Shown: in pieces, positions 1 through 50,974 of the stretch | How positions within the stretch are numbered: the stretch's first letter is position 1 | Layout: every line of letters begins with the position of its first letter | Assembly: GCA_902762495.1 (NCBI GenBank) | Contig: CACWOL010000040.1 | Location: forward strand, 1 to 50,974 | DNA length: 50,974 nt | Direction: 5' to 3' | Source of the DNA: an uncultured bacterium | Lineage (GTDB): Bacteria; Verrucomicrobiota; Lentisphaeria; Victivallales; UBA1829 | The notes under the pieces: model-generated | Databases searched by the model: none | What the model saw: the letters and a program-made list of their open reading frames with translations, nothing else | What the model was told of the DNA's origin: nothing | Made by a program: the position numbers and the translations under genes

Positions 1-2
1 TC

Positions 3-1496
3 GAGAAAGAGAAGATCACCGGGAAGCTGATCCATCTGTGCTTCACCTGCGACCCGTACCCCAACTGCTGCACGGACAGCATGACGACCAGGCAAATCAT
101 CGAGGTTCTGAAGGAGCACGGAAATCACGTCCAGATTCTCACGAAGGGCGACGGCAGCCGGGACTTCGATTTGCTGGACGGCAACGACTGGTATGCGGCG
201 GTCTTCCTACCGCAGTCGGTCCTCTCCACCGCCGCGTATTTCCCGCCCGAATTCGAGACCGTCCCGATCTCCCGTTCGCAAATCCCTGCCCAGATCGTGT
301 CCGACATGAAATCCGCCGCGGAGGTTCCCGTGATCTTCGCCGTATACTCGGTCTTCGCGATCGCATTTCTCTTCTTCCGCAACGTCCGCGACAGCCTCTG
401 CGCGATGATCCCGGTGGCGATGGCGCTGCTGACCGTCTGCGCCGTGTACGCTGTCCTCGGCAAGCCGCTGAACCTCGCCGCCGAAATCTCGCTGGTCCTG
501 CTCTCCGGCCTCGCCATCGACTACGGCGTCTTCGTGATCGGCAGCGAACGCTCCGCAAATCCTTATGTCTTCCGCGCGATCTCCGCCTCCGCGCTCACGA
601 CCGCCGCCGGCGGACTCACCATCGCGTTCGCGGGGCATCCGCTCCTGCATGAAGCCGGATTCGCGCTAGTCCCCGGCGTACTCGCCGCCTGGGGCGCCGC
701 CGCCCTGCTCCTGCCGTCCATCCGCCGCGGATTCGCACAAAGAAACAAATCTTCTTCCTCGCTCAAAACTCTCCTCTTTGCCCTCGTCCCGGCGTTCATT
801 CTCCTCTTAACCACATCCGCCTGCCATTCCCTGCCCTACGAATACGACCCGGTCCCGCCTCTCGCGGAGACCGAATGGCCGCTTTACCGCGACGCCGTCC
901 AGCCGCCCGCCGAGCCGATGAAACCGTTCGCGTTTCAAGGTAAAGTCACGTTCGAATACAAGTTCTTCAAACAGGCCACGCTGTGCGCCGTCTCCTACGA
1001 CGAATCCGGCGAGTTGCGCGTGGCGGCGTTCTCCCCGTCCGGCGGCAAGATCTTCGAGCTGGCGGGCACTGCGGACTCCCTCGCGGACTTCTGGTTCATG
1101 CCGATCGACTTCCTGGACGGACACGAAAAGGAGGCAGCCGGATTCATTCTGGAAGATTTCTTCCACATCTTCGGCGGACTGGAACCTTGGCGCGGCGTCA
1201 AACCAGGCGCGACAGAAATTGTTAAAGACGACAGCAAAATCATCCGCCGGGAATCCGTCGAAGACGGCGATGGAGACGGCAAAAAGGAGCTTGTCAGCGA
1301 GTTTTGGGGAACGAAATTGCCCGTTATGGGAAAAAGTTACTTTAAAAACGAAACTATCGACTGGCAATCCTGGTACTTTAGGTATATCGTAAATGATGCG
1401 ACTATTTTTCCTGAAATTATCGTATACGACAATTATAAACACGGATATCGTCTGATTCTGACGGTATCGGATCTTTTTGAGGACAGCGAACCATGA
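3..1496 (+). CDS. MMPL-family exporter C-terminus fused to a DUF3261-like lipoprotein domain (5' partial)
   Basis: The reading frame is open from the window edge, so the N-terminus is missing. The first ~215 visible residues end in a block of hydrophobic helices typical of the last MMPL/RND transmembrane bundle (after Arg/Phe-rich FLFFRNVRDSL). The chain then enters a second hydrophobic segment ending in LLTTSACHSLPY, which looks like a lipobox, followed by a ~250-residue soluble, beta-rich domain similar to the small outer-membrane lipoproteins (DUF3261) of aryl-polyene clusters. In known clusters these are normally two genes; here no stop or frameshift separates them. The exporter probably moves a lipid or polyene from the inner membrane towards the outer membrane. 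The stop overlaps the next start by 4 bases. Family assignment is from sequence pattern; the fusion is directly seen. Confidence 0.72.
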   Translation, partial: EKEKITGKLIHLCFTCDPYPNCCTDSMTTRQIIEVLKEHGNHVQILTKGDGSRDFDLLDGNDWYAAVFLPQSVLSTAAYFPPEFETVPISRSQIPAQIVSDMKSAAEVPVIFAVYSVFAIAFLFFRNVRDSLCAMIPVAMALLTVCAVYAVLGKPLNLAAEISLVLLSGLAIDYGVFVIGSERSANPYVFRAISASALTTAAGGLTIAFAGHPLLHEAGFALVPGVLAAWGAAALLLPSIRRGFAQRNKSSSSLKTLLFALVPAFILLLTTSACHSLPYEYDPVPPLAETEWPLYRDAVQPPAEPMKPFAFQGKVTFEYKFFKQATLCAVSYDESGELRVAAFSPSGGKIFELAGTADSLADFWFMPIDFLDGHEKEAAGFILEDFFHIFGGLEPWRGVKPGATEIVKDDSKIIRRESVEDGDGDGKKELVSEFWGTKLPVMGKSYFKNETIDWQSWYFRYIVNDATIFPEIIVYDNYKHGYRLILTVSDLFEDSEP

Positions 1497-1876
1497 CCAT
1501 CTGGGATGAAATCGACACGATCTACAATCAGGCCGGCGAAAACGGTGAAGACGCCTGCACGTTCTCCGTCCCCGGCACATTCTCCGGCTACCGCGGACAC
1601 TTCCCCGGCAATCCGATCCTGCCCGGAATCGTCCAGCTTTCCTTCATTCGCCGCCTGGCCGAACGCCGTCTCGCGCGTCCGCTCCGCCTCGCTGGCGTCC
1701 GCCGCATCAAGTATCTGCGCCTGATCACGCCGGATATGCCGGTCACGCTCGCGCTGACGCTCGAACCTGGCGAGACCGAAGGAACATGGGCCGCGAACGC
1801 CTCGTTCGTGAACGGCGAAGGCGGACGCGTCTCCGCGGCAAAACTGGTCTTCGCACCCAAAGAAAGCGCGATATGA
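1493..1876 (+). CDS. FabZ/ApeI-like 3-hydroxyacyl-ACP dehydratase, catalytic acid missing
   Basis: A 127-residue single hot-dog protein, slightly shorter than FabZ. The FabZ signature is visible as GHFPGNPILPGIVQL with the catalytic His, so a role in dehydrating 3-hydroxyacyl-ACP during chain extension is likely. In FabZ this motif is followed after VLQ-I by a catalytic Glu or Asp; here that place is taken by Ser (QLSFIRR), so activity may be altered or supplied differently. Start and stop overlap both neighbours by 4 bases, indicating translational coupling in the polyene/lipid operon. Confidence 0.75.
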   Translation: MTIWDEIDTIYNQAGENGEDACTFSVPGTFSGYRGHFPGNPILPGIVQLSFIRRLAERRLARPLRLAGVRRIKYLRLITPDMPVTLALTLEPGETEGTWAANASFVNGEGGRVSAAKLVFAPKESAI

Positions 1877-2355
1877 GACATCCTGAGTTCAAGCAATATT
1901 TTGAACGCATCCCCGGCGGCCCGCCGCCGCTCGAAGTCAGCGTCACGCGCCGGCTTCAGTTCAGCGAATCCGACCCGCTGAAGATCGCCTGGCACGGCAA
2001 CTACGCGAAGTTTTTCGAGGCAGCCTACACCAAGCTTTCGCACAGCTTCGGATTCGACAACGACCGTCTGGAGGAGGAGCACGTCTCCGCGCTCTTCTAC
2101 CACGACGAATACGACTACCGCATCCCGCTCCCCTGCGACGCAGTGTTTCACACCTCGGCCGCGCTCATCTGGACCGACGCCCCGCGCATCAACATCGAGT
2201 ACGCCGTACGTCTGGAAGACGGACGCGTCGCCGCGACGGGCTGCACCACGCAGGTCTTCATCGACGCCCGCGACTTCACGCCGCTCTGGCACATCCCGGC
2301 ATTCTGGGAAGAGTTTCTGAACCGCTGGAAGGAAGGAGCGTACCATCATGGATGA
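1873..2355 (+). CDS. Hot-dog acyl-CoA/acyl-ACP thioesterase (4HBT family)
   Basis: A 160-residue protein with the 4-hydroxybenzoyl-CoA thioesterase pattern: an N-terminal beta strand followed by SESDPLKIAWHGNYAKFFE, which matches the family's D-x-x-G-x-x-x-H-x-x-Y-x-x-x-F-E core. It would release or trim the acyl/aryl-polyene chain. The chosen ATG overlaps the dehydratase stop (ATGA). The next gene starts 8 bases before this stop. Thioesterases of this type (ApeH-like) are regular members of aryl-polyene clusters, which fits the neighbours. Confidence 0.78.
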   Translation: MRHPEFKQYFERIPGGPPPLEVSVTRRLQFSESDPLKIAWHGNYAKFFEAAYTKLSHSFGFDNDRLEEEHVSALFYHDEYDYRIPLPCDAVFHTSAALIWTDAPRINIEYAVRLEDGRVAATGCTTQVFIDARDFTPLWHIPAFWEEFLNRWKEGAYHHG

Positions 2356-3457
2356 CCGCACCCCCGTGATCGTCGACTGCGACCTGTACACGGCGTTCGG
2401 ACCCGGCGTGGAAGCCTGCTGGAACGGACTTCTGAACAACCATGCCGCGTTCTCCGACTGCTCCCGGTTCCACAACGACAAATTCTCCACCGCCCTCGCG
2501 GCCATGGCCCCCGGCGCGGACATAAACGGCACGCAGGAGATCCCCGGATTCTTCCTGGACTACCTCTCGACAACGGCGAAGAAGATGCCGCGCGATGCCG
2601 AACTCTTCCTCGCCAGCACCGTCGGCGAGATCGAATACATCGACAACCCCGAACGCCGCTGCACCTGCGACATGCTGCTGGAACGCGCCCTGAAGGTCTG
2701 CGAAAAGGACCGCGGACGCATCGTTTCCGCCGCCTGCGCGTCCTCGAACTCGGCGTTTGTCTCGCTGAACCGGCACATCCGCAGTGGCCGCCTCGACTCC
2801 GCGGTCGTGATCGGCACCGACTACGTCAGCGAATTCATCTTCTCCGGCTTCGCCACGCTCCGCGCCCTCGCACGCACGATCGCACGTCCGTATGACCGCA
2901 ACCGCGACGGGCTTCTGCTCGGCGACGCGGCATCCATCGTGAACATCTGCTCCGCGAAGAAGGCCGCCGAACTCGGCCTCAAGCCGCGCGCGATTCTCGC
3001 GTCCGGCGGCATGAGCTGCGACGCGGTCCACATCACCGCCCCCATGCCGCACGGCGAAGCGCTCTCCGAAGCCATCGTCCACGCGCTGAACGAAGCCGGA
3101 CTTACCCCGGACGACATCGGCGCGGTCATCGGGCACGGCACCGGGACGCGCTACAACGACGACATGGAACTTCAGGCGATCCGCCGCGTCTTCGGCGAAC
3201 GCTCCGTGCCGATGCTCTCCGTGAAGGGCGCGTGCGGGCATACGCTCGCCGGCGCCGGCCTTGTGGAAGCCGTGGTAGGCGTCCGCATGCTGGAGACCGG
3301 GCTGATCCCGCCTCAGACTTCCCTCGTCACACCGGAACCGGAGGCCGCCCGTTATGTCTCCACCGAAATCCGCAAACTCGAAAAACCGCGCGTTCTGTGC
3401 ATGAACTCCGGATTCGGAGGCCTGAACGCCGTCATCATCATGGAGGCCGTATCATGA
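2348..3457 (+). CDS. Beta-ketoacyl-ACP synthase (FabF-like), complete catalytic triad
   Basis: A 369-residue thiolase-fold ketosynthase. The nucleophile Cys lies in SAACASSNSA, the first catalytic His in GHGTGT and the second in KGACGHTLAGAG, so the full Cys-His-His set is present. It should perform decarboxylating condensation with malonyl-ACP. It is shorter than E. coli FabF (413 residues). It starts inside the thioesterase gene and is followed with a 4-base overlap by a degenerate ketosynthase-like gene; pairing of an active and an inactive ketosynthase resembles the KS/chain-length-factor arrangement of aryl-polyene and type II polyketide systems. Confidence 0.85.
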   Translation: MDDRTPVIVDCDLYTAFGPGVEACWNGLLNNHAAFSDCSRFHNDKFSTALAAMAPGADINGTQEIPGFFLDYLSTTAKKMPRDAELFLASTVGEIEYIDNPERRCTCDMLLERALKVCEKDRGRIVSAACASSNSAFVSLNRHIRSGRLDSAVVIGTDYVSEFIFSGFATLRALARTIARPYDRNRDGLLLGDAASIVNICSAKKAAELGLKPRAILASGGMSCDAVHITAPMPHGEALSEAIVHALNEAGLTPDDIGAVIGHGTGTRYNDDMELQAIRRVFGERSVPMLSVKGACGHTLAGAGLVEAVVGVRMLETGLIPPQTSLVTPEPEAARYVSTEIRKLEKPRVLCMNSGFGGLNAVIIMEAVS

Positions 3458-4083
3458 GCGCATATCCCTGGCATATCATCGGCGGCGTCACGGTCGACGG
3501 CCTTTCCTTCCGCACCTGGCGGCGCGGCCTCGTCTATACGGCCGAGGACACGCAGGACGCCAAGGCGAAAGTCTCCGAACCGCAGGACGAGTTTCCGCAC
3601 GTCTACGGGCTCGACAATTTCCGGCGCGGCGACGCAAAGGTCCGCACGTACATCCTCGCCGCTCTCCTCGTGCACCGCGACGCCGGGGTCGATTCCGTCC
3701 GCGAGACCGCCATCGCCGACTTCGGCCGGCAGGGCTGCCACGAACAGAACCTGAACTACTTCAACGACTACCGCGAGCACGGACGCCACCTCGGGCGCGG
3801 CCACCTCTTCGTCGGCACGCTCCCGACCACTCCTCCATGCGAAGCCGCGATCTCGCTCAAGCTCACCGGACCGTGTTTCTACATGGATTCGCTCGGACGC
3901 TGGCCCGTCCTCTGGGACGAGGTCACGAACTTCTTCGAGATGCCGGGCATCCGGCGCGTGATGATCTGCCATTACGAATCGGACAAGCTGACCGTCCTGC
4001 TGGCTGAACCCGGCGGATCGCTCGAGATCCCGGACGATTCCGATCCCGAAACCCTCGCCCGGCGCGTTTTCCACGCGGAGTAA
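3454..4083 (+). CDS. Degenerate ketosynthase-like protein (possible chain-length factor)
   Basis: A 209-residue protein with weak ketosynthase likeness, mainly the stretch FVGTLPTTPPCEAAISLKL and a following GPCFYMD segment resembling the KS core. It has none of the His motifs (GHGTGT or GHT) and is half the length of a real ketosynthase. It is coupled by ATGA to the active ketosynthase upstream, so a structural partner role is the best guess. It could instead be an unrelated domain of the polyene operon. Confidence 0.5.
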   Translation: MSAYPWHIIGGVTVDGLSFRTWRRGLVYTAEDTQDAKAKVSEPQDEFPHVYGLDNFRRGDAKVRTYILAALLVHRDAGVDSVRETAIADFGRQGCHEQNLNYFNDYREHGRHLGRGHLFVGTLPTTPPCEAAISLKLTGPCFYMDSLGRWPVLWDEVTNFFEMPGIRRVMICHYESDKLTVLLAEPGGSLEIPDDSDPETLARRVFHAE

Positions 4084-4101
4084 AGACAAGGGGAAGGCCT
4101 C

Positions 4102-5268
4102 ATGCGCTGCTGCTGCGTGATCCCCGTTTTCAACCATGCCTCCACGGCCCCCGCCGTGATCGAACGCACACGCGCCGTCATACCCAACGTTCTCGTGATC
4201 GACGACGGCTCGGAGGACATCGATCTGGCGGAACACTACGCCGGAACGGACATCGAGGTCATCCGGCATCCGCGCAACATGGGCAAAGGCGCGGCGCTCC
4301 TCACCGCCGTCCGCACGCTCGCCCCGCGCGGCTACGACTACATGATCACGCTCGACGCCGATGCCCAGCACGATCCCGAGGATATCCCGCGGTTCCTGCC
4401 GATCCTCGAAAAGAACGACTGGACGCTCGTCGCCGGGGTGCGCGATTTCTCCGTGCCGAACGTCCCGGGCCGCAGCAAGTTCGGGCGCATGTTCTCCAAT
4501 TTCTGGTTTCTTGTCGAGACCGGCAAGAAGATATCCGATTCCCAGAGCGGATTCCGCGCATATCCGCTCAAATACATTTCGCGGATCAGGTGTTCCTCGC
4601 TTCATTACACGTTCGAGACCGAACTCCTCACGCGCTGCATGTGGGCCGGGCTCGACCTCGCCGAGGTCCCGATCTCCACCCACTACGACCCGCCCGGCGA
4701 ACGAGTCTCGCATTTCCATCCGTTCCGCGACAATCTGCGCATGACCTGGCTGCATACGCGCCTGGTGTTCCGCCGCCTCGTCCCGTTCGGCATCAAAAAG
4801 CTCCGGCAGACGCCGCGCGAATACCCGCGCCTGTGGAAACCGAAGGAACTCTGGGACTGGCTCGTGAAGGAAAACACCTCCTCGCTCGGGCTCGCGTTCT
4901 CGGCGTTCGTCGGCGCCCTCCTCGCCGTGTACCCGACGTACGGATTCTGCACGATCCTGATCCTCTATGTCGCGACCCGGCTCCACCTCAACAAAGCAAT
5001 GGCGGTCATGGCACAGAATCCGTTCATGCCGCCGTTCTGCCCGGTCGTCTGCATCGAGCTCGGCTATTACCTGCGGCACGGCAAATTCCTGCTCCCGGAG
5101 GACCTGAACTTTCACAGTACGGTCCGCGAGATCCATCTGCGCTGGTTCGAATGGCTCCTCGGAAGCGTCATCCTCGCTCCGGTCTTCGCCCTGATCTTCG
5201 CCGTCATCGTGTATTTTGCCGCCGAACTCTGCCGCGCGATCATCCGCAGAAGGAGCGCCCGCACATGA
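4102..5268 (+). CDS. Glycosyltransferase family 2 fused to DUF2062 membrane domain
   Basis: 388 residues. The N-terminal ~220 residues are a GT-A glycosyltransferase: CCVIPVFNHAS start, DDGS nucleotide-binding motif, and LDADAQHD as the DxD metal site. The rest is DUF2062, with two to three hydrophobic helices (AFSAFVGALLAVYPTYGF, then the C-terminal LLGSVILAPVFALIFAVIVY). This fusion occurs in aryl-polyene clusters and probably adds a sugar or polar head to the lipid at the inner membrane. An AAGGGGAAGG-type ribosome binding site lies in the 18-base gap before the start; the stop overlaps the acyltransferase start by 4 bases. Confidence 0.82.
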   Translation: MRCCCVIPVFNHASTAPAVIERTRAVIPNVLVIDDGSEDIDLAEHYAGTDIEVIRHPRNMGKGAALLTAVRTLAPRGYDYMITLDADAQHDPEDIPRFLPILEKNDWTLVAGVRDFSVPNVPGRSKFGRMFSNFWFLVETGKKISDSQSGFRAYPLKYISRIRCSSLHYTFETELLTRCMWAGLDLAEVPISTHYDPPGERVSHFHPFRDNLRMTWLHTRLVFRRLVPFGIKKLRQTPREYPRLWKPKELWDWLVKENTSSLGLAFSAFVGALLAVYPTYGFCTILILYVATRLHLNKAMAVMAQNPFMPPFCPVVCIELGYYLRHGKFLLPEDLNFHSTVREIHLRWFEWLLGSVILAPVFALIFAVIVYFAAELCRAIIRRRSART

Positions 5269-6179
5269 GCCGCGCATCCGCACAGCCAGCCGCCAATCTG
5301 AGCGATACGCGCAACAATAAGCTCGGGAGCGCGATTCTCCGCGGCATCCTGTCCGTCTTCGGTCCCGCTGCGGCGTGCTTCCTCGTCAAGTTCATCGCGC
5401 TCACCTATGCGCTCACGGACAAACAGGCCGAACAGCGCGCCCTGCCCTATCTGAAACACCGTTTTCCCGATGCCCGCGGACTCCGCATGAAACGCCATGT
5501 GTGGCGGCTCTTCACGGCACAGGGCGAAGCGCTTGTCATGGCGCTGGCGCTTGCCAACGGTCAGGCGAAAGTCCGCGAACGCAATCCCGAAGTCTTCGAA
5601 CCGATCCGGAATGCCACAGGCGGACTTGTCTTCCTTTGTTCGCATTTCGGCGCGTGGCAGGCCGCCATGCACTGCGTGAACGCCGGAAACCGCGAGGTGG
5701 CGTTCGTCGCGAAACCGGACCGGAACGCAGACGTTGACAAGAGCCGGGCATTCAACGGCAATAAAGCGGCCCCGATGCACATCATCGACACTGCGGGCGC
5801 CTTCGGCGGCCTGCTGGAGGCGTTCGAGGTGCTGGACGCGGGCGGAGCCGTCGGGCTGATGGGAGACCGCTGCCTGGAGACCGACTCCGTGCCGCTTCAG
5901 TTCTTCGGAGAGACCGCGCGATTCCCCGCGGCGGCGTTCTTCCTGGCGGCAAAGGCAAACGCTCCGGTCGTGCCGTTCTTCCTGACGCGGGGGAAAACCT
6001 ACCGCGAGCTTCAACTCGAATTCGGGACGATCGTACGTCCGAAACGCCCCGCGCGCGGTTCGGACGGGATCAAATTTCAGGAGGATGTCCAGTCCTACGC
6101 CGCCGACCTCGAACGCATGGCGATGGAGCATCCTTATGACTGTTTCCTGTTCGAAAACGTATGGGAGGACCGCGCATGA
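5265..6179 (+). CDS. LpxL/HtrB-like lysophospholipid acyltransferase
   Basis: 304 residues, of the family that transfers acyl groups from ACP to lipid A precursors or similar lipids. An N-terminal hydrophobic segment (ILSVFGPAAACFLVKFIAL) anchors it to the membrane. The active-site block is CSHFGAWQAAMH; family members usually carry His-x4-Glu/Asp, whereas here the residue after four is Gln. A later GLMGDR motif matches the substrate-binding block. Its place in the operon fits loading a polyene or acyl chain onto a glycolipid. Overlaps of 4 bases at both ends. Confidence 0.78.
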   Translation: MSRASAQPAANLSDTRNNKLGSAILRGILSVFGPAAACFLVKFIALTYALTDKQAEQRALPYLKHRFPDARGLRMKRHVWRLFTAQGEALVMALALANGQAKVRERNPEVFEPIRNATGGLVFLCSHFGAWQAAMHCVNAGNREVAFVAKPDRNADVDKSRAFNGNKAAPMHIIDTAGAFGGLLEAFEVLDAGGAVGLMGDRCLETDSVPLQFFGETARFPAAAFFLAAKANAPVVPFFLTRGKTYRELQLEFGTIVRPKRPARGSDGIKFQEDVQSYAADLERMAMEHPYDCFLFENVWEDRA

Positions 6180-7387
6180 TCCAACGTATGCCGTTTGATC
6201 CCGTCGTGACGGGTTTCGCACATCTGTCCTGCGCCGGATCGACCGACGCCGAGGCGCTGGCGCTGTTCCATGGCGAACGCCCCTCTGAAACGCCGCGACC
6301 TGCCCGCGATGTGATCGGCTCCGCCATCAGCGACCCGGTGTTTCATATTGACTTGTTCAAAAATGAACCGGACGATCCGCGCACGCTCGCCATGATCCGC
6401 GCGGTCGTGGCTAAGGCGCTGGATGCCGCTGAGCTTACGCCGGACATGCTCCGTGAATCCGTGACGGGATGCGTCGTCGGCACGACCATCGCCCAGCAGT
6501 TCACCGACACGACATACTACGCACGATTACGGGAGGATCCCGACACGGGAGAAAACGCCCCCGTCGAACGTTTCCTGAACTCCAATCCTGCGGAGATGAT
6601 CGCCCGCGAATACGGCCTGAACGGGCCGGTTCACACGGTTTCCAACGCGTGTTCCTCCGGCGCGGACGCCGTTTCCATCGCCGCACTCTGCCTGCTCTCC
6701 GGCCAGTGCGAACGCATGATCGCAGTCGGCGCGGACGAGCTCCACCGCACCCCGGTCGCCGGATTCCACGTGCTCGGCGTGACCTCGCCCTTCCCGTGCC
6801 GTCCGTTCGACACCGCACGCGCCGGACTGAACCTCGGCGAAGGCGCAGGCGTCGTAATCCTGGAAACACCCGAATGTGCGCGGAAACGCGGCGTTATACC
6901 GGAATTCGCCCTGCGCGGGTTCGGCATGAGCTGCGACGCCTCGCACATCACCGCCCCGGACGCGACCGGAGGCGGCATGAAACGCGCGTTCCGTGACGCC
7001 ATGACCCGTACCGGACTCGCACTCGGCGACATCGCATTCATCAACGCGCACGGCACGGGGACCGTCCTGAACGACCAATGCGAAACCGCGGCGTTCGCCG
7101 GGCTGGCGGAAGAAGCAGGAATCGCCGTTCCGCCGTTCCTCTCCACGAAACGTTTCACCGGACACACGCTCGGCGCCGCCGGCACGCTCGAACTCATCTT
7201 CACCATGCTCATGCTGCGCGACGGCTTCGTCCCGGCCAGTCCGGGCTGCAAAACGCCCGATCCCGCGCTCGCATCCACACCGCTGACCGAGCCGCTGAAT
7301 CTCCCCGCCGGAACACGTTTCGCGGCTTCCTCCTCGCTGGCGTTCGGCGGTACGGACACCGTCCTCATCGCGGAAAGGCTGGGCTGA
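6176..7387 (+). CDS. Beta-ketoacyl-ACP synthase (FabF-like), second complete copy
   Basis: 403 residues, close to FabF length. The catalytic Cys is in NACSSGADAV, the His residues in NAHGTGT and RFTGHTLGAAG, and the C-terminal FGGTDTV loop is typical. It condenses acyl-ACP with malonyl-ACP. The ATG chosen overlaps the acyltransferase stop by 4 bases; an in-frame upstream ATG at 6161 would lengthen the overlap and is less likely. The gene is followed after 3 bases by a ketosynthase-like gene lacking the Cys, repeating the active/inactive pair seen at 2348-4083. Confidence 0.85.
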   Translation: MIQRMPFDPVVTGFAHLSCAGSTDAEALALFHGERPSETPRPARDVIGSAISDPVFHIDLFKNEPDDPRTLAMIRAVVAKALDAAELTPDMLRESVTGCVVGTTIAQQFTDTTYYARLREDPDTGENAPVERFLNSNPAEMIAREYGLNGPVHTVSNACSSGADAVSIAALCLLSGQCERMIAVGADELHRTPVAGFHVLGVTSPFPCRPFDTARAGLNLGEGAGVVILETPECARKRGVIPEFALRGFGMSCDASHITAPDATGGGMKRAFRDAMTRTGLALGDIAFINAHGTGTVLNDQCETAAFAGLAEEAGIAVPPFLSTKRFTGHTLGAAGTLELIFTMLMLRDGFVPASPGCKTPDPALASTPLTEPLNLPAGTRFAASSSLAFGGTDTVLIAERLG

Positions 7388-7390
7388 ACT

Positions 7391-8002
7391 ATGTCGCTTC
7401 ATCGGATCGCATCCTCGTTCACAGCCCCCGGCGCGGACCTGCGCTGGGACGACGTTTCCCTCCGAGCCGAACGCGCCCGCCTCGAACTCGGACGGCGTTC
7501 CGACCGCATGACGGCGGCGGTCCTCTCCGCGCTCGACCGCCTCGAAGGCCGCCCGGACGATGCGCCGCTTCTCTTCGGCAGCATGCTCGGCGTGCAGAGC
7601 CGCATCACGGCTCTCCAGAACGACCTGATCGACTTCCCGGAGGACCAGATCGGCCCTGTGTCGTTCTCGTGTTCCGTCCACAACGCAGTTCCCGGCGCGG
7701 CCGCCATCCGGTTCGGCATGAAGGTCCCGATCTTCTCGCTCGCCGGATTCGACAGACTCCATATCCGCGTTCTTTTGCTCGCCGACGCCGTTTTGGCCGC
7801 CGGAAACGCCGAACGTGCGCTCGTGATCCTGACGGAAGAACGATCAGCGTTTGCCGACCGAGCGATGCGGCTGCACGATCTAGAACCGATGGAATTCGCC
7901 ACGGTCTTCCTGCTGGAACGCGCGAAAGAAGGCGACGAACGATTCAGTCCGCCGCCCGAGCTCGATTATTTCCAATGGATCAGGAGCCTTTTATCCGTTT
8001 GA
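7391..8002 (+). CDS. Ketosynthase-like protein without active Cys (possible chain-length factor)
   Basis: 203 residues resembling the N-terminal half of a ketosynthase: LLFGSMLGVQSRI, then PVSFSCSVHNAVPGAAAIRF where an active enzyme carries a CxS motif near a helix start, and a later AERALVILTEE strand. No GTGT or GHT His motif exists. It is the last gene of the lipid/polyene operon and overlaps the end of the converging glycosyltransferase by 23 bases. Its function is inferred only from likeness and position. Confidence 0.55.
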   Translation: MSLHRIASSFTAPGADLRWDDVSLRAERARLELGRRSDRMTAAVLSALDRLEGRPDDAPLLFGSMLGVQSRITALQNDLIDFPEDQIGPVSFSCSVHNAVPGAAAIRFGMKVPIFSLAGFDRLHIRVLLLADAVLAAGNAERALVILTEERSAFADRAMRLHDLEPMEFATVFLLERAKEGDERFSPPPELDYFQWIRSLLSV

Positions 8003-8705
8003 CGGTACGCGCCGCACACGCCCTCAGACGCGCGGCAAGATAGTATCCGTCCGAGAAACACCGCCCGAATCCATGATTCAGCAGGATCCGCCGCACCTCG
8101 GATGCGGTTTCCTGACGCCGGACCGTGCTCACGCCGCCCAGCGCAAAATCCGCGATTTCCCGGTCGACGAACCGGAATACCGCGCCGGATTCCTTCGCGC
8201 GCAGAAAGAAGTCGAGGTCGGCGCAGATTTTCCACTGAGGATCGAATCCGCCCAGACGCTCCAGCAGGGAACGCCGGATTGCAGAAGCCGGATGAAAGAT
8301 TCTCGCTCCATGAAAGGATGCCAAGCCCTGCGCCGGGCTGAACTTCCGCCCGTTCACGCGGATGCACCCGTGCAGGATGTCCGTGTCGGGATTCGCGCGC
8401 AATTCGCGCATCACTGTTTCCAGCGCACCCGGCAGATACCGGTCGTCCGCGTTCAGAAACATCACATACTCTCCGCTCGCCCTCGCCCAGCCCTGGTTCA
8501 TGGCGTCGTAGATACCCCGGTCGGGCGACTGCACGACGACCGCGTCCGGCTGGATAGCTCGGACGACCTCGCAGGTCCCGTCCGTCGATCCGGCGTCCTT
8601 CAGGATGTATTCGACGCCTTCGGGCAACGGCCGTCCGAGGGACTCCGCGGCGTGCGCCACGGTCCCGGCTGCGTTTTTGGTAACGGTTACGATGGAGAGA
8701 AGCAT
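7980..8705 (-). CDS. Glycosyltransferase family 2 (WcaA/colanic-acid type)
   Basis: 241 residues from ATG at 8705, chosen because AAAGG lies at good spacing before it and the protein then begins with the standard MLLSIVTVTKNAA strand; an upstream in-frame ATG at 8795 would add 30 unrelated residues. The DAGSTDGT motif binds the nucleotide sugar and LNADDRYLPG supplies the metal-binding aspartates. A likely surface polysaccharide or glycolipid sugar transferase. It converges on and overlaps the ketosynthase-like gene by 23 bases, so it belongs to a different transcript. Confidence 0.85.
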   Translation of the reverse strand: MLLSIVTVTKNAAGTVAHAAESLGRPLPEGVEYILKDAGSTDGTCEVVRAIQPDAVVVQSPDRGIYDAMNQGWARASGEYVMFLNADDRYLPGALETVMRELRANPDTDILHGCIRVNGRKFSPAQGLASFHGARIFHPASAIRRSLLERLGGFDPQWKICADLDFFLRAKESGAVFRFVDREIADFALGGVSTVRRQETASEVRRILLNHGFGRCFSDGYYLAARLRACAARTVKRIKGS

Positions 8706-8736
8706 GTTTGCCTTTCGAGTAAGATTTTGATCTGAT

Positions 8737-8765
8737 AATATCGCACATGTCCGCGCAAAAATCAA
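8737..8765 (-). promoter_or_regulatory. Candidate sigma70-type promoter for the glycosyltransferase
   Basis: On the minus strand TTGATT and GATATT are separated by 17 bases, 32 bases ahead of the ATG at 8705. The -10 is imperfect, so this is a tentative call. Confidence 0.35.
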
Positions 8766-8785
8766 GCCCGTTTCCGTTTTTGCGT

Positions 8786-8814
8786 TTGAAATCATCCGCG
8801 CGGGAGGCTATTTT
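8786..8814 (+). promoter_or_regulatory. Candidate promoter for the MFS transporter
   Basis: TTGAAA and TATTTT separated by 17 bases, ending 17 bases before the ATG at 8832. It lies in the divergent region between two genes and fits a short 5' leader. Confidence 0.45.
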
Positions 8815-8831
8815 ATTAGGGTACAAATACC

Positions 8832-10085
8832 ATGAACCGCCTAACCTCCGACTTCGATATGAGCATCCGCGAAAGCTACGTCCACACGCTCCATGCCTGC
8901 AACATCAGCTATGTCACACAGGCCATCGTCAACGACTTCGCGCCGCTGCTCTTTCTGTGGTTCATGCGCGCCTACGACCTGAAGCTGAGCCAGCTCACCT
9001 ATCTCCTCATCGGAAACTTCTGGCTCCAGATGTGCGTGGCGTTCGCCTGCGCCAAGCTCGCCGACAGGATATCATACCGACTCACGCTCGTCGTCGGACA
9101 GTTCTGTTCCGCCGCCGGGCTCGTGCTCATGACCGTGCTGCCGGACCTCATGCCGAACCCGCTCGCCGGGCTGATTTGCGCGGTCGCGCTGTACGCGGTC
9201 GGAGGCGGCGTGGTGGAGGCGGTCACCAGCCCGGTCGTCGAGGCGTGCCCGTTCAAACGCAAGGCCGCCGCCATGAGCCTCGTGCATTCGTTCTACTGCT
9301 GGGGACAGATGCTCGTTGTGCTCGGATCGACGCTGTTCTTCCACTATATCGGGCTCGACAACTGGCGATGGCTCGCGCTCGTCTGGGCGGCAGTCCCGCT
9401 CCTCGACGGTTTCTACTTCATGTTCGTGCCGATGCGTCCGCTGATCGCCGAGGGGAAACGGGGACTCGGCATCCTCGGTCTCTTCAAACTCCCGGTCTTC
9501 TGGCTCATGGCCGTGATGATGCTCTGCGCGGGCGCGTCCGAACACTGCATGAACCAGTGGGCATCGTCGTTCGCGGAATCCGCCCTGGGGGTAAAGAAGG
9601 AAGTCGGCGACCTCGCCGGGCCGTGCCTCTTTGCTCTCCTCATGGGGCTTTCCCGTACGCTCTACGCCGCGTTCAGCACGCGCCTCAACCTCATCAACTG
9701 CCTCATCGCGAGCTGCGCGCTCAGCATCGCCGCCTACCTCACCGCCGTCTTCGCGCCCTGGCCGCCCCTCGCGCTCGCCGGATGCGCCCTCTGCGGCTGG
9801 GCGGCGGGCATCCTCTGGGCGGGCGTTTTCAGCACGGCCTCCCTCGCGATCCCCCTCGGCGGCACCGCGATGTTCGCGCTGCTCGCCCTGCCCGGCGACT
9901 TCGGCTGCGGGCTCGGCCCCGTGTACGTCGGCAGGATCGCGTCATTCTTCGGCGACGACCTCAAGGCCGGGCTCCTCGCGGCCGCGTTCTTCCCCGCACT
10001 CATGCTCGGCTGCCTCCTGTACTACAAGTTCGGCTACCTGCCACGCCACAAGGAACTCGCCTCAAGCGGCATTCCCGAAGGCTGA
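8832..10085 (+). CDS. Major facilitator superfamily transporter
   Basis: 417 residues with about 11-12 hydrophobic helices, the usual MFS size. A charged loop AKLADRISYR after the second helix matches the cytoplasmic loop 2-3 motif. The central loop KRGLGILGLFKLP separates two six-helix halves. Sugar-porter or fucose-permease-like arrangement is possible (NQW and GASEHCMNQWASSF in helix 7 recall FucP/sugar permeases), but substrate cannot be fixed. Monocistronic between a divergent glycosyltransferase and the nrd operon. Confidence 0.8.
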   Translation: MNRLTSDFDMSIRESYVHTLHACNISYVTQAIVNDFAPLLFLWFMRAYDLKLSQLTYLLIGNFWLQMCVAFACAKLADRISYRLTLVVGQFCSAAGLVLMTVLPDLMPNPLAGLICAVALYAVGGGVVEAVTSPVVEACPFKRKAAAMSLVHSFYCWGQMLVVLGSTLFFHYIGLDNWRWLALVWAAVPLLDGFYFMFVPMRPLIAEGKRGLGILGLFKLPVFWLMAVMMLCAGASEHCMNQWASSFAESALGVKKEVGDLAGPCLFALLMGLSRTLYAAFSTRLNLINCLIASCALSIAAYLTAVFAPWPPLALAGCALCGWAAGILWAGVFSTASLAIPLGGTAMFALLALPGDFGCGLGPVYVGRIASFFGDDLKAGLLAAAFFPALMLGCLLYYKFGYLPRHKELASSGIPEG

Positions 10086-10331
10086 CGCACAACGTCCCGA
10101 AAAACGCGGCCGCGCTCTCCCCTCGGACTCAAACAGCTCTTTCCGATTTTTCAAGCCCGATTTCGCATTTTTCCCGAAAAATATCTCTTCGGATCCTGCA
10201 ATCTTTTTATTCTTCTGATTATCAGTGTATTTGTTGTTTTCGACACATCGGTTTTCCCGAGCCATTTTGACGCAATGAAAATTGTGTATTAATTTCGAAA
10301 TATTTTTTGATAAAATTTTTCCGTTTTGGGA

Positions 10332-10359
10332 TTGCATTTATCAAGGTGTTGATTATATT
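10332..10359 (+). promoter_or_regulatory. Candidate promoter of the nrdG-nrdD-trxB operon
   Basis: TTGCAT and TATATT separated by 16 bases (or TATTAT with 18). The predicted transcription start falls inside the palindrome at 10371-10386, which suits repression. Confidence 0.45.
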
Positions 10360-10370
10360 ATACCGGAACA

Positions 10371-10386
10371 CCACAAGATGTTGTGG
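10371..10386 (+). promoter_or_regulatory. NrdR-box-like operator
   Basis: The palindrome CCACAAGATGTTGTGG (extended by A/T to 18 bases) agrees with most positions of the NrdR consensus acaCwAtATaTwGtgt. NrdR represses ribonucleotide reductase genes when dATP is high. It lies just after the -10 element and 44 bases before the nrdG start, a position where binding would block transcription. Typical boxes come in pairs; I see only a poor second candidate. Confidence 0.55.
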
Positions 10387-10429
10387 TTTTCTTCTGTTTT
10401 ATCACCACCATCCACATCCCCTTGCTCAA

Positions 10430-11155
10430 ATGAACGCCGACTCACGTTTTGGACTGCAGAAGCTCACGTTGCTGGATTACCCCGGCAAGGTCGCATGCAC
10501 CATTTTCCTGCACGGATGCAATTTCCGCTGTCCGTTCTGCCACAACGCCTCGCTCGTGGTGGTCCCGCAGGAGGATTCGGCCATGATCACGCTCGACGAG
10601 CTGAAGGATTACTTGTCCAAACGCGGGAAGATCCTGGACGGCGCGTGCATCACGGGCGGCGAACCGGTGATGCGTCCCGACCTCGCCGAGCTGCTGGAGC
10701 TGCTGCGTTCCTATCATCTGCTCATCAAGCTTGACACGAACGGCTCGTTCCCCGAACGCCTGCAGGACCTCGTGGAACGCCGCCTCGTGGACGCGGTGGC
10801 GATGGACGTGAAGAACACCTACGCCAAGTACGACGAAACGACCGGGGTTACCGGCATGGCGAAACGCGTCGCGGAGAGCGCCGCCTACCTCAAGACCGCC
10901 CCGCTCGACTACTACGAACTCCGCACGACGGTCGTCCGCCAGTTCCACACCGTGGACGACCTGGCCGCGCTCGCCCGCGAGCACGCCGGCGTCGAGCATT
11001 ACTTCCTTCAGAAATTTAAGGATTCCGGTGATCTGCTCGGCGCAGGGCTGAGCGCGATGCCGGACGACGAGATGACGCGCGCGCTGGAAGCCGTCCGGGA
11101 GTTCATCCCGAACGCACAGCTCCGCGGCGTCGACACGTCCGAGGCGGAATCCTGA
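10430..11155 (+). CDS. nrdG: Anaerobic ribonucleotide reductase activating protein, radical SAM
   Basis: 241 residues from the ATG at 10430. The radical SAM cluster motif is GCNFRCPFCHN (C-x3-C-x2-C), followed by the SAM-binding ITGGEP. It transfers a hydrogen from a catalytic glycine of NrdD to create the glycyl radical. The size and strongly conserved start FGLQKLTLLDYPGKVA match the long NrdG form found with NrdD of strict anaerobes. There is no good Shine-Dalgarno sequence ahead of the ATG. nrdD follows 55 bases later. Confidence 0.92.
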   Translation: MNADSRFGLQKLTLLDYPGKVACTIFLHGCNFRCPFCHNASLVVVPQEDSAMITLDELKDYLSKRGKILDGACITGGEPVMRPDLAELLELLRSYHLLIKLDTNGSFPERLQDLVERRLVDAVAMDVKNTYAKYDETTGVTGMAKRVAESAAYLKTAPLDYYELRTTVVRQFHTVDDLAALAREHAGVEHYFLQKFKDSGDLLGAGLSAMPDDEMTRALEAVREFIPNAQLRGVDTSEAES

Positions 11156-11210
11156 ACACTTTTTCATTTTTTCAACAATAACATTTTCAACACAGGAGCA
11201 AGCAAGAACC

Positions 11211-13622
11211 ATGTATCAAGTCCAGAAACGCAACGGCAAAGTCATCGACTTCGACATCACGAAGATCTCCGACGCGATCAAGATGGCGTTCGAGGCGCAG
11301 GAAAAGAACTATCATCCCTCGGTCATCGACTTCCTCGCGCTGAAGGTCACCGCCGAATTCGAGCCGAAGATCAAGGAAGGTCTGATCGCCGTTGAAGACA
11401 TTCAGGACAGTGTGGAGTCCGTACTCGTGCAGGCTGGCTACGCCGACGTCGCGAAAGCCTACATCCTCTACCGCCGCCAACGCGAGAAACTCCGCAACAC
11501 CGCCAACACGATCATCGACTTCAAAACCACCATCGACGACTACCTGAAGATCAACGACTGGCGCGTGAAGGAAAACTCGACCGTCACCTACTCCGTCGGC
11601 GGCCTCATCCTCTCCAACTCCGGCGCGCTCACCGCCAACTACTGGCTCTCCGAAATCTACGACGACGAGATCGCAAACGCCCACCGCAACGCCGACCTGC
11701 ACCTGCACGATCTCTCCATGCTCACCGGCTACTGCGCCGGCTGGTCCCTCAAGCAGCTCATCCAGGAAGGCCTCGGCGGCGTCCCCGGCAAGATCACCAG
11801 CGCCCCCGCGTCCCACCTCGCCACGCTCTGCAACCAGATGGTGAACTTCCTCGGCATCATGCAGAACGAATGGGCGGGCGCGCAGGCGTTCTCCTCCTTC
11901 GACACCTACCTCGCGCCGTTCGTGAAGGCCGACAACCTCGATTACAATCAGGTCAAGAAGTGCATCGAATCCTTCATCTTCGGCGTGAACACCCCGTCCC
12001 GCTGGGGCACGCAGGCGCCGTTCTCCAACATCACGCTCGACTGGACCGTGCCGAACGACCTCGCCGAACTGCCCGCGATCGTCGGCGGCAAGGAAATGCC
12101 GTTCAAGTACAAGGACTGCAAGGCGGAGATGGACCTCATCAACAAGGCATTCATCGAGACCATGATTGAGGGCGATGCCAACGGGCGCGGATTCCAGTAC
12201 CCGATCCCGACCTACTCCATCACGCGCGACTTCGACTGGAGCGAGACCGAGAACAACCGCCTGCTCTTCGAAATGACCTCCAAGTACGGCACGCCGTATT
12301 TCTCCAACTACGTGAACAGCGACATGGAGCCGAGCGACATCCGAAGCATGTGCTGCCGCCTCCGCCTCGACCTCCGCGAACTCCGCAAGAAATCCGGCGG
12401 CTTCTTCGGCAGCGGCGAAAGCACCGGCAGCATCGGCGTCGTGACCATCAACATGCCGCGCATCGCCTACCTCGCCGCGGACGAGGAGGACTTCTTCAAG
12501 CGCCTCGACCACATGATGGACATCGCGGCGCGTTCGCTGAAGATCAAGCGCGAGGTCATCACACGCCTCCTCGACGAAGGCCTCTATCCGTACACGAAGC
12601 GCTACCTCGGCAAGTTCGACAACCACTTCTCCACCATCGGGCTCGTCGGCATGAACGAGGCGTGCCTCAACGCGAACTGGGTCCGCCGCGACCTCACCGA
12701 TCCAGCCGCGCAGGACTTCACCGCGAAGGTCCTCAACCACATGCGTGAACGCCTCTCCGACTACCAGGAGAAGTACGGCGACCTGTACAACCTCGAAGCC
12801 ACGCCCGCCGAATCCACCGCCTACCGCCTCGCCAAGCACGACCGCAAGCGCTTCCCCGAGATCATCACCGCCTCCAAGGGCGACGACGATACCCCGTACT
12901 ACACGAACAGCTCCCACCTGCCCGTCGGATACACGGACGACATCTTCTCCGCGCTCGACATCCAGGACAAGCTCCAGACCCTCTACACCTCCGGCACAGT
13001 CTTCCACGCCTTCCTCGGCGAAAAGCTCCCGGACTGGAAGAGCGCCGCGAACCTCGTCCGCAAGATCGCCGAGAACTACCGCCTGCCCTACTACACGCTA
13101 TCCCCGACCTACTCTGTCTGCAAGAACCACGGCTACATCGCGGGCGAGAAGAACACCTGCGCCAAGTGCGGCGAAAAGACCGAAGTCTACAGCCGCATCA
13201 CCGGCTACTACCGCCCCGTCCAGAACTGGAACGACGGCAAGTCGCAGGAGTACAAGGACCGCAAGACTTACGACATCGGCAAATCCATGCGCCACAAGCC
13301 CGTCCACCACGACGCCCCCGCCCATGAATCCACCGAGCATCCCGTCGAGAAGCCCGCGCCCGCCGCGGCAGGCGCTTCCGACCGCGTGATCCTCTTCGCC
13401 ACCAGCACCTGCCCGAACTGCAAAATGGCGAAGCGTTTCCTCGACCAGGCGGGGATTCATTACGACGTGATCCTCGCCAACGAGGACATCGCCGCCGCCG
13501 ACCTTTACGGCATCCGTCAGGCGCCCACGCTCGTCGTCATCCGCGGCGGCAAGATGGAGAAATTCGAGAACGTCTCCAACATCCGCCGCTTCATCGAAGA
13601 ATCCGCCGCCGTGGCAGTCTGA
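11211..13622 (+). CDS. nrdD: Anaerobic (class III) ribonucleoside-triphosphate reductase with fused glutaredoxin-like tail
   Basis: 803 residues; AGGAG precedes the start. Residues 1-90 are an ATP-cone (VQKRNGKVIDFD start) for allosteric control, then the catalytic glycyl-radical barrel. A zinc-ribbon CKNHGY...CAKC precedes the radical site RITGYYRPVQNW, with Gly665 as the radical residue. After a His/Pro/Ala linker (about 690-722) a thioredoxin-fold domain begins at DRVILFATSTCPNCK, with redox Cys734 and Cys737 and a cis-Pro in QAPTLVV. The fused redoxin and the following thioredoxin reductase argue that electrons come from a thiol system and not from formate, as known for NrdD2-type enzymes. 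It makes dNTPs without oxygen. Confidence 0.93.
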   Translation: MYQVQKRNGKVIDFDITKISDAIKMAFEAQEKNYHPSVIDFLALKVTAEFEPKIKEGLIAVEDIQDSVESVLVQAGYADVAKAYILYRRQREKLRNTANTIIDFKTTIDDYLKINDWRVKENSTVTYSVGGLILSNSGALTANYWLSEIYDDEIANAHRNADLHLHDLSMLTGYCAGWSLKQLIQEGLGGVPGKITSAPASHLATLCNQMVNFLGIMQNEWAGAQAFSSFDTYLAPFVKADNLDYNQVKKCIESFIFGVNTPSRWGTQAPFSNITLDWTVPNDLAELPAIVGGKEMPFKYKDCKAEMDLINKAFIETMIEGDANGRGFQYPIPTYSITRDFDWSETENNRLLFEMTSKYGTPYFSNYVNSDMEPSDIRSMCCRLRLDLRELRKKSGGFFGSGESTGSIGVVTINMPRIAYLAADEEDFFKRLDHMMDIAARSLKIKREVITRLLDEGLYPYTKRYLGKFDNHFSTIGLVGMNEACLNANWVRRDLTDPAAQDFTAKVLNHMRERLSDYQEKYGDLYNLEATPAESTAYRLAKHDRKRFPEIITASKGDDDTPYYTNSSHLPVGYTDDIFSALDIQDKLQTLYTSGTVFHAFLGEKLPDWKSAANLVRKIAENYRLPYYTLSPTYSVCKNHGYIAGEKNTCAKCGEKTEVYSRITGYYRPVQNWNDGKSQEYKDRKTYDIGKSMRHKPVHHDAPAHESTEHPVEKPAPAAAGASDRVILFATSTCPNCKMAKRFLDQAGIHYDVILANEDIAAADLYGIRQAPTLVVIRGGKMEKFENVSNIRRFIEESAAVAV

Positions 13623-13643
13623 CGGAAAGGAGCGGTTTCCGGT

Positions 13644-14558
13644 ATGATCGACATCATCATCGTCGGAGCGGGTCCCGCCGGCCTCACCGCCGCCGTCTAT
13701 GCGCGGCGTGCGGGCCGCTCGGTCCTGATCCTGGAACGCGAATCCTTCGGCGGCCAGATCGTGTACTCGCCCAAGGTCGAGAACTTCCCCGGCTACCTCG
13801 CGCTGTCCGGCAGCGAGATCGGCGAGAAGCTCGTCGACCAGGCGATCCACCACGGCGCCGAGCTGGAGCTTGATGAAGTCACAGCCATCAACGACAACGG
13901 CAAGATCAAGTCCGTCGTCACTCCGCGGACGCAGTACCTCTGCAAGTCCGTCATCGTCGCCGCCGGGTCACGCCACAGGCCGCTCGGACTTCCCCGCGAG
14001 GACGAGCTCGTCGGACACGGCATCTCCTACTGCGCGCTCTGCGACGGCGATTTCTACAAGGACAAGGATATCGCGGTCATCGGCGGCGGCAACACCGCGC
14101 TGCAGGACGCCGTGTTGCTCTCCGAAACCGCGAAGACCGTCACGATCGTCCAGAACCTGCCCAAGCTCACGGGCGAGGTCAGCCTCGCCCAGATCCTGAA
14201 GTCGCGTCCGAACGTGAAGATCATCTACAACACGGTCGTGACCGAGCTCCTCGGCGAACCGGAACTCACCGGCATCGGGCTCAAGAACACCGCCACGGAC
14301 GAGAAGTTCGAGCTCACGCTCGACGGCGTATTCGTCGCCATCGGTCAGATGCCCGACAACAAACCGTTCCAGGACGTCTGCGACCTCGACAAGGGCGGTT
14401 TCATCGCATCCGACGAAGCATGCCTCACGAAGACGCCAGGCGTTTTCGTCGCGGGCGACTGCCGCACGAAGGGCGTCCGTCAGGTCGCGACCGCCGTCGG
14501 CGACGGAGCCACCGCCGCCCTCGCCGCCTGCCGTTACCTGAACTCGCTCACGTTCTGA
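13644..14558 (+). CDS. trxB: Thioredoxin-reductase-like flavoprotein, NADPH motif lost
   Basis: 304 residues. FAD binding by GAGPAGLTAAVYARRAG, redox disulfide in YCALCDG, second dinucleotide fold GGGNTALQDA, C-terminal FVAGDC. It probably reduces the redoxin tail of NrdD. Standard enzymes carry HRRxxxR after the second fold to hold the 2'-phosphate of NADPH; here the stretch reads IVQNLPKLTGE, with no Arg pair. The enzyme may therefore use NADH, ferredoxin or another donor. A GGAAAGGAG ribosome site lies 6 bases before the start and the gene ends at a strong terminator. Confidence 0.88.
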   Translation: MIDIIIVGAGPAGLTAAVYARRAGRSVLILERESFGGQIVYSPKVENFPGYLALSGSEIGEKLVDQAIHHGAELELDEVTAINDNGKIKSVVTPRTQYLCKSVIVAAGSRHRPLGLPREDELVGHGISYCALCDGDFYKDKDIAVIGGGNTALQDAVLLSETAKTVTIVQNLPKLTGEVSLAQILKSRPNVKIIYNTVVTELLGEPELTGIGLKNTATDEKFELTLDGVFVAIGQMPDNKPFQDVCDLDKGGFIASDEACLTKTPGVFVAGDCRTKGVRQVATAVGDGATAALAACRYLNSLTF

Positions 14559-14571
14559 CAGCACGAAACAC

Positions 14572-14607
14572 ACGGATCCGCCGCACCGCTCCGGCGGGTC
14601 CGTTTTT
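14572..14607 (+). terminator. Intrinsic terminator after trxB
   Basis: An 11-base-pair stem (ACGGATCCGCC with GGCGGGTCCGT, one G-T pair) and a five-T run, ending the nrd operon. Confidence 0.85.
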
Positions 14608-14652
14608 CCCGGAAATGAAATCGATCCTCCAGCACCAGGAAACCATGATCCC

Positions 14653-16048
14653 ATGAAAACAGCCATCGTCATCGGCGCGGGCCCAGCGGGACTGACCGCG
14701 GCCTACGAACTTCGCCGCAGGTCGAACGACTGGCGGATCATCGTGCTGGAGGAATCCGCGGAGATCGGCGGCATTTCCCGCACGGTCATCCACGAGGGCT
14801 GCCGCATCGACATCGGCGGGCACCGGTTCTTCTCCCGGTCGCCGCGGATCAACGAGATATGGAACGATGTGATGCCGATGCAGGGCACATTTCTTCGACT
14901 ACCCGATCTCCGTCAAGCCCGCGACGTTCCTGGCTATGGGACTCGCCCGGACCGTGAAAGCCGGATGCAGCTACCTGTACAGCACGTTCTTCAAGCGCCC
15001 GGAGAAAACGCTGGAAGACTTTTACATCAACCGGTTCGGCAGGGTCCTCTACTCCATGTTCTTCGAGGATTACACGCGGAAGATCTGGGGCGTCCATCCG
15101 TCGGAGATCTCGCCCGAATGGGGCGCACAGCGCGTCAAGGAGCTTTCGCTCGGGAAGGCTCTGCTCAACGTTTTCATCCCGCAGCGGGAACAAAGGGAGA
15201 CGTCTCTCATCGAGGAGTTCATCTATCCCAAGCACGGCCCGGGACAGTTCTGGGAAACGCTCGCCGCGTTGCTTCGATCCGAGGGCGTCGAAATCTGCCT
15301 GAACGCGTGCGTGACCGGGATCAGGACCGACGGGGGAAACATATCGGCTGTCGAGCTCGCCGACGGCTCGCAACTGCCCTGCGATGCGGTGTTCTCGTCG
15401 ATGCCCGTGAAAGACCTTGTCGCCGCATTTGAGAATGTGCCTGATGAGGTGGCGCACATCGCGTCCAGCCTGCCCTATCGCGATTTTATCACGGTCGGGC
15501 TCCTCGTGGACAAGCTCGCGATCAAAAACACGACCCGACTGAAAACCATACACGATATCGTTCCCGACACATGGATCTACGTTCAGGAACAGGACGTGCG
15601 GATCGGGCGAATTCAGATCTTCAACAACTGGTCGCCGTACATGGTGGACGATATCACGAAACACGTCTGGATCGGCCTGGAATACTTCTGCTCGGAGGGC
15701 GACGAACTCTGGACTATGAGCGACACGGCATTTGCCGACATGGCGGCGGATGAACTGCGGAAGATCGGTGTCCTCGCCGAAAACGAACCGGTCCACAGCA
15801 GCGTCCGCATCAAGGTGAAGAAGGCGTACCCCGCCTATTTCGGCAGCTACGCGGAGTTCGGCAAAGTCCGCGAATGGCTGGACAGGTTCCCGAACCTCTA
15901 CTGCATCGGCCGCAACGGCCAGCACCGCTACAACAACATGGACCACTCCATGATGTGCGGCATTGAAGCCGTCCGGGCGCTGCTCGACGAAACGGACAAG
16001 GCCTCGATCTGGAACGTGAACATCGAGAGCGGTTATCATGAGGCGTAA
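14653..16048 (+). pseudogene. FAD-dependent NAD(P)-binding oxidoreductase (UDP-galactopyranose-mutase-like), frameshifted and internally deleted
   Basis: The N-terminal part is a normal Rossmann start: IVIGAGPAGLTAAYELRRR, then GGHRFFSRSPRINEIWND. After MPMQG near 14885 the frame changes: the correct continuation [10 protein letters not shown] is found in another frame, and the rest runs from there to 16048 ([15 protein letters not shown], then FYINRF, LWT and a C-terminal [17 protein letters not shown] flavin loop). Relatives carry about 40 more residues between the two parts, so both a deletion and a shift are present. The remainder after ATG 14936 cannot bind FAD by itself. Either a pseudogene or an assembly collapse. 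Function of intact relatives: sugar or carotenoid-type oxidoreductase near polysaccharide genes. Confidence 0.7.
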
Positions 16049-16372
16049 CAGCCTGATCGCGGCCTCGCGCCACCATTCCGCCGGGACATAATCCTTACGG
16101 ATGCTATCTCGATCCGGCACATTATTGTGTCATTCCGGCTGAAAAAAAGGGGGAAAATACGGTTTTTGCTTCGATTTTAAACCAAATAAGATAAAAAATA
16201 CATCTTTCAAGCAAAAAAGTACATATACAATCCTGCATTTTCTACGTTATATTAATTGAAGAAATGGACTCGTGTGCGCGCATGCCGCACGGGTTCGTGA
16301 CAAAAACGATGTTCCTTTCACCATTATAACCAAACCAACAACCCCAAACAACACAAACAGGAGAACAACAAA
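16049..16372 (+). other. Intergenic, AT-rich promoter region of the esterase gene
   Basis: 324 bases, no gene seen. GC falls sharply from 16130 to 16260. A TATATT near 16247 is a possible -10 without a clear -35. A GC-rich inverted stretch (GCGCGCATGCCGCACG) follows at about 16275. AGGAG precedes the ATG at 16373. Confidence 0.4.
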
Positions 16373-17855
<1,483 letters not shown>

Positions 17856-17889
17856 GCTGAATCGGGAATTCCCGACATAAGACAATCGG

Positions 17890-17926
17890 GTCAACCGGAT
17901 CGCAACACGGTCCGGTTGACTTTTTT
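17890..17926 (+). terminator. Intrinsic terminator after the esterase gene
   Basis: A perfect 10-base-pair stem (GTCAACCGGA with TCCGGTTGAC), loop of 11 and six T. It follows the stop at 17855, which supports 17855 as the true end of the gene despite the frameshift. Confidence 0.9.
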
Positions 17927-17990
17927 GTACCCTTGTCAGCGATTCTTCATTTTTCTTGAAAAAAAACTTTAAAATCGAAAGAAAACGCCA

Positions 17991-18019
17991 TTGACTTTTC
18001 AAAAAACGAGGTGTATATT
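17991..18019 (+). promoter_or_regulatory. Sigma70-type promoter
   Basis: TTGACT and TATATT with a 17-base spacer, one mismatch each from consensus, 57 bases before the next ATG. A 5' leader of about 50 bases with GCGGAG as ribosome site follows. Confidence 0.75.
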
Positions 18020-18075
18020 ACTTTAGAATTGAAATAATCTAAAACCGAAACCAACAATCATCGCGGAGTCCTGCC

Positions 18076-18579
18076 ATGCTGAAAAATACCTCTATCCTGC
18101 TTGTCGCCCTCGTTCCCGCCGTCCTCATCGTCCTCATCAAAGTCTACCCGGGGAAAGATCAGCCCGTTTCCGACAACCCCGTCATCAGCGAAGCCAAGGC
18201 CATGCGCATGGAGGCGAAGGAACGCCGCGCCGAACGCGAGGAAGCACGCAGGGAAAAACGCGCGATCAAACAGGCGCGGGAAAAGGAACAGCGCAGCCTC
18301 GAAGATTCCGACAGATGGTTCGCCGCGCACGGCGAACCGTCCGAGTTCAGCGAAAACGGCGAACCCTTCGGATTCGAAGAGACTCCCGCTCCCGGCATGA
18401 TGCCGCCTCCGATGCCGCCCGTGCTCCCGAATATCGCATACGGCCGGATGAGAGGCGGACGCGGGTTCGAGGGCAGGATCGGGAACGACGATTCCGGCTA
18501 CTCCCGGAATCCCGATTTTGACGGATTCGGCGCGAACGGTTACGGCGACGATTTCGGAAACGGCTTCCGAAGATTCTGA
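18076..18579 (+). CDS. Membrane-anchored coiled-coil protein, unknown function
   Basis: 167 residues. Residues 5-23 (TSILLVALVPAVLIVLIKV) form a single membrane anchor. Residues 40-78 are a very charged Glu/Arg/Lys helix (AKERRAEREEARREKRAIK) likely to be a coiled coil. The rest is Gly/Pro/Asp-rich with a MMPPPMPP tract and Phe/Gly repeats at the end (GYGDDFGNGFRRF). I do not recognise a family. It has its own promoter and terminator. Confidence 0.65.
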   Translation: MLKNTSILLVALVPAVLIVLIKVYPGKDQPVSDNPVISEAKAMRMEAKERRAEREEARREKRAIKQAREKEQRSLEDSDRWFAAHGEPSEFSENGEPFGFEETPAPGMMPPPMPPVLPNIAYGRMRGGRGFEGRIGNDDSGYSRNPDFDGFGANGYGDDFGNGFRRF

Positions 18580-18604
18580 TCCCCGTACACAACCGGTTCA
18601 AAAT

Positions 18605-18635
18605 AGACCGTCTCCTCACGGATTCGGTCTTTTTT
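18605..18635 (+). terminator. Terminator between convergent genes
   Basis: AGACCG and CGGTCT stem with a six-T run. The opposite strand reads into AATTTT-like sequence, so it may also serve the Sel1 gene. Confidence 0.6.
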
Positions 18636-18661
18636 GTTTTGCGGGAGGGAAAACGGTCCGG

Positions 18662-20104
18662 TCAATTCCCGTGTTCGGAGAGGAATTCTTCGGAGGTTTC
18701 GTCGCCCTGTTCGGCGGCGGCACGGAGCCATTTCACGCCCTCCGCCTCGTCCTGTTTCACGCCCCTGCCCTCGAAATACGCCAGTCCCAGCAGAGCCTTT
18801 CCTTTCATGCAGCCTTGTTCGGCGGCTTTCCGGAACCATTTCACGCCCTCCGCCGCGTCCTGTTTTACGCCGATGCCCCTGGCATAGAATCCGCCGACCA
18901 TGCACTGCGCGTCCGGGTCGCCCTGTTCGGCGAGCGCAAGATACGTTTTCGCGGCCTGTTCGAACCACTTTTCCGCCTCGGCGGGATCATTTGCCACGCC
19001 CTTGCCGTCGCGGTAGAGCCCCGCCAGATCGTGCATCGCGCGCGGATCCCCCTGTTTCGCCGCCTTGTACAACGCCGCGGCGGCTTTCGTGTACCAGTCA
19101 TCCGATTCCGCTTTGTTTTTTCCCTCGTAGGCAAAACCGAGGAAACGCATGGCAAACGGATTGCCCTGTTCTGCGGACTGCCTAAGATATTTCACGCCAT
19201 CATCGAACTCCTGAAATTCAAGGATCGCAGTCTGCCCGACCCGGTACTGCGCCTCGGCATGTCCGAGTTTCGCGGCTTTTCCCCAGCAGATGAGCGCCTT
19301 TCCCATGTCCCGTTCCGTGCCGATGGCCTGTTCGAAGCACAGCCCGAGCATGTACTGGGCGTCGCGCACAGCATCATGCGCCGGATTGTCCTCCATCTTC
19401 GCGCCCTCATGGAACCAGTGGAACGCCTTGTCCCAGTCTTTTTCCACGCCCTTCCCCTCATAATAGCAGATTCCAAGGAGATAACACGCACGCGCATACC
19501 CCGTGGTTTGCGAGAGGCACTGCACAGCGTTTCCATAATCCCCGGCTTCGTACGCCGCTACGCCCTGCTTAAATAGATTCGACCGTTCCGACCATGTACC
19601 ATAGACATCGACAAACGCGCCCGCGATAATCAGAAGCACGCCGATCACGACCGTACAGCCGGAATGATGGTGATGTGTTCTTTCTTCTTTTTCCGCAGGT
19701 CCATCCGTCGCCTTTTCGCAGGAAGACTCTTGCGCATCGGGCACGGAGAACGATGCAAGCTCGTCCGCCGACAAAGGATGGTCCGGATCCGGCGAGCGGT
19801 CCGGTTCAGGTTGGGACGGTTCTTCGATATCCTCCCGCGACATCTCGTCTTCCCCTTCCTTCTTTTTCCTCCGCCCGTCCCATGCGTCTTTGATGAGACA
19901 GATTCCCGCGTAGATGAGACAGAACACATGGAACAGCATCATGACAAGGATCGCCGCCCCGATGATGTATCCGATGATTCCCTGCGGATTGTCGAGGAAC
20001 AGACGATAACAGATAAACGATCCCACGCCGAAATATAAGGCGAGGACAACCACGCAACAGATCAAGGTTTTGATAAAATCCCAGATCGCATTCAGGAGTT
20101 TCAT
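18662..20104 (-). CDS. Membrane Sel1-repeat (tetratricopeptide-like) protein
   Basis: 480 residues. Two N-terminal membrane helices (about 13-35 and 42-70), an acidic linker, a third hydrophobic helix (VVIGVLLIIAGAFVDVYGTW, about 150-170), then at least six Sel1-like repeats of 36-40 residues, e.g. ARACYLLGICYYEGKGVEKD, AEAQYRVG, AMHDLAGLYRDGKGV, AQCMVGGFYARGIGVKQD, GKALLGLAYFEGRGVKQDE. Sel1 repeats are protein-binding scaffolds; specific partner unknown. Monocistronic with its own promoter. Confidence 0.85.
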   Translation of the reverse strand: MKLLNAIWDFIKTLICCVVVLALYFGVGSFICYRLFLDNPQGIIGYIIGAAILVMMLFHVFCLIYAGICLIKDAWDGRRKKKEGEDEMSREDIEEPSQPEPDRSPDPDHPLSADELASFSVPDAQESSCEKATDGPAEKEERTHHHHSGCTVVIGVLLIIAGAFVDVYGTWSERSNLFKQGVAAYEAGDYGNAVQCLSQTTGYARACYLLGICYYEGKGVEKDWDKAFHWFHEGAKMEDNPAHDAVRDAQYMLGLCFEQAIGTERDMGKALICWGKAAKLGHAEAQYRVGQTAILEFQEFDDGVKYLRQSAEQGNPFAMRFLGFAYEGKNKAESDDWYTKAAAALYKAAKQGDPRAMHDLAGLYRDGKGVANDPAEAEKWFEQAAKTYLALAEQGDPDAQCMVGGFYARGIGVKQDAAEGVKWFRKAAEQGCMKGKALLGLAYFEGRGVKQDEAEGVKWLRAAAEQGDETSEEFLSEHGN

Positions 20105-20161
20105 CTTCTCGCCTCATTTTTTTTGATTTCGATTCACACAAAACAAGTATCGCATGTAAAT

Positions 20162-20189
20162 ACTATACGGTTGTTTCCGAAAAAAGCAA
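20162..20189 (-). promoter_or_regulatory. Candidate promoter of the Sel1-repeat gene
   Basis: Minus-strand TTGCTT and TATAGT with a 16-base spacer, about 57 bases before the ATG at 20104. Confidence 0.5.
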
Positions 20190-20202
20190 GCAGGCAGTGC
20201 AT

Positions 20203-20234
20203 AAAAAAGCACCCCGGACCGGAGTCCGGAGTGC
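20203..20234 (-). terminator. Intrinsic terminator of the 20306-21934 esterase
   Basis: Minus-strand GC-rich stem (GCACTCCGGAC with GTCCGGGGTGC, one mismatch) and a six-T run. Confidence 0.85.
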
Positions 20235-20305
20235 CGTGTGTCTTTCCTGACGTCCGGCCGGAGTTTCGAGGTTCCGGCCGGGCGGAATATCAGAGGACCG
20301 GAGAA

Positions 20306-21934
20306 TTACTTCTTCGCGGGCTTCAGATACTTGTCGAGGAATTCGATGACGCGCTTGGAGTTCTTCTCGTCGAAGAAACGGCCGTCTTCGTGACCGCAGC
20401 CATCGAAGAATCCGGCGCCTTCGAAGATCACTTTGTCCTTGCCGATGTACTTGGCGACGGTTTCGGCGAATTCCTTGGAGGATCCGATCGGAACGACGTT
20501 GTCCTTGGTGCCGTGCTGGATCAGGAAGGCCGGAGCGGTCTTGGGATCGAGCGTGTGGGCATACATGCCCGGATCGGCGCGCTGCGCGGGAGCGGGATTG
20601 GTCTCGCGGTTGCTGTGGATCGGGAGACCGACGTAGGAGCTGTAGGGGCCCTGGTCGGCGTCGTGGCCCATCATGCCGCGGCCGGCTTCGGCCTCGGCGT
20701 CCTTGGCCTGCTGGTCCATGGTGAGGACGTTCATCGGGCCGAAGAGGTCGACGACGGCCTGGACGGAGGAGGAATATTCGGCGTTGTCGCCGATATCGCC
20801 CATCAGGAGTCCCTTGATGTTGCTGGTGGTGCCGAGGAAGCCCGCCATGTGTCCGCCGGAGGAGTCGCCGATCGCGCCGATGTGGTCGGCGTCAAGGTTG
20901 AGTTCCTTCGCGTGGGCGCGGATCCAGCGGACGGCGGCCTTGGCGTCGTTCATCGGACGCGGGAAGGAAGCCTCGCTGGAGAGACGGTAGTTCAGGGAGA
21001 AGACGGCATAGCCGGCCTTCACCAGGCGATCGAAGAATCCGGCGTTGCAGCCACGGGCGCTGCCGCCCATCCAGGCGCCGCCGTGGATGTAGAGGATGGC
21101 CGGGGCCTTCTCGCCCGCCTTGATTTCGGGGAGATAGCCGTCCATGTACTGGGAGCTGGAGCCGTCGGCCGCGAACTTGATGTCGGCCATCTGCTTGACG
21201 CCGATCGGCTGGCCGTTATTGGTCATGACGCCGCCACCGCCGCCGAAGCCGCCCATCATGCCGAACATGCCCATGCCGCCGCCACCGGTCTTCTTCGGGG
21301 GCTCGATGTCCTTCCATTCCTTCTTGGCTTCATCCCAGAGGGAGCAGATCGGGCACTTCTTGTCAGCTTTGCAGAGGTCGACCTTCACATAGGTCGGGCC
21401 GTCGGCGTTGTATCCCTTCGGAAGCTGGCTGCCTTTGTCCGGCTTGGCTTCCTGCTGCTGGCCCGCGGGAGCGCCGCCCATGCCGGGGAAGCCGCCCATG
21501 CCGCCGCCGAAGCCGCCCATCATCGGGAAGCCGCCCATGCCGCCGAAGTTGGGCATACCGCCGCCTTCACCGCCGCCCATCGGAGGCATACCGCCGCCGA
21601 AGCCCGGGAAGCCGCCTTCCGGCATCTGGAAGCCTCCGGGAGGCATCTGGAAACCGCCTTCCGGCATCTGGAAGCCTCCGGGAGGCATCTGGGGCATTCC
21701 GCCCTGGCCGCCGCCGAAACCGCCGCCGAAGCCGCCGCCGAAACCGCCGGCAGGCATCTGGAAGCCGCCGCCCATGGGCATGCCGCCCGCGGGAGCGCCG
21801 CCGGGAGCAGCGCCGGGTGCACCGGCCGGAGCAGCACCGCCGGCCGGAGCCTGAGCGGAGAGCACGGACGCGATCAGCATGGTACCGGCAACAAACGCGC
21901 CGGAAGCCAGCATCTTGTTGAACATGTGTTTCAT
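20306..21934 (-). CDS. Secreted BD-FAE-like alpha/beta-hydrolase with long Gly/Met/Pro-rich N-terminal tract
   Basis: 542 residues; AAGGAG before the start. Signal peptide to about residue 27 (SVLSAQ). Residues 28-165 are low complexity, with GGFGGGFGGG and four QMPPGG/QMPEGG units. A short Cys-containing segment (KADKKCPICSLW) and another Gly/Met tract follow. The hydrolase runs from ~260 to the end: oxyanion HGGAW, nucleophile Ser358 in GDSSGGH, HGTKDNVVP Asp, and C-terminal GCGHEDG His. Relatives remove acetyl or feruloyl groups from plant xylan. The Gly-rich tract is shared with the esterases at 16373 and 22130 but sits at the other end of the enzyme. Confidence 0.82.
   Translation of the reverse strand: MKHMFNKMLASGAFVAGTMLIASVLSAQAPAGGAAPAGAPGAAPGGAPAGGMPMGGGFQMPAGGFGGGFGGGFGGGQGGMPQMPPGGFQMPEGGFQMPPGGFQMPEGGFPGFGGGMPPMGGGEGGGMPNFGGMGGFPMMGGFGGGMGGFPGMGGAPAGQQQEAKPDKGSQLPKGYNADGPTYVKVDLCKADKKCPICSLWDEAKKEWKDIEPPKKTGGGGMGMFGMMGGFGGGGGVMTNNGQPIGVKQMADIKFAADGSSSQYMDGYLPEIKAGEKAPAILYIHGGAWMGGSARGCNAGFFDRLVKAGYAVFSLNYRLSSEASFPRPMNDAKAAVRWIRAHAKELNLDADHIGAIGDSSGGHMAGFLGTTSNIKGLLMGDIGDNAEYSSSVQAVVDLFGPMNVLTMDQQAKDAEAEAGRGMMGHDADQGPYSSYVGLPIHSNRETNPAPAQRADPGMYAHTLDPKTAPAFLIQHGTKDNVVPIGSSKEFAETVAKYIGKDKVIFEGAGFFDGCGHEDGRFFDEKNSKRVIEFLDKYLKPAKK
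21612..21700 (-). repeat. Alternating QMPPGGF/QMPEGGF repeat
   Basis: Four near-identical ~21-base units alternate between Pro and Glu at one position. Low-complexity coding repeat with almost identical DNA, suggesting recent tandem duplication. Confidence 0.7.
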
Positions 21935-22080
21935 ACGAATCTCCTTGTATGATTTTTGTTTGATTGGGTGTTTCTGTATTGCGGGACGAGTTTATTTGCT
22001 TACACGTTATTTAACGATGTCAAAGCATGCTTTATTGTCTGTGTTTTTCAAAAAAACAGACTATTTTAGTTTAAATCCGT

Positions 22081-22111
22081 AAAAAACGGGAAGCGGACGA
22101 ACCGCTTCCCG
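22081..22111 (-). terminator. Intrinsic terminator of the CE15-like gene
   Basis: Minus-strand ACGGGAAGCGG and CCGCTTCCCGT stem, four-base loop, followed by a T-run (seen as A-run at 22081-22086 on the plus strand). Confidence 0.9.
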
Positions 22112-22129
22112 TAGGATCAGATAACGGAA

Positions 22130-24088
22130 TCAGCGAGGAGCGCCGGCTCCGGGAGCCGCACCCGCGCCGGGAGCGCCGGCAGGTCTGGGAGCGCCGCCCG
22201 CGGCACCCGCACCGGGAGCGCCGGCAGGTCTGGGAGCGCCGCCCGCGGCACCCGCACCGGGAGCACCGGCAGGTCTGCCAGCTCCGCCCATGCCGCCGAA
22301 GCCGCCCATGCCGCCGCCGAAGCCGCCCATGCCGCCGCCGGGACGCTGGCCGCCGTTGGCGTTAGCCGCGGGAGCTGGATCCGGCTTGGGCTGCGGAGGA
22401 ACCGTGCCGCCGAAGGAATCGAACAGCGGGTCTTTGTTGACCGGGAGTTCGAACGCGGAGGTCGTGAGGCAGGTGAGATCGGTCTTGGACTTGATGCCGT
22501 AGACTTTCTCGTTGAAGTAGTCGATCATGTAGTTCATGTCTTCGGCCGTAACGGCGTGGCCGGACTTGTGGATGTTCGCCACGATGTTGTCGCCGAGGCC
22601 AAGCTTCTCATAGGAGGCCTTCGCCGCGCGATAGGTAAGCCACATGGCCGGGGCGTTCACCCAGTCTTCACCCGTGCAGGAGCCGATGATGAAGAGGTAA
22701 CGGTTCGGATCGGCGCAGAGCATGCAGAGCATGTGCTGGTCGACGGGGAGGGTCTTCGGATCCTTGAAGCACATGAACTTGTTGTTGAACCAGCCCTGTT
22801 CGCCGGTGGCCTGGAGGCTGTCGATCGGTTCATTGCGGCCGTACTTGTATTCCTTGGAATCGTTCTTGCTGGAGAAGTCGTAGGTCTTGCCTTCGGAGAC
22901 GTAGCGGTACATCGCGACGCCGCCCGCGCCGGAGCAGGACGGAGCGCACATCTTGATGCGGGGCTCGAACGCGCCGCAGACCATGGCGGCCTTGCCGTAA
23001 CGGGAGACGCCGGTCACGATGGTGTTCTTCGGGTTGATGTTGAGTTCCTTGCCAGCGCCCTTTTCGAGGGCGTCGATGATACGGGAGATGCCCCAGCTCC
23101 AGGCGAGCAGTTCGCCGGTCTGTTCCTTCCAGTCTTCGCCGTAGGGATACAGATCGTAGAAGAGGCCGGTGTGACGGTTGTTGTCAGCGGCGATATTGGT
23201 GACGCCGCCCATGAAACCGCCGCCACCGCCGAAGGTCATGGAAGCATAGCCGCGGGAGGCCGCGACCGCTTCCTGCGCGCCGTGCATGCCGAGGACGACG
23301 GGCCAGCCGCCTTCCGGCATTTTGACGGTGTCGCTGGCGGTCGGGAGCGTGATATTGACGTCGAACGTGCCGGACTTGCCGGTGCTCTTGCGGGTGACGG
23401 TCACGGTCATGGACTTGCGGCCGTTGTTGTCGCCTTCGTTCATCTTGTAGGAGACGTCGACTTCGGAGCCGTCGTGCCACACGCCGTACATGTAGTATTC
23501 ATAAAGCTTCTTGATCTCTTCGGCGCGCTTGGACCAGTTGTCTTTGGTCACTGCGGTGCCGTCGCGGAACTTCATGATCTCAGGATACGCATCGGAGGCT
23601 TTCAGGTCCTTGACCATCGGGAAACCGCTGTCGTCGGCCTTCTCGGGTTCCGTGCTTCGGATGCCGCCGGGGAGCGTGGCCATATCGGGAGCCGGAGCGC
23701 TTTGTTCGCCGCCGCCCATGCCGCCGAAACCGCCCATACCCATGCCGCCGCCGAAGCCGCCGAAGCCGCCCATGCCCATGCCGCCGAAACCGCCCATGCC
23801 GCCTGCGGGTGCGCCAGCACCGGCACCGGGGCCGCCTGCGGGTCTCTGTCCGCCTGCGCCGGGACCGCCAGCGGGAGCACCGCCGCCGAAGCCGCCCATG
23901 CCCATGCCGCCGAAACCGCCCATGCCGCCGCCGAAGCCGCCCATCGCGGGTGCGCCGCCGGGAGCAGCACCGGGTCCGCCAGCGGGTGCGCCGCCGGTCG
24001 GAGCCTGTGCCGAAAGTGAAGTTGCGAGGAAGAGCGCCCCTGCGAGAACCGAGCAGGAGACGACCGCCGATTGGACATAACGTTTCAT
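22130..24088 (-). CDS. Secreted glucuronoyl-esterase-like (CE15) hydrolase with Gly-rich tracts at both ends
   Basis: 652 residues from ATG 24088, preceded by GGAG. Signal peptide ends near SLSAQ (27). Residues 30-120 and 590-652 are Gly/Met/Ala/Pro-rich (GGFGGMGMGGFGG; then APRPAGAPGAGAAGG repeats). Between them is an alpha/beta-hydrolase: nucleophile Ser362 in GVSRYGKAA, which is the G-x-S-R-x-G-K signature of CE15 enzymes, and a late HKSGHAVTAEDM His. Such enzymes cut the ester between glucuronoxylan and lignin. It has its own promoter and terminator. Assignment to CE15 is by motif and size, not by search. Confidence 0.83.
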   Translation of the reverse strand: MKRYVQSAVVSCSVLAGALFLATSLSAQAPTGGAPAGGPGAAPGGAPAMGGFGGGMGGFGGMGMGGFGGGAPAGGPGAGGQRPAGGPGAGAGAPAGGMGGFGGMGMGGFGGFGGGMGMGGFGGMGGGEQSAPAPDMATLPGGIRSTEPEKADDSGFPMVKDLKASDAYPEIMKFRDGTAVTKDNWSKRAEEIKKLYEYYMYGVWHDGSEVDVSYKMNEGDNNGRKSMTVTVTRKSTGKSGTFDVNITLPTASDTVKMPEGGWPVVLGMHGAQEAVAASRGYASMTFGGGGGFMGGVTNIAADNNRHTGLFYDLYPYGEDWKEQTGELLAWSWGISRIIDALEKGAGKELNINPKNTIVTGVSRYGKAAMVCGAFEPRIKMCAPSCSGAGGVAMYRYVSEGKTYDFSSKNDSKEYKYGRNEPIDSLQATGEQGWFNNKFMCFKDPKTLPVDQHMLCMLCADPNRYLFIIGSCTGEDWVNAPAMWLTYRAAKASYEKLGLGDNIVANIHKSGHAVTAEDMNYMIDYFNEKVYGIKSKTDLTCLTTSAFELPVNKDPLFDSFGGTVPPQPKPDPAPAANANGGQRPGGGMGGFGGGMGGFGGMGGAGRPAGAPGAGAAGGAPRPAGAPGAGAAGGAPRPAGAPGAGAAPGAGAPR

Positions 24089-24400
24089 AAAAACTCCATT
24101 ATGTTTGGGGGTTGATAAATGAGGAAAGGTTAATTGATTTTTGATGAACGCAAACACATTTTTGAACTGTTTTTGACAACAAAAAGTGCATTTCACCGAT
24201 AGTATACCACCCATCCGAACAAAAGTCAAGGTTAATTCACGCAAAAATGTCGGCATTATTGATTATTCCCTAAAAAGAAGAGATATTAATTCTTTTTTTG
24301 GAATTTCGGATTATTTAACAAGTTCCAATATTCACTCGTTCGCATCGTATGCCGTCCGAAACAAAATAGGTTCTTTTCAATCTTTTTTTCTTTCCGGCGC
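24089..24400 (-). other. Intergenic divergent region
   Basis: About 310 bases of AT-rich DNA between the esterase and the regulator genes. It holds the two promoters listed separately and no gene that I can support; base composition is unlike both flanks. Confidence 0.5.
24201..24229 (-). promoter_or_regulatory. Promoter of the CE15-like esterase gene
   Basis: Minus-strand TTGACT and TATACT with a 17-base spacer, close to consensus, giving a 5' leader of about 105 bases. Confidence 0.7.
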
Positions 24401-24429
24401 TTGCATTATGCGCGCACACGGGATATATT
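24401..24429 (+). promoter_or_regulatory. Promoter upstream of the TM1266-like regulator and the nitrogenase-like operon
   Basis: TTGCAT and TATATT with a 17-base spacer, 43 bases before the ATG at 24473. No other convincing promoter was found between here and hydE, so the whole 12 kb operon may start here. Confidence 0.65.
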
Positions 24430-24472
24430 AGATGGTAATCTTTTCAACCGCAACGAACGGAACGGAATCGCA

Positions 24473-24730
24473 ATGGAAACACGTGTGGCAGTACTGGCGA
24501 TCCTCGCGGAGAGTTTTAACTCCGCGGAGCAGATCAACACGCTCCTGCACGATTTCGGGCCGTACATCGTAGGCCGCATGGGCCTGCCCTACCGCGAAAG
24601 GAACGTCAACGTCATCAGCATCGTGATCGATGCGCCGCCGGACAAGATCAACGCCCTTGCCGGAAAACTCGGACGCATCGAAGGAGTCACGGCGAAAGCC
24701 GTCTACTCCAACGTCATAACAACTCACTGA
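24473..24730 (+). CDS. TM1266-family iron-only hydrogenase system putative regulator
   Basis: 85 residues; the ATG at 24473 is preferred over 24401 because that codon overlaps the predicted -35 and the shorter form has family length. The fold is a small ACT/NikR-like beta-alpha-beta-beta-alpha-beta domain: TRVAVLAILAES start, a PYIVGRMGLPYRERNVNVISIVIDAP core and a terminal VTAKAVYSN strand. Homologues sit beside [FeFe]-hydrogenase maturation genes and are presumed ligand-responsive regulators, with no proven DNA binding. Here it precedes a hydE-like gene and nitrogenase-like genes. Confidence 0.85.
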   Translation: METRVAVLAILAESFNSAEQINTLLHDFGPYIVGRMGLPYRERNVNVISIVIDAPPDKINALAGKLGRIEGVTAKAVYSNVITTH

Positions 24731-24778
24731 GTCCGCGCCCGGCATAGCCGGAACCGGATTCATCCGATCAGATAACAA

Positions 24779-24886
24779 GCTCTCCCCTGACGCCGAAATG
24801 CTTTTTGAGGCGGAAGACCGGAAGTGCGGCATCAGACCGGACTGCGGAAACCGCTTCGGGCGGTCGCGCATTCCATCCGATCGAGC
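24779..24886 (+). promoter_or_regulatory. Structured leader, candidate riboswitch aptamer ahead of hydE
   Basis: The 258-base gap between the regulator and hydE can fold into a closed multi-branch structure: outer GCTC (24779-24782) with GAGC (24883-24886); arm CTGACGCCG (24787-24795) with CGGCATCAG (24827-24835); arm ACCG...GCGG-AAA-CCGC...CGGT (24836-24864). A terminator follows immediately. That layout (aptamer then terminator) is typical of riboswitches or protein-sensing attenuators. The ligand class is unknown; likeness to the molybdenum/tungsten cofactor family is only a thing to test. Confidence 0.4.
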
Positions 24887-24890
24887 ATAC

Positions 24891-24933
24891 ACAGCCGGAT
24901 CCTTCACCAGGGGATCGCGGCTGTTTCTTTTTT
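24891..24933 (+). terminator. Intrinsic terminator/attenuator before hydE
   Basis: ACAGCCGGATCC (24891-24902) pairs with GGATCGCGGCTGT (24912-24924), followed by TTCTTTTTT. Because it lies between the regulator and the operon, read-through would set operon expression. Confidence 0.75.
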
Positions 24934-24988
24934 CCCGGCGGACGCCGGACGGGAAACGGCGGCGGAAACCGTAGGAAGAAACCGCGTC

Positions 24989-26056
24989 ATGAACGCACGG
25001 AAACGACAGAACGAGCTCAGGATCGACCGCCTGAACGAGGAGAAGCGCCTCCCGCACGAGGAGTGGACGGCGCTGCTCTCCACATGGGACGGTTCCGACC
25101 GCGAATACGCCGCCGGGATCGCCCGCGGGCTCGCGACCACCCGGTTCGGGCACAACGTCTTCGTGCGCGGCATCGTGGAGTTCTCCAACGTCTGCCGCAA
25201 CGACTGCCTGTACTGCGGCATCCGCAAGTCCAACCTGAACTTCGAACGGTACCGTCTGACCGAGGCGGAGATCGTCGATTGCTGCGACGCCGGATATCGA
25301 TACGGATTCCGCACGTTCGTGCTTCAGAGCGGCGAGGACGCGACATACTCGCCGGAACGCCTCGCCGCGCTGGTCCGCACGCTCAAAACGAAGCACCCGG
25401 ACTGCGCCGTGACGCTCTCGGTCGGCGAGCTGACGCGAGAGGAATATCAACTTTTGTTCGACGCGGGCGCGGACCGCTATCTCCTGCGGCACGAGACCGC
25501 CGATCCGGAGCACTATGCGAAACTCCACATGCCGAATCAGAGCTGGGCACGCCGCATGCAGTGTCTGCGCGACCTGAAGGAGATCGGATTCCAGACCGGA
25601 TGCGGATTCATGGTCGGTTCGCCGTACCAGACGCCGGACACGCTCGCGAAGGACATGGAGTTCATCACGAGATTCCGCCCCGCCATGATCGGCATCGGCC
25701 CGTTCATCCCGCACTGCGACACGCCGTTCAAAGATCAGCCTGCCGGCAGCGTGGAACTCACGCTTTTCCTGCTGAGCCTGTGCCGCATCCTGCACCCGGA
25801 CGTACTGCTGCCCGCCACGACCGCACTCGGCACCATGGACCCGATTGGCCGCGAAAAGGGCGTGCTCGCCGGAGCAAACGTCATCATGCCGAACCTGTCG
25901 CCGGAACAGGTCCGCGCCAAATACATGCTTTACAACAACAAAACCGCGGTCGACGTGGACACGCACATTACGACGTCCGATCTGCAGGCGCGCCTGCGGC
26001 GGATCGGCTACACGATCAAGGTCACCCGCGGGGATTACGGAGAAACGTCATGCTGA
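24989..26056 (+). CDS. hydE: [FeFe]-hydrogenase H-cluster maturase HydE-like radical SAM enzyme
   Basis: 355 residues, the usual HydE length; the ATG at 24989 is chosen since upstream in-frame codons would overlap the terminator. The cluster motif is [13 protein letters not shown] (Cys69, 73, 76). HydE-typical blocks follow: [28 protein letters not shown], and [18 protein letters not shown] with [14 protein letters not shown]. In hydrogenase assembly HydE processes the iron-cysteine unit made by HydG. HydG and HydF are absent here, so its substrate may differ. It overlaps the first nifH-like gene by 7 bases (ATGCTGA), as do the two later junctions of similar sequence. Confidence 0.88.
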
Positions 26057-26820
26057 AACTCGCATTCTACGGAAAAGGCGGCATCGGGAAATCCACGACC
26101 GTTTCGAACCTCGCCTCCGCGTTCGCCGCGAACGGTCTCAAGATCATGCAGATCGGCTGCGACCCGAAGGCCGATTCCACCGCGTCCCTGCACGGCGGCG
26201 CGCGCATCCGTTCCATCCTCGACCTCGTCCGCGAACGCAACAACGATTTCACGCTCGACGAAATGGTCCGCGAGGGCGACGGCGGCGTGATCTGCGTGGA
26301 GGCGGGCGGCCCGACGCCCGGACTCGGCTGCGCCGGACGCGGCATCATCACCGCCCTCGAAAAACTTCAGGAGAAGGGTGCATACGACGTGTACAGTCCG
26401 GACGTGGTGCTGTACGACGTGCTGGGCGACGTGGTCTGCGGAGGATTCTCCATGCCGATGCGCAAAGGCTACGCCGACCGCGTGTTCATCCTCACCTCCG
26501 GCGAGACCATGTCCATCTACGCCGCCGCGAACATCGCGATGGCGGTGAAGAATTTCAGGGGGCGCGGCTACGCTTCGCTCGGCGGATTCGTGCTGAACCG
26601 CAGGAACGCGCCGGACGAGGACGCGAAGGCCGCGAAACTTGCGGCGGATTTCGATTCGACCGTCGTCGGCGCGCTCGACTGGAGCGAAACAGTCCAGCAG
26701 GCCGAACAGCTCGGGAAGACCGTCGTGCACGCGTTCCCGGACAGCCCGATGGCCGCGCAGTACCGCGCGCTCGCGGACGCCGTGCTCGCCGCCGCCCGGA
26801 AAGGAGACGCCCCATGCTGA
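26050..26820 (+). CDS. NifH-like reductase, copy 1
   Basis: 256 residues. The P-loop GKGGIGKST (9-16), switch DPKADST, the [4Fe-4S] ligands Cys94 (GLGCAGRGI) and Cys130 (DVVCGGF), and Arg97 at the nitrogenase ADP-ribosylation position are all present. It should be an ATP-dependent, homodimeric electron donor to the downstream component-1-like proteins. It is shorter than true NifH (about 290) because the C-terminal tail is missing. About 50% identical by eye to copy 2 at 29292. Overlaps hydE and the nifD-like gene by 7 bases at each side. Confidence 0.93.
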
Positions 26821-28148
26821 AACGATTGAACGGCGAAGACGACATGACCGGGGCGGAAGCCGCGATCCGCGACGCCGAATTCCCCGTGCCGTTCGTCTCC
26901 GGCCTGGAATACAACGCACCCGCCCGCGGGCCGTGGAACATCGTCCACACGGGCATGCTGATCCCAGAATCGCACCAGGTATTCGCCTGTGCGCAGGGCT
27001 GCCTCCGCGGCGTGATCCTGACCGCCGCCGAAATGATCGCCATGGACCGCATGTCGTGGATCTCCGTGGATCAGAACGACCTGTTCGACGGCTCGCTGGA
27101 ACGCAACATCGTGGACGGCACGGCAGAGATCATCCACAAGCTGCCGAAGAAACCGCGCGCGCTCCTGCTCTTCATCAGCTGCGTCCACCTCTTCGCCGGA
27201 TGCGATTTCGAGGTCATGCTGAACGAGCTCCGCGCGATGTTCCCGGACATCGACTTCATCGACTGCTACATGAACCCGACCATGCGGAAAAGCGGCCTCA
27301 CGCCCGACCAGCTCATGCGCCGTCAGCTCTACGCGCCGTTCATGCCCTGCCCCGCAGACAAGAATGCAGTGAACCTGATCGGCAACGACCGTCCGACCGA
27401 CGACTCCAGCGAGCTCGTTCGGCTGATCCGCACCGCCGGACGCGAACTCCGCGACATCACGCTGTGCAAGACCTATGACGAATATATGCGCATGGCGAAA
27501 AGCGCGCTGAACATCACCTATCTGCCAACCGCGGCAGCATCCGGAGACGCGCTCGAAAAACGTCTCGGACGTAAACATCTTTATCTGCCGATCTCCTACG
27601 ATTTCGACGAGATCGAACGCAATCTGGCGCGTCTCGCCGATGCGCTCGGGATTGACGCGCCCGACTGGACCGAAGCGAAACGGAACGCCGTCCTCGCGCT
27701 CGAACAGGCGAAAGCCATCGTCGGGGACACCCCGGTCGAGATCGACTACACCGCCACGCCGCGCCCGGTCGGGCTCGCCCTGCTCCTTGCCGAACACGGG
27801 TTCCGCGTCACGCGCGTCTACACGGACGCCATGATCGAGGAGGAACGCCCCGCGTTCGAACGTCTCCGCGCGCTCGCGCCCGATTTGCTGCTGACCGCCA
27901 CGGTCAACGTGAAGATGCGGTTCGCGGGCAAGGGCGTCCACGAATCCGGCGACGTGCTGGCGATCGGGCAGAAAGCCGCGTATTTCAGCGGCGCGAAGCA
28001 CTTCGTGAACATCGTTTCCGGCGGCGGCATGTACGGATTCGACGGCATCGCACGTCTCGCCCAGCGCATGATCGAAGCCGTCACGCACGAACAGGACACC
28101 GAGGTCGTGATCCAGTACAAGGGCCTCGGATGCAGGAGCTGCTTATGA
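26814..28148 (+). CDS. Nitrogenase component-1-like subunit (NifD-like), copy 1
   Basis: 444 residues. Conserved cluster-ligand candidates: Cys59 and Cys63 in [10 protein letters not shown], Cys123 in [10 protein letters not shown], near positions where NifD holds P-cluster Cys residues. The segment [22 protein letters not shown] aligns with the NifD FeMo-co region but lacks Cys at the ligand position of NifD (Cys275), so a standard FeMo cofactor site is absent. An extra Cys precedes TYDEY and is shared with copy 2. The C-terminal block [18 protein letters not shown]...FDGIARLAQ resembles the C-terminus of copy 2. Expected partner: the next gene. Substrate unknown. Confidence 0.85.
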
Positions 28149-29290
28149 AACAGACCGCCCGAATCATCTCCATCCACGCGGCCGACACTTCCGGCGTGTG
28201 CTCCATGCTGTACGAACTCGGCGGCATGGTCGTCGTCCACGACGCCTCCGGCTGCAATTCCACCTATTCCACGCACGACGAGCCCCGCTGGTACCGTCAG
28301 GACAGCATGATCTACATCTCCGCCCTCACGGAGGCCGATGCGATCCTCGGCAACGACGAAAAGCTCATCGCCGACGTCGCGGCCGCCGCAAAGGACCTCT
28401 CGCCGCGCTTCATCGCGCTCTGCGGCGCGCCCGTCCCGCTTCTTGCCGGGACCGATTTCCCGGCCATCGCCGCCGAGGTCGAATCCCGCACCGGGATCCC
28501 GGCGTTCGGGCTCCACACCAGCGGCATGCACTCCTACCTGACCGGGGCATCCGAGGCGCTGGCGGCCATCGTGGGACGGTTCTGCACCGACAAGCTCCCG
28601 CGCACAAATACCCCCTCCGCGAACATCATCGGCGCGACCCCGCTCGATTTCTCCATCAACGGCACGGTCGAATCCATGATCGAATGGCTGAACAAATCCG
28701 GGTTCGAACTCGTCTCCTGCATGGCAATGGGCAGCACGCTCGACGACATCCGCCGCGCCTCCACCGCGCATGTCAACCTCGTCGTCTCCTCCTGCGGGAT
28801 CGCGACCGCCGAACTCCTCCGGGAACGCTTCGGCACGCCGTGGGTCGCGGGCGTCCCCGTCGGGAAAAGTTTCTCCGGCAAGCTCGCGTCCGCATTAAAG
28901 ACCGCAGTGGAAACCGGCAAATGCACCCTGCCCTGCGCGGAACGCGATGCCTCCTCGCCCGGAAAGGAACTCGCCATCCCCGGCGAAATGGTCTTCTCCG
29001 GTTCGCTGGCCGCCGCGATCGAATCCGACCTCGGCGCGCCGTGCCGTGTGCTGTGCCCGCTGGAGGCGGAGGACCATCTGCTCGCGCCCGGCGACGTCCG
29101 CATCTTCGACGAAGACGCCGCATCAGAAGCGTTCGCCGCATCGTCCGGCGTGATCGCCGACCCGATGTACGCGCCCGTCTGCCCGCCGGACGTCCCGTTC
29201 CACCGCCTCCCGCACGAGGCATTTTCCGGCAGATGTTACCGCAAAGAATCCCTGAACCTGATCGACCGTCCCCTTCCCTGGAGGTTTTAA
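28145..29290 (+). CDS. Nitrogenase component-1-like subunit (NifK-like), copy 1
   Basis: 381 residues; ATGA overlap with the preceding gene favours this start over an in-frame ATG 15 bases upstream. Cys19 (SGVCSML), Cys37 (DASGCNST) and Cys93 (ALCGAPVP) match the order and approximate spacing of the three P-cluster Cys of NifK. A DEPRW motif and a LGNDEKL segment follow. With copy 1 of the NifD-like protein it could house an iron-sulfur cluster between subunits. No His/Cys cofactor pair of a FeMo site was identified. It is shorter than NifK (523), like most nitrogenase-like proteins. Confidence 0.83.
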
Positions 29291-29291
29291 C

Positions 29292-30056
29292 ATGCTGAAA
29301 CTCGCGATATACGGCAAAGGCGGCATCGGCAAATCGACCGTGACATCCAACCTCGCGGCGGCGTTCGCGCGCCTCGGCAAAAAAGTGATCCAGATCGGCT
29401 GCGACCCGAAGGCCGACTCCACCATCAACCTGCTCGGCGGCGACCCCGTGATCCCCGTCATGAACTTCCTGCGCGAACACGACCGCGAACCGGAACGCAT
29501 CGAGGAGATCGCGAAGACCGGATTCGGCGGCGTGCTGTGCATCGAGACCGGCGGCCCGACCCCCGGCCTCGGCTGCGCCGGACGCGGCATCATCACGACA
29601 TTCAGCCTGCTCGCCGACCTGAAATTGTTTGAAACGTACAAGCCTGACGTGGTGCTGTACGATGTGCTGGGCGACGTGGTTTGCGGCGGATTCGCCGCCC
29701 CGATCCGCGAAGGATACGCCTCACAGGTCCTGATCGTGACCTCCGGCGAGAAAATGGCGCTCTACGCGGCGAACAACATCAACAGCGCCGTGCACAATTT
29801 CGAAGACCGCGGCTACGCCACGGTGCGCGGCATCGTGCTGAACCGCCGGAGCGTCGACCGCGAGGAGGAGAAAGTCCGCGCCTTCGCGGACGCGAACAAC
29901 CTCCCGATCGTAGCGGACATCCCGCGCAGCGATGATATCATCCGTTATGAGGACATGGGAAAAACCGTGGTCGAGGGCGATCCCGGACTCGACGTCAGCA
30001 AGCGCTTCCTCGCGCTCGCGCAACTTCTTCTCGACGAGGAGAAAGCATCCGCATGA
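29292..30056 (+). CDS. NifH-like reductase, copy 2
   Basis: 254 residues starting one base after the preceding stop. P-loop [17 protein letters not shown], Cys95 (GLGCAGRGI), Arg98 and Cys131 (DVVCGGF) as in copy 1. Divergence is concentrated at about 45-75, around the switch and partner-facing loops, so the two copies may serve different component-1 pairs. Two NifH-like genes, each preceding its own D/K-like pair, argue for two related complexes in one operon and not for a tandem of one. A 4-base overlap links it to the next gene. Confidence 0.93.
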
Positions 30057-31316
30057 ATCACGCGTACTCCATCACGGCGGCCGAACTCGCGGCACGGGGC
30101 AAAGACGACATCCCGCCCGGACTGCTCTCCTCCGCCCATCTCATCTACAGCTCCCCCGCCACGCTGGCGTTCAACTCGCCCGGTGCACAGGGATTCGGCG
30201 TAAAGCGCGCCGGTCTCGCCGTGCCCGGATCCGTCATGCTGCTGGTCGCTCCGGCCTGCTGCGGACGCAACACCTCCGCACTCGGCTGTGAGGCGTCCCT
30301 CGCCGAACGCTTCTTCTACCTCATGCAGGACGACACGGACATCGTGACGGGGCGTCATCTGGCGCGCATCCCCGAGGCGGTGAAGGAAGTCTGCGATTCC
30401 TGCGCGACGCGTCCGTCCGCGGTCATGATCTGCATCACCTGCGTGGACGCCCTGCTCGGCACGGACATAGAACGCGTCTGCCGGAAGGCCTCGGACTACG
30501 CCGGCGTCCCGGTCGTGCCGTGCTACATGTACGCGCTGACCCGCGAAGGACGCCTGCCGCCGATGGTCTCCGTGCGGCGTTCGGTCTATTCCCTGCTCCA
30601 GCCGCGTGAAAAAGTCCCGACCTCCGTGAATATCCTCGGTTTCTTCTCGCCTCTGCGCGACGACACCGAGCTGTACACGCTGTTGCGTTCCGCAGGAGTC
30701 CGTGCGATCCGCGAGATCTCCCGTTGCGCTGACTACGAAGAATACCAGAAAATGGCCGAGGCGAACTTCAATCTCGTGCTCAATCAGGAAGCACGCCACG
30801 CCGCCGCCGACCTTCAAAAACGTTTGGGTATCCCGTCTGTCGAGCTCGCCCGCCTCTACCAGACGGACAAGATCGCGAACCAGTACCGGCTGCTCGGCCA
30901 GGCCGTCGGCGCGGAGTTCGACGATGCGCCGTACCGCGAAAACGCGGAAAAAGCAATCACGGATTTCCACAACAAATACGGATGCCGTACGTTCGCCGTG
31001 GGCGAATGGCTGAACGCCGACCCCTTCGAACTTTCGTTGTCGCTGATCCGCAACGGGTTCGCCGTCTCCGAAATCTTCGGCACGGTCGGCGGCTCCAATT
31101 TCGTCTACGTGAAGAAGATCGCCACGCTCAGCCCGGATCTATAACGGCGCGGATTCGCAGTGCGACACGGTCATCGGACGCGACGCGATGTACTATCATC
31201 CGACGCTGCCCGGCGTGCCGTGGAACGACGAATGCCAGCCCTTCGGATACGCCGGAGTCACCGCGCTCTTCGCCGAACTCGGCAAAGCGCTTTCGGAAAA
31301 GGAGGCCGCACGATGA
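30053..31316 (+). CDS. Nitrogenase component-1-like subunit (NifD-like), copy 2, with apparent +1 frameshift near 31140
   Basis: The frame from 30053 stops at 31144 (362 residues). In the next frame, with no stop, the sequence continues [21 protein letters not shown] and [18 protein letters not shown], then ends at TGA 31314-31316. That segment aligns with the C-terminus of copy 1 ([12 protein letters not shown]...FDGIARLAQ). It also ends with a 4-base overlap on the next start, like all neighbours. So the gene is probably 420 residues long and one or two bases are missing or real. Cys69 and Cys70 (VAPACCGRN), Cys79, Cys130 ([11 protein letters not shown]) and the pre-DYEEY Cys are present. 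No FeMo-co Cys. Confidence 0.82.
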
Positions 31317-32374
31317 AAAGCCTTCTGAAACATCTTTCGCCGTTCGCGCCCGACCAGTCCGGAGCCGTTTCCGCGCTCTTCGACTTCGGCGGGCTTATCG
31401 TAATCTGCGACGCCGGCGGCTGCACCGGGAACATCTGCGGATTCGACGAACCGCGCTGGTTCATCCGCAAAAGCGCCGTCTTCAGTGCCGGACTCCGCGA
31501 TATGGACGCCATCCTCGGCCGCGACGACAAGCTCGTTTCCAAGCTCCAGAACGCCATGGACGGTTCCGGCCTCAAGTTCTCCGCCATCATCGGAACGCCC
31601 GTCCCGGCGATCATCGCGACCGATTTCAAGGCGCTGAAACGCATGGCGGAGAAACGCACCGGACTGCCCGCGATCACGGTCCCGACGACCGGAACACGTC
31701 ACTACGACCGTGGCGCGTCCGACGCCTGGCTGGAGCTGTTCAAAACGTTTGCGACTGAAAAACTTGATGTTGATCCCGGCACGGTCGGCATCCTCGGCGC
31801 GTCGCCGCTGGATTTCCCGACACTCGACGCCGGGAACCTGCTGTCCGATACGCTGAAAAAAGACTGCTGGAAGACAGTCAAATGCTATGGCATGGGCGCG
31901 GGTCTTGATGATGTAAAACAAGCGTCCGCCGCAGCAAAAAACATCGTTGTTTCGCCTGCCGGACTCGCCGCCGCGAAGTATCTGCAAAAGATGTTCGGCA
32001 CGCCCTATGAGGTACAGTGTCCGTGGCTGCCGGAACAGGTCCTCGATGCCCTGCCCGCGCTCGCCGGGAAAAAGACGCTCGTGATTCATCAGCAGTTCGC
32101 CGCGAACGCCGTACGCGACGCGATTATGAAACTCGATCCGGCCTCGCAGGTCACGGTCGCGTCCTGGTTCATGATGGAATCGGAGTTCATGCACGAAAAC
32201 GATTTTCGGATCGAGAGCGAGGAGGCGTTCATCGAAGCGGTCGCGAACGGCGGCTACGACGCGGTCGTCTGCGACAGCCGTCTGCGCGCCGCCCTGCCCC
32301 GGACGCAGGCATTCGACATCATCGACTTCCCGCATTTCGCCGTCTCCGGGCGGCTTCTCGACGAGGTGAAATAA
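31313..32374 (+). CDS. Nitrogenase component-1-like subunit (NifK-like), copy 2
   Basis: 353 residues; the ATG at 31313 overlaps the reconstructed end of the previous gene. It aligns with copy 1 at ISP/SGAVSALFDFGG, DAGGCTG, DEPRW and AIIGTPVPAIIATDF. Only Cys37 of the three cluster-type Cys of copy 1 is kept: position 19 is Val (SGAVS) and the third is Ile (AIIGTPVP). Pair 2 would therefore have at most one beta-side ligand and might hold a [4Fe-4S] cluster of the BchNB type, or none. One base separates it from hypF. Confidence 0.83.
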   Translation: MKSLLKHLSPFAPDQSGAVSALFDFGGLIVICDAGGCTGNICGFDEPRWFIRKSAVFSAGLRDMDAILGRDDKLVSKLQNAMDGSGLKFSAIIGTPVPAIIATDFKALKRMAEKRTGLPAITVPTTGTRHYDRGASDAWLELFKTFATEKLDVDPGTVGILGASPLDFPTLDAGNLLSDTLKKDCWKTVKCYGMGAGLDDVKQASAAAKNIVVSPAGLAAAKYLQKMFGTPYEVQCPWLPEQVLDALPALAGKKTLVIHQQFAANAVRDAIMKLDPASQVTVASWFMMESEFMHENDFRIESEEAFIEAVANGGYDAVVCDSRLRAALPRTQAFDIIDFPHFAVSGRLLDEVK

Positions 32375-32375
32375 C

Positions 32376-34751
32376 ATGACTGCCAGCGTTTCCACCACGA
32401 TTTTCCGCATCTACGGCGTCGTCCAGGGCGTCGGATTCCGTCCGTTCGTCAGCCGGATCGCCGTCCGCGCCGGACTGACCGGCAGCGTCGCGAACAAGGG
32501 TTCGTATGTGGAAGTCCACGCTCAGGGCGGCGAGGAAGCATTGAAAGACTTCCGTGCCGCGCTCGAACACGAGGCCCCGCCGCGGTCCGCGATCCTGAAG
32601 ATCATTTCCCGTGTCCGCATGGAGCCGCCGTATCCGACGTTCGAGATCATAGAGAGCGAACACGAAACAGGGGACATCTTCGTCTCGCCGGACATCGCCA
32701 CGTGCGACCTGTGCAAACAGGAGCTTTTCGATGTCACCAATCGCCGGTATCTGCACCCGTTCATCAACTGCACCGCGTGCGGCCCGCGCCTGACCATTCT
32801 CGACGCCATGCCGTACGACCGCGAACGCACCAGCATGGGGTATTTCCTGATGTGTCCGCAGTGCGAGACCGAATACACCTCGCCGGAATCGCGCCGCTAC
32901 GACGCCCAGCCGGTCTGCTGTCACGACTGCGGCCCGGAGGTCTACCTCATCGGACGCCCCGAACGCAACGAAAAGGCGATCACCGCCGCCCGCCGCGCGA
33001 TCCTCGACGGCAAGATCGTCGCGATCAAGGGCATCGGCGGATTCCATCTGTGCTGCAACGCCCGCGACGCGCAGGCCGTGGCGCGTTTGCGCGAACTCAA
33101 GTACCGTCCCATGAAGCCGTTCGCCGTGATGATGGATTCGCTGGAGACGGTCCGCCGAGAATGCGTGATCCTGCCTGGTCAGGAGGAAATCCTGGACGGC
33201 CATCAGAAACCGATCATCCTGCTCAGGAAACGCCCGGAAAGCACGCTCCCCGACGTCCTCGCGCCCGGCAATCCGACACTCGGCGTGATGCTGCCGTACG
33301 CGCCCGTCCAGATGCTTTTGTTCCATTTCAACGACGACCTGACCATGCCCGATTGCCTCGTCATGACCAGCGGCAACGTCTCCGGCGCGCCCATCTGCCG
33401 CAGCGACGAGGACGCGCTCGCCGAGATCGCCGGGTTCTGCGACGTGATCCTGTCCCACAACCGCAGGATCCGCCTCCGCGCGGACGATTCGGTCATGGAC
33501 TGGCTGGACGGTCGCCCGTACATGATCCGCCGGTCGCGCGGCTACGCGCCGCTTCCGTTCTTCGTCTCCGGCGACTTCCGCGGGCAGGTGCTCGGCATCG
33601 GCGGCGAGCTCAAAAACACCTTCTGCCTCGCCAACGGCGGTCTCTTCTATCCTTCGCCCTACATCGGCGACATGGAGGACCTGCGCACGGTCCGCGCCCT
33701 GCGCGAATCGGTCGCGCGGATGTCCGAACTGCTCGAAATGAAGCCGCAGCTCGTCTGCTGCGACCTGCACCCGAAATACAATTCATCCGCCGTCGCGGGC
33801 GAACTCGGCATCCCCGTCCTGAAAATCCAGCACCACTACGCCCACGTGCTCTCCTGCATGGTCGAAAACGACTTCACGGACGAGGTCATCGGCGTGTCGT
33901 TCGACGGCACCGGATACGGCACCGACGGCACGATCTGGGGCGGGGAATTCCTGCGTGCCAGACCGGACGGCTTCACTCGCGCCGGATATATCAAACCATT
34001 CCTTCAGGCGGGCGGCGATGCCTCCGCTCGCGAAGGCTGGCGCATTGCCGTTTCCATGATCGCGGGGATGTTCCCGGCCGATGAGGCGGAAAACATCGTT
34101 GCTTCGCTCGACCTCTGCTCGCCCGGCGTTTATAAGTTCCAGAAGAACATGCTGGACAAGAAACTGAACTGCGTACTTTCGACCAGCGCCGGGCGTCTTT
34201 TCGACGCCGTCAGCACGATCCTCGGCATCCGCAAATCGTCCACGTTCGAGGGCGAGGCGTCCATGGCGCTCCAGTTCGCCGCGGAAGCGTGGAACGAGGC
34301 GCATCCCGGACAGGAAGACAACGCTCTGCCCTGCCCCGATTTCAACCACGACGCCTCCGGCGCGATCGTCCTGCCGACGGATTTGCTTGTGAAGGACATC
34401 GTCCTTGCCCGGCTCGACGGCGCGGATTCCGGCATGCTCGCCGCCCGGTTCCATTCCCAGCTCGCCAATATGATCGCGAAGACGTGCGAAGCCATCCGCG
34501 CGGGCACCGGACTGAACACCTGTGCGCTGACCGGAGGTGTGTTCCAGAACCGCCTGCTCACGACGCTCTGCGCCGGACTGCTGCGCGCCGCAGGATTCCG
34601 CGTGCTGCTGCACGGCATGATCCCGCCCAACGACGGCGGCATCGGCGCGGGCCAGGCGTTCGCCGCCATGTACCATCTGAACCACCCGAACAAACATTCA
34701 TCCATATCACATTCATCCATACCTGGAGAAGGAGACGGCTTATGTGTGTAG
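32376..34751 (+). CDS. hypF: Carbamoyltransferase HypF (makes the cyanide ligand precursor)
   Basis: 791 residues, slightly longer than E. coli HypF (750). Domain order is standard: acylphosphatase (about 10-95, IYGVVQGVGFRPFVSRIA), two zinc-finger-like Cys pairs (CDLCKQ, CTACGP, CPQCET, CHDCGP), YrdC-like nucleotide domain (KGIGGFHLC, MKPFAVM), and Kae1-like carbamoyltransferase with HHYAHVLSC and FDGTGYGTDG. It turns carbamoyl phosphate into a carbamoyl-AMP that HypE converts to thiocyanate for Fe-CN formation. A HypF gene following nitrogenase-like genes without a hydrogenase is unusual. Confidence 0.95.
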   Translation: MTASVSTTIFRIYGVVQGVGFRPFVSRIAVRAGLTGSVANKGSYVEVHAQGGEEALKDFRAALEHEAPPRSAILKIISRVRMEPPYPTFEIIESEHETGDIFVSPDIATCDLCKQELFDVTNRRYLHPFINCTACGPRLTILDAMPYDRERTSMGYFLMCPQCETEYTSPESRRYDAQPVCCHDCGPEVYLIGRPERNEKAITAARRAILDGKIVAIKGIGGFHLCCNARDAQAVARLRELKYRPMKPFAVMMDSLETVRRECVILPGQEEILDGHQKPIILLRKRPESTLPDVLAPGNPTLGVMLPYAPVQMLLFHFNDDLTMPDCLVMTSGNVSGAPICRSDEDALAEIAGFCDVILSHNRRIRLRADDSVMDWLDGRPYMIRRSRGYAPLPFFVSGDFRGQVLGIGGELKNTFCLANGGLFYPSPYIGDMEDLRTVRALRESVARMSELLEMKPQLVCCDLHPKYNSSAVAGELGIPVLKIQHHYAHVLSCMVENDFTDEVIGVSFDGTGYGTDGTIWGGEFLRARPDGFTRAGYIKPFLQAGGDASAREGWRIAVSMIAGMFPADEAENIVASLDLCSPGVYKFQKNMLDKKLNCVLSTSAGRLFDAVSTILGIRKSSTFEGEASMALQFAAEAWNEAHPGQEDNALPCPDFNHDASGAIVLPTDLLVKDIVLARLDGADSGMLAARFHSQLANMIAKTCEAIRAGTGLNTCALTGGVFQNRLLTTLCAGLLRAAGFRVLLHGMIPPNDGGIGAGQAFAAMYHLNHPNKHSSISHSSIPGEGDGLCV

Positions 34752-34960
34752 GTCTTTCCGCAAGAGTTGTCAGCATTGAGGATGGCACCGCCCTCATCGA
34801 CGCGTCCGGCGCGAAACGCAAGGTTTCGGCGGACCTCATCGACGATCTGGAGCCCGGCGACTACGTCATGGTCCACGCCGGCGTCGCTATCGCGAAAATC
34901 ACGGACACGGACGCGGACGAATCCCGCAAGATCATGGAGTCGCTCGATGGAATCGGCTAA
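34742..34960 (+). CDS. hypC: HypC-type Fe(CN)2CO scaffold/chaperone
   Basis: 72 residues, family length, beginning with the essential Met-Cys (MCVGLSARVV); after removal of Met the N-terminal Cys coordinates the Fe(CN)2CO unit carried with HypD. AAGGAGA lies before the start. It overlaps the end of hypF by 10 bases and hypD by 14, so synthesis of C and D is coupled. A HypC-like protein normally delivers iron to the large subunit of a NiFe hydrogenase; none is visible here. Confidence 0.93.
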   Translation: MCVGLSARVVSIEDGTALIDASGAKRKVSADLIDDLEPGDYVMVHAGVAIAKITDTDADESRKIMESLDGIG

Positions 34961-35987
34961 ACAGATCATCGAATCCTACAACGGACGCAAACTCCGCATC
35001 ATGGAGGTCTGCGGCACCCATACCCACGAGATCTTCCGTCTCGGCATCCGCCGCATTCTGCCGCCCCAGATCGAACTTATCTCCGGCCCCGGGTGCCCCG
35101 TCTGCGTGACGCCCGCCGGCTACATCGACGAGGCGGTCATGCTCGCGCTCGAACACGGCGCGGTCATCTGCACGTTCGGCGACCTGATCCGCGTGCCCGG
35201 CTCGGAAATGAGTCTCGCAGGGGCGCGTTCCAGGGGCGCGGCGGTGAAGACCGTCTACTCCCCGCTGGACGCGGTCGATTTCGCACGGGAAACCCCGGAC
35301 AAACAGGTCGTGTTCCTGGCGGTCGGATTCGAGACGACGGTCCCGGCGGCGTGTCTGGCGGTAAAGAAAGCCGCCGCCGAAGGGCTCGCGAACTTCTCGA
35401 TCCTCGGCGCGAACAAGACCATGCCGAACGCGTACAAGGCGCTGAAGGGCAGCGCGGACGCGTTCCTATACCCCGGCCATGTGAACGCCATCACCGGGAC
35501 CGCCGTCTGCGAAGACCTCGTGAAACTCGGCGTTTCCGGCGTCGTCGCGGGATTCACAGCCGACGAGATTCTCACCGCGCTCGCGGTCATCGTCAAGCTG
35601 TCCGCCTCCAGCGAACCGTTCTTCCGCAACTGCTATCCGCGCGTGGTGAGGAGCGAAGGCTCGCCCGCCGCGCTGAAGCTGATAGACACGGTCATGGAGC
35701 CGTGCGACGCGGAGTGGCGCGGCCTCGGCGTGATCCCGATGTCCGGCCTGAAGCTCCGCCCGGCGTTCGCCGCGTACGACGCCCGGCTGAAGTTCAGCCT
35801 GCCGCCCGTCACGGGCCGGAGCAATCCCGCCTGCCGCTGCGGCGAGGTGCTTCAGGGTAAATGCAAATCCACCGACTGCAAACTTTTCGGGACCGCTTGC
35901 ACCCCGCTCCATCCGGTCGGGGCGTGCATGGTCTCCAACGAAGGGGCGTGTTCCGCCTACTACCAATACGGAGGATATTCTCAATGA
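34947..35987 (+). CDS. hypD: HypD, [4Fe-4S] protein assembling Fe(CN)2CO
   Basis: 346 residues. The conserved blocks are MEVCGTHTHEIFRLG, GPGCPVCVTP (CxxC redox/iron-binding pair) and the C-terminal Cys-rich CRCGEVLQGKCKSTDC followed by CTPLHPVGACMVS, which hold the [4Fe-4S] cluster. It forms the HypCD complex on which iron receives CN and CO. The ATGA overlap with hypE and the preceding overlap make hypC-D-E one translational block. Confidence 0.95.
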   Translation: MESAKQIIESYNGRKLRIMEVCGTHTHEIFRLGIRRILPPQIELISGPGCPVCVTPAGYIDEAVMLALEHGAVICTFGDLIRVPGSEMSLAGARSRGAAVKTVYSPLDAVDFARETPDKQVVFLAVGFETTVPAACLAVKKAAAEGLANFSILGANKTMPNAYKALKGSADAFLYPGHVNAITGTAVCEDLVKLGVSGVVAGFTADEILTALAVIVKLSASSEPFFRNCYPRVVRSEGSPAALKLIDTVMEPCDAEWRGLGVIPMSGLKLRPAFAAYDARLKFSLPPVTGRSNPACRCGEVLQGKCKSTDCKLFGTACTPLHPVGACMVSNEGACSAYYQYGGYSQ

Positions 35988-36994
35988 ACAATAACGAATT
36001 CGTCACGCTCGCCCACGGCGCGGGCGGACGGCAGACCGCCGAACTCATCGACCGCGTCTTCAAGGCGCATTTCTCCAACCCGGATTTCACCGGCGACGAC
36101 GCCGCGGTCCTGCCCGTGGACGCAGGGAAGATCGCGTTCACCACGGACGGCTTCATCGTGTCGCCGTTCGAGTTCCCCGGCGGCAACATCGGCAAGCTCA
36201 GCATCTGCGGCACGGTCAACGACCTCGCGTGCATGGGCGCGAAGCCGCTCTACCTCTCCTGCGCGTTTGTGATCGAGGAGGGATTCCCCCTCGCCAAGCT
36301 CGAAGAGATCGCCGCCGCCATGAAGAGGACCGCCGACGAGGCCGGAGTCCGCATCGTGGCGGGCGACACCAAGGTCGCAGGCAAGGGCCAGGTCGACCAC
36401 GTCTTCATCACCACGACCGGCGTCGGGCAGCTCACCGAGGGCGTCCGCACGTCCGGCGCGTTCGCGAAGCCCGGCGACGCCGTGATCGTGACCGGCGACG
36501 TGGGCCGTCACGGCTGCACCATCCTGCTCGCCCGCAACGAATTCGAGATCGATGCCGACGTGACCAGCGACTGCGCCCCGCTCTGGGGCACGGTGAAGAG
36601 CATGATCGACGCCTCGCACGACATCCATGTGATCCGCGACGCCACGCGCGGCGGCGTCGGCACCGTCCTGTACGAGATCGCAGACCAGAGCAAAGTCGGG
36701 ATCCGCCTCAATTCCGCCGACGTCCCGGTCGCCCCCGAAGTGCGCGGCGTCTGCGGCATGCTCGGACTCGAACCGCTTTACCTCGCCTGCGAGGGACGCC
36801 TCGTCGTCTTCGCGCCGAAATCCGAGGCTCCGGCCATCCTCGAAGCGCTCCGCAAAGGCCCCTACTCCGCCAACGCCGCGATCATCGGCGAAGTCGTCGC
36901 CGATCACCCCGGCAAGGTCGTCATGACCACCGAGATCGGCACGCAATCGCTCCTGCCTCAGCCTGGCGGCGAGCTCCTCCCCAGGATTTGTTAA
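35984..36994 (+). CDS. hypE: HypE, cyanide-ligand donor
   Basis: 336 residues. An AIR-synthase-like ATP-binding fold (GDDAAVLPV, FTTDGF) with the catalytic C-terminal Cys in PRIC. It dehydrates the carbamoyl group received from HypF to a thiocyanate and passes CN to HypCD. It is the last gene of the operon. HypA and HypB (nickel insertion) are absent, so the set makes only the iron-ligand part of the NiFe site. Confidence 0.95.
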   Translation: MNNNEFVTLAHGAGGRQTAELIDRVFKAHFSNPDFTGDDAAVLPVDAGKIAFTTDGFIVSPFEFPGGNIGKLSICGTVNDLACMGAKPLYLSCAFVIEEGFPLAKLEEIAAAMKRTADEAGVRIVAGDTKVAGKGQVDHVFITTTGVGQLTEGVRTSGAFAKPGDAVIVTGDVGRHGCTILLARNEFEIDADVTSDCAPLWGTVKSMIDASHDIHVIRDATRGGVGTVLYEIADQSKVGIRLNSADVPVAPEVRGVCGMLGLEPLYLACEGRLVVFAPKSEAPAILEALRKGPYSANAAIIGEVVADHPGKVVMTTEIGTQSLLPQPGGELLPRIC

Positions 36995-37017
36995 GCAACA
37001 AGCAGAAAAACGAACCG

Positions 37018-37056
37018 CCGCCGGAAAGTCAGAAGGTGTTTTCCGGCGGTTTCCTT
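37018..37056 (+). terminator. Terminator after hypE
   Basis: CCGCCGGAAA and TTTCCGGCGG stem followed by a broken T-run (TTTCCTTTT). Moderately strong end of the 12 kb operon. Confidence 0.7.
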
Positions 37057-37172
37057 TTCACACGCAAGGGTGCATCGACAGCAAAAAATACATATCCGCA
37101 CCCGAAAATGACTCGATCGGGCAAAAGATGTAGTTTTTAACATTTTATCATTATTTTTTCCTGTTTTTTTGT

Positions 37173-37200
37173 TTGACATTGCAAAGAGTGCATGTATTTT
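37173..37200 (+). promoter_or_regulatory. Promoter of the AraC regulator
   Basis: Perfect TTGACA with TATTTT after 16 bases (or TTTTAT after 18), about 95 bases before the ATG at 37294. Confidence 0.6.
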
Positions 37201-37293
37201 ATGTTAGAACAAGCGATCTGAACGAGCCGCCGCGGCTGTTCAAAAACCGGCGGAACGTTCTGGGAAACAAACCATTATCCATGAACTTTTGTT

Positions 37294-38373
37294 ATGTTTG
37301 AACTGCCAAAAAAATTCGACCGGGAATACAACGGTATCTTCCGCACCATCGGCCGCGACGTCTTTTCCACCGGCATCCTCAAAAAAGAAAACGTCTCCAT
37401 CGACTGGAACGGCGGGTCCTTCCCGCTCTTCTCCGTCTCGGTCGTGCTCCGCGGACGCGGCACGTACGTCGACGAGGACGGCACGGAATACCCCCTGATG
37501 CCCGGCAAGCTCTTCTTCCGCATCCCGCACCGCAAGCACGCTACGTACATCGAGGAGAACAGCCGCTGGCTCGAGTTCTACATGTCGTGCCATTTCATGA
37601 GCGAGGACGCGGCGGACTACGGCGGGCTGCCGCCGCCCGACCACATGGAGCTGGACGAGAAGCGCGAAGGCTATCTGAAGCTCAAGAATATGCCCGGGCA
37701 GGACGACAAATGGATCTACTCCATGTGCAAGCACGTCTTCTGCGTCAACACGCAGACGCCCGTGCGCGACATCGACCTCTCGCTCGCGCTCCTCAACGAG
37801 TGCTTCGACTTCATTTCGTTCATGAACAATGAGACGAACCAGTCGAAGATCCCGCTGGAGATGTTCGCCCTCATCACCAAACTCCTGAAGAGCCGCCGCG
37901 AGGATTTCTCCGACCGCATCACGTCCGAGATCAAGAAGATCATCCTCGAAAACCTCACGGACAACCGGTCCCTGCCCGAACTCCTAAAGGACCTCCCGCT
38001 CAGCTATCCGTCCCTGCGCCAGCATTTCATGCGCGTGATGGGGCACAACATCGGCGAATACCAGATCCAGTGCCGCATGGAGGAGGCCGTGAACATGCTC
38101 ATGCGCGGCGTGAGCGTGAAGGAAACGGCGTTCAGCCTCGGCTACAAGGACCAGTTCTTCTTCTCCAAGCAGTTCCACCAGAAGCTCGGCTATCCGCCCA
38201 GCGCCATCAACCCGCTGAACCCGCGCGTCGTGAAACGCTACCAGCCGAAGGACTCCCCCGCGGAACCGGAACCTGTCATCGTCACTCCGCCGCCCCAAGT
38301 CAAGGCGTCTGCAAAAAGGATAAAAACAGATAAGGCAACAAAAAATCCGAAAAAAGTCGAGAAACGCGGTTGA
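37294..38373 (+). CDS. AraC/XylS-family transcription regulator with cupin sensor
   Basis: 359 residues. The N-terminal half is a cupin-like sensor (SVSVVLRGRGTYVDEDG, LMPGKLFFRIP), the C-terminal half the two helix-turn-helix units: DNRSLPELLKDLPLSYPSLR and SVKETAFSLGYKDQFFFSKQF with typical RRxxxAxxLL helix (CRMEEAVNMLMRGVS). A basic Lys-rich tail of about 40 residues follows. Target genes unknown; it lies between hypE and the trp promoter, and its stop codon overlaps the trp -35. No clear ribosome site precedes the chosen ATG. Confidence 0.88.
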   Translation: MFELPKKFDREYNGIFRTIGRDVFSTGILKKENVSIDWNGGSFPLFSVSVVLRGRGTYVDEDGTEYPLMPGKLFFRIPHRKHATYIEENSRWLEFYMSCHFMSEDAADYGGLPPPDHMELDEKREGYLKLKNMPGQDDKWIYSMCKHVFCVNTQTPVRDIDLSLALLNECFDFISFMNNETNQSKIPLEMFALITKLLKSRREDFSDRITSEIKKIILENLTDNRSLPELLKDLPLSYPSLRQHFMRVMGHNIGEYQIQCRMEEAVNMLMRGVSVKETAFSLGYKDQFFFSKQFHQKLGYPPSAINPLNPRVVKRYQPKDSPAEPEPVIVTPPPQVKASAKRIKTDKATKNPKKVEKRG

Positions 38374-38398
38374 CATTTTCGAAAAACGGATGTAATGT
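38370..38398 (+). promoter_or_regulatory. Promoter of the trp operon
   Basis: TTGACA and TAATGT with a 17-base spacer. It overlaps the last codons of the AraC gene. Transcription is predicted to begin at about 38404-38406, only a few bases before the leader peptide ATG. Confidence 0.65.
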
Positions 38399-38407
38399 AA
38401 TAGCATT

Positions 38408-38461
38408 ATGAAAACTTACGCGAACAAATCCTCTTATTCTTTTTGGTGGCGCTGGTGGTGA
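38408..38461 (+). CDS. trpL: Trp operon leader peptide (MKTYANKSSYSFWWRWW)
   Basis: 17 codons ending in Trp-Trp-Arg-Trp-Trp-stop, so four of the last five residues are Trp. Stalling of the ribosome there when charged tRNA-Trp is scarce would change RNA folding and allow read-through to trpE. An attenuator terminator lies 87 bases further on. Too short for ordinary gene calling. No Shine-Dalgarno sequence precedes the ATG; the message may be leaderless at this end. Confidence 0.85.
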   Translation: MKTYANKSSYSFWWRWW

Positions 38462-38547
38462 TTTCCGCCAGGGCTGGATTGTTTGCACCTCGAAAGCAGA
38501 ATCGCACGGCGGATCGATCGGACTGATTGACCCGCCTTTTTCTTGAG

Positions 38548-38584
38548 ACCGCATCCCGACCTGGCTGGCCGGGATGCGGTTTTT
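38548..38584 (+). terminator. Trp attenuator terminator
   Basis: ACCGCATCCCG (38548-38558) pairs perfectly with CGGGATGCGGT (38570-38580), then a T-run. A possible competing pair, GCCAGG (38467-38472, just after the leader stop) with CCTGGC (38560-38565), could disturb it. Confidence 0.88.
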
Positions 38585-38675
38585 CCGTATCGCATCCGAA
38601 CCGAATCAAAACGATCCCTTCCGATACCAAATTCATCTTATTCATAAACACAACAAAACAAACGCAGGAGAAAAC

Positions 38676-40150
38676 ATGAAAGAAACAACCCTGGAGGAAT
38701 TCCGGAAGATGGCGGAGGCCGGCGAAGTCGTGCCGGTCTGCCGCGAGATCCCCGGCGATATGGACACGCCGGTGTCCGTGCTGGAACGCTTCGTGCAGGA
38801 CGACTATGTCGCGCTGCTGGAAAGCGTGGAAGGCGGCGAAAACCTCGGCCGCTACTCGTTCCTCGGCGTGAACCCGTACGGGATCTTCACGGTCGAGAAC
38901 GGCGTGCCGTATCTGGAAATGCACGGCGAACGCCGCGCGCTGGAGTTCGAAGGCAATCCGCTGAACGCCCTTCGCGGCATCATCGGCAAGAAGAAAGTCG
39001 CGCACGACCCGGAGCTCCCGCCCCTCCCGGGCGGCGCGATCGGGCGTCTGGACTACGAGGCGGCCTGTCTGTTCGAGGAACTCCCCGCGCCGAAGAAGGC
39101 GATCCGCGGCCCGGTCTGCGCATTCATGCTCACGAACGAGATCATCGCGTTCGACAACAAGCAGCACACGATCAAGGTCGTGGTGAACGTCGAGCCGGAC
39201 CATTTCTCCTCGGCCGAGGAAGCCTACGCGAGCGCGACGCACCGGATCGCCGCCATCATCGACAAGATCTGCCGCCGGGCGGCGTCGCACCGCGATTATG
39301 TCTCCGACGAGCACGTGGAGCTGAAACCGGAGATGACGCACGAGGCGTTCCTGGAGATGGTGAAGCAGGCGAAACACTGCATCGTGGAGGGCGAAGTGAT
39401 TCAGGTGGTGCCCTCGCAGGCGTTCTCCGCCAAATCCGACATCCCGCCGTTCAGCATCTACCGCGCGCTGCGCCTCATCAACCCCTCGCCGTACATGTTC
39501 TACCTGAAACTCGGCGGCGACATCCTGATCGGTTCCTCGCCGGAGACGCTCGTGAAGCTCGAAAACGGCGTTTCGCTGGTGCGCCCGATCGCGGGGACGC
39601 GTCCGCGCGGCGACACCCCGGAAAAGGATATCGCGCTGGAAAAATCGCTCATCGGCGACGAGAAAGAACGCGCGGAACACCTGATGCTGGTCGACCTCGG
39701 CCGCAACGACATCGGGCGCACGGCGAAACCGGGCAGCGTCATGGTCTCCGATTTCATGCACGTGGAACGCTACTCCCACGTGATGCACCTGGTCAGCAGC
39801 GTGGAGGGCCAGCTCCGCGACGACTGCGATGCCTTTGATCTCGTTTCGACCGCGTTCCCCGCCGGGACCCTCAGCGGAGCCCCGAAGATCCGCGCCATGG
39901 AGATCATCCACGAGCTCGAACCTGGCCCGCGCGGCTTCTACGGCGGCGCGGTCGGGTATTTCAGCTGCGACGGCAACATGGACCTCGCGATCACGATCCG
40001 CACGATCGAAGTGTCCGGCAGCCGCCTGAAAGTGCAGGCCGGATGCGGCATCGTGGCGGACTCCGTGCCGGAGATGGAATATCAGGAAACACTGAACAAG
40101 GCGCGTGCTCTCTTCAAGGCCGTGGAATTCGCGCAGAAAGGCTTCAAATA

Positions 40151-40151
<1 letters not shown>
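38676..40151 (+). CDS. trpE: Anthranilate synthase component I
   Basis: 491 residues; CAGGAG before the ATG at 38676. Characteristic chorismate-binding blocks IAGTRPRG, HLMLVDLGRNDIGR and TLSGAPKIRAMEI are present. It makes anthranilate from chorismate with ammonia supplied by TrpG. The N-terminal LLESVEGGENLGRYSF contains the LLES-type feedback-inhibition site. The stop and trpG start share one base (TAATG). Confidence 0.97.
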
Positions 40152-40731
<580 letters not shown>

Positions 40732-40738
<7 letters not shown>

Positions 40739-41727
40739 ACGAAGCACTGAAAAAAGTCATGGCGGGCGGCATTCTGACCGAAACCGAAAGCGCCGCAATG
40801 GTCGAAGCGATTGCGAATGGAGAAAACACGATCGCGGCAGCCGGACTGTTTACGGCCCTCTCCCTGCGTGGCGAAAGCGTGTCCGAAATGACCGGAGCCG
40901 CAGGATTCCTGCGCGACCGGATGCTTGGCATAGACGCGGGCGACTGCGCGGACATCGTAGGCACCGGGGGCGACGGCGGACGTTCCTTCAATATTTCTAC
41001 TACCGCTTCCTTTGTCGCGGCAGGCGCGGGCGTCCGCATGGCGAAACACGGCAACCGCGCGGTATCCGGCAAATGCGGCGCGGCCGACGTGCTGGAGGAG
41101 TTTGGCGTGAAGCTGAACGACACCCCGGAATCGCTGGCAAAAAGCATTGATGAAAACGGCATTGCGTTCCTCTTCGCGCGGAACCTGCACCCCGTGATGG
41201 CGAAGGTCGCCCCCCTGCGCCGCGACCTCGGAATCCGCACGATCTTCAACCTCGTCGGCCCGCTCGCGAACCCCGCGAAGGCCGTGTACATGGTCGTCGG
41301 CGTCTACCACGAACGCCTCGTCATGCCGTTCGCGGAAGTCCTGCGGAATCTGGGCGTGCGGAACGGATTTGTGGTTCACAGCGAGGACGGCCTCGACGAA
41401 ATCTCCAGCCTCGCCGTCACGCACGCCGCCGAGCTTTCCCCGGACGGAATCCGCGAAATCGTCATCGACCCGAAAGAACTGCTGGACGATTCCGCCTTAT
41501 ATGAAGGCTCCCTCGCGGGCGGCGACAAGACCGAAAACGCCCGCATCCTGATGGACATCCTTTCCGGGCGCGACCACACCGCGAAGCGCGGGGCCGTGCT
41601 CCTGAACGCCGCCGCCATCATTTGCGCCGCCGGGCTCGGCGACTCCATCAAGGAGTGCATCCCGCTCGCGGAGCAATCCATCAATTCCGGCGCGGCGCTC
41701 GACAAACTCCGGAGGATCAGCGCATGA
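40732..41727 (+). CDS. trpD: Anthranilate phosphoribosyltransferase
   Basis: 331 residues. The PRPP site is IVGTGGDGGRSFNISTT, followed by KHGNRAVSGKCGAADVLE and the NLVGPLANP block of the family. It joins anthranilate and PRPP. Unfused from trpG. Overlaps trpC by 4 bases. Confidence 0.97.
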
Positions 41728-42503
41728 ACAGCATCCTGAACGAGATCGTGGAGAAAAACCGCGAGGCGCTCGAACTGAAAAAACAGTATGTGCCGTTCGA
41801 GGAAGTCGCTGCGCTGGCGGCGAGCGCCCCGGAATGCGCGAGCTTCACGGAAGCGTTCCGCGATCCCGGAATTCATGTGATCGCCGAGCTCAAAAAGGCG
41901 TCGCCGTCGAAGGGACTGATCCGCGAGAATCTGGACGTGCCCGTACTGGCGAAAACGCTGAAGGACGCCGGAGCCGCGGCGCTGTCCGTGCTGACCGAGC
42001 CGTTCTATTTCAAAGGCGGACTGGAGAATCTGCGCATGGCTTCGGAGGCGGTTTCCATCCCTCTGTTGCGAAAAGACTTCATCTTCGACCCGTACCAGAT
42101 CCTCGAGGCGAAGGCGTCCGGCGCGTCCGCGGTCCTGCTGATCGTCGCCATGCTGAAACCCGACGAATTCAAACGCCTGCTGGTTTTCGCGCACCTGTGC
42201 GGACTCGCCGTGCTCGGCGAAGCCCACACAGAAGACGAACTCGCGCTCGCAGCGTCCGCCGATCTGATCGGCGTGAACGCCCGCGACCTGAAGACGTTCT
42301 CGACCTCGCTGGAATGCTCCGCGGAGTTGATCGCCAAGCTCAAAGGTTGCGGAAAGCCGGTCATCGCCGAAAGCGCCGTCCGCACGCATGAGGACATCCT
42401 GATGCTCAGGAACGCGGGCGCGGCCGGCTTCCTGATCGGTGAGACGCTCATGCGCGCCGACGATCCCGGCGCGAAATTGAAGGAGCTGCTGCAATGCTGC
42501 TGA
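41724..42503 (+). CDS. trpC: Indole-3-glycerol-phosphate synthase
   Basis: 259 residues, a TIM barrel with the IGPS blocks VIAELKKASPSKG, ALSVLTEPFYFKGG, LLRKDFIFDPYQI and IGVNARDLKTF. It closes the indole ring by decarboxylation. Overlaps trpF by 10 bases. Confidence 0.97.
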   Translation: MNSILNEIVEKNREALELKKQYVPFEEVAALAASAPECASFTEAFRDPGIHVIAELKKASPSKGLIRENLDVPVLAKTLKDAGAAALSVLTEPFYFKGGLENLRMASEAVSIPLLRKDFIFDPYQILEAKASGASAVLLIVAMLKPDEFKRLLVFAHLCGLAVLGEAHTEDELALAASADLIGVNARDLKTFSTSLECSAELIAKLKGCGKPVIAESAVRTHEDILMLRNAGAAGFLIGETLMRADDPGAKLKELLQCC

Positions 42504-43077
42504 AGATTTGCGGGATCACGCGGCCGGAGGATATGGCCGCCGCGGAACTGGCCGGAGCCGCGTACACGGGCATGATCCTCGTGCCCGGCACGCCGCGCTT
42601 CGTCCCGCGCGACCGTATCCCCGTCCTCATGGCGGCGGCCCGCACCAAAAAGGTCTTCGTCGTGCGCGACATGCCGCTTGGCGAACTTAACGACCTGATC
42701 GCGGAGTTCAGCCCGGACGCCGTCCAGCTCCACGGAAATGAATCCGCCGACTATGCCCGATCCGTGACCGGAACGGAGGTTTGGAAGGCGGTCAATCTGA
42801 ACTCGGAGGCCACCCTCGCCGAAGCGGAGGCGTTCCCCTGCGCGACGGTCGTGGCGGATTCCGGCGGAGGCACCGGGCGTCCCTGCAGATGGGACCTTGC
42901 CGCCCGCCTCGCATCTGCCCGCCCGGTCTTTCTCGGCGGCGGGATCACGCCGGACAACGTGCGCAACGCGATCAATCAGGTTCACCCCGCCGGGATCGAC
43001 GTTTCGAGCGGCGTGGAGTCCACGCCCGGGATCAAAGACCATCTTCTAATCCAAAAACTAGCTGAAAGGATTCAAAT

Positions 43078-43081
<4 letters not shown>
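42494..43081 (+). CDS. trpF: Phosphoribosylanthranilate isomerase
   Basis: 195 residues. [10 protein letters not shown] start with the catalytic Cys, [10 protein letters not shown], a [13 protein letters not shown] phosphate loop with Asp, and [10 protein letters not shown] at the C-terminal phosphate site. A little shorter than usual (about 200-210). Overlaps trpB by 4 bases. Confidence 0.95.
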
Positions 43082-44245
<1,164 letters not shown>

Positions 44246-44262
<17 letters not shown>

Positions 44263-45010
44263 TATTTTCGCATCGAAAAAGCCGCTCGTCGTGTTCACGA
44301 CCGCAGGATATCCCGACCCCGCGCGCAACGAGGAGGGCATCGTCGCCGCCATCGAAAATGGCGCGGACATCATCGAGCTCGGCGTGCCGTTCTCCGACCC
44401 GATGGCCGACGGCCCGGTCATCGCCGCCGCCTCCCAGCAGACCGCCGAACGCGGCTACAGCATTAACGACGTGCTCGCGCTCGCGGGCCGCATCCGCGCG
44501 AAATATCCTCGCGTCGGGATCATCCTCTTCAGCTATATGAACCCGATGCTGCACTACGGGTATGAGGCGCTCTGCGCCGAGCTCGCGCGCATCGGCGTCG
44601 ACGGTATTCTCCCGGTCGATCTCCCGCTCGAAGAACGCGCGGAACTGCTCGAACCGTGCCGCAAACACGGCCTGCACATGATCCCGCTGGTGTCGCCGCT
44701 GACCCCGCCCGAACGCATCCGCGAGATCGTGGACGGCATGACCGGATTCGTGTACTACATCAATGTCGCGGGCGTAACCGGAGCACGTCGCGGCCTCCCC
44801 TCCGACTATCCGCGGCTCATGAACCAGGTAAAGAGCCTGACCTCGCTCCCCGTGGCTTCCGGGTTCGGCATCGCGGACGCGGAGACGGCAGCCGAGGCGG
44901 CGAAATACGCGGACGGCGTGATCTCCGGTTCCGGCTTCGTGAAGGCACTGGCCTCCGGCGTGAAGGAAGCGGGAGACTTCGTTCGCACGCTCGCCGCCGC
45001 GATCGCATAA
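44246..45010 (+). CDS. trpA: Tryptophan synthase alpha chain
   Basis: 254 residues. Catalytic Glu in [18 protein letters not shown], catalytic Asp in [14 protein letters not shown], and phosphate site [10 protein letters not shown]. It produces indole for TrpB. Last gene of the operon; a terminator follows. Confidence 0.97.
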
Positions 45011-45043
45011 TCGCTCCGGCTTTTCCCAAACAACCATATTGAG

Positions 45044-45080
45044 CAGGCGGCATCGGCAAAACCGGCGCCGCCTGTTTTTT
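45044..45080 (+). terminator. Intrinsic terminator of the trp operon
   Basis: CAGGCGGC pairs with GCCGCCTG, inner CCGGC-type pairing extends it, then six T. Confidence 0.92.
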
Positions 45081-45135
45081 GCTCCAAACGCTTTAGGAAA
45101 TCACGAACAAACGCGGAAAAAAGAGCCGGACGGGA

Positions 45136-45163
45136 TTGATTTTCGTATCCGGCGGGGTATATT
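45136..45163 (+). promoter_or_regulatory. Promoter of the first SGNH lipoprotein gene
   Basis: TTGATT and TATATT with a 16-base spacer, giving a leader of about 70 bases. Confidence 0.55.
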
Positions 45164-45238
45164 TACAGATGAATCAGTTTACAGCACCATATCATCTTCA
45201 ACCTTTCAACCAAAACAACCAACAGGAACCGAATCAAT

Positions 45239-46021
45239 ATGAAACGCATTCTTTCCTCGTTCGTCGCGGCGGCCGTGCTCGCCGTCCTCGCAGCATGCGC
45301 ATCCTCCGGCGATGCATGCAACTCCAAGCTCTACGAGCCCGTGCCCGGCGCGGATCAGGATCCCGGATACCAGAAGGTCACCACGCCCGCCCTCAGCCAG
45401 AATTTCGTCCAGCGCATCGCAGAGAAGAAGAACCAGGCGCAGACCCAAGGCAAGAACATCCAGCTTGTCCTGGTCGGCGACTCCATCACGCACTTCTGGG
45501 AAGGCGGATTCTTCGGCGGCGGCGGACAGGGCGTCTACCAGAAAGAACTCTCGAAGTACACCCCGCTGAACCTCGGATTCTCCGGCGACCGTACCGAAAA
45601 CATTCTCCACGTGATCAAGAACACGGGCATCTTCGAGCTCATCGACCCGAAGGTCGTCACGCTCATGATCGGCACGAACAACTTCGGCATGCACGAGGCC
45701 GAACCCGTCGCAACCGCCGAAGCCATCCGCCTGTGCGTCCTCGCGCTGAAGGAAAAAGCCCCGAACGCCAAGATTCTCCTCTACGGCATCTTCCCGCGCG
45801 GAGACGGCCTCGGAGACAAGTGCGCCGCCACCAACGCGATCATCAAGGACTTCGCCGACAACAAGACCGTCTTCTACGAAGACCTCACTCCGAAATTCAC
45901 CGATGAAAACGGCAACCTCATCCAGGGCGTGATGGGCTTCGACCGTCTCCACCCGGCGGAAAAAGGCTATCAGATCTGGGCCGAATCCATCAAGGCGTTC
46001 GCCGACCAGTACACCAAGTAA
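45239..46021 (+). CDS. SGNH/GDSL-type esterase lipoprotein, copy 1
   Basis: 260 residues. Lipobox LAVLAAC with Cys20. The SGNH blocks are GDSITHFW (nucleophile Ser82), GFSGDRTEN (Gly), GTNNFG (Asn) and FDRLHP (Asp/His pair), as in PAF-acetylhydrolase-like carbohydrate deacetylases. A Gly-rich loop FFGGGGQG after the nucleophile is specific to this copy. Probably attached to a membrane and deacetylates sugars. A close paralogue follows. Confidence 0.87.
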   Translation: MKRILSSFVAAAVLAVLAACASSGDACNSKLYEPVPGADQDPGYQKVTTPALSQNFVQRIAEKKNQAQTQGKNIQLVLVGDSITHFWEGGFFGGGGQGVYQKELSKYTPLNLGFSGDRTENILHVIKNTGIFELIDPKVVTLMIGTNNFGMHEAEPVATAEAIRLCVLALKEKAPNAKILLYGIFPRGDGLGDKCAATNAIIKDFADNKTVFYEDLTPKFTDENGNLIQGVMGFDRLHPAEKGYQIWAESIKAFADQYTK

Positions 46022-46055
46022 GTTTTCCGCAAGAACCCTCAACATCACACAAAGG

Positions 46056-46088
46056 AAATAGGACTGATATGACCTATAGGTCCTATTT
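46056..46088 (+). promoter_or_regulatory. Overlapping inverted repeats between the two SGNH genes
   Basis: AAATAGGAC pairs with GTCCTATTT (9 bp) around a loop containing the perfect palindrome GACCTATAGGTC (46071-46082). Either a weak terminator/processing hairpin or an operator for the second gene; I cannot tell. Confidence 0.45.
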
Positions 46089-46106
46089 TCATAAAGAGGT
46101 TATCAT

Positions 46107-46880
46107 ATGAAACACATTCTCTCTTTCTTCGCCGCCGCAACAGCCGCTCTGCTCCTCGCGGCATGCGCCTCCGAACCCGAAGTCGTCTCCACGCTGGATA
46201 CGCCCGTGCCCGATGCCGAACAGGATTTCGGCTACACCCGCGTGACCACGCCTGAACTCAGCCGGAACTACGTTCAGCGCATTCAGGAAAAGACCCAGCA
46301 GGCCGAACGCGAAGGCAAGGACATCAAGTTCGTCATGGTCGGCGACTCCATCACCCACTTCTGGGAACAGGCCGGAAAGAGCGTCATGGACGCCGAGTTC
46401 GCGAAGTACCACCCGCTGGACCTCGGATTCGCCGGCGACCGCACCCAGAACTGCCTGTACGTCATTGAGAAGACCGACATCTTCTCCAAGATCGATCCGC
46501 AGCTCGTCATGCTCCTGATCGGCGTGAACAACTTCGGCTGGAACCAGGGCGGCCCCATCGCCACCGCCGAAGGCATCCGCCTCTGCGTCAAAGCGATCCA
46601 GGAAAAAGCCCCGAACGCCAAGATCCTGCTCCTCGGCATCTTCCCCGCGGGCAACACGCCCAACGACCAGAACCGTCCGAAGATCGCCGCCACGAACGAG
46701 ATCATCAAGGGCTTCGCCGACAACAAGACCGTCTTCTACGAAGACCTCGGCCCGAAATTCCTGACCCCGACCGGCGTCCTCGAACGAGACATCATGGCCG
46801 ACTTCCTGCATCCAACCGCCAAAGGCTATCAGATCTGGGCCGACGCCATCCGTCCCTACCTCGAGAAATACTGCAAGTAA
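46107..46880 (+). CDS. SGNH/GDSL-type esterase lipoprotein, copy 2
   Basis: 257 residues with lipobox LLLAAC (Cys20). Blocks GDSITHFW, GFAGDRTQN, GVNNFGW, DFLHP parallel copy 1, and long stretches such as EKAPNAKIL and FADNKTVFYEDL are identical, so this is a tandem duplication with divergence in the loops after the nucleophile and near the end. Substrate specificities likely differ. Confidence 0.87.
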   Translation: MKHILSFFAAATAALLLAACASEPEVVSTLDTPVPDAEQDFGYTRVTTPELSRNYVQRIQEKTQQAEREGKDIKFVMVGDSITHFWEQAGKSVMDAEFAKYHPLDLGFAGDRTQNCLYVIEKTDIFSKIDPQLVMLLIGVNNFGWNQGGPIATAEGIRLCVKAIQEKAPNAKILLLGIFPAGNTPNDQNRPKIAATNEIIKGFADNKTVFYEDLGPKFLTPTGVLERDIMADFLHPTAKGYQIWADAIRPYLEKYCK

Positions 46881-46881
46881 C

Positions 46882-46975
46882 ACACCGCAAGCGGTGTTGA
46901 AGTAGTGTCCGGCTCCGCTCGGACACGGAGGACAAGTCCTCTACACTGCGGTAGTGCTTGGCTCCGCTCAAGCAC
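46882..46975 (+). repeat. Covarying hairpin repeat
   Basis: Two copies of a unit: GTGTCCG-GCTCCGCT-CGGACAC (46905-46926) and GTGCTTG-GCTCCGCT-CAAGCAC (46954-46975). The loop is identical while the stem has changed compensatorily, which shows that pairing is selected. Each is preceded by a self-complementary X-AA-X' element: ACACCGC-AA-GCGGTGT (46882-46897) and GAGGAC-AA-GTCCTC (46928-46941). Probably an intergenic REP-like or RNA-folding element. Confidence 0.7.
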
Positions 46976-46992
46976 GGGGTAAATACAAAAAA

Positions 46993-47034
46993 GTCCTCCG
47001 TAGTCAACTATGGCTGCGGAGGACATTTTCTTTT
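46993..47034 (+). terminator. Bidirectional terminator
   Basis: GTCCTCCG and CGGAGGAC stem flanked by A-run on the left and TTTT-rich sequence on the right, so it can stop both strands. CGGAGGAC also occurs at 46926-46933, allowing an alternative pairing. Confidence 0.75.
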
Positions 47035-47050
47035 GATGGAAGCGAATCTG

Positions 47051-47401
47051 TCAGCAGGCGAACGCGGCGGCGTTTTCCAGCAGTTTCGCACCGGCGGCGC
47101 AGGCATAGCAGAAACACCATTTACCGCCGTCCGCTTTCACCTTGTGCGCGAACGCGGCGAGCTCCTTCGCCTTCGCCTCGCCGAAATACTGCACGGCGCG
47201 CGAAGATTCAAAGAATGGGATCACCTGGTCGATCGTGCAGACGTCTTCCTTCAGTTCCGCCAGAAGGGCGTCCGCGGCGGCCTTTTCGCTGGCGGTCCCG
47301 ACGGCGTCGATCCACGCCTGCGCGACGGTCTTGAGGTCCTGGCAACACGACGGCGCCGCGATCATGGCTTTTGCGGTTTCGATAAGTTCCTGTTTCGTCA
47401 T
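47051..47401 (-). CDS. Small Cys-rich protein often labelled Hsp90-like, function unknown
   Basis: 116 residues from ATG 47401 preceded by AAAGGAA. An all-helical Ala-rich protein with an N-terminal Cys pair (APSCCQDLK) and a C-terminal Cys set (KWCFCYACAAG) that could bind metal. Proteins of this make-up are common in anaerobic bacteria and are mislabelled in databases as chaperones; the fold is not that of Hsp90. No neighbour gives its role. Confidence 0.65.
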   Translation of the reverse strand: MTKQELIETAKAMIAAPSCCQDLKTVAQAWIDAVGTASEKAAADALLAELKEDVCTIDQVIPFFESSRAVQYFGEAKAKELAAFAHKVKADGGKWCFCYACAAGAKLLENAAAFAC

Positions 47402-47451
47402 TTCGAGGGGTTCCTTTCGGGGTTGGTTGATTGATTCAGAGAAAAATGAGT

Positions 47452-47988
47452 TTACGGTGCGGTCTTCGCGGGTTTCGGGTATTCCAGCTCGTCCAGCTCG
47501 AATCCGAGCGCTTTCGCACGGCTCAGGATGCCGTCGAGCTGCGCCTTGTCCATGGTCGGCTTGCGGGCGAGTACCCACAGGTAATTCCTGCTTCCGGCGG
47601 TCACGACCGCATAGCTGTAATCCGGCGCGAGCTCGATCACGCGGTAATCGGAGTAGAACGGCCAGAAGAACGACACACGAAGCTCGCCGGTCTGCGGCTT
47701 CGCGTCGGGATTCTTGAGCTTGGCCTTCCCTGTGATGGATGTCGGTTCGCCGTTCTTCACGCCGCTGTTCACGACCTTGACCGTGCCGTCGTCGTTCAGC
47801 GTGTACTGCGCCTTCACCTCGTCCAGGTCTCGTTCGAAATACTGCGGCAGGCGCGCGATCTCGTACCAAGTGCCCATGTAGCGTTCCGGTTCGAAGTTCT
47901 GCACCGCCGGAATGTCCGACGTGCTCCCGCATCCGGTCAGCGCCGCCGCGACCGACGAGATGATCCCAGTGATCAAAAAACGTTTCAT
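47452..47988 (-). CDS. Bacterial lipocalin (Blc-like) lipoprotein
   Basis: 178 residues from ATG 47988; AAGGA is better spaced for this codon than for the in-frame ATG at 47994. Lipobox ALTGC. Lipocalin signature YMGTWYEIARLPQYFERD, followed by beta strands and a C-terminal WVLARKP motif (third structurally conserved region). It likely binds a fatty acid or lysolipid at the outer membrane. Confidence 0.9.
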   Translation of the reverse strand: MKRFLITGIISSVAAALTGCGSTSDIPAVQNFEPERYMGTWYEIARLPQYFERDLDEVKAQYTLNDDGTVKVVNSGVKNGEPTSITGKAKLKNPDAKPQTGELRVSFFWPFYSDYRVIELAPDYSYAVVTAGSRNYLWVLARKPTMDKAQLDGILSRAKALGFELDELEYPKPAKTAP

Positions 47989-48209
47989 AGTCATATTCCT
48001 TCATTCCGGTTGATGTTCGGGCAATACGGTCCCCTGCCCTCGCCATAACATACCCCGTCCCGAGCGAAAAAGCAAATGCGGATCGTTCTTTTTTTCAGAA
48101 AACACGGCGCGGAACACGAAACATCCGCCACATCCAGGAGAGGACGGGCGGACGTTTCTCTAAACTGCGGACCCTATCGGGAACAGCGTCCGCAACATTG
48201 TTTTTGAGC

Positions 48210-50198
48210 TTACCAGCGGCCGGACGCGCCGCCTCCGCCGAACGATCCGCCTCCGCCGCCCGACGAATGCGAACTGGAGCTGGAATACGAGCTGGACGAA
48301 CTTGACGAGCTGTACGAACCGCCGCCGGAACTGGAGGAGTAGTGGACCGCGGTCGGGTCGACGATGACCAGATGCGGTGCGGACGTGCCGACGATGCGTC
48401 CCCAGTATGCCAGCAGGATGGCGATCAGGCATCCGAAGACGCCGACCGCGCCCCACATGGAATCCGTCGGGTCCAGGACGCGCGGGTCGTGTTCCGGCGC
48501 CGTATAAGTGATCTTCGGATAATCGCGCACCTGCGGCACATAAGCGGTCTTCGGGGCGGCCTGCTGCCCGGGCGTCACGGTCACGCTGTCCGGACGGACG
48601 CCCGTCACGTAGAACTCGATGCCCTGCACGACCTTGATCGCCGCCTCGGCGTATTTCTCGGCCTGGAGTTCCGGCACGATCAGGCGGAGCAGTTCGCCCG
48701 CGCGGCCGTCGTTCACGGGACCTTCCCAGCCGTAGCCGATCTCCAGACGCGACCGGTGGTCGTTGATCGCGAGTACCAGCAACGCGCCGTTGTCCACGCC
48801 CGCCTTGCCGATCTTCCACTTCGAGGCGGTCTCGAGCCCGAAATCCTCGATGGATGTCATCCCGATGGTCGGAACCGTCAGAACCATCATCTCGCCGCCG
48901 GTCTGCGTTTCAAGATGTCGGATCGCCGCCGCGAGCTTCGCCGTGCCGTCCTCGCCGAACACCTCGGCCTGGTCGACGATCCGCCAGTCGTCAAGCGGCG
49001 CGGCGGGGATCAGGCTGTTTTCGGCGCGCGGGACGTCCTTTTCCACAGGCTCCGTCAGCGTCGACGACACGAACCCGATCCCGAAGAGGATTCCGAGCAC
49101 GACGGCGATGGCGCGCAGGAATTTTTTCCGCAGGATGCCGCTGTCGTCGAACTCGTTCAGGTCGACCAGCTTCAGCGACTTGTTGGATGCGCGCTTCTTC
49201 TTGAAACTCTCGATCGTTTTCGGGCCGTCGGCAAGGTTTTTCTTCCGCCGGCTCTTGCCGGTTTTGAGCGAGATCAATGCGATTGCGACGCAGATCCCCA
49301 GGAAGGTGAGCGCGTAATTCTTCGCGGAGCCTTCGCCGCCGCGGCTCGTGACGGACGAATACAGGATGCCGGTCGGGTTCCTATCCTTGTTCTTCTCGGC
49401 GTACGCGCGCATCCCGACGGACATCTCCTCGGGATCCTCGTCTTCATATTCGGCGTCGAGCGCGGCGGCCGCCGCCTTCTCCTCCGCCTCCATCTGCTTT
49501 TCGAGTTCCTCGTCGGTCATGTTGGCGGGATTCTTCGCCGGAGCCGTGCCCGCCTGCTGCGCGTTCTGAGCGGCGGCTTCCGTTCCGGCGGGGATCTTCG
49601 ACGCCGTCAGAATCGAGTGTTTCAGGCGTTCGAGCAGCGCGATCGCCTGCGCGCCGCGTTCATGAATCTTGTATTGGGCAGCCTCCTTGTTGACCGCATT
49701 ATAATCCCAGTCCGCAAGGCGCCAGCCGTCGCCGATCAGACCGAACCGGATCGACGTGCCGCGGACGTCCTGCACCAGTAGCACGCCCTTCGCCGTCTCC
49801 CAGTCCGCCGCGATCTGGTCGAAGACATTGGCAGGCTCGGCGAACCGTTCGTCAATGAACATCAGCGCCACACCGCAGTCGGCGAGCTTCGCGATCTCGC
49901 CCGCGAGCGATTCGAGCTTCGTCTGGTCCTCCTCAACCAGAACGCCTTCCGGGTCGGAGATCGTGACGGCCCCCTCCGGAATCTCAAACGCTGTCGGCAC
50001 CTCGCCAACGGAATGATAGTACCCCGTCGCGAGCGCTCCGGCGAGGAGCAGGAGGATGATGCCGCACATGAGGCAGCCCATGCGCGGCAGGCGCACGCCC
50101 GGCTTCGGCGGAGAGGCGAAGATCGCCTCATATTTCTCGATGGGGTCGATTGCTTTTTTTGCAGGGGCGGAGGGTTCGGGAGTCGTTTTGGTAGCCAT
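48210..50198 (-). CDS. Membrane protein with two TPM domains and Ser/Gly-rich tail
   Basis: 662 residues. N-terminal cytoplasmic part, membrane helix near 40-60 (CLMCGIILLLLAGALATG), first TPM_phosphatase-like domain (about 80-195, VTISDPEGVLVEEDQTKLESL), then an Ala/Glu-rich linker, helices near 320-340 and 375-395, a second TPM domain (about 415-545, VDQAEVFGEDGTAKLAAAI and NGALLVLAINDHRSRLEIGYGWEG) and a last helix before a Ser-rich tail ending GGGGASGRW. TPM domains occur in YgcG-like proteins and in photosystem II repair; bacterial role unclear. No good ribosome site was found. Confidence 0.85.
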   Translation of the reverse strand: MATKTTPEPSAPAKKAIDPIEKYEAIFASPPKPGVRLPRMGCLMCGIILLLLAGALATGYYHSVGEVPTAFEIPEGAVTISDPEGVLVEEDQTKLESLAGEIAKLADCGVALMFIDERFAEPANVFDQIAADWETAKGVLLVQDVRGTSIRFGLIGDGWRLADWDYNAVNKEAAQYKIHERGAQAIALLERLKHSILTASKIPAGTEAAAQNAQQAGTAPAKNPANMTDEELEKQMEAEEKAAAAALDAEYEDEDPEEMSVGMRAYAEKNKDRNPTGILYSSVTSRGGEGSAKNYALTFLGICVAIALISLKTGKSRRKKNLADGPKTIESFKKKRASNKSLKLVDLNEFDDSGILRKKFLRAIAVVLGILFGIGFVSSTLTEPVEKDVPRAENSLIPAAPLDDWRIVDQAEVFGEDGTAKLAAAIRHLETQTGGEMMVLTVPTIGMTSIEDFGLETASKWKIGKAGVDNGALLVLAINDHRSRLEIGYGWEGPVNDGRAGELLRLIVPELQAEKYAEAAIKVVQGIEFYVTGVRPDSVTVTPGQQAAPKTAYVPQVRDYPKITYTAPEHDPRVLDPTDSMWGAVGVFGCLIAILLAYWGRIVGTSAPHLVIVDPTAVHYSSSSGGGSYSSSSSSSSYSSSSSHSSGGGGGSFGGGGASGRW

Positions 50199-50299
50199 GA
50201 TATTCTGCGCAGACTGGATATGGTTGGATTATTTTGGAAACAGGAAGAGGATTCTGGCGGATGGACGAAAAAAAGATCGAACATCCGACCGCATTTTCT

Positions 50300-50328
50300 A
50301 ATATAATCCCCCTCGCGCGCGAAAACAA
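50300..50328 (-). promoter_or_regulatory. Promoter of the TPM gene
   Basis: Minus-strand TTGTTT and TATATT with a 17-base spacer, about 100 bases before the ATG at 50198. Confidence 0.5.
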
Positions 50329-50380
50329 GCCGCGAAAGGAAAAAACACGTTTTTTTGTGCGCGAATGGAGGTGTCGGCGG

Positions 50381-50563
50381 TCAGTCCCGGAATGCGTCCC
50401 GGATCCATTCCATGACCATGTACACGTATTCGTCGATGATATTCCTCGTGCCGAAACACCGCGTGAGACGGTGCAGAAAGAGATAAATGACCAAAAGCGC
50501 GATGACGGTATAAAGAATCCATCGGCAAACGAACTCGTAGAGATTGATGATAAACTCGATCAT
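50381..50563 (-). CDS. Small membrane protein, unknown
   Basis: 60 residues (an ATG 15 bases upstream is also possible). One membrane helix (FVCRWILYTVIALLVIYLFL) and an amphipathic C-terminus with Asp/Tyr. No family recognised; kept because codon use and a neat single helix look real. Confidence 0.45.
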   Translation of the reverse strand: MIEFIINLYEFVCRWILYTVIALLVIYLFLHRLTRCFGTRNIIDEYVYMVMEWIRDAFRD

Positions 50564-50651
50564 AGTACCTTTGCACAATTAAAACAGAACAACACTTGAA
50601 CATGACGACGGCATCGGGATTGCTCGAATGTATCGGCCTGAATGTTCCCGT

Positions 50652-50960
50652 TTACCCCGGATTCTGTGTCGCATAGATGATTACGCATTTCGCTATCACA
50701 TAACCGATGATCCCGACAAGGACCAGAAAATCGTAGAAAAGCAGCAGAAACAGTGAAGTCCTGCTTCGTTTTTTCAGGAAGAACCACAGATTGATCCCCA
50801 ATGCCAGAAAAAGATTGCAGGCGAACAGGGAAACAACATGTAGCAATGATTTATCAGCGGTCCTGACAAGCGGAATGACCATCAGCCACGCAAGCGCGAA
50901 GCAAACGATGATCGACACCTTTTTCGAAACGGATGTCTTTTGTTTTTCGGTTTCATTCAT
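50652..50960 (-). CDS. Small membrane protein with three helices, unknown
   Basis: 102 residues; AGGTGAAAG at good spacing before ATG 50960. A charged N-terminus then three hydrophobic helices (KVSIIVCFALAWLMVIPLV, VVSLFACNLFLALGINLWFF, LFLLLFYDFLVLVGIIGYVIA). No family recognised. Confidence 0.6.
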   Translation of the reverse strand: MNETEKQKTSVSKKVSIIVCFALAWLMVIPLVRTADKSLLHVVSLFACNLFLALGINLWFFLKKRSRTSLFLLLFYDFLVLVGIIGYVIAKCVIIYATQNPG

Positions 50961-50974
50961 CTTTCACCTCATTT

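Follow-up and report, generated by a model that had tools for sequence, protein, structure and literature searches.

A likely HydG-independent route to the H-cluster of [FeFe]-hydrogenase, encoded in an operon of HydE, nitrogenase-like and Hyp proteins

The operon described here is likely to encode a pathway that assembles the H-cluster of [FeFe]-hydrogenase independently of HydG, which would be a second, and apparently undescribed, natural route to this cofactor. The H-cluster contains a 2Fe(CN)2(CO)3 di-iron subcluster, and HydG is the known source of its CO and CN and of the Fe(CO)2CN unit. In the genomes searched, the operon occurs mostly where HydG is missing, and it is from this distribution that a second route to the cofactor appears likely.

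The operon is real and lies on the + strand of the window (the whole stretch of DNA that was analysed, 50 974 nucleotides). The sequence-only reading had listed an eleven-gene block of hydE, H1-D1-K1, H2-D2-K2 and hypF-C-D-E; its order and strand are borne out, with families assigned by profile matches, and a twelfth, leading gene is added 258 bases upstream of hydE, encoding a putative 'iron-only hydrogenase system' regulator of the TM1266 family (24473–24730; TIGR03959, 105 bits, cut-off 61; PF21699). The gene for HydE, the radical SAM H-cluster maturase (24989–26056; TIGR03956, 510 bits, cut-off 255), overlaps by 7 bp with that for H1, a NifH-like ATPase/reductase (26050–26820; PF00142), which is followed by D1, a nitrogenase component-1-like subunit (26844–28148, with a possible alternative start at 26814; PF00148), and K1, a second component-1-like subunit that is NifE-like by sequence (28130–29290; PF00148, 112 bits). 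The second set consists of the NifH-like reductase H2 (29292–30056; PF00142) and the component-1-like subunits D2 (30053–31144; PF00148, 100 bits), which is truncated by a 38-bp deletion and frameshift, and K2 (31313–32374; PF00148, 62 bits). The operon closes with the carbamoyltransferase HypF (32376–34751; TIGR00143, 710 bits, cut-off 466), HypC (34742–34960; TIGR00074, 66 bits, cut-off 48), a HypD of an operon-specific clade (34947–35987; TIGR00075, 389 bits, cut-off 193) and a HypE with a C-terminal PRIC (35984–36994; TIGR02124, 415 bits, cut-off 252).

The earlier statement that hydrogenase genes, hydF and hydG are all missing is correct for the window, but only the absence of hydG extends to the genome, where the best score against the HydG model is 59 bits (cut-off 312). 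The genome contains two HydA proteins over the cut-off for group A [FeFe]-hydrogenases (TIGR02512, 534 and 507 bits, cut-off 406), both carrying TSCCP.W, MPC..K and E.MACPGGC, which we take to be the H-cluster motifs, together with a HydF on contig C16 (515 bits, cut-off 326).

Among 100 related genomes, including that of the window, 69 have HydG only, 22 have D1 only, none has both and nine have neither (Fisher p = 3e-15, with kinship ignored). This pattern is an association and not proof of function. Genomes of the HydG type and of the D1 type occur side by side in the three genera g1, g6 and g30, and the genus of the window has a single HydG-bearing member, which lacks both D1 and HypD. A PF02906 match is accompanied by a HydF over the cut-off in 87 genomes, of which 63 have HydG only, 19 have D1 only and five have neither (G023, G029, G033, G058 and G080, of which G029 is 96% complete). 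Three of the 22 D1 genomes are without a HydF over the cut-off or a PF02906 match: G004 (94% complete, with no HydF), G026 (80% complete) and G032 (56% complete). Judged by sequence, the H1-D1-K1 genes stand in the place of HydG in related genomes.

A wider set comprised 50 genomes that carry D1, most of them from Firmicutes and at least three of them repeated from the first set. HydG was searched for in all 50, and HydA was read only in G148; 46 of these genomes lack HydG, and the four that have it are those of C. drakei, C. thailandense, I. bartlettii and locus L096. Those without HydG include C. carboxidivorans P7 (a complete-genome record), C. ljungdahlii, C. ragsdalei and two genomes of Ruminococcus albus, neither of which is R. 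albus 7, a strain that produces H2, by [FeFe]-hydrogenase according to reviews. The HydG gap in acetogens was noticed in a genome survey of 2022 (PMC9431212), the accessible part of which gives no straightforward explanation for it; there, C. carboxidivorans P7, C. ljungdahlii, C. ragsdalei and two more acetogens are reported to have HydE and HydF with no HydG by known motifs, and five acetogens to have HypCDEF without HypAB.

The two NifH-like reductases retain intact P-loops and cluster cysteines, as had been noticed at the outset; in alignments, Cys94 and Cys130 of H1 are invariant in 81 sequences and Cys95 and Cys131 of H2 in 45, and Cys32, Cys37 and Cys42 of K2 are invariant in 42. The best NCBIfam model for H1 is CfbC; the CfbC scores in the operon, 298.7 and 286.5 bits, lie below the equivalog cut-off of 402. 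D1 has a nitrogenase component-1 fold, which resembles DPOR and methylthio-alkane reductase roughly as closely as it does nitrogenase, although by sequence D1 matches nothing meaningfully in the PDB set, and the first match of both K1 and D2 by sequence is NifE. The D and K proteins had been said to lack the FeMo-cofactor Cys and to be short. For K1 and D2, alignment to NifE shows no Cys at what is presumably the cofactor-binding position, and for D1 and K2 the absence was judged by eye only. As to length, the window's own D2 is short because it has lost 38 bp that five close relatives retain, which shifts the frame; 42 of the 45 D2 sequences are 422–436 aa long, and the remaining three are the window's D2 and two shorter ones. 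The frameshift in the window's own copy counts against the reading as a HydG-independent H-cluster route here. The whole genome contains only the window's four PF00148 genes and no separate NifEN scaffold.

HypF and HypE make cyanide from carbamoyl phosphate and HypC–HypD build a CN/CO-ligated iron, for [NiFe]-hydrogenase. The operon's versions keep their characteristic features: the acylphosphatase and both zinc motifs of HypF, as we take them to be, in 39/39 long locus copies, an initial MCV in HypC (36/36 locus copies) and a terminal PRIC in HypE (33/33 complete locus copies). In the HypD tree, a 100/100 branch separates all 39 operon-type proteins (that of the window and 38 others) from 24 others, and this clade stays with the H2-D2-K2 block also where that block stands apart from H1-D1-K1. 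Among 44 H2-D2-K2 loci, hypF follows K2 in all 41 with room behind K2; at L065 and L095, which belong to these 41, not all of hypC, hypD and hypE were seen in the space that was left. From the tree and the synteny, the operon's Hyp set is placed as a dedicated clade linked to H2-D2-K2. A nearby NiFe hydrogenase using the hyp set, the counter-case raised by the sequence-only reading, was not found: the genome (94.7% complete) gave no match to the [NiFe] large subunit in a search that was positive in five of 14 control genomes, and service to a [NiFe]-hydrogenase of this genome was rejected on that ground.

Across 80 D1 loci, hydE is present in 57, HydF in 34, HydG in none and hydA in one; at L095 the order is hydA-hydF-H1-D1-K1-H2-D2-K2-hypF. 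A second form of the locus has neither H2-D2-K2 nor Hyp, and an ABC importer adjoins H1-D1-K1. With split cases left out, the H2-D2-K2-Hyp block is missing from the locus in 28 genomes, and 26 of these have no HypD. Hyp is thus not universal to the system, because H1-D1-K1 occurs without it in importer-type genomes, and the idea that every H-D-K locus needs Hyp was rejected: the proposed constant company of H/D/K and hyp genes holds for H2-D2-K2 but not for the H1-D1-K1 half. Two further loci (L094 and L100) were rejected as importer-type and are split full-type loci, with no importer seen and H2-D2-K2-hypFCDE elsewhere in the same genomes. The binding protein of the importer resembles iron-, nickel- and heme-binding proteins, among others, and for this reason no ligand is named.

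Could HydG simply have been missed, with the H-D-K set unrelated to it? The genomes include many incomplete MAGs, but such an annotation or assembly artefact is very improbable and is largely refuted. The same search finds HydG over the cut-off in 69 of the 100 genomes, divergent copies of about 380–520 bits included; C. carboxidivorans P7 lacks it in a complete-genome record, and PMC9431212 independently reports none there; and the importer-type genome G148 shows no HydG genome-wide, yet has HydA, HydE and HydF in the 2.21 of 2.30 Mb read. It is also doubtful, though less so, that H1-D1-K1 is a mere accessory reductase for HydE or HydF, with CO and CN coming from elsewhere (free diatomics or an atypical tyrosine lyase) and Hyp serving another enzyme. 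Importer-type loci, which have H1-D1-K1 and mostly lack Hyp, would suit this reading, as would radical SAM genes scoring 178–228 bits against the HydG model in 17 of the 50 D1 genomes; PMC9431212 suggests that, in every one of its acetogens except C. autoethanogenum, a radical SAM gene of atypical kind may be a HydG, and cites a weak activation of HydA that HydE and HydF achieve when traces of diatomics are present. However, the 178–228-bit genes, which are probably ThiH, lack the end of the HydG profile, because their match spans only about positions 30–397 of 470, and the best score in C. ljungdahlii is 68 bits. The attachment of the operon-type HypD clade to H2-D2-K2, even apart from H1-D1-K1, and the failure to find a [NiFe] enzyme in this genome also stand against another client for Hyp.

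The H-D-K, HydE and Hyp proteins might instead build, or be, a different metalloenzyme, nitrogenase-like and with its own CO/CN-ligated cofactor, the loss of HydG being a side effect of lineage. Two full H-D-K sets, PF00148 membership of D and K and the component-1 fold of D1 are in keeping with this, and the chemistry of Hyp and HydE could serve any Fe–CO–CN cofactor. This reading is nevertheless unlikely: D1 and HydG are mutually exclusive in the 100 genomes, three genera include genomes of both types, 34 of the 80 D1 loci contain HydF and one contains hydA, genomes that lack HydG still keep [FeFe]-hydrogenase genes, and K1 and D2 have no Cys at the cofactor position. Of the possibilities that the sequence-only reading offered for a nitrogenase-like system tied to CO/CN-ligated iron, the building of such a centre fits the evidence (a genome with HydA and HydF and without HydG, and H1-D1-K1 replacing HydG), whereas a nitrogenase-like enzyme that itself uses it is not favoured.

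In a HydG-independent H-cluster route, HypF and HypE would supply cyanide, and HypC–HypD the CN/CO-ligated iron, as for [NiFe]-hydrogenase. It counts against this route that a remodelling step must then be assumed, because an iron of the H-cluster bears one CN fewer, and more CO, than Fe(CN)2CO. H2-D2-K2, which forms one inherited block with hypFCDE, may use ATP-driven low-potential electrons to convert this unit to an Fe(CO)x(CN) species of H-cluster type, for example by reducing the iron or by generating more CO from CO2. H1-D1-K1 may correspond to a NifEN-like scaffold with its reductase, handing the unit to HydE, and the last steps, formation of the di-iron subcluster and its insertion, would fall to HydE and HydF, as they do in the known pathway. 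Where the H2-D2-K2-Hyp block is missing from a genome, the ABC importer beside H1-D1-K1 may bring in an iron precursor from outside. The full scheme, in which two ATP-driven nitrogenase-like complexes remodel HypCDEF-made CN/CO-iron for HydE, without HydG or tyrosine, and some gut bacteria import a ready-made organometallic iron precursor by a dedicated ABC transporter, is put forward tentatively, as a possibility short of an even chance.

For rumen hydrogen producers and industrial acetogens without HydG, the operon offers a concrete, testable answer to that gap. If the reading is true, nitrogenase-like enzymes gain a new role as builders of organometallic cofactors, the [NiFe]- and [FeFe]-hydrogenase maturation machineries, thought to be separate, meet in one pathway, and a new means of producing active hydrogenase in other hosts becomes available. 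Whether cells share cofactor precursors is a question prompted by the importer variant; if the import reading is true, cells would share a precursor of the H-cluster, as they do vitamin B12. Surveys of the rumen and gut (PMC6776011 and PMC12578642) report 'nitrogenase' genes that might be a source of hydrogen but show hardly any transcription, and the counts of such genes in these surveys may partly represent H-D-K genes of this system.

Literature searches, in which subscription journals were mostly outside coverage, found no paper describing this system, in agreement with the initial statement that no described system of this make-up was known to its author. The operon shares with HydE–HydF–HydG maturation its HydE, the HydF and [FeFe]-hydrogenase target of its genome and the TM1266-family regulator, but no HydG was found here, and H-D-K and Hyp proteins take its place. 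Similarly, HypF, C, D and E exceed the curated cut-offs and keep the key motifs of the [NiFe]-hydrogenase HypCDEF set, whereas no [NiFe] large subunit was found in the genome and the operon's HypD belongs to a separate clade. The NifEN scaffold with NifH is comparable in the component-1 fold of D1, in the NifE-first matches of K1 and D2 and in the NifH-like protein belonging to each D–K pair; the difference lies in the missing Cys at the aligned cofactor position of K1 and D2 and in the lack of further PF00148 genes in the genome, and on this missing Cys and the absence of NifEN the operon was rejected as a nitrogenase. CfbCD, DPOR/COR and methylthio-alkane reductase likewise pair NifH-like with D/K-like proteins, with H1 closest to the CfbC model and D1 similar in fold, but the NCBIfam scores lie far below the equivalog cut-offs, on which an F430- or chlorophyll-type reductase was rejected, and the partners at the locus are hydrogenase maturation genes.

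The source genome (2.76 Mb in 96 contigs, 94.7% complete), whose closest loci in the D1 search lie in Lentisphaeria/Victivallales genomes, several with rumen in the title and the top nine matches sharing 92–95% identity with the window's D1, encodes two group A [FeFe]-hydrogenases: two of its four PF02906 matches exceed the cut-off of 406 bits (534 and 507 bits), and both contain what we take to be the H-cluster motifs of [FeFe]-hydrogenase. HydF is present at 515 bits. HydG was not found in this genome, the sole matches (59 and 58 bits; cut-off 312) being its two HydE genes, and no [NiFe] large subunit was found at this completeness. The PF00148 genes are confined to the window. The second HydE is located outside the operon (locus L005, 1498–2601, on contig C32; 339 bits, cut-off 255). 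The operon itself is preceded on the opposite strand by a 708-aa Gly/Met-rich protein without an NCBIfam match (22130–24256, minus strand) and followed by an AraC-type regulator and trpE-, trpD- and trpB-like tryptophan genes (38574–44262).

The operon likely assembles the H-cluster independently of HydG. In 100 genomes, the source genome included, each searched for HydG, D1, HypD, HydF and PF02906 (a proxy for HydA), HydG over cut-off occurred in 69 and D1 in 22, with both in none and neither in nine, a mutual exclusion with a Fisher p of 3e-15, a statistic that ignores kinship. HypD was present in 22/22 D1 genomes versus 17/78 genomes without D1. Within the window's genus, 12 of 13 genomes have D1 without HydG, and the remaining member (G006) has HydG (919 bits) without D1 or HypD; the genera g6 (one HydG genome, one D1 genome) and g30 (17 and two, respectively) are mixed. 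Evidence against the replacement of HydG comes from five genomes with neither HydG nor D1, out of 87 in which PF02906 matched and HydF exceeded its cut-off, and from three of the 22 D1 genomes (G004, G026 and G032), in which HydF stayed under its cut-off or PF02906 had no match. G029, a 96% complete relative, has a PF02906 match and HydF with neither HydG nor D1, and its HypD (contig C18, L272) falls outside the operon type. The HydG matches among the relatives, near full length, mostly form two score classes (about 830–950 and about 380–520 bits), and some of the latter, as in G036, directly adjoin a HydE-like gene.

When an alignment of 17 D1 sequences was scanned against genomes, one per GTDB species, at least 512 relatives were found, the best 80 of which (loci L049–L128) belong to Lentisphaerota, Firmicutes (Clostridium, Ruminococcus, Intestinibacter, Oscillospiraceae and Lachnospiraceae) and a Spirochaetaceae genome. 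In 50 D1-bearing genomes searched from these loci, at least three of which are also among the 100 genomes above (those of L063, L103 and L127 are G018, G098 and G089, by matching hit places), HydG was absent from 46 and accompanied D1 in C. drakei, C. thailandense, I. bartlettii and the L096 genome. Radical SAM genes scoring 178–228 bits against the HydG profile in 17 of the 50 are probably ThiH; they align at about positions 30–397 of 470, and the end of the profile is therefore uncovered. Among the HydG-negative members of the 50 are two R. albus genomes, as well as C. carboxidivorans, C. ljungdahlii and C. ragsdalei. For these three clostridia and two others, PMC9431212 describes HydE and HydF without HydG, and it reports that five acetogens have HypCDEF but not HypAB. 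The paper also suggests that an atypical radical SAM gene could be a HydG; should this gene prove to be one, it would count against the HydG-free reading. R. albus 7 produces H2 in culture according to PMC6776011, and reviews attribute an [FeFe]-hydrogenase to it.

The 80 loci were probed by tblastn with the window genes, HydF, HydG, HydA and importer genes (the last taken from L122). Of these loci, 44 are full-type, 25 were classed as importer-type, and the remaining 11 are too short for assignment. The H-D-K genes are syntenic with hydE (57/80), with hydF (34/80: 16/44 full-type, 15/25 called importer-type and 3/11 short) and once with hydA, in L095, where hydA-hydF-H1-D1-K1-H2-D2-K2-hypF lie on a single strand; HydG was found in 0/80. 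K2 is followed by hypF in 41/44 full-type loci, the three other contigs stopping before it. The importer and the H2-D2-K2-Hyp block exclude each other: permease and binding protein were found in 0/44 full-type loci, and the binding protein in 22/22 and the permease in 21/22 importer-type loci. The remaining three of the 25 are L119, a 3.9-kb scrap, and L094 and L100, which are instead split full-type loci: they show no importer, and their genomes carry H2-D2-K2-hypFCDE at another place. HypD, searched in 30 genomes without a visible H2-D2-K2-Hyp block at the locus, was absent from 26, of the operon type in two (the split L094 and L100) and of another type in two (43% and 46% identity); of the 28 unsplit genomes, 27 show importer genes, and the contig of the other (L104) is short. 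The importer comprises a BtuC/FecC-like permease, an ATPase that carries a fused TM1266-like domain, and a binding protein; in L122 (6077–8163 and 12440–13561), as in most importer-type loci, it flanks HydE-H1-D1-K1, followed by HydF, and occupies the place where H2-D2-K2-Hyp is missing. In 2.21 of the 2.30 Mb of the importer-type genome G148, an [FeFe]-hydrogenase with all motifs, HydE, HydF and H1-D1-K1 were read, and whole-genome searches also found neither HydG nor HypD.

The Hyp set belongs to a dedicated clade. In a tree of 63 HypDs, a 100/100 branch separates all 39 operon-type sequences, from three phyla, from 24 others (20 from relatives and four from D1-bearing Firmicutes genomes), several of which are long branches. 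What we take to be the catalytic marks are retained: PRIC at the end of HypE (33/33 complete copies), MCV at the start of HypC (36/36), GPGCPVC in HypD (36/36), and the acylphosphatase and double zinc motifs in HypF (39/39).

The Hyp proteins would supply CN/CO-iron, which H2-D2-K2 would remodel and H1-D1-K1 would pass to HydE, and HydF would insert the product; we infer the separate roles of the two H-D-K sets solely from which genes travel together. The importer may carry a finished precursor or simply iron. No account of nitrogenase-like or Hyp proteins taking part in H-cluster assembly was found in the literature searched, mostly outside subscription papers, and an earlier report is possible.

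In the source genome D2 is truncated by the absence of 38 bp that five close relatives have (31137–31312); this may be an assembly fault or a real loss. H1 and D1 are apparently fused in P0071 and P0072 (698–700 aa), from Clostridiaceae BL-3 and one other source, and two H1 reads of 698–700 aa among the loci agree with such a fusion of about 700 aa. Invariant Cys residues occur at 49, 53 and 113 in D1 (81 sequences), 42 in K1 (77 sequences; Cys24 at 92%), 69, 70, 127, 130 and 143 in D2 (44 sequences) and 32, 37 and 42 in K2 (42 sequences). Aligned to NifE, with the residue roles that we assume for it, D2 retains Cys at positions that ligate a [4Fe–4S] cluster in NifE, and neither K1 nor D2 has one at the cofactor position; because of this pattern, the D-K pairs are unlikely to hold a FeMo-type cofactor and likely bind a [4Fe–4S] cluster at the D-K interface.
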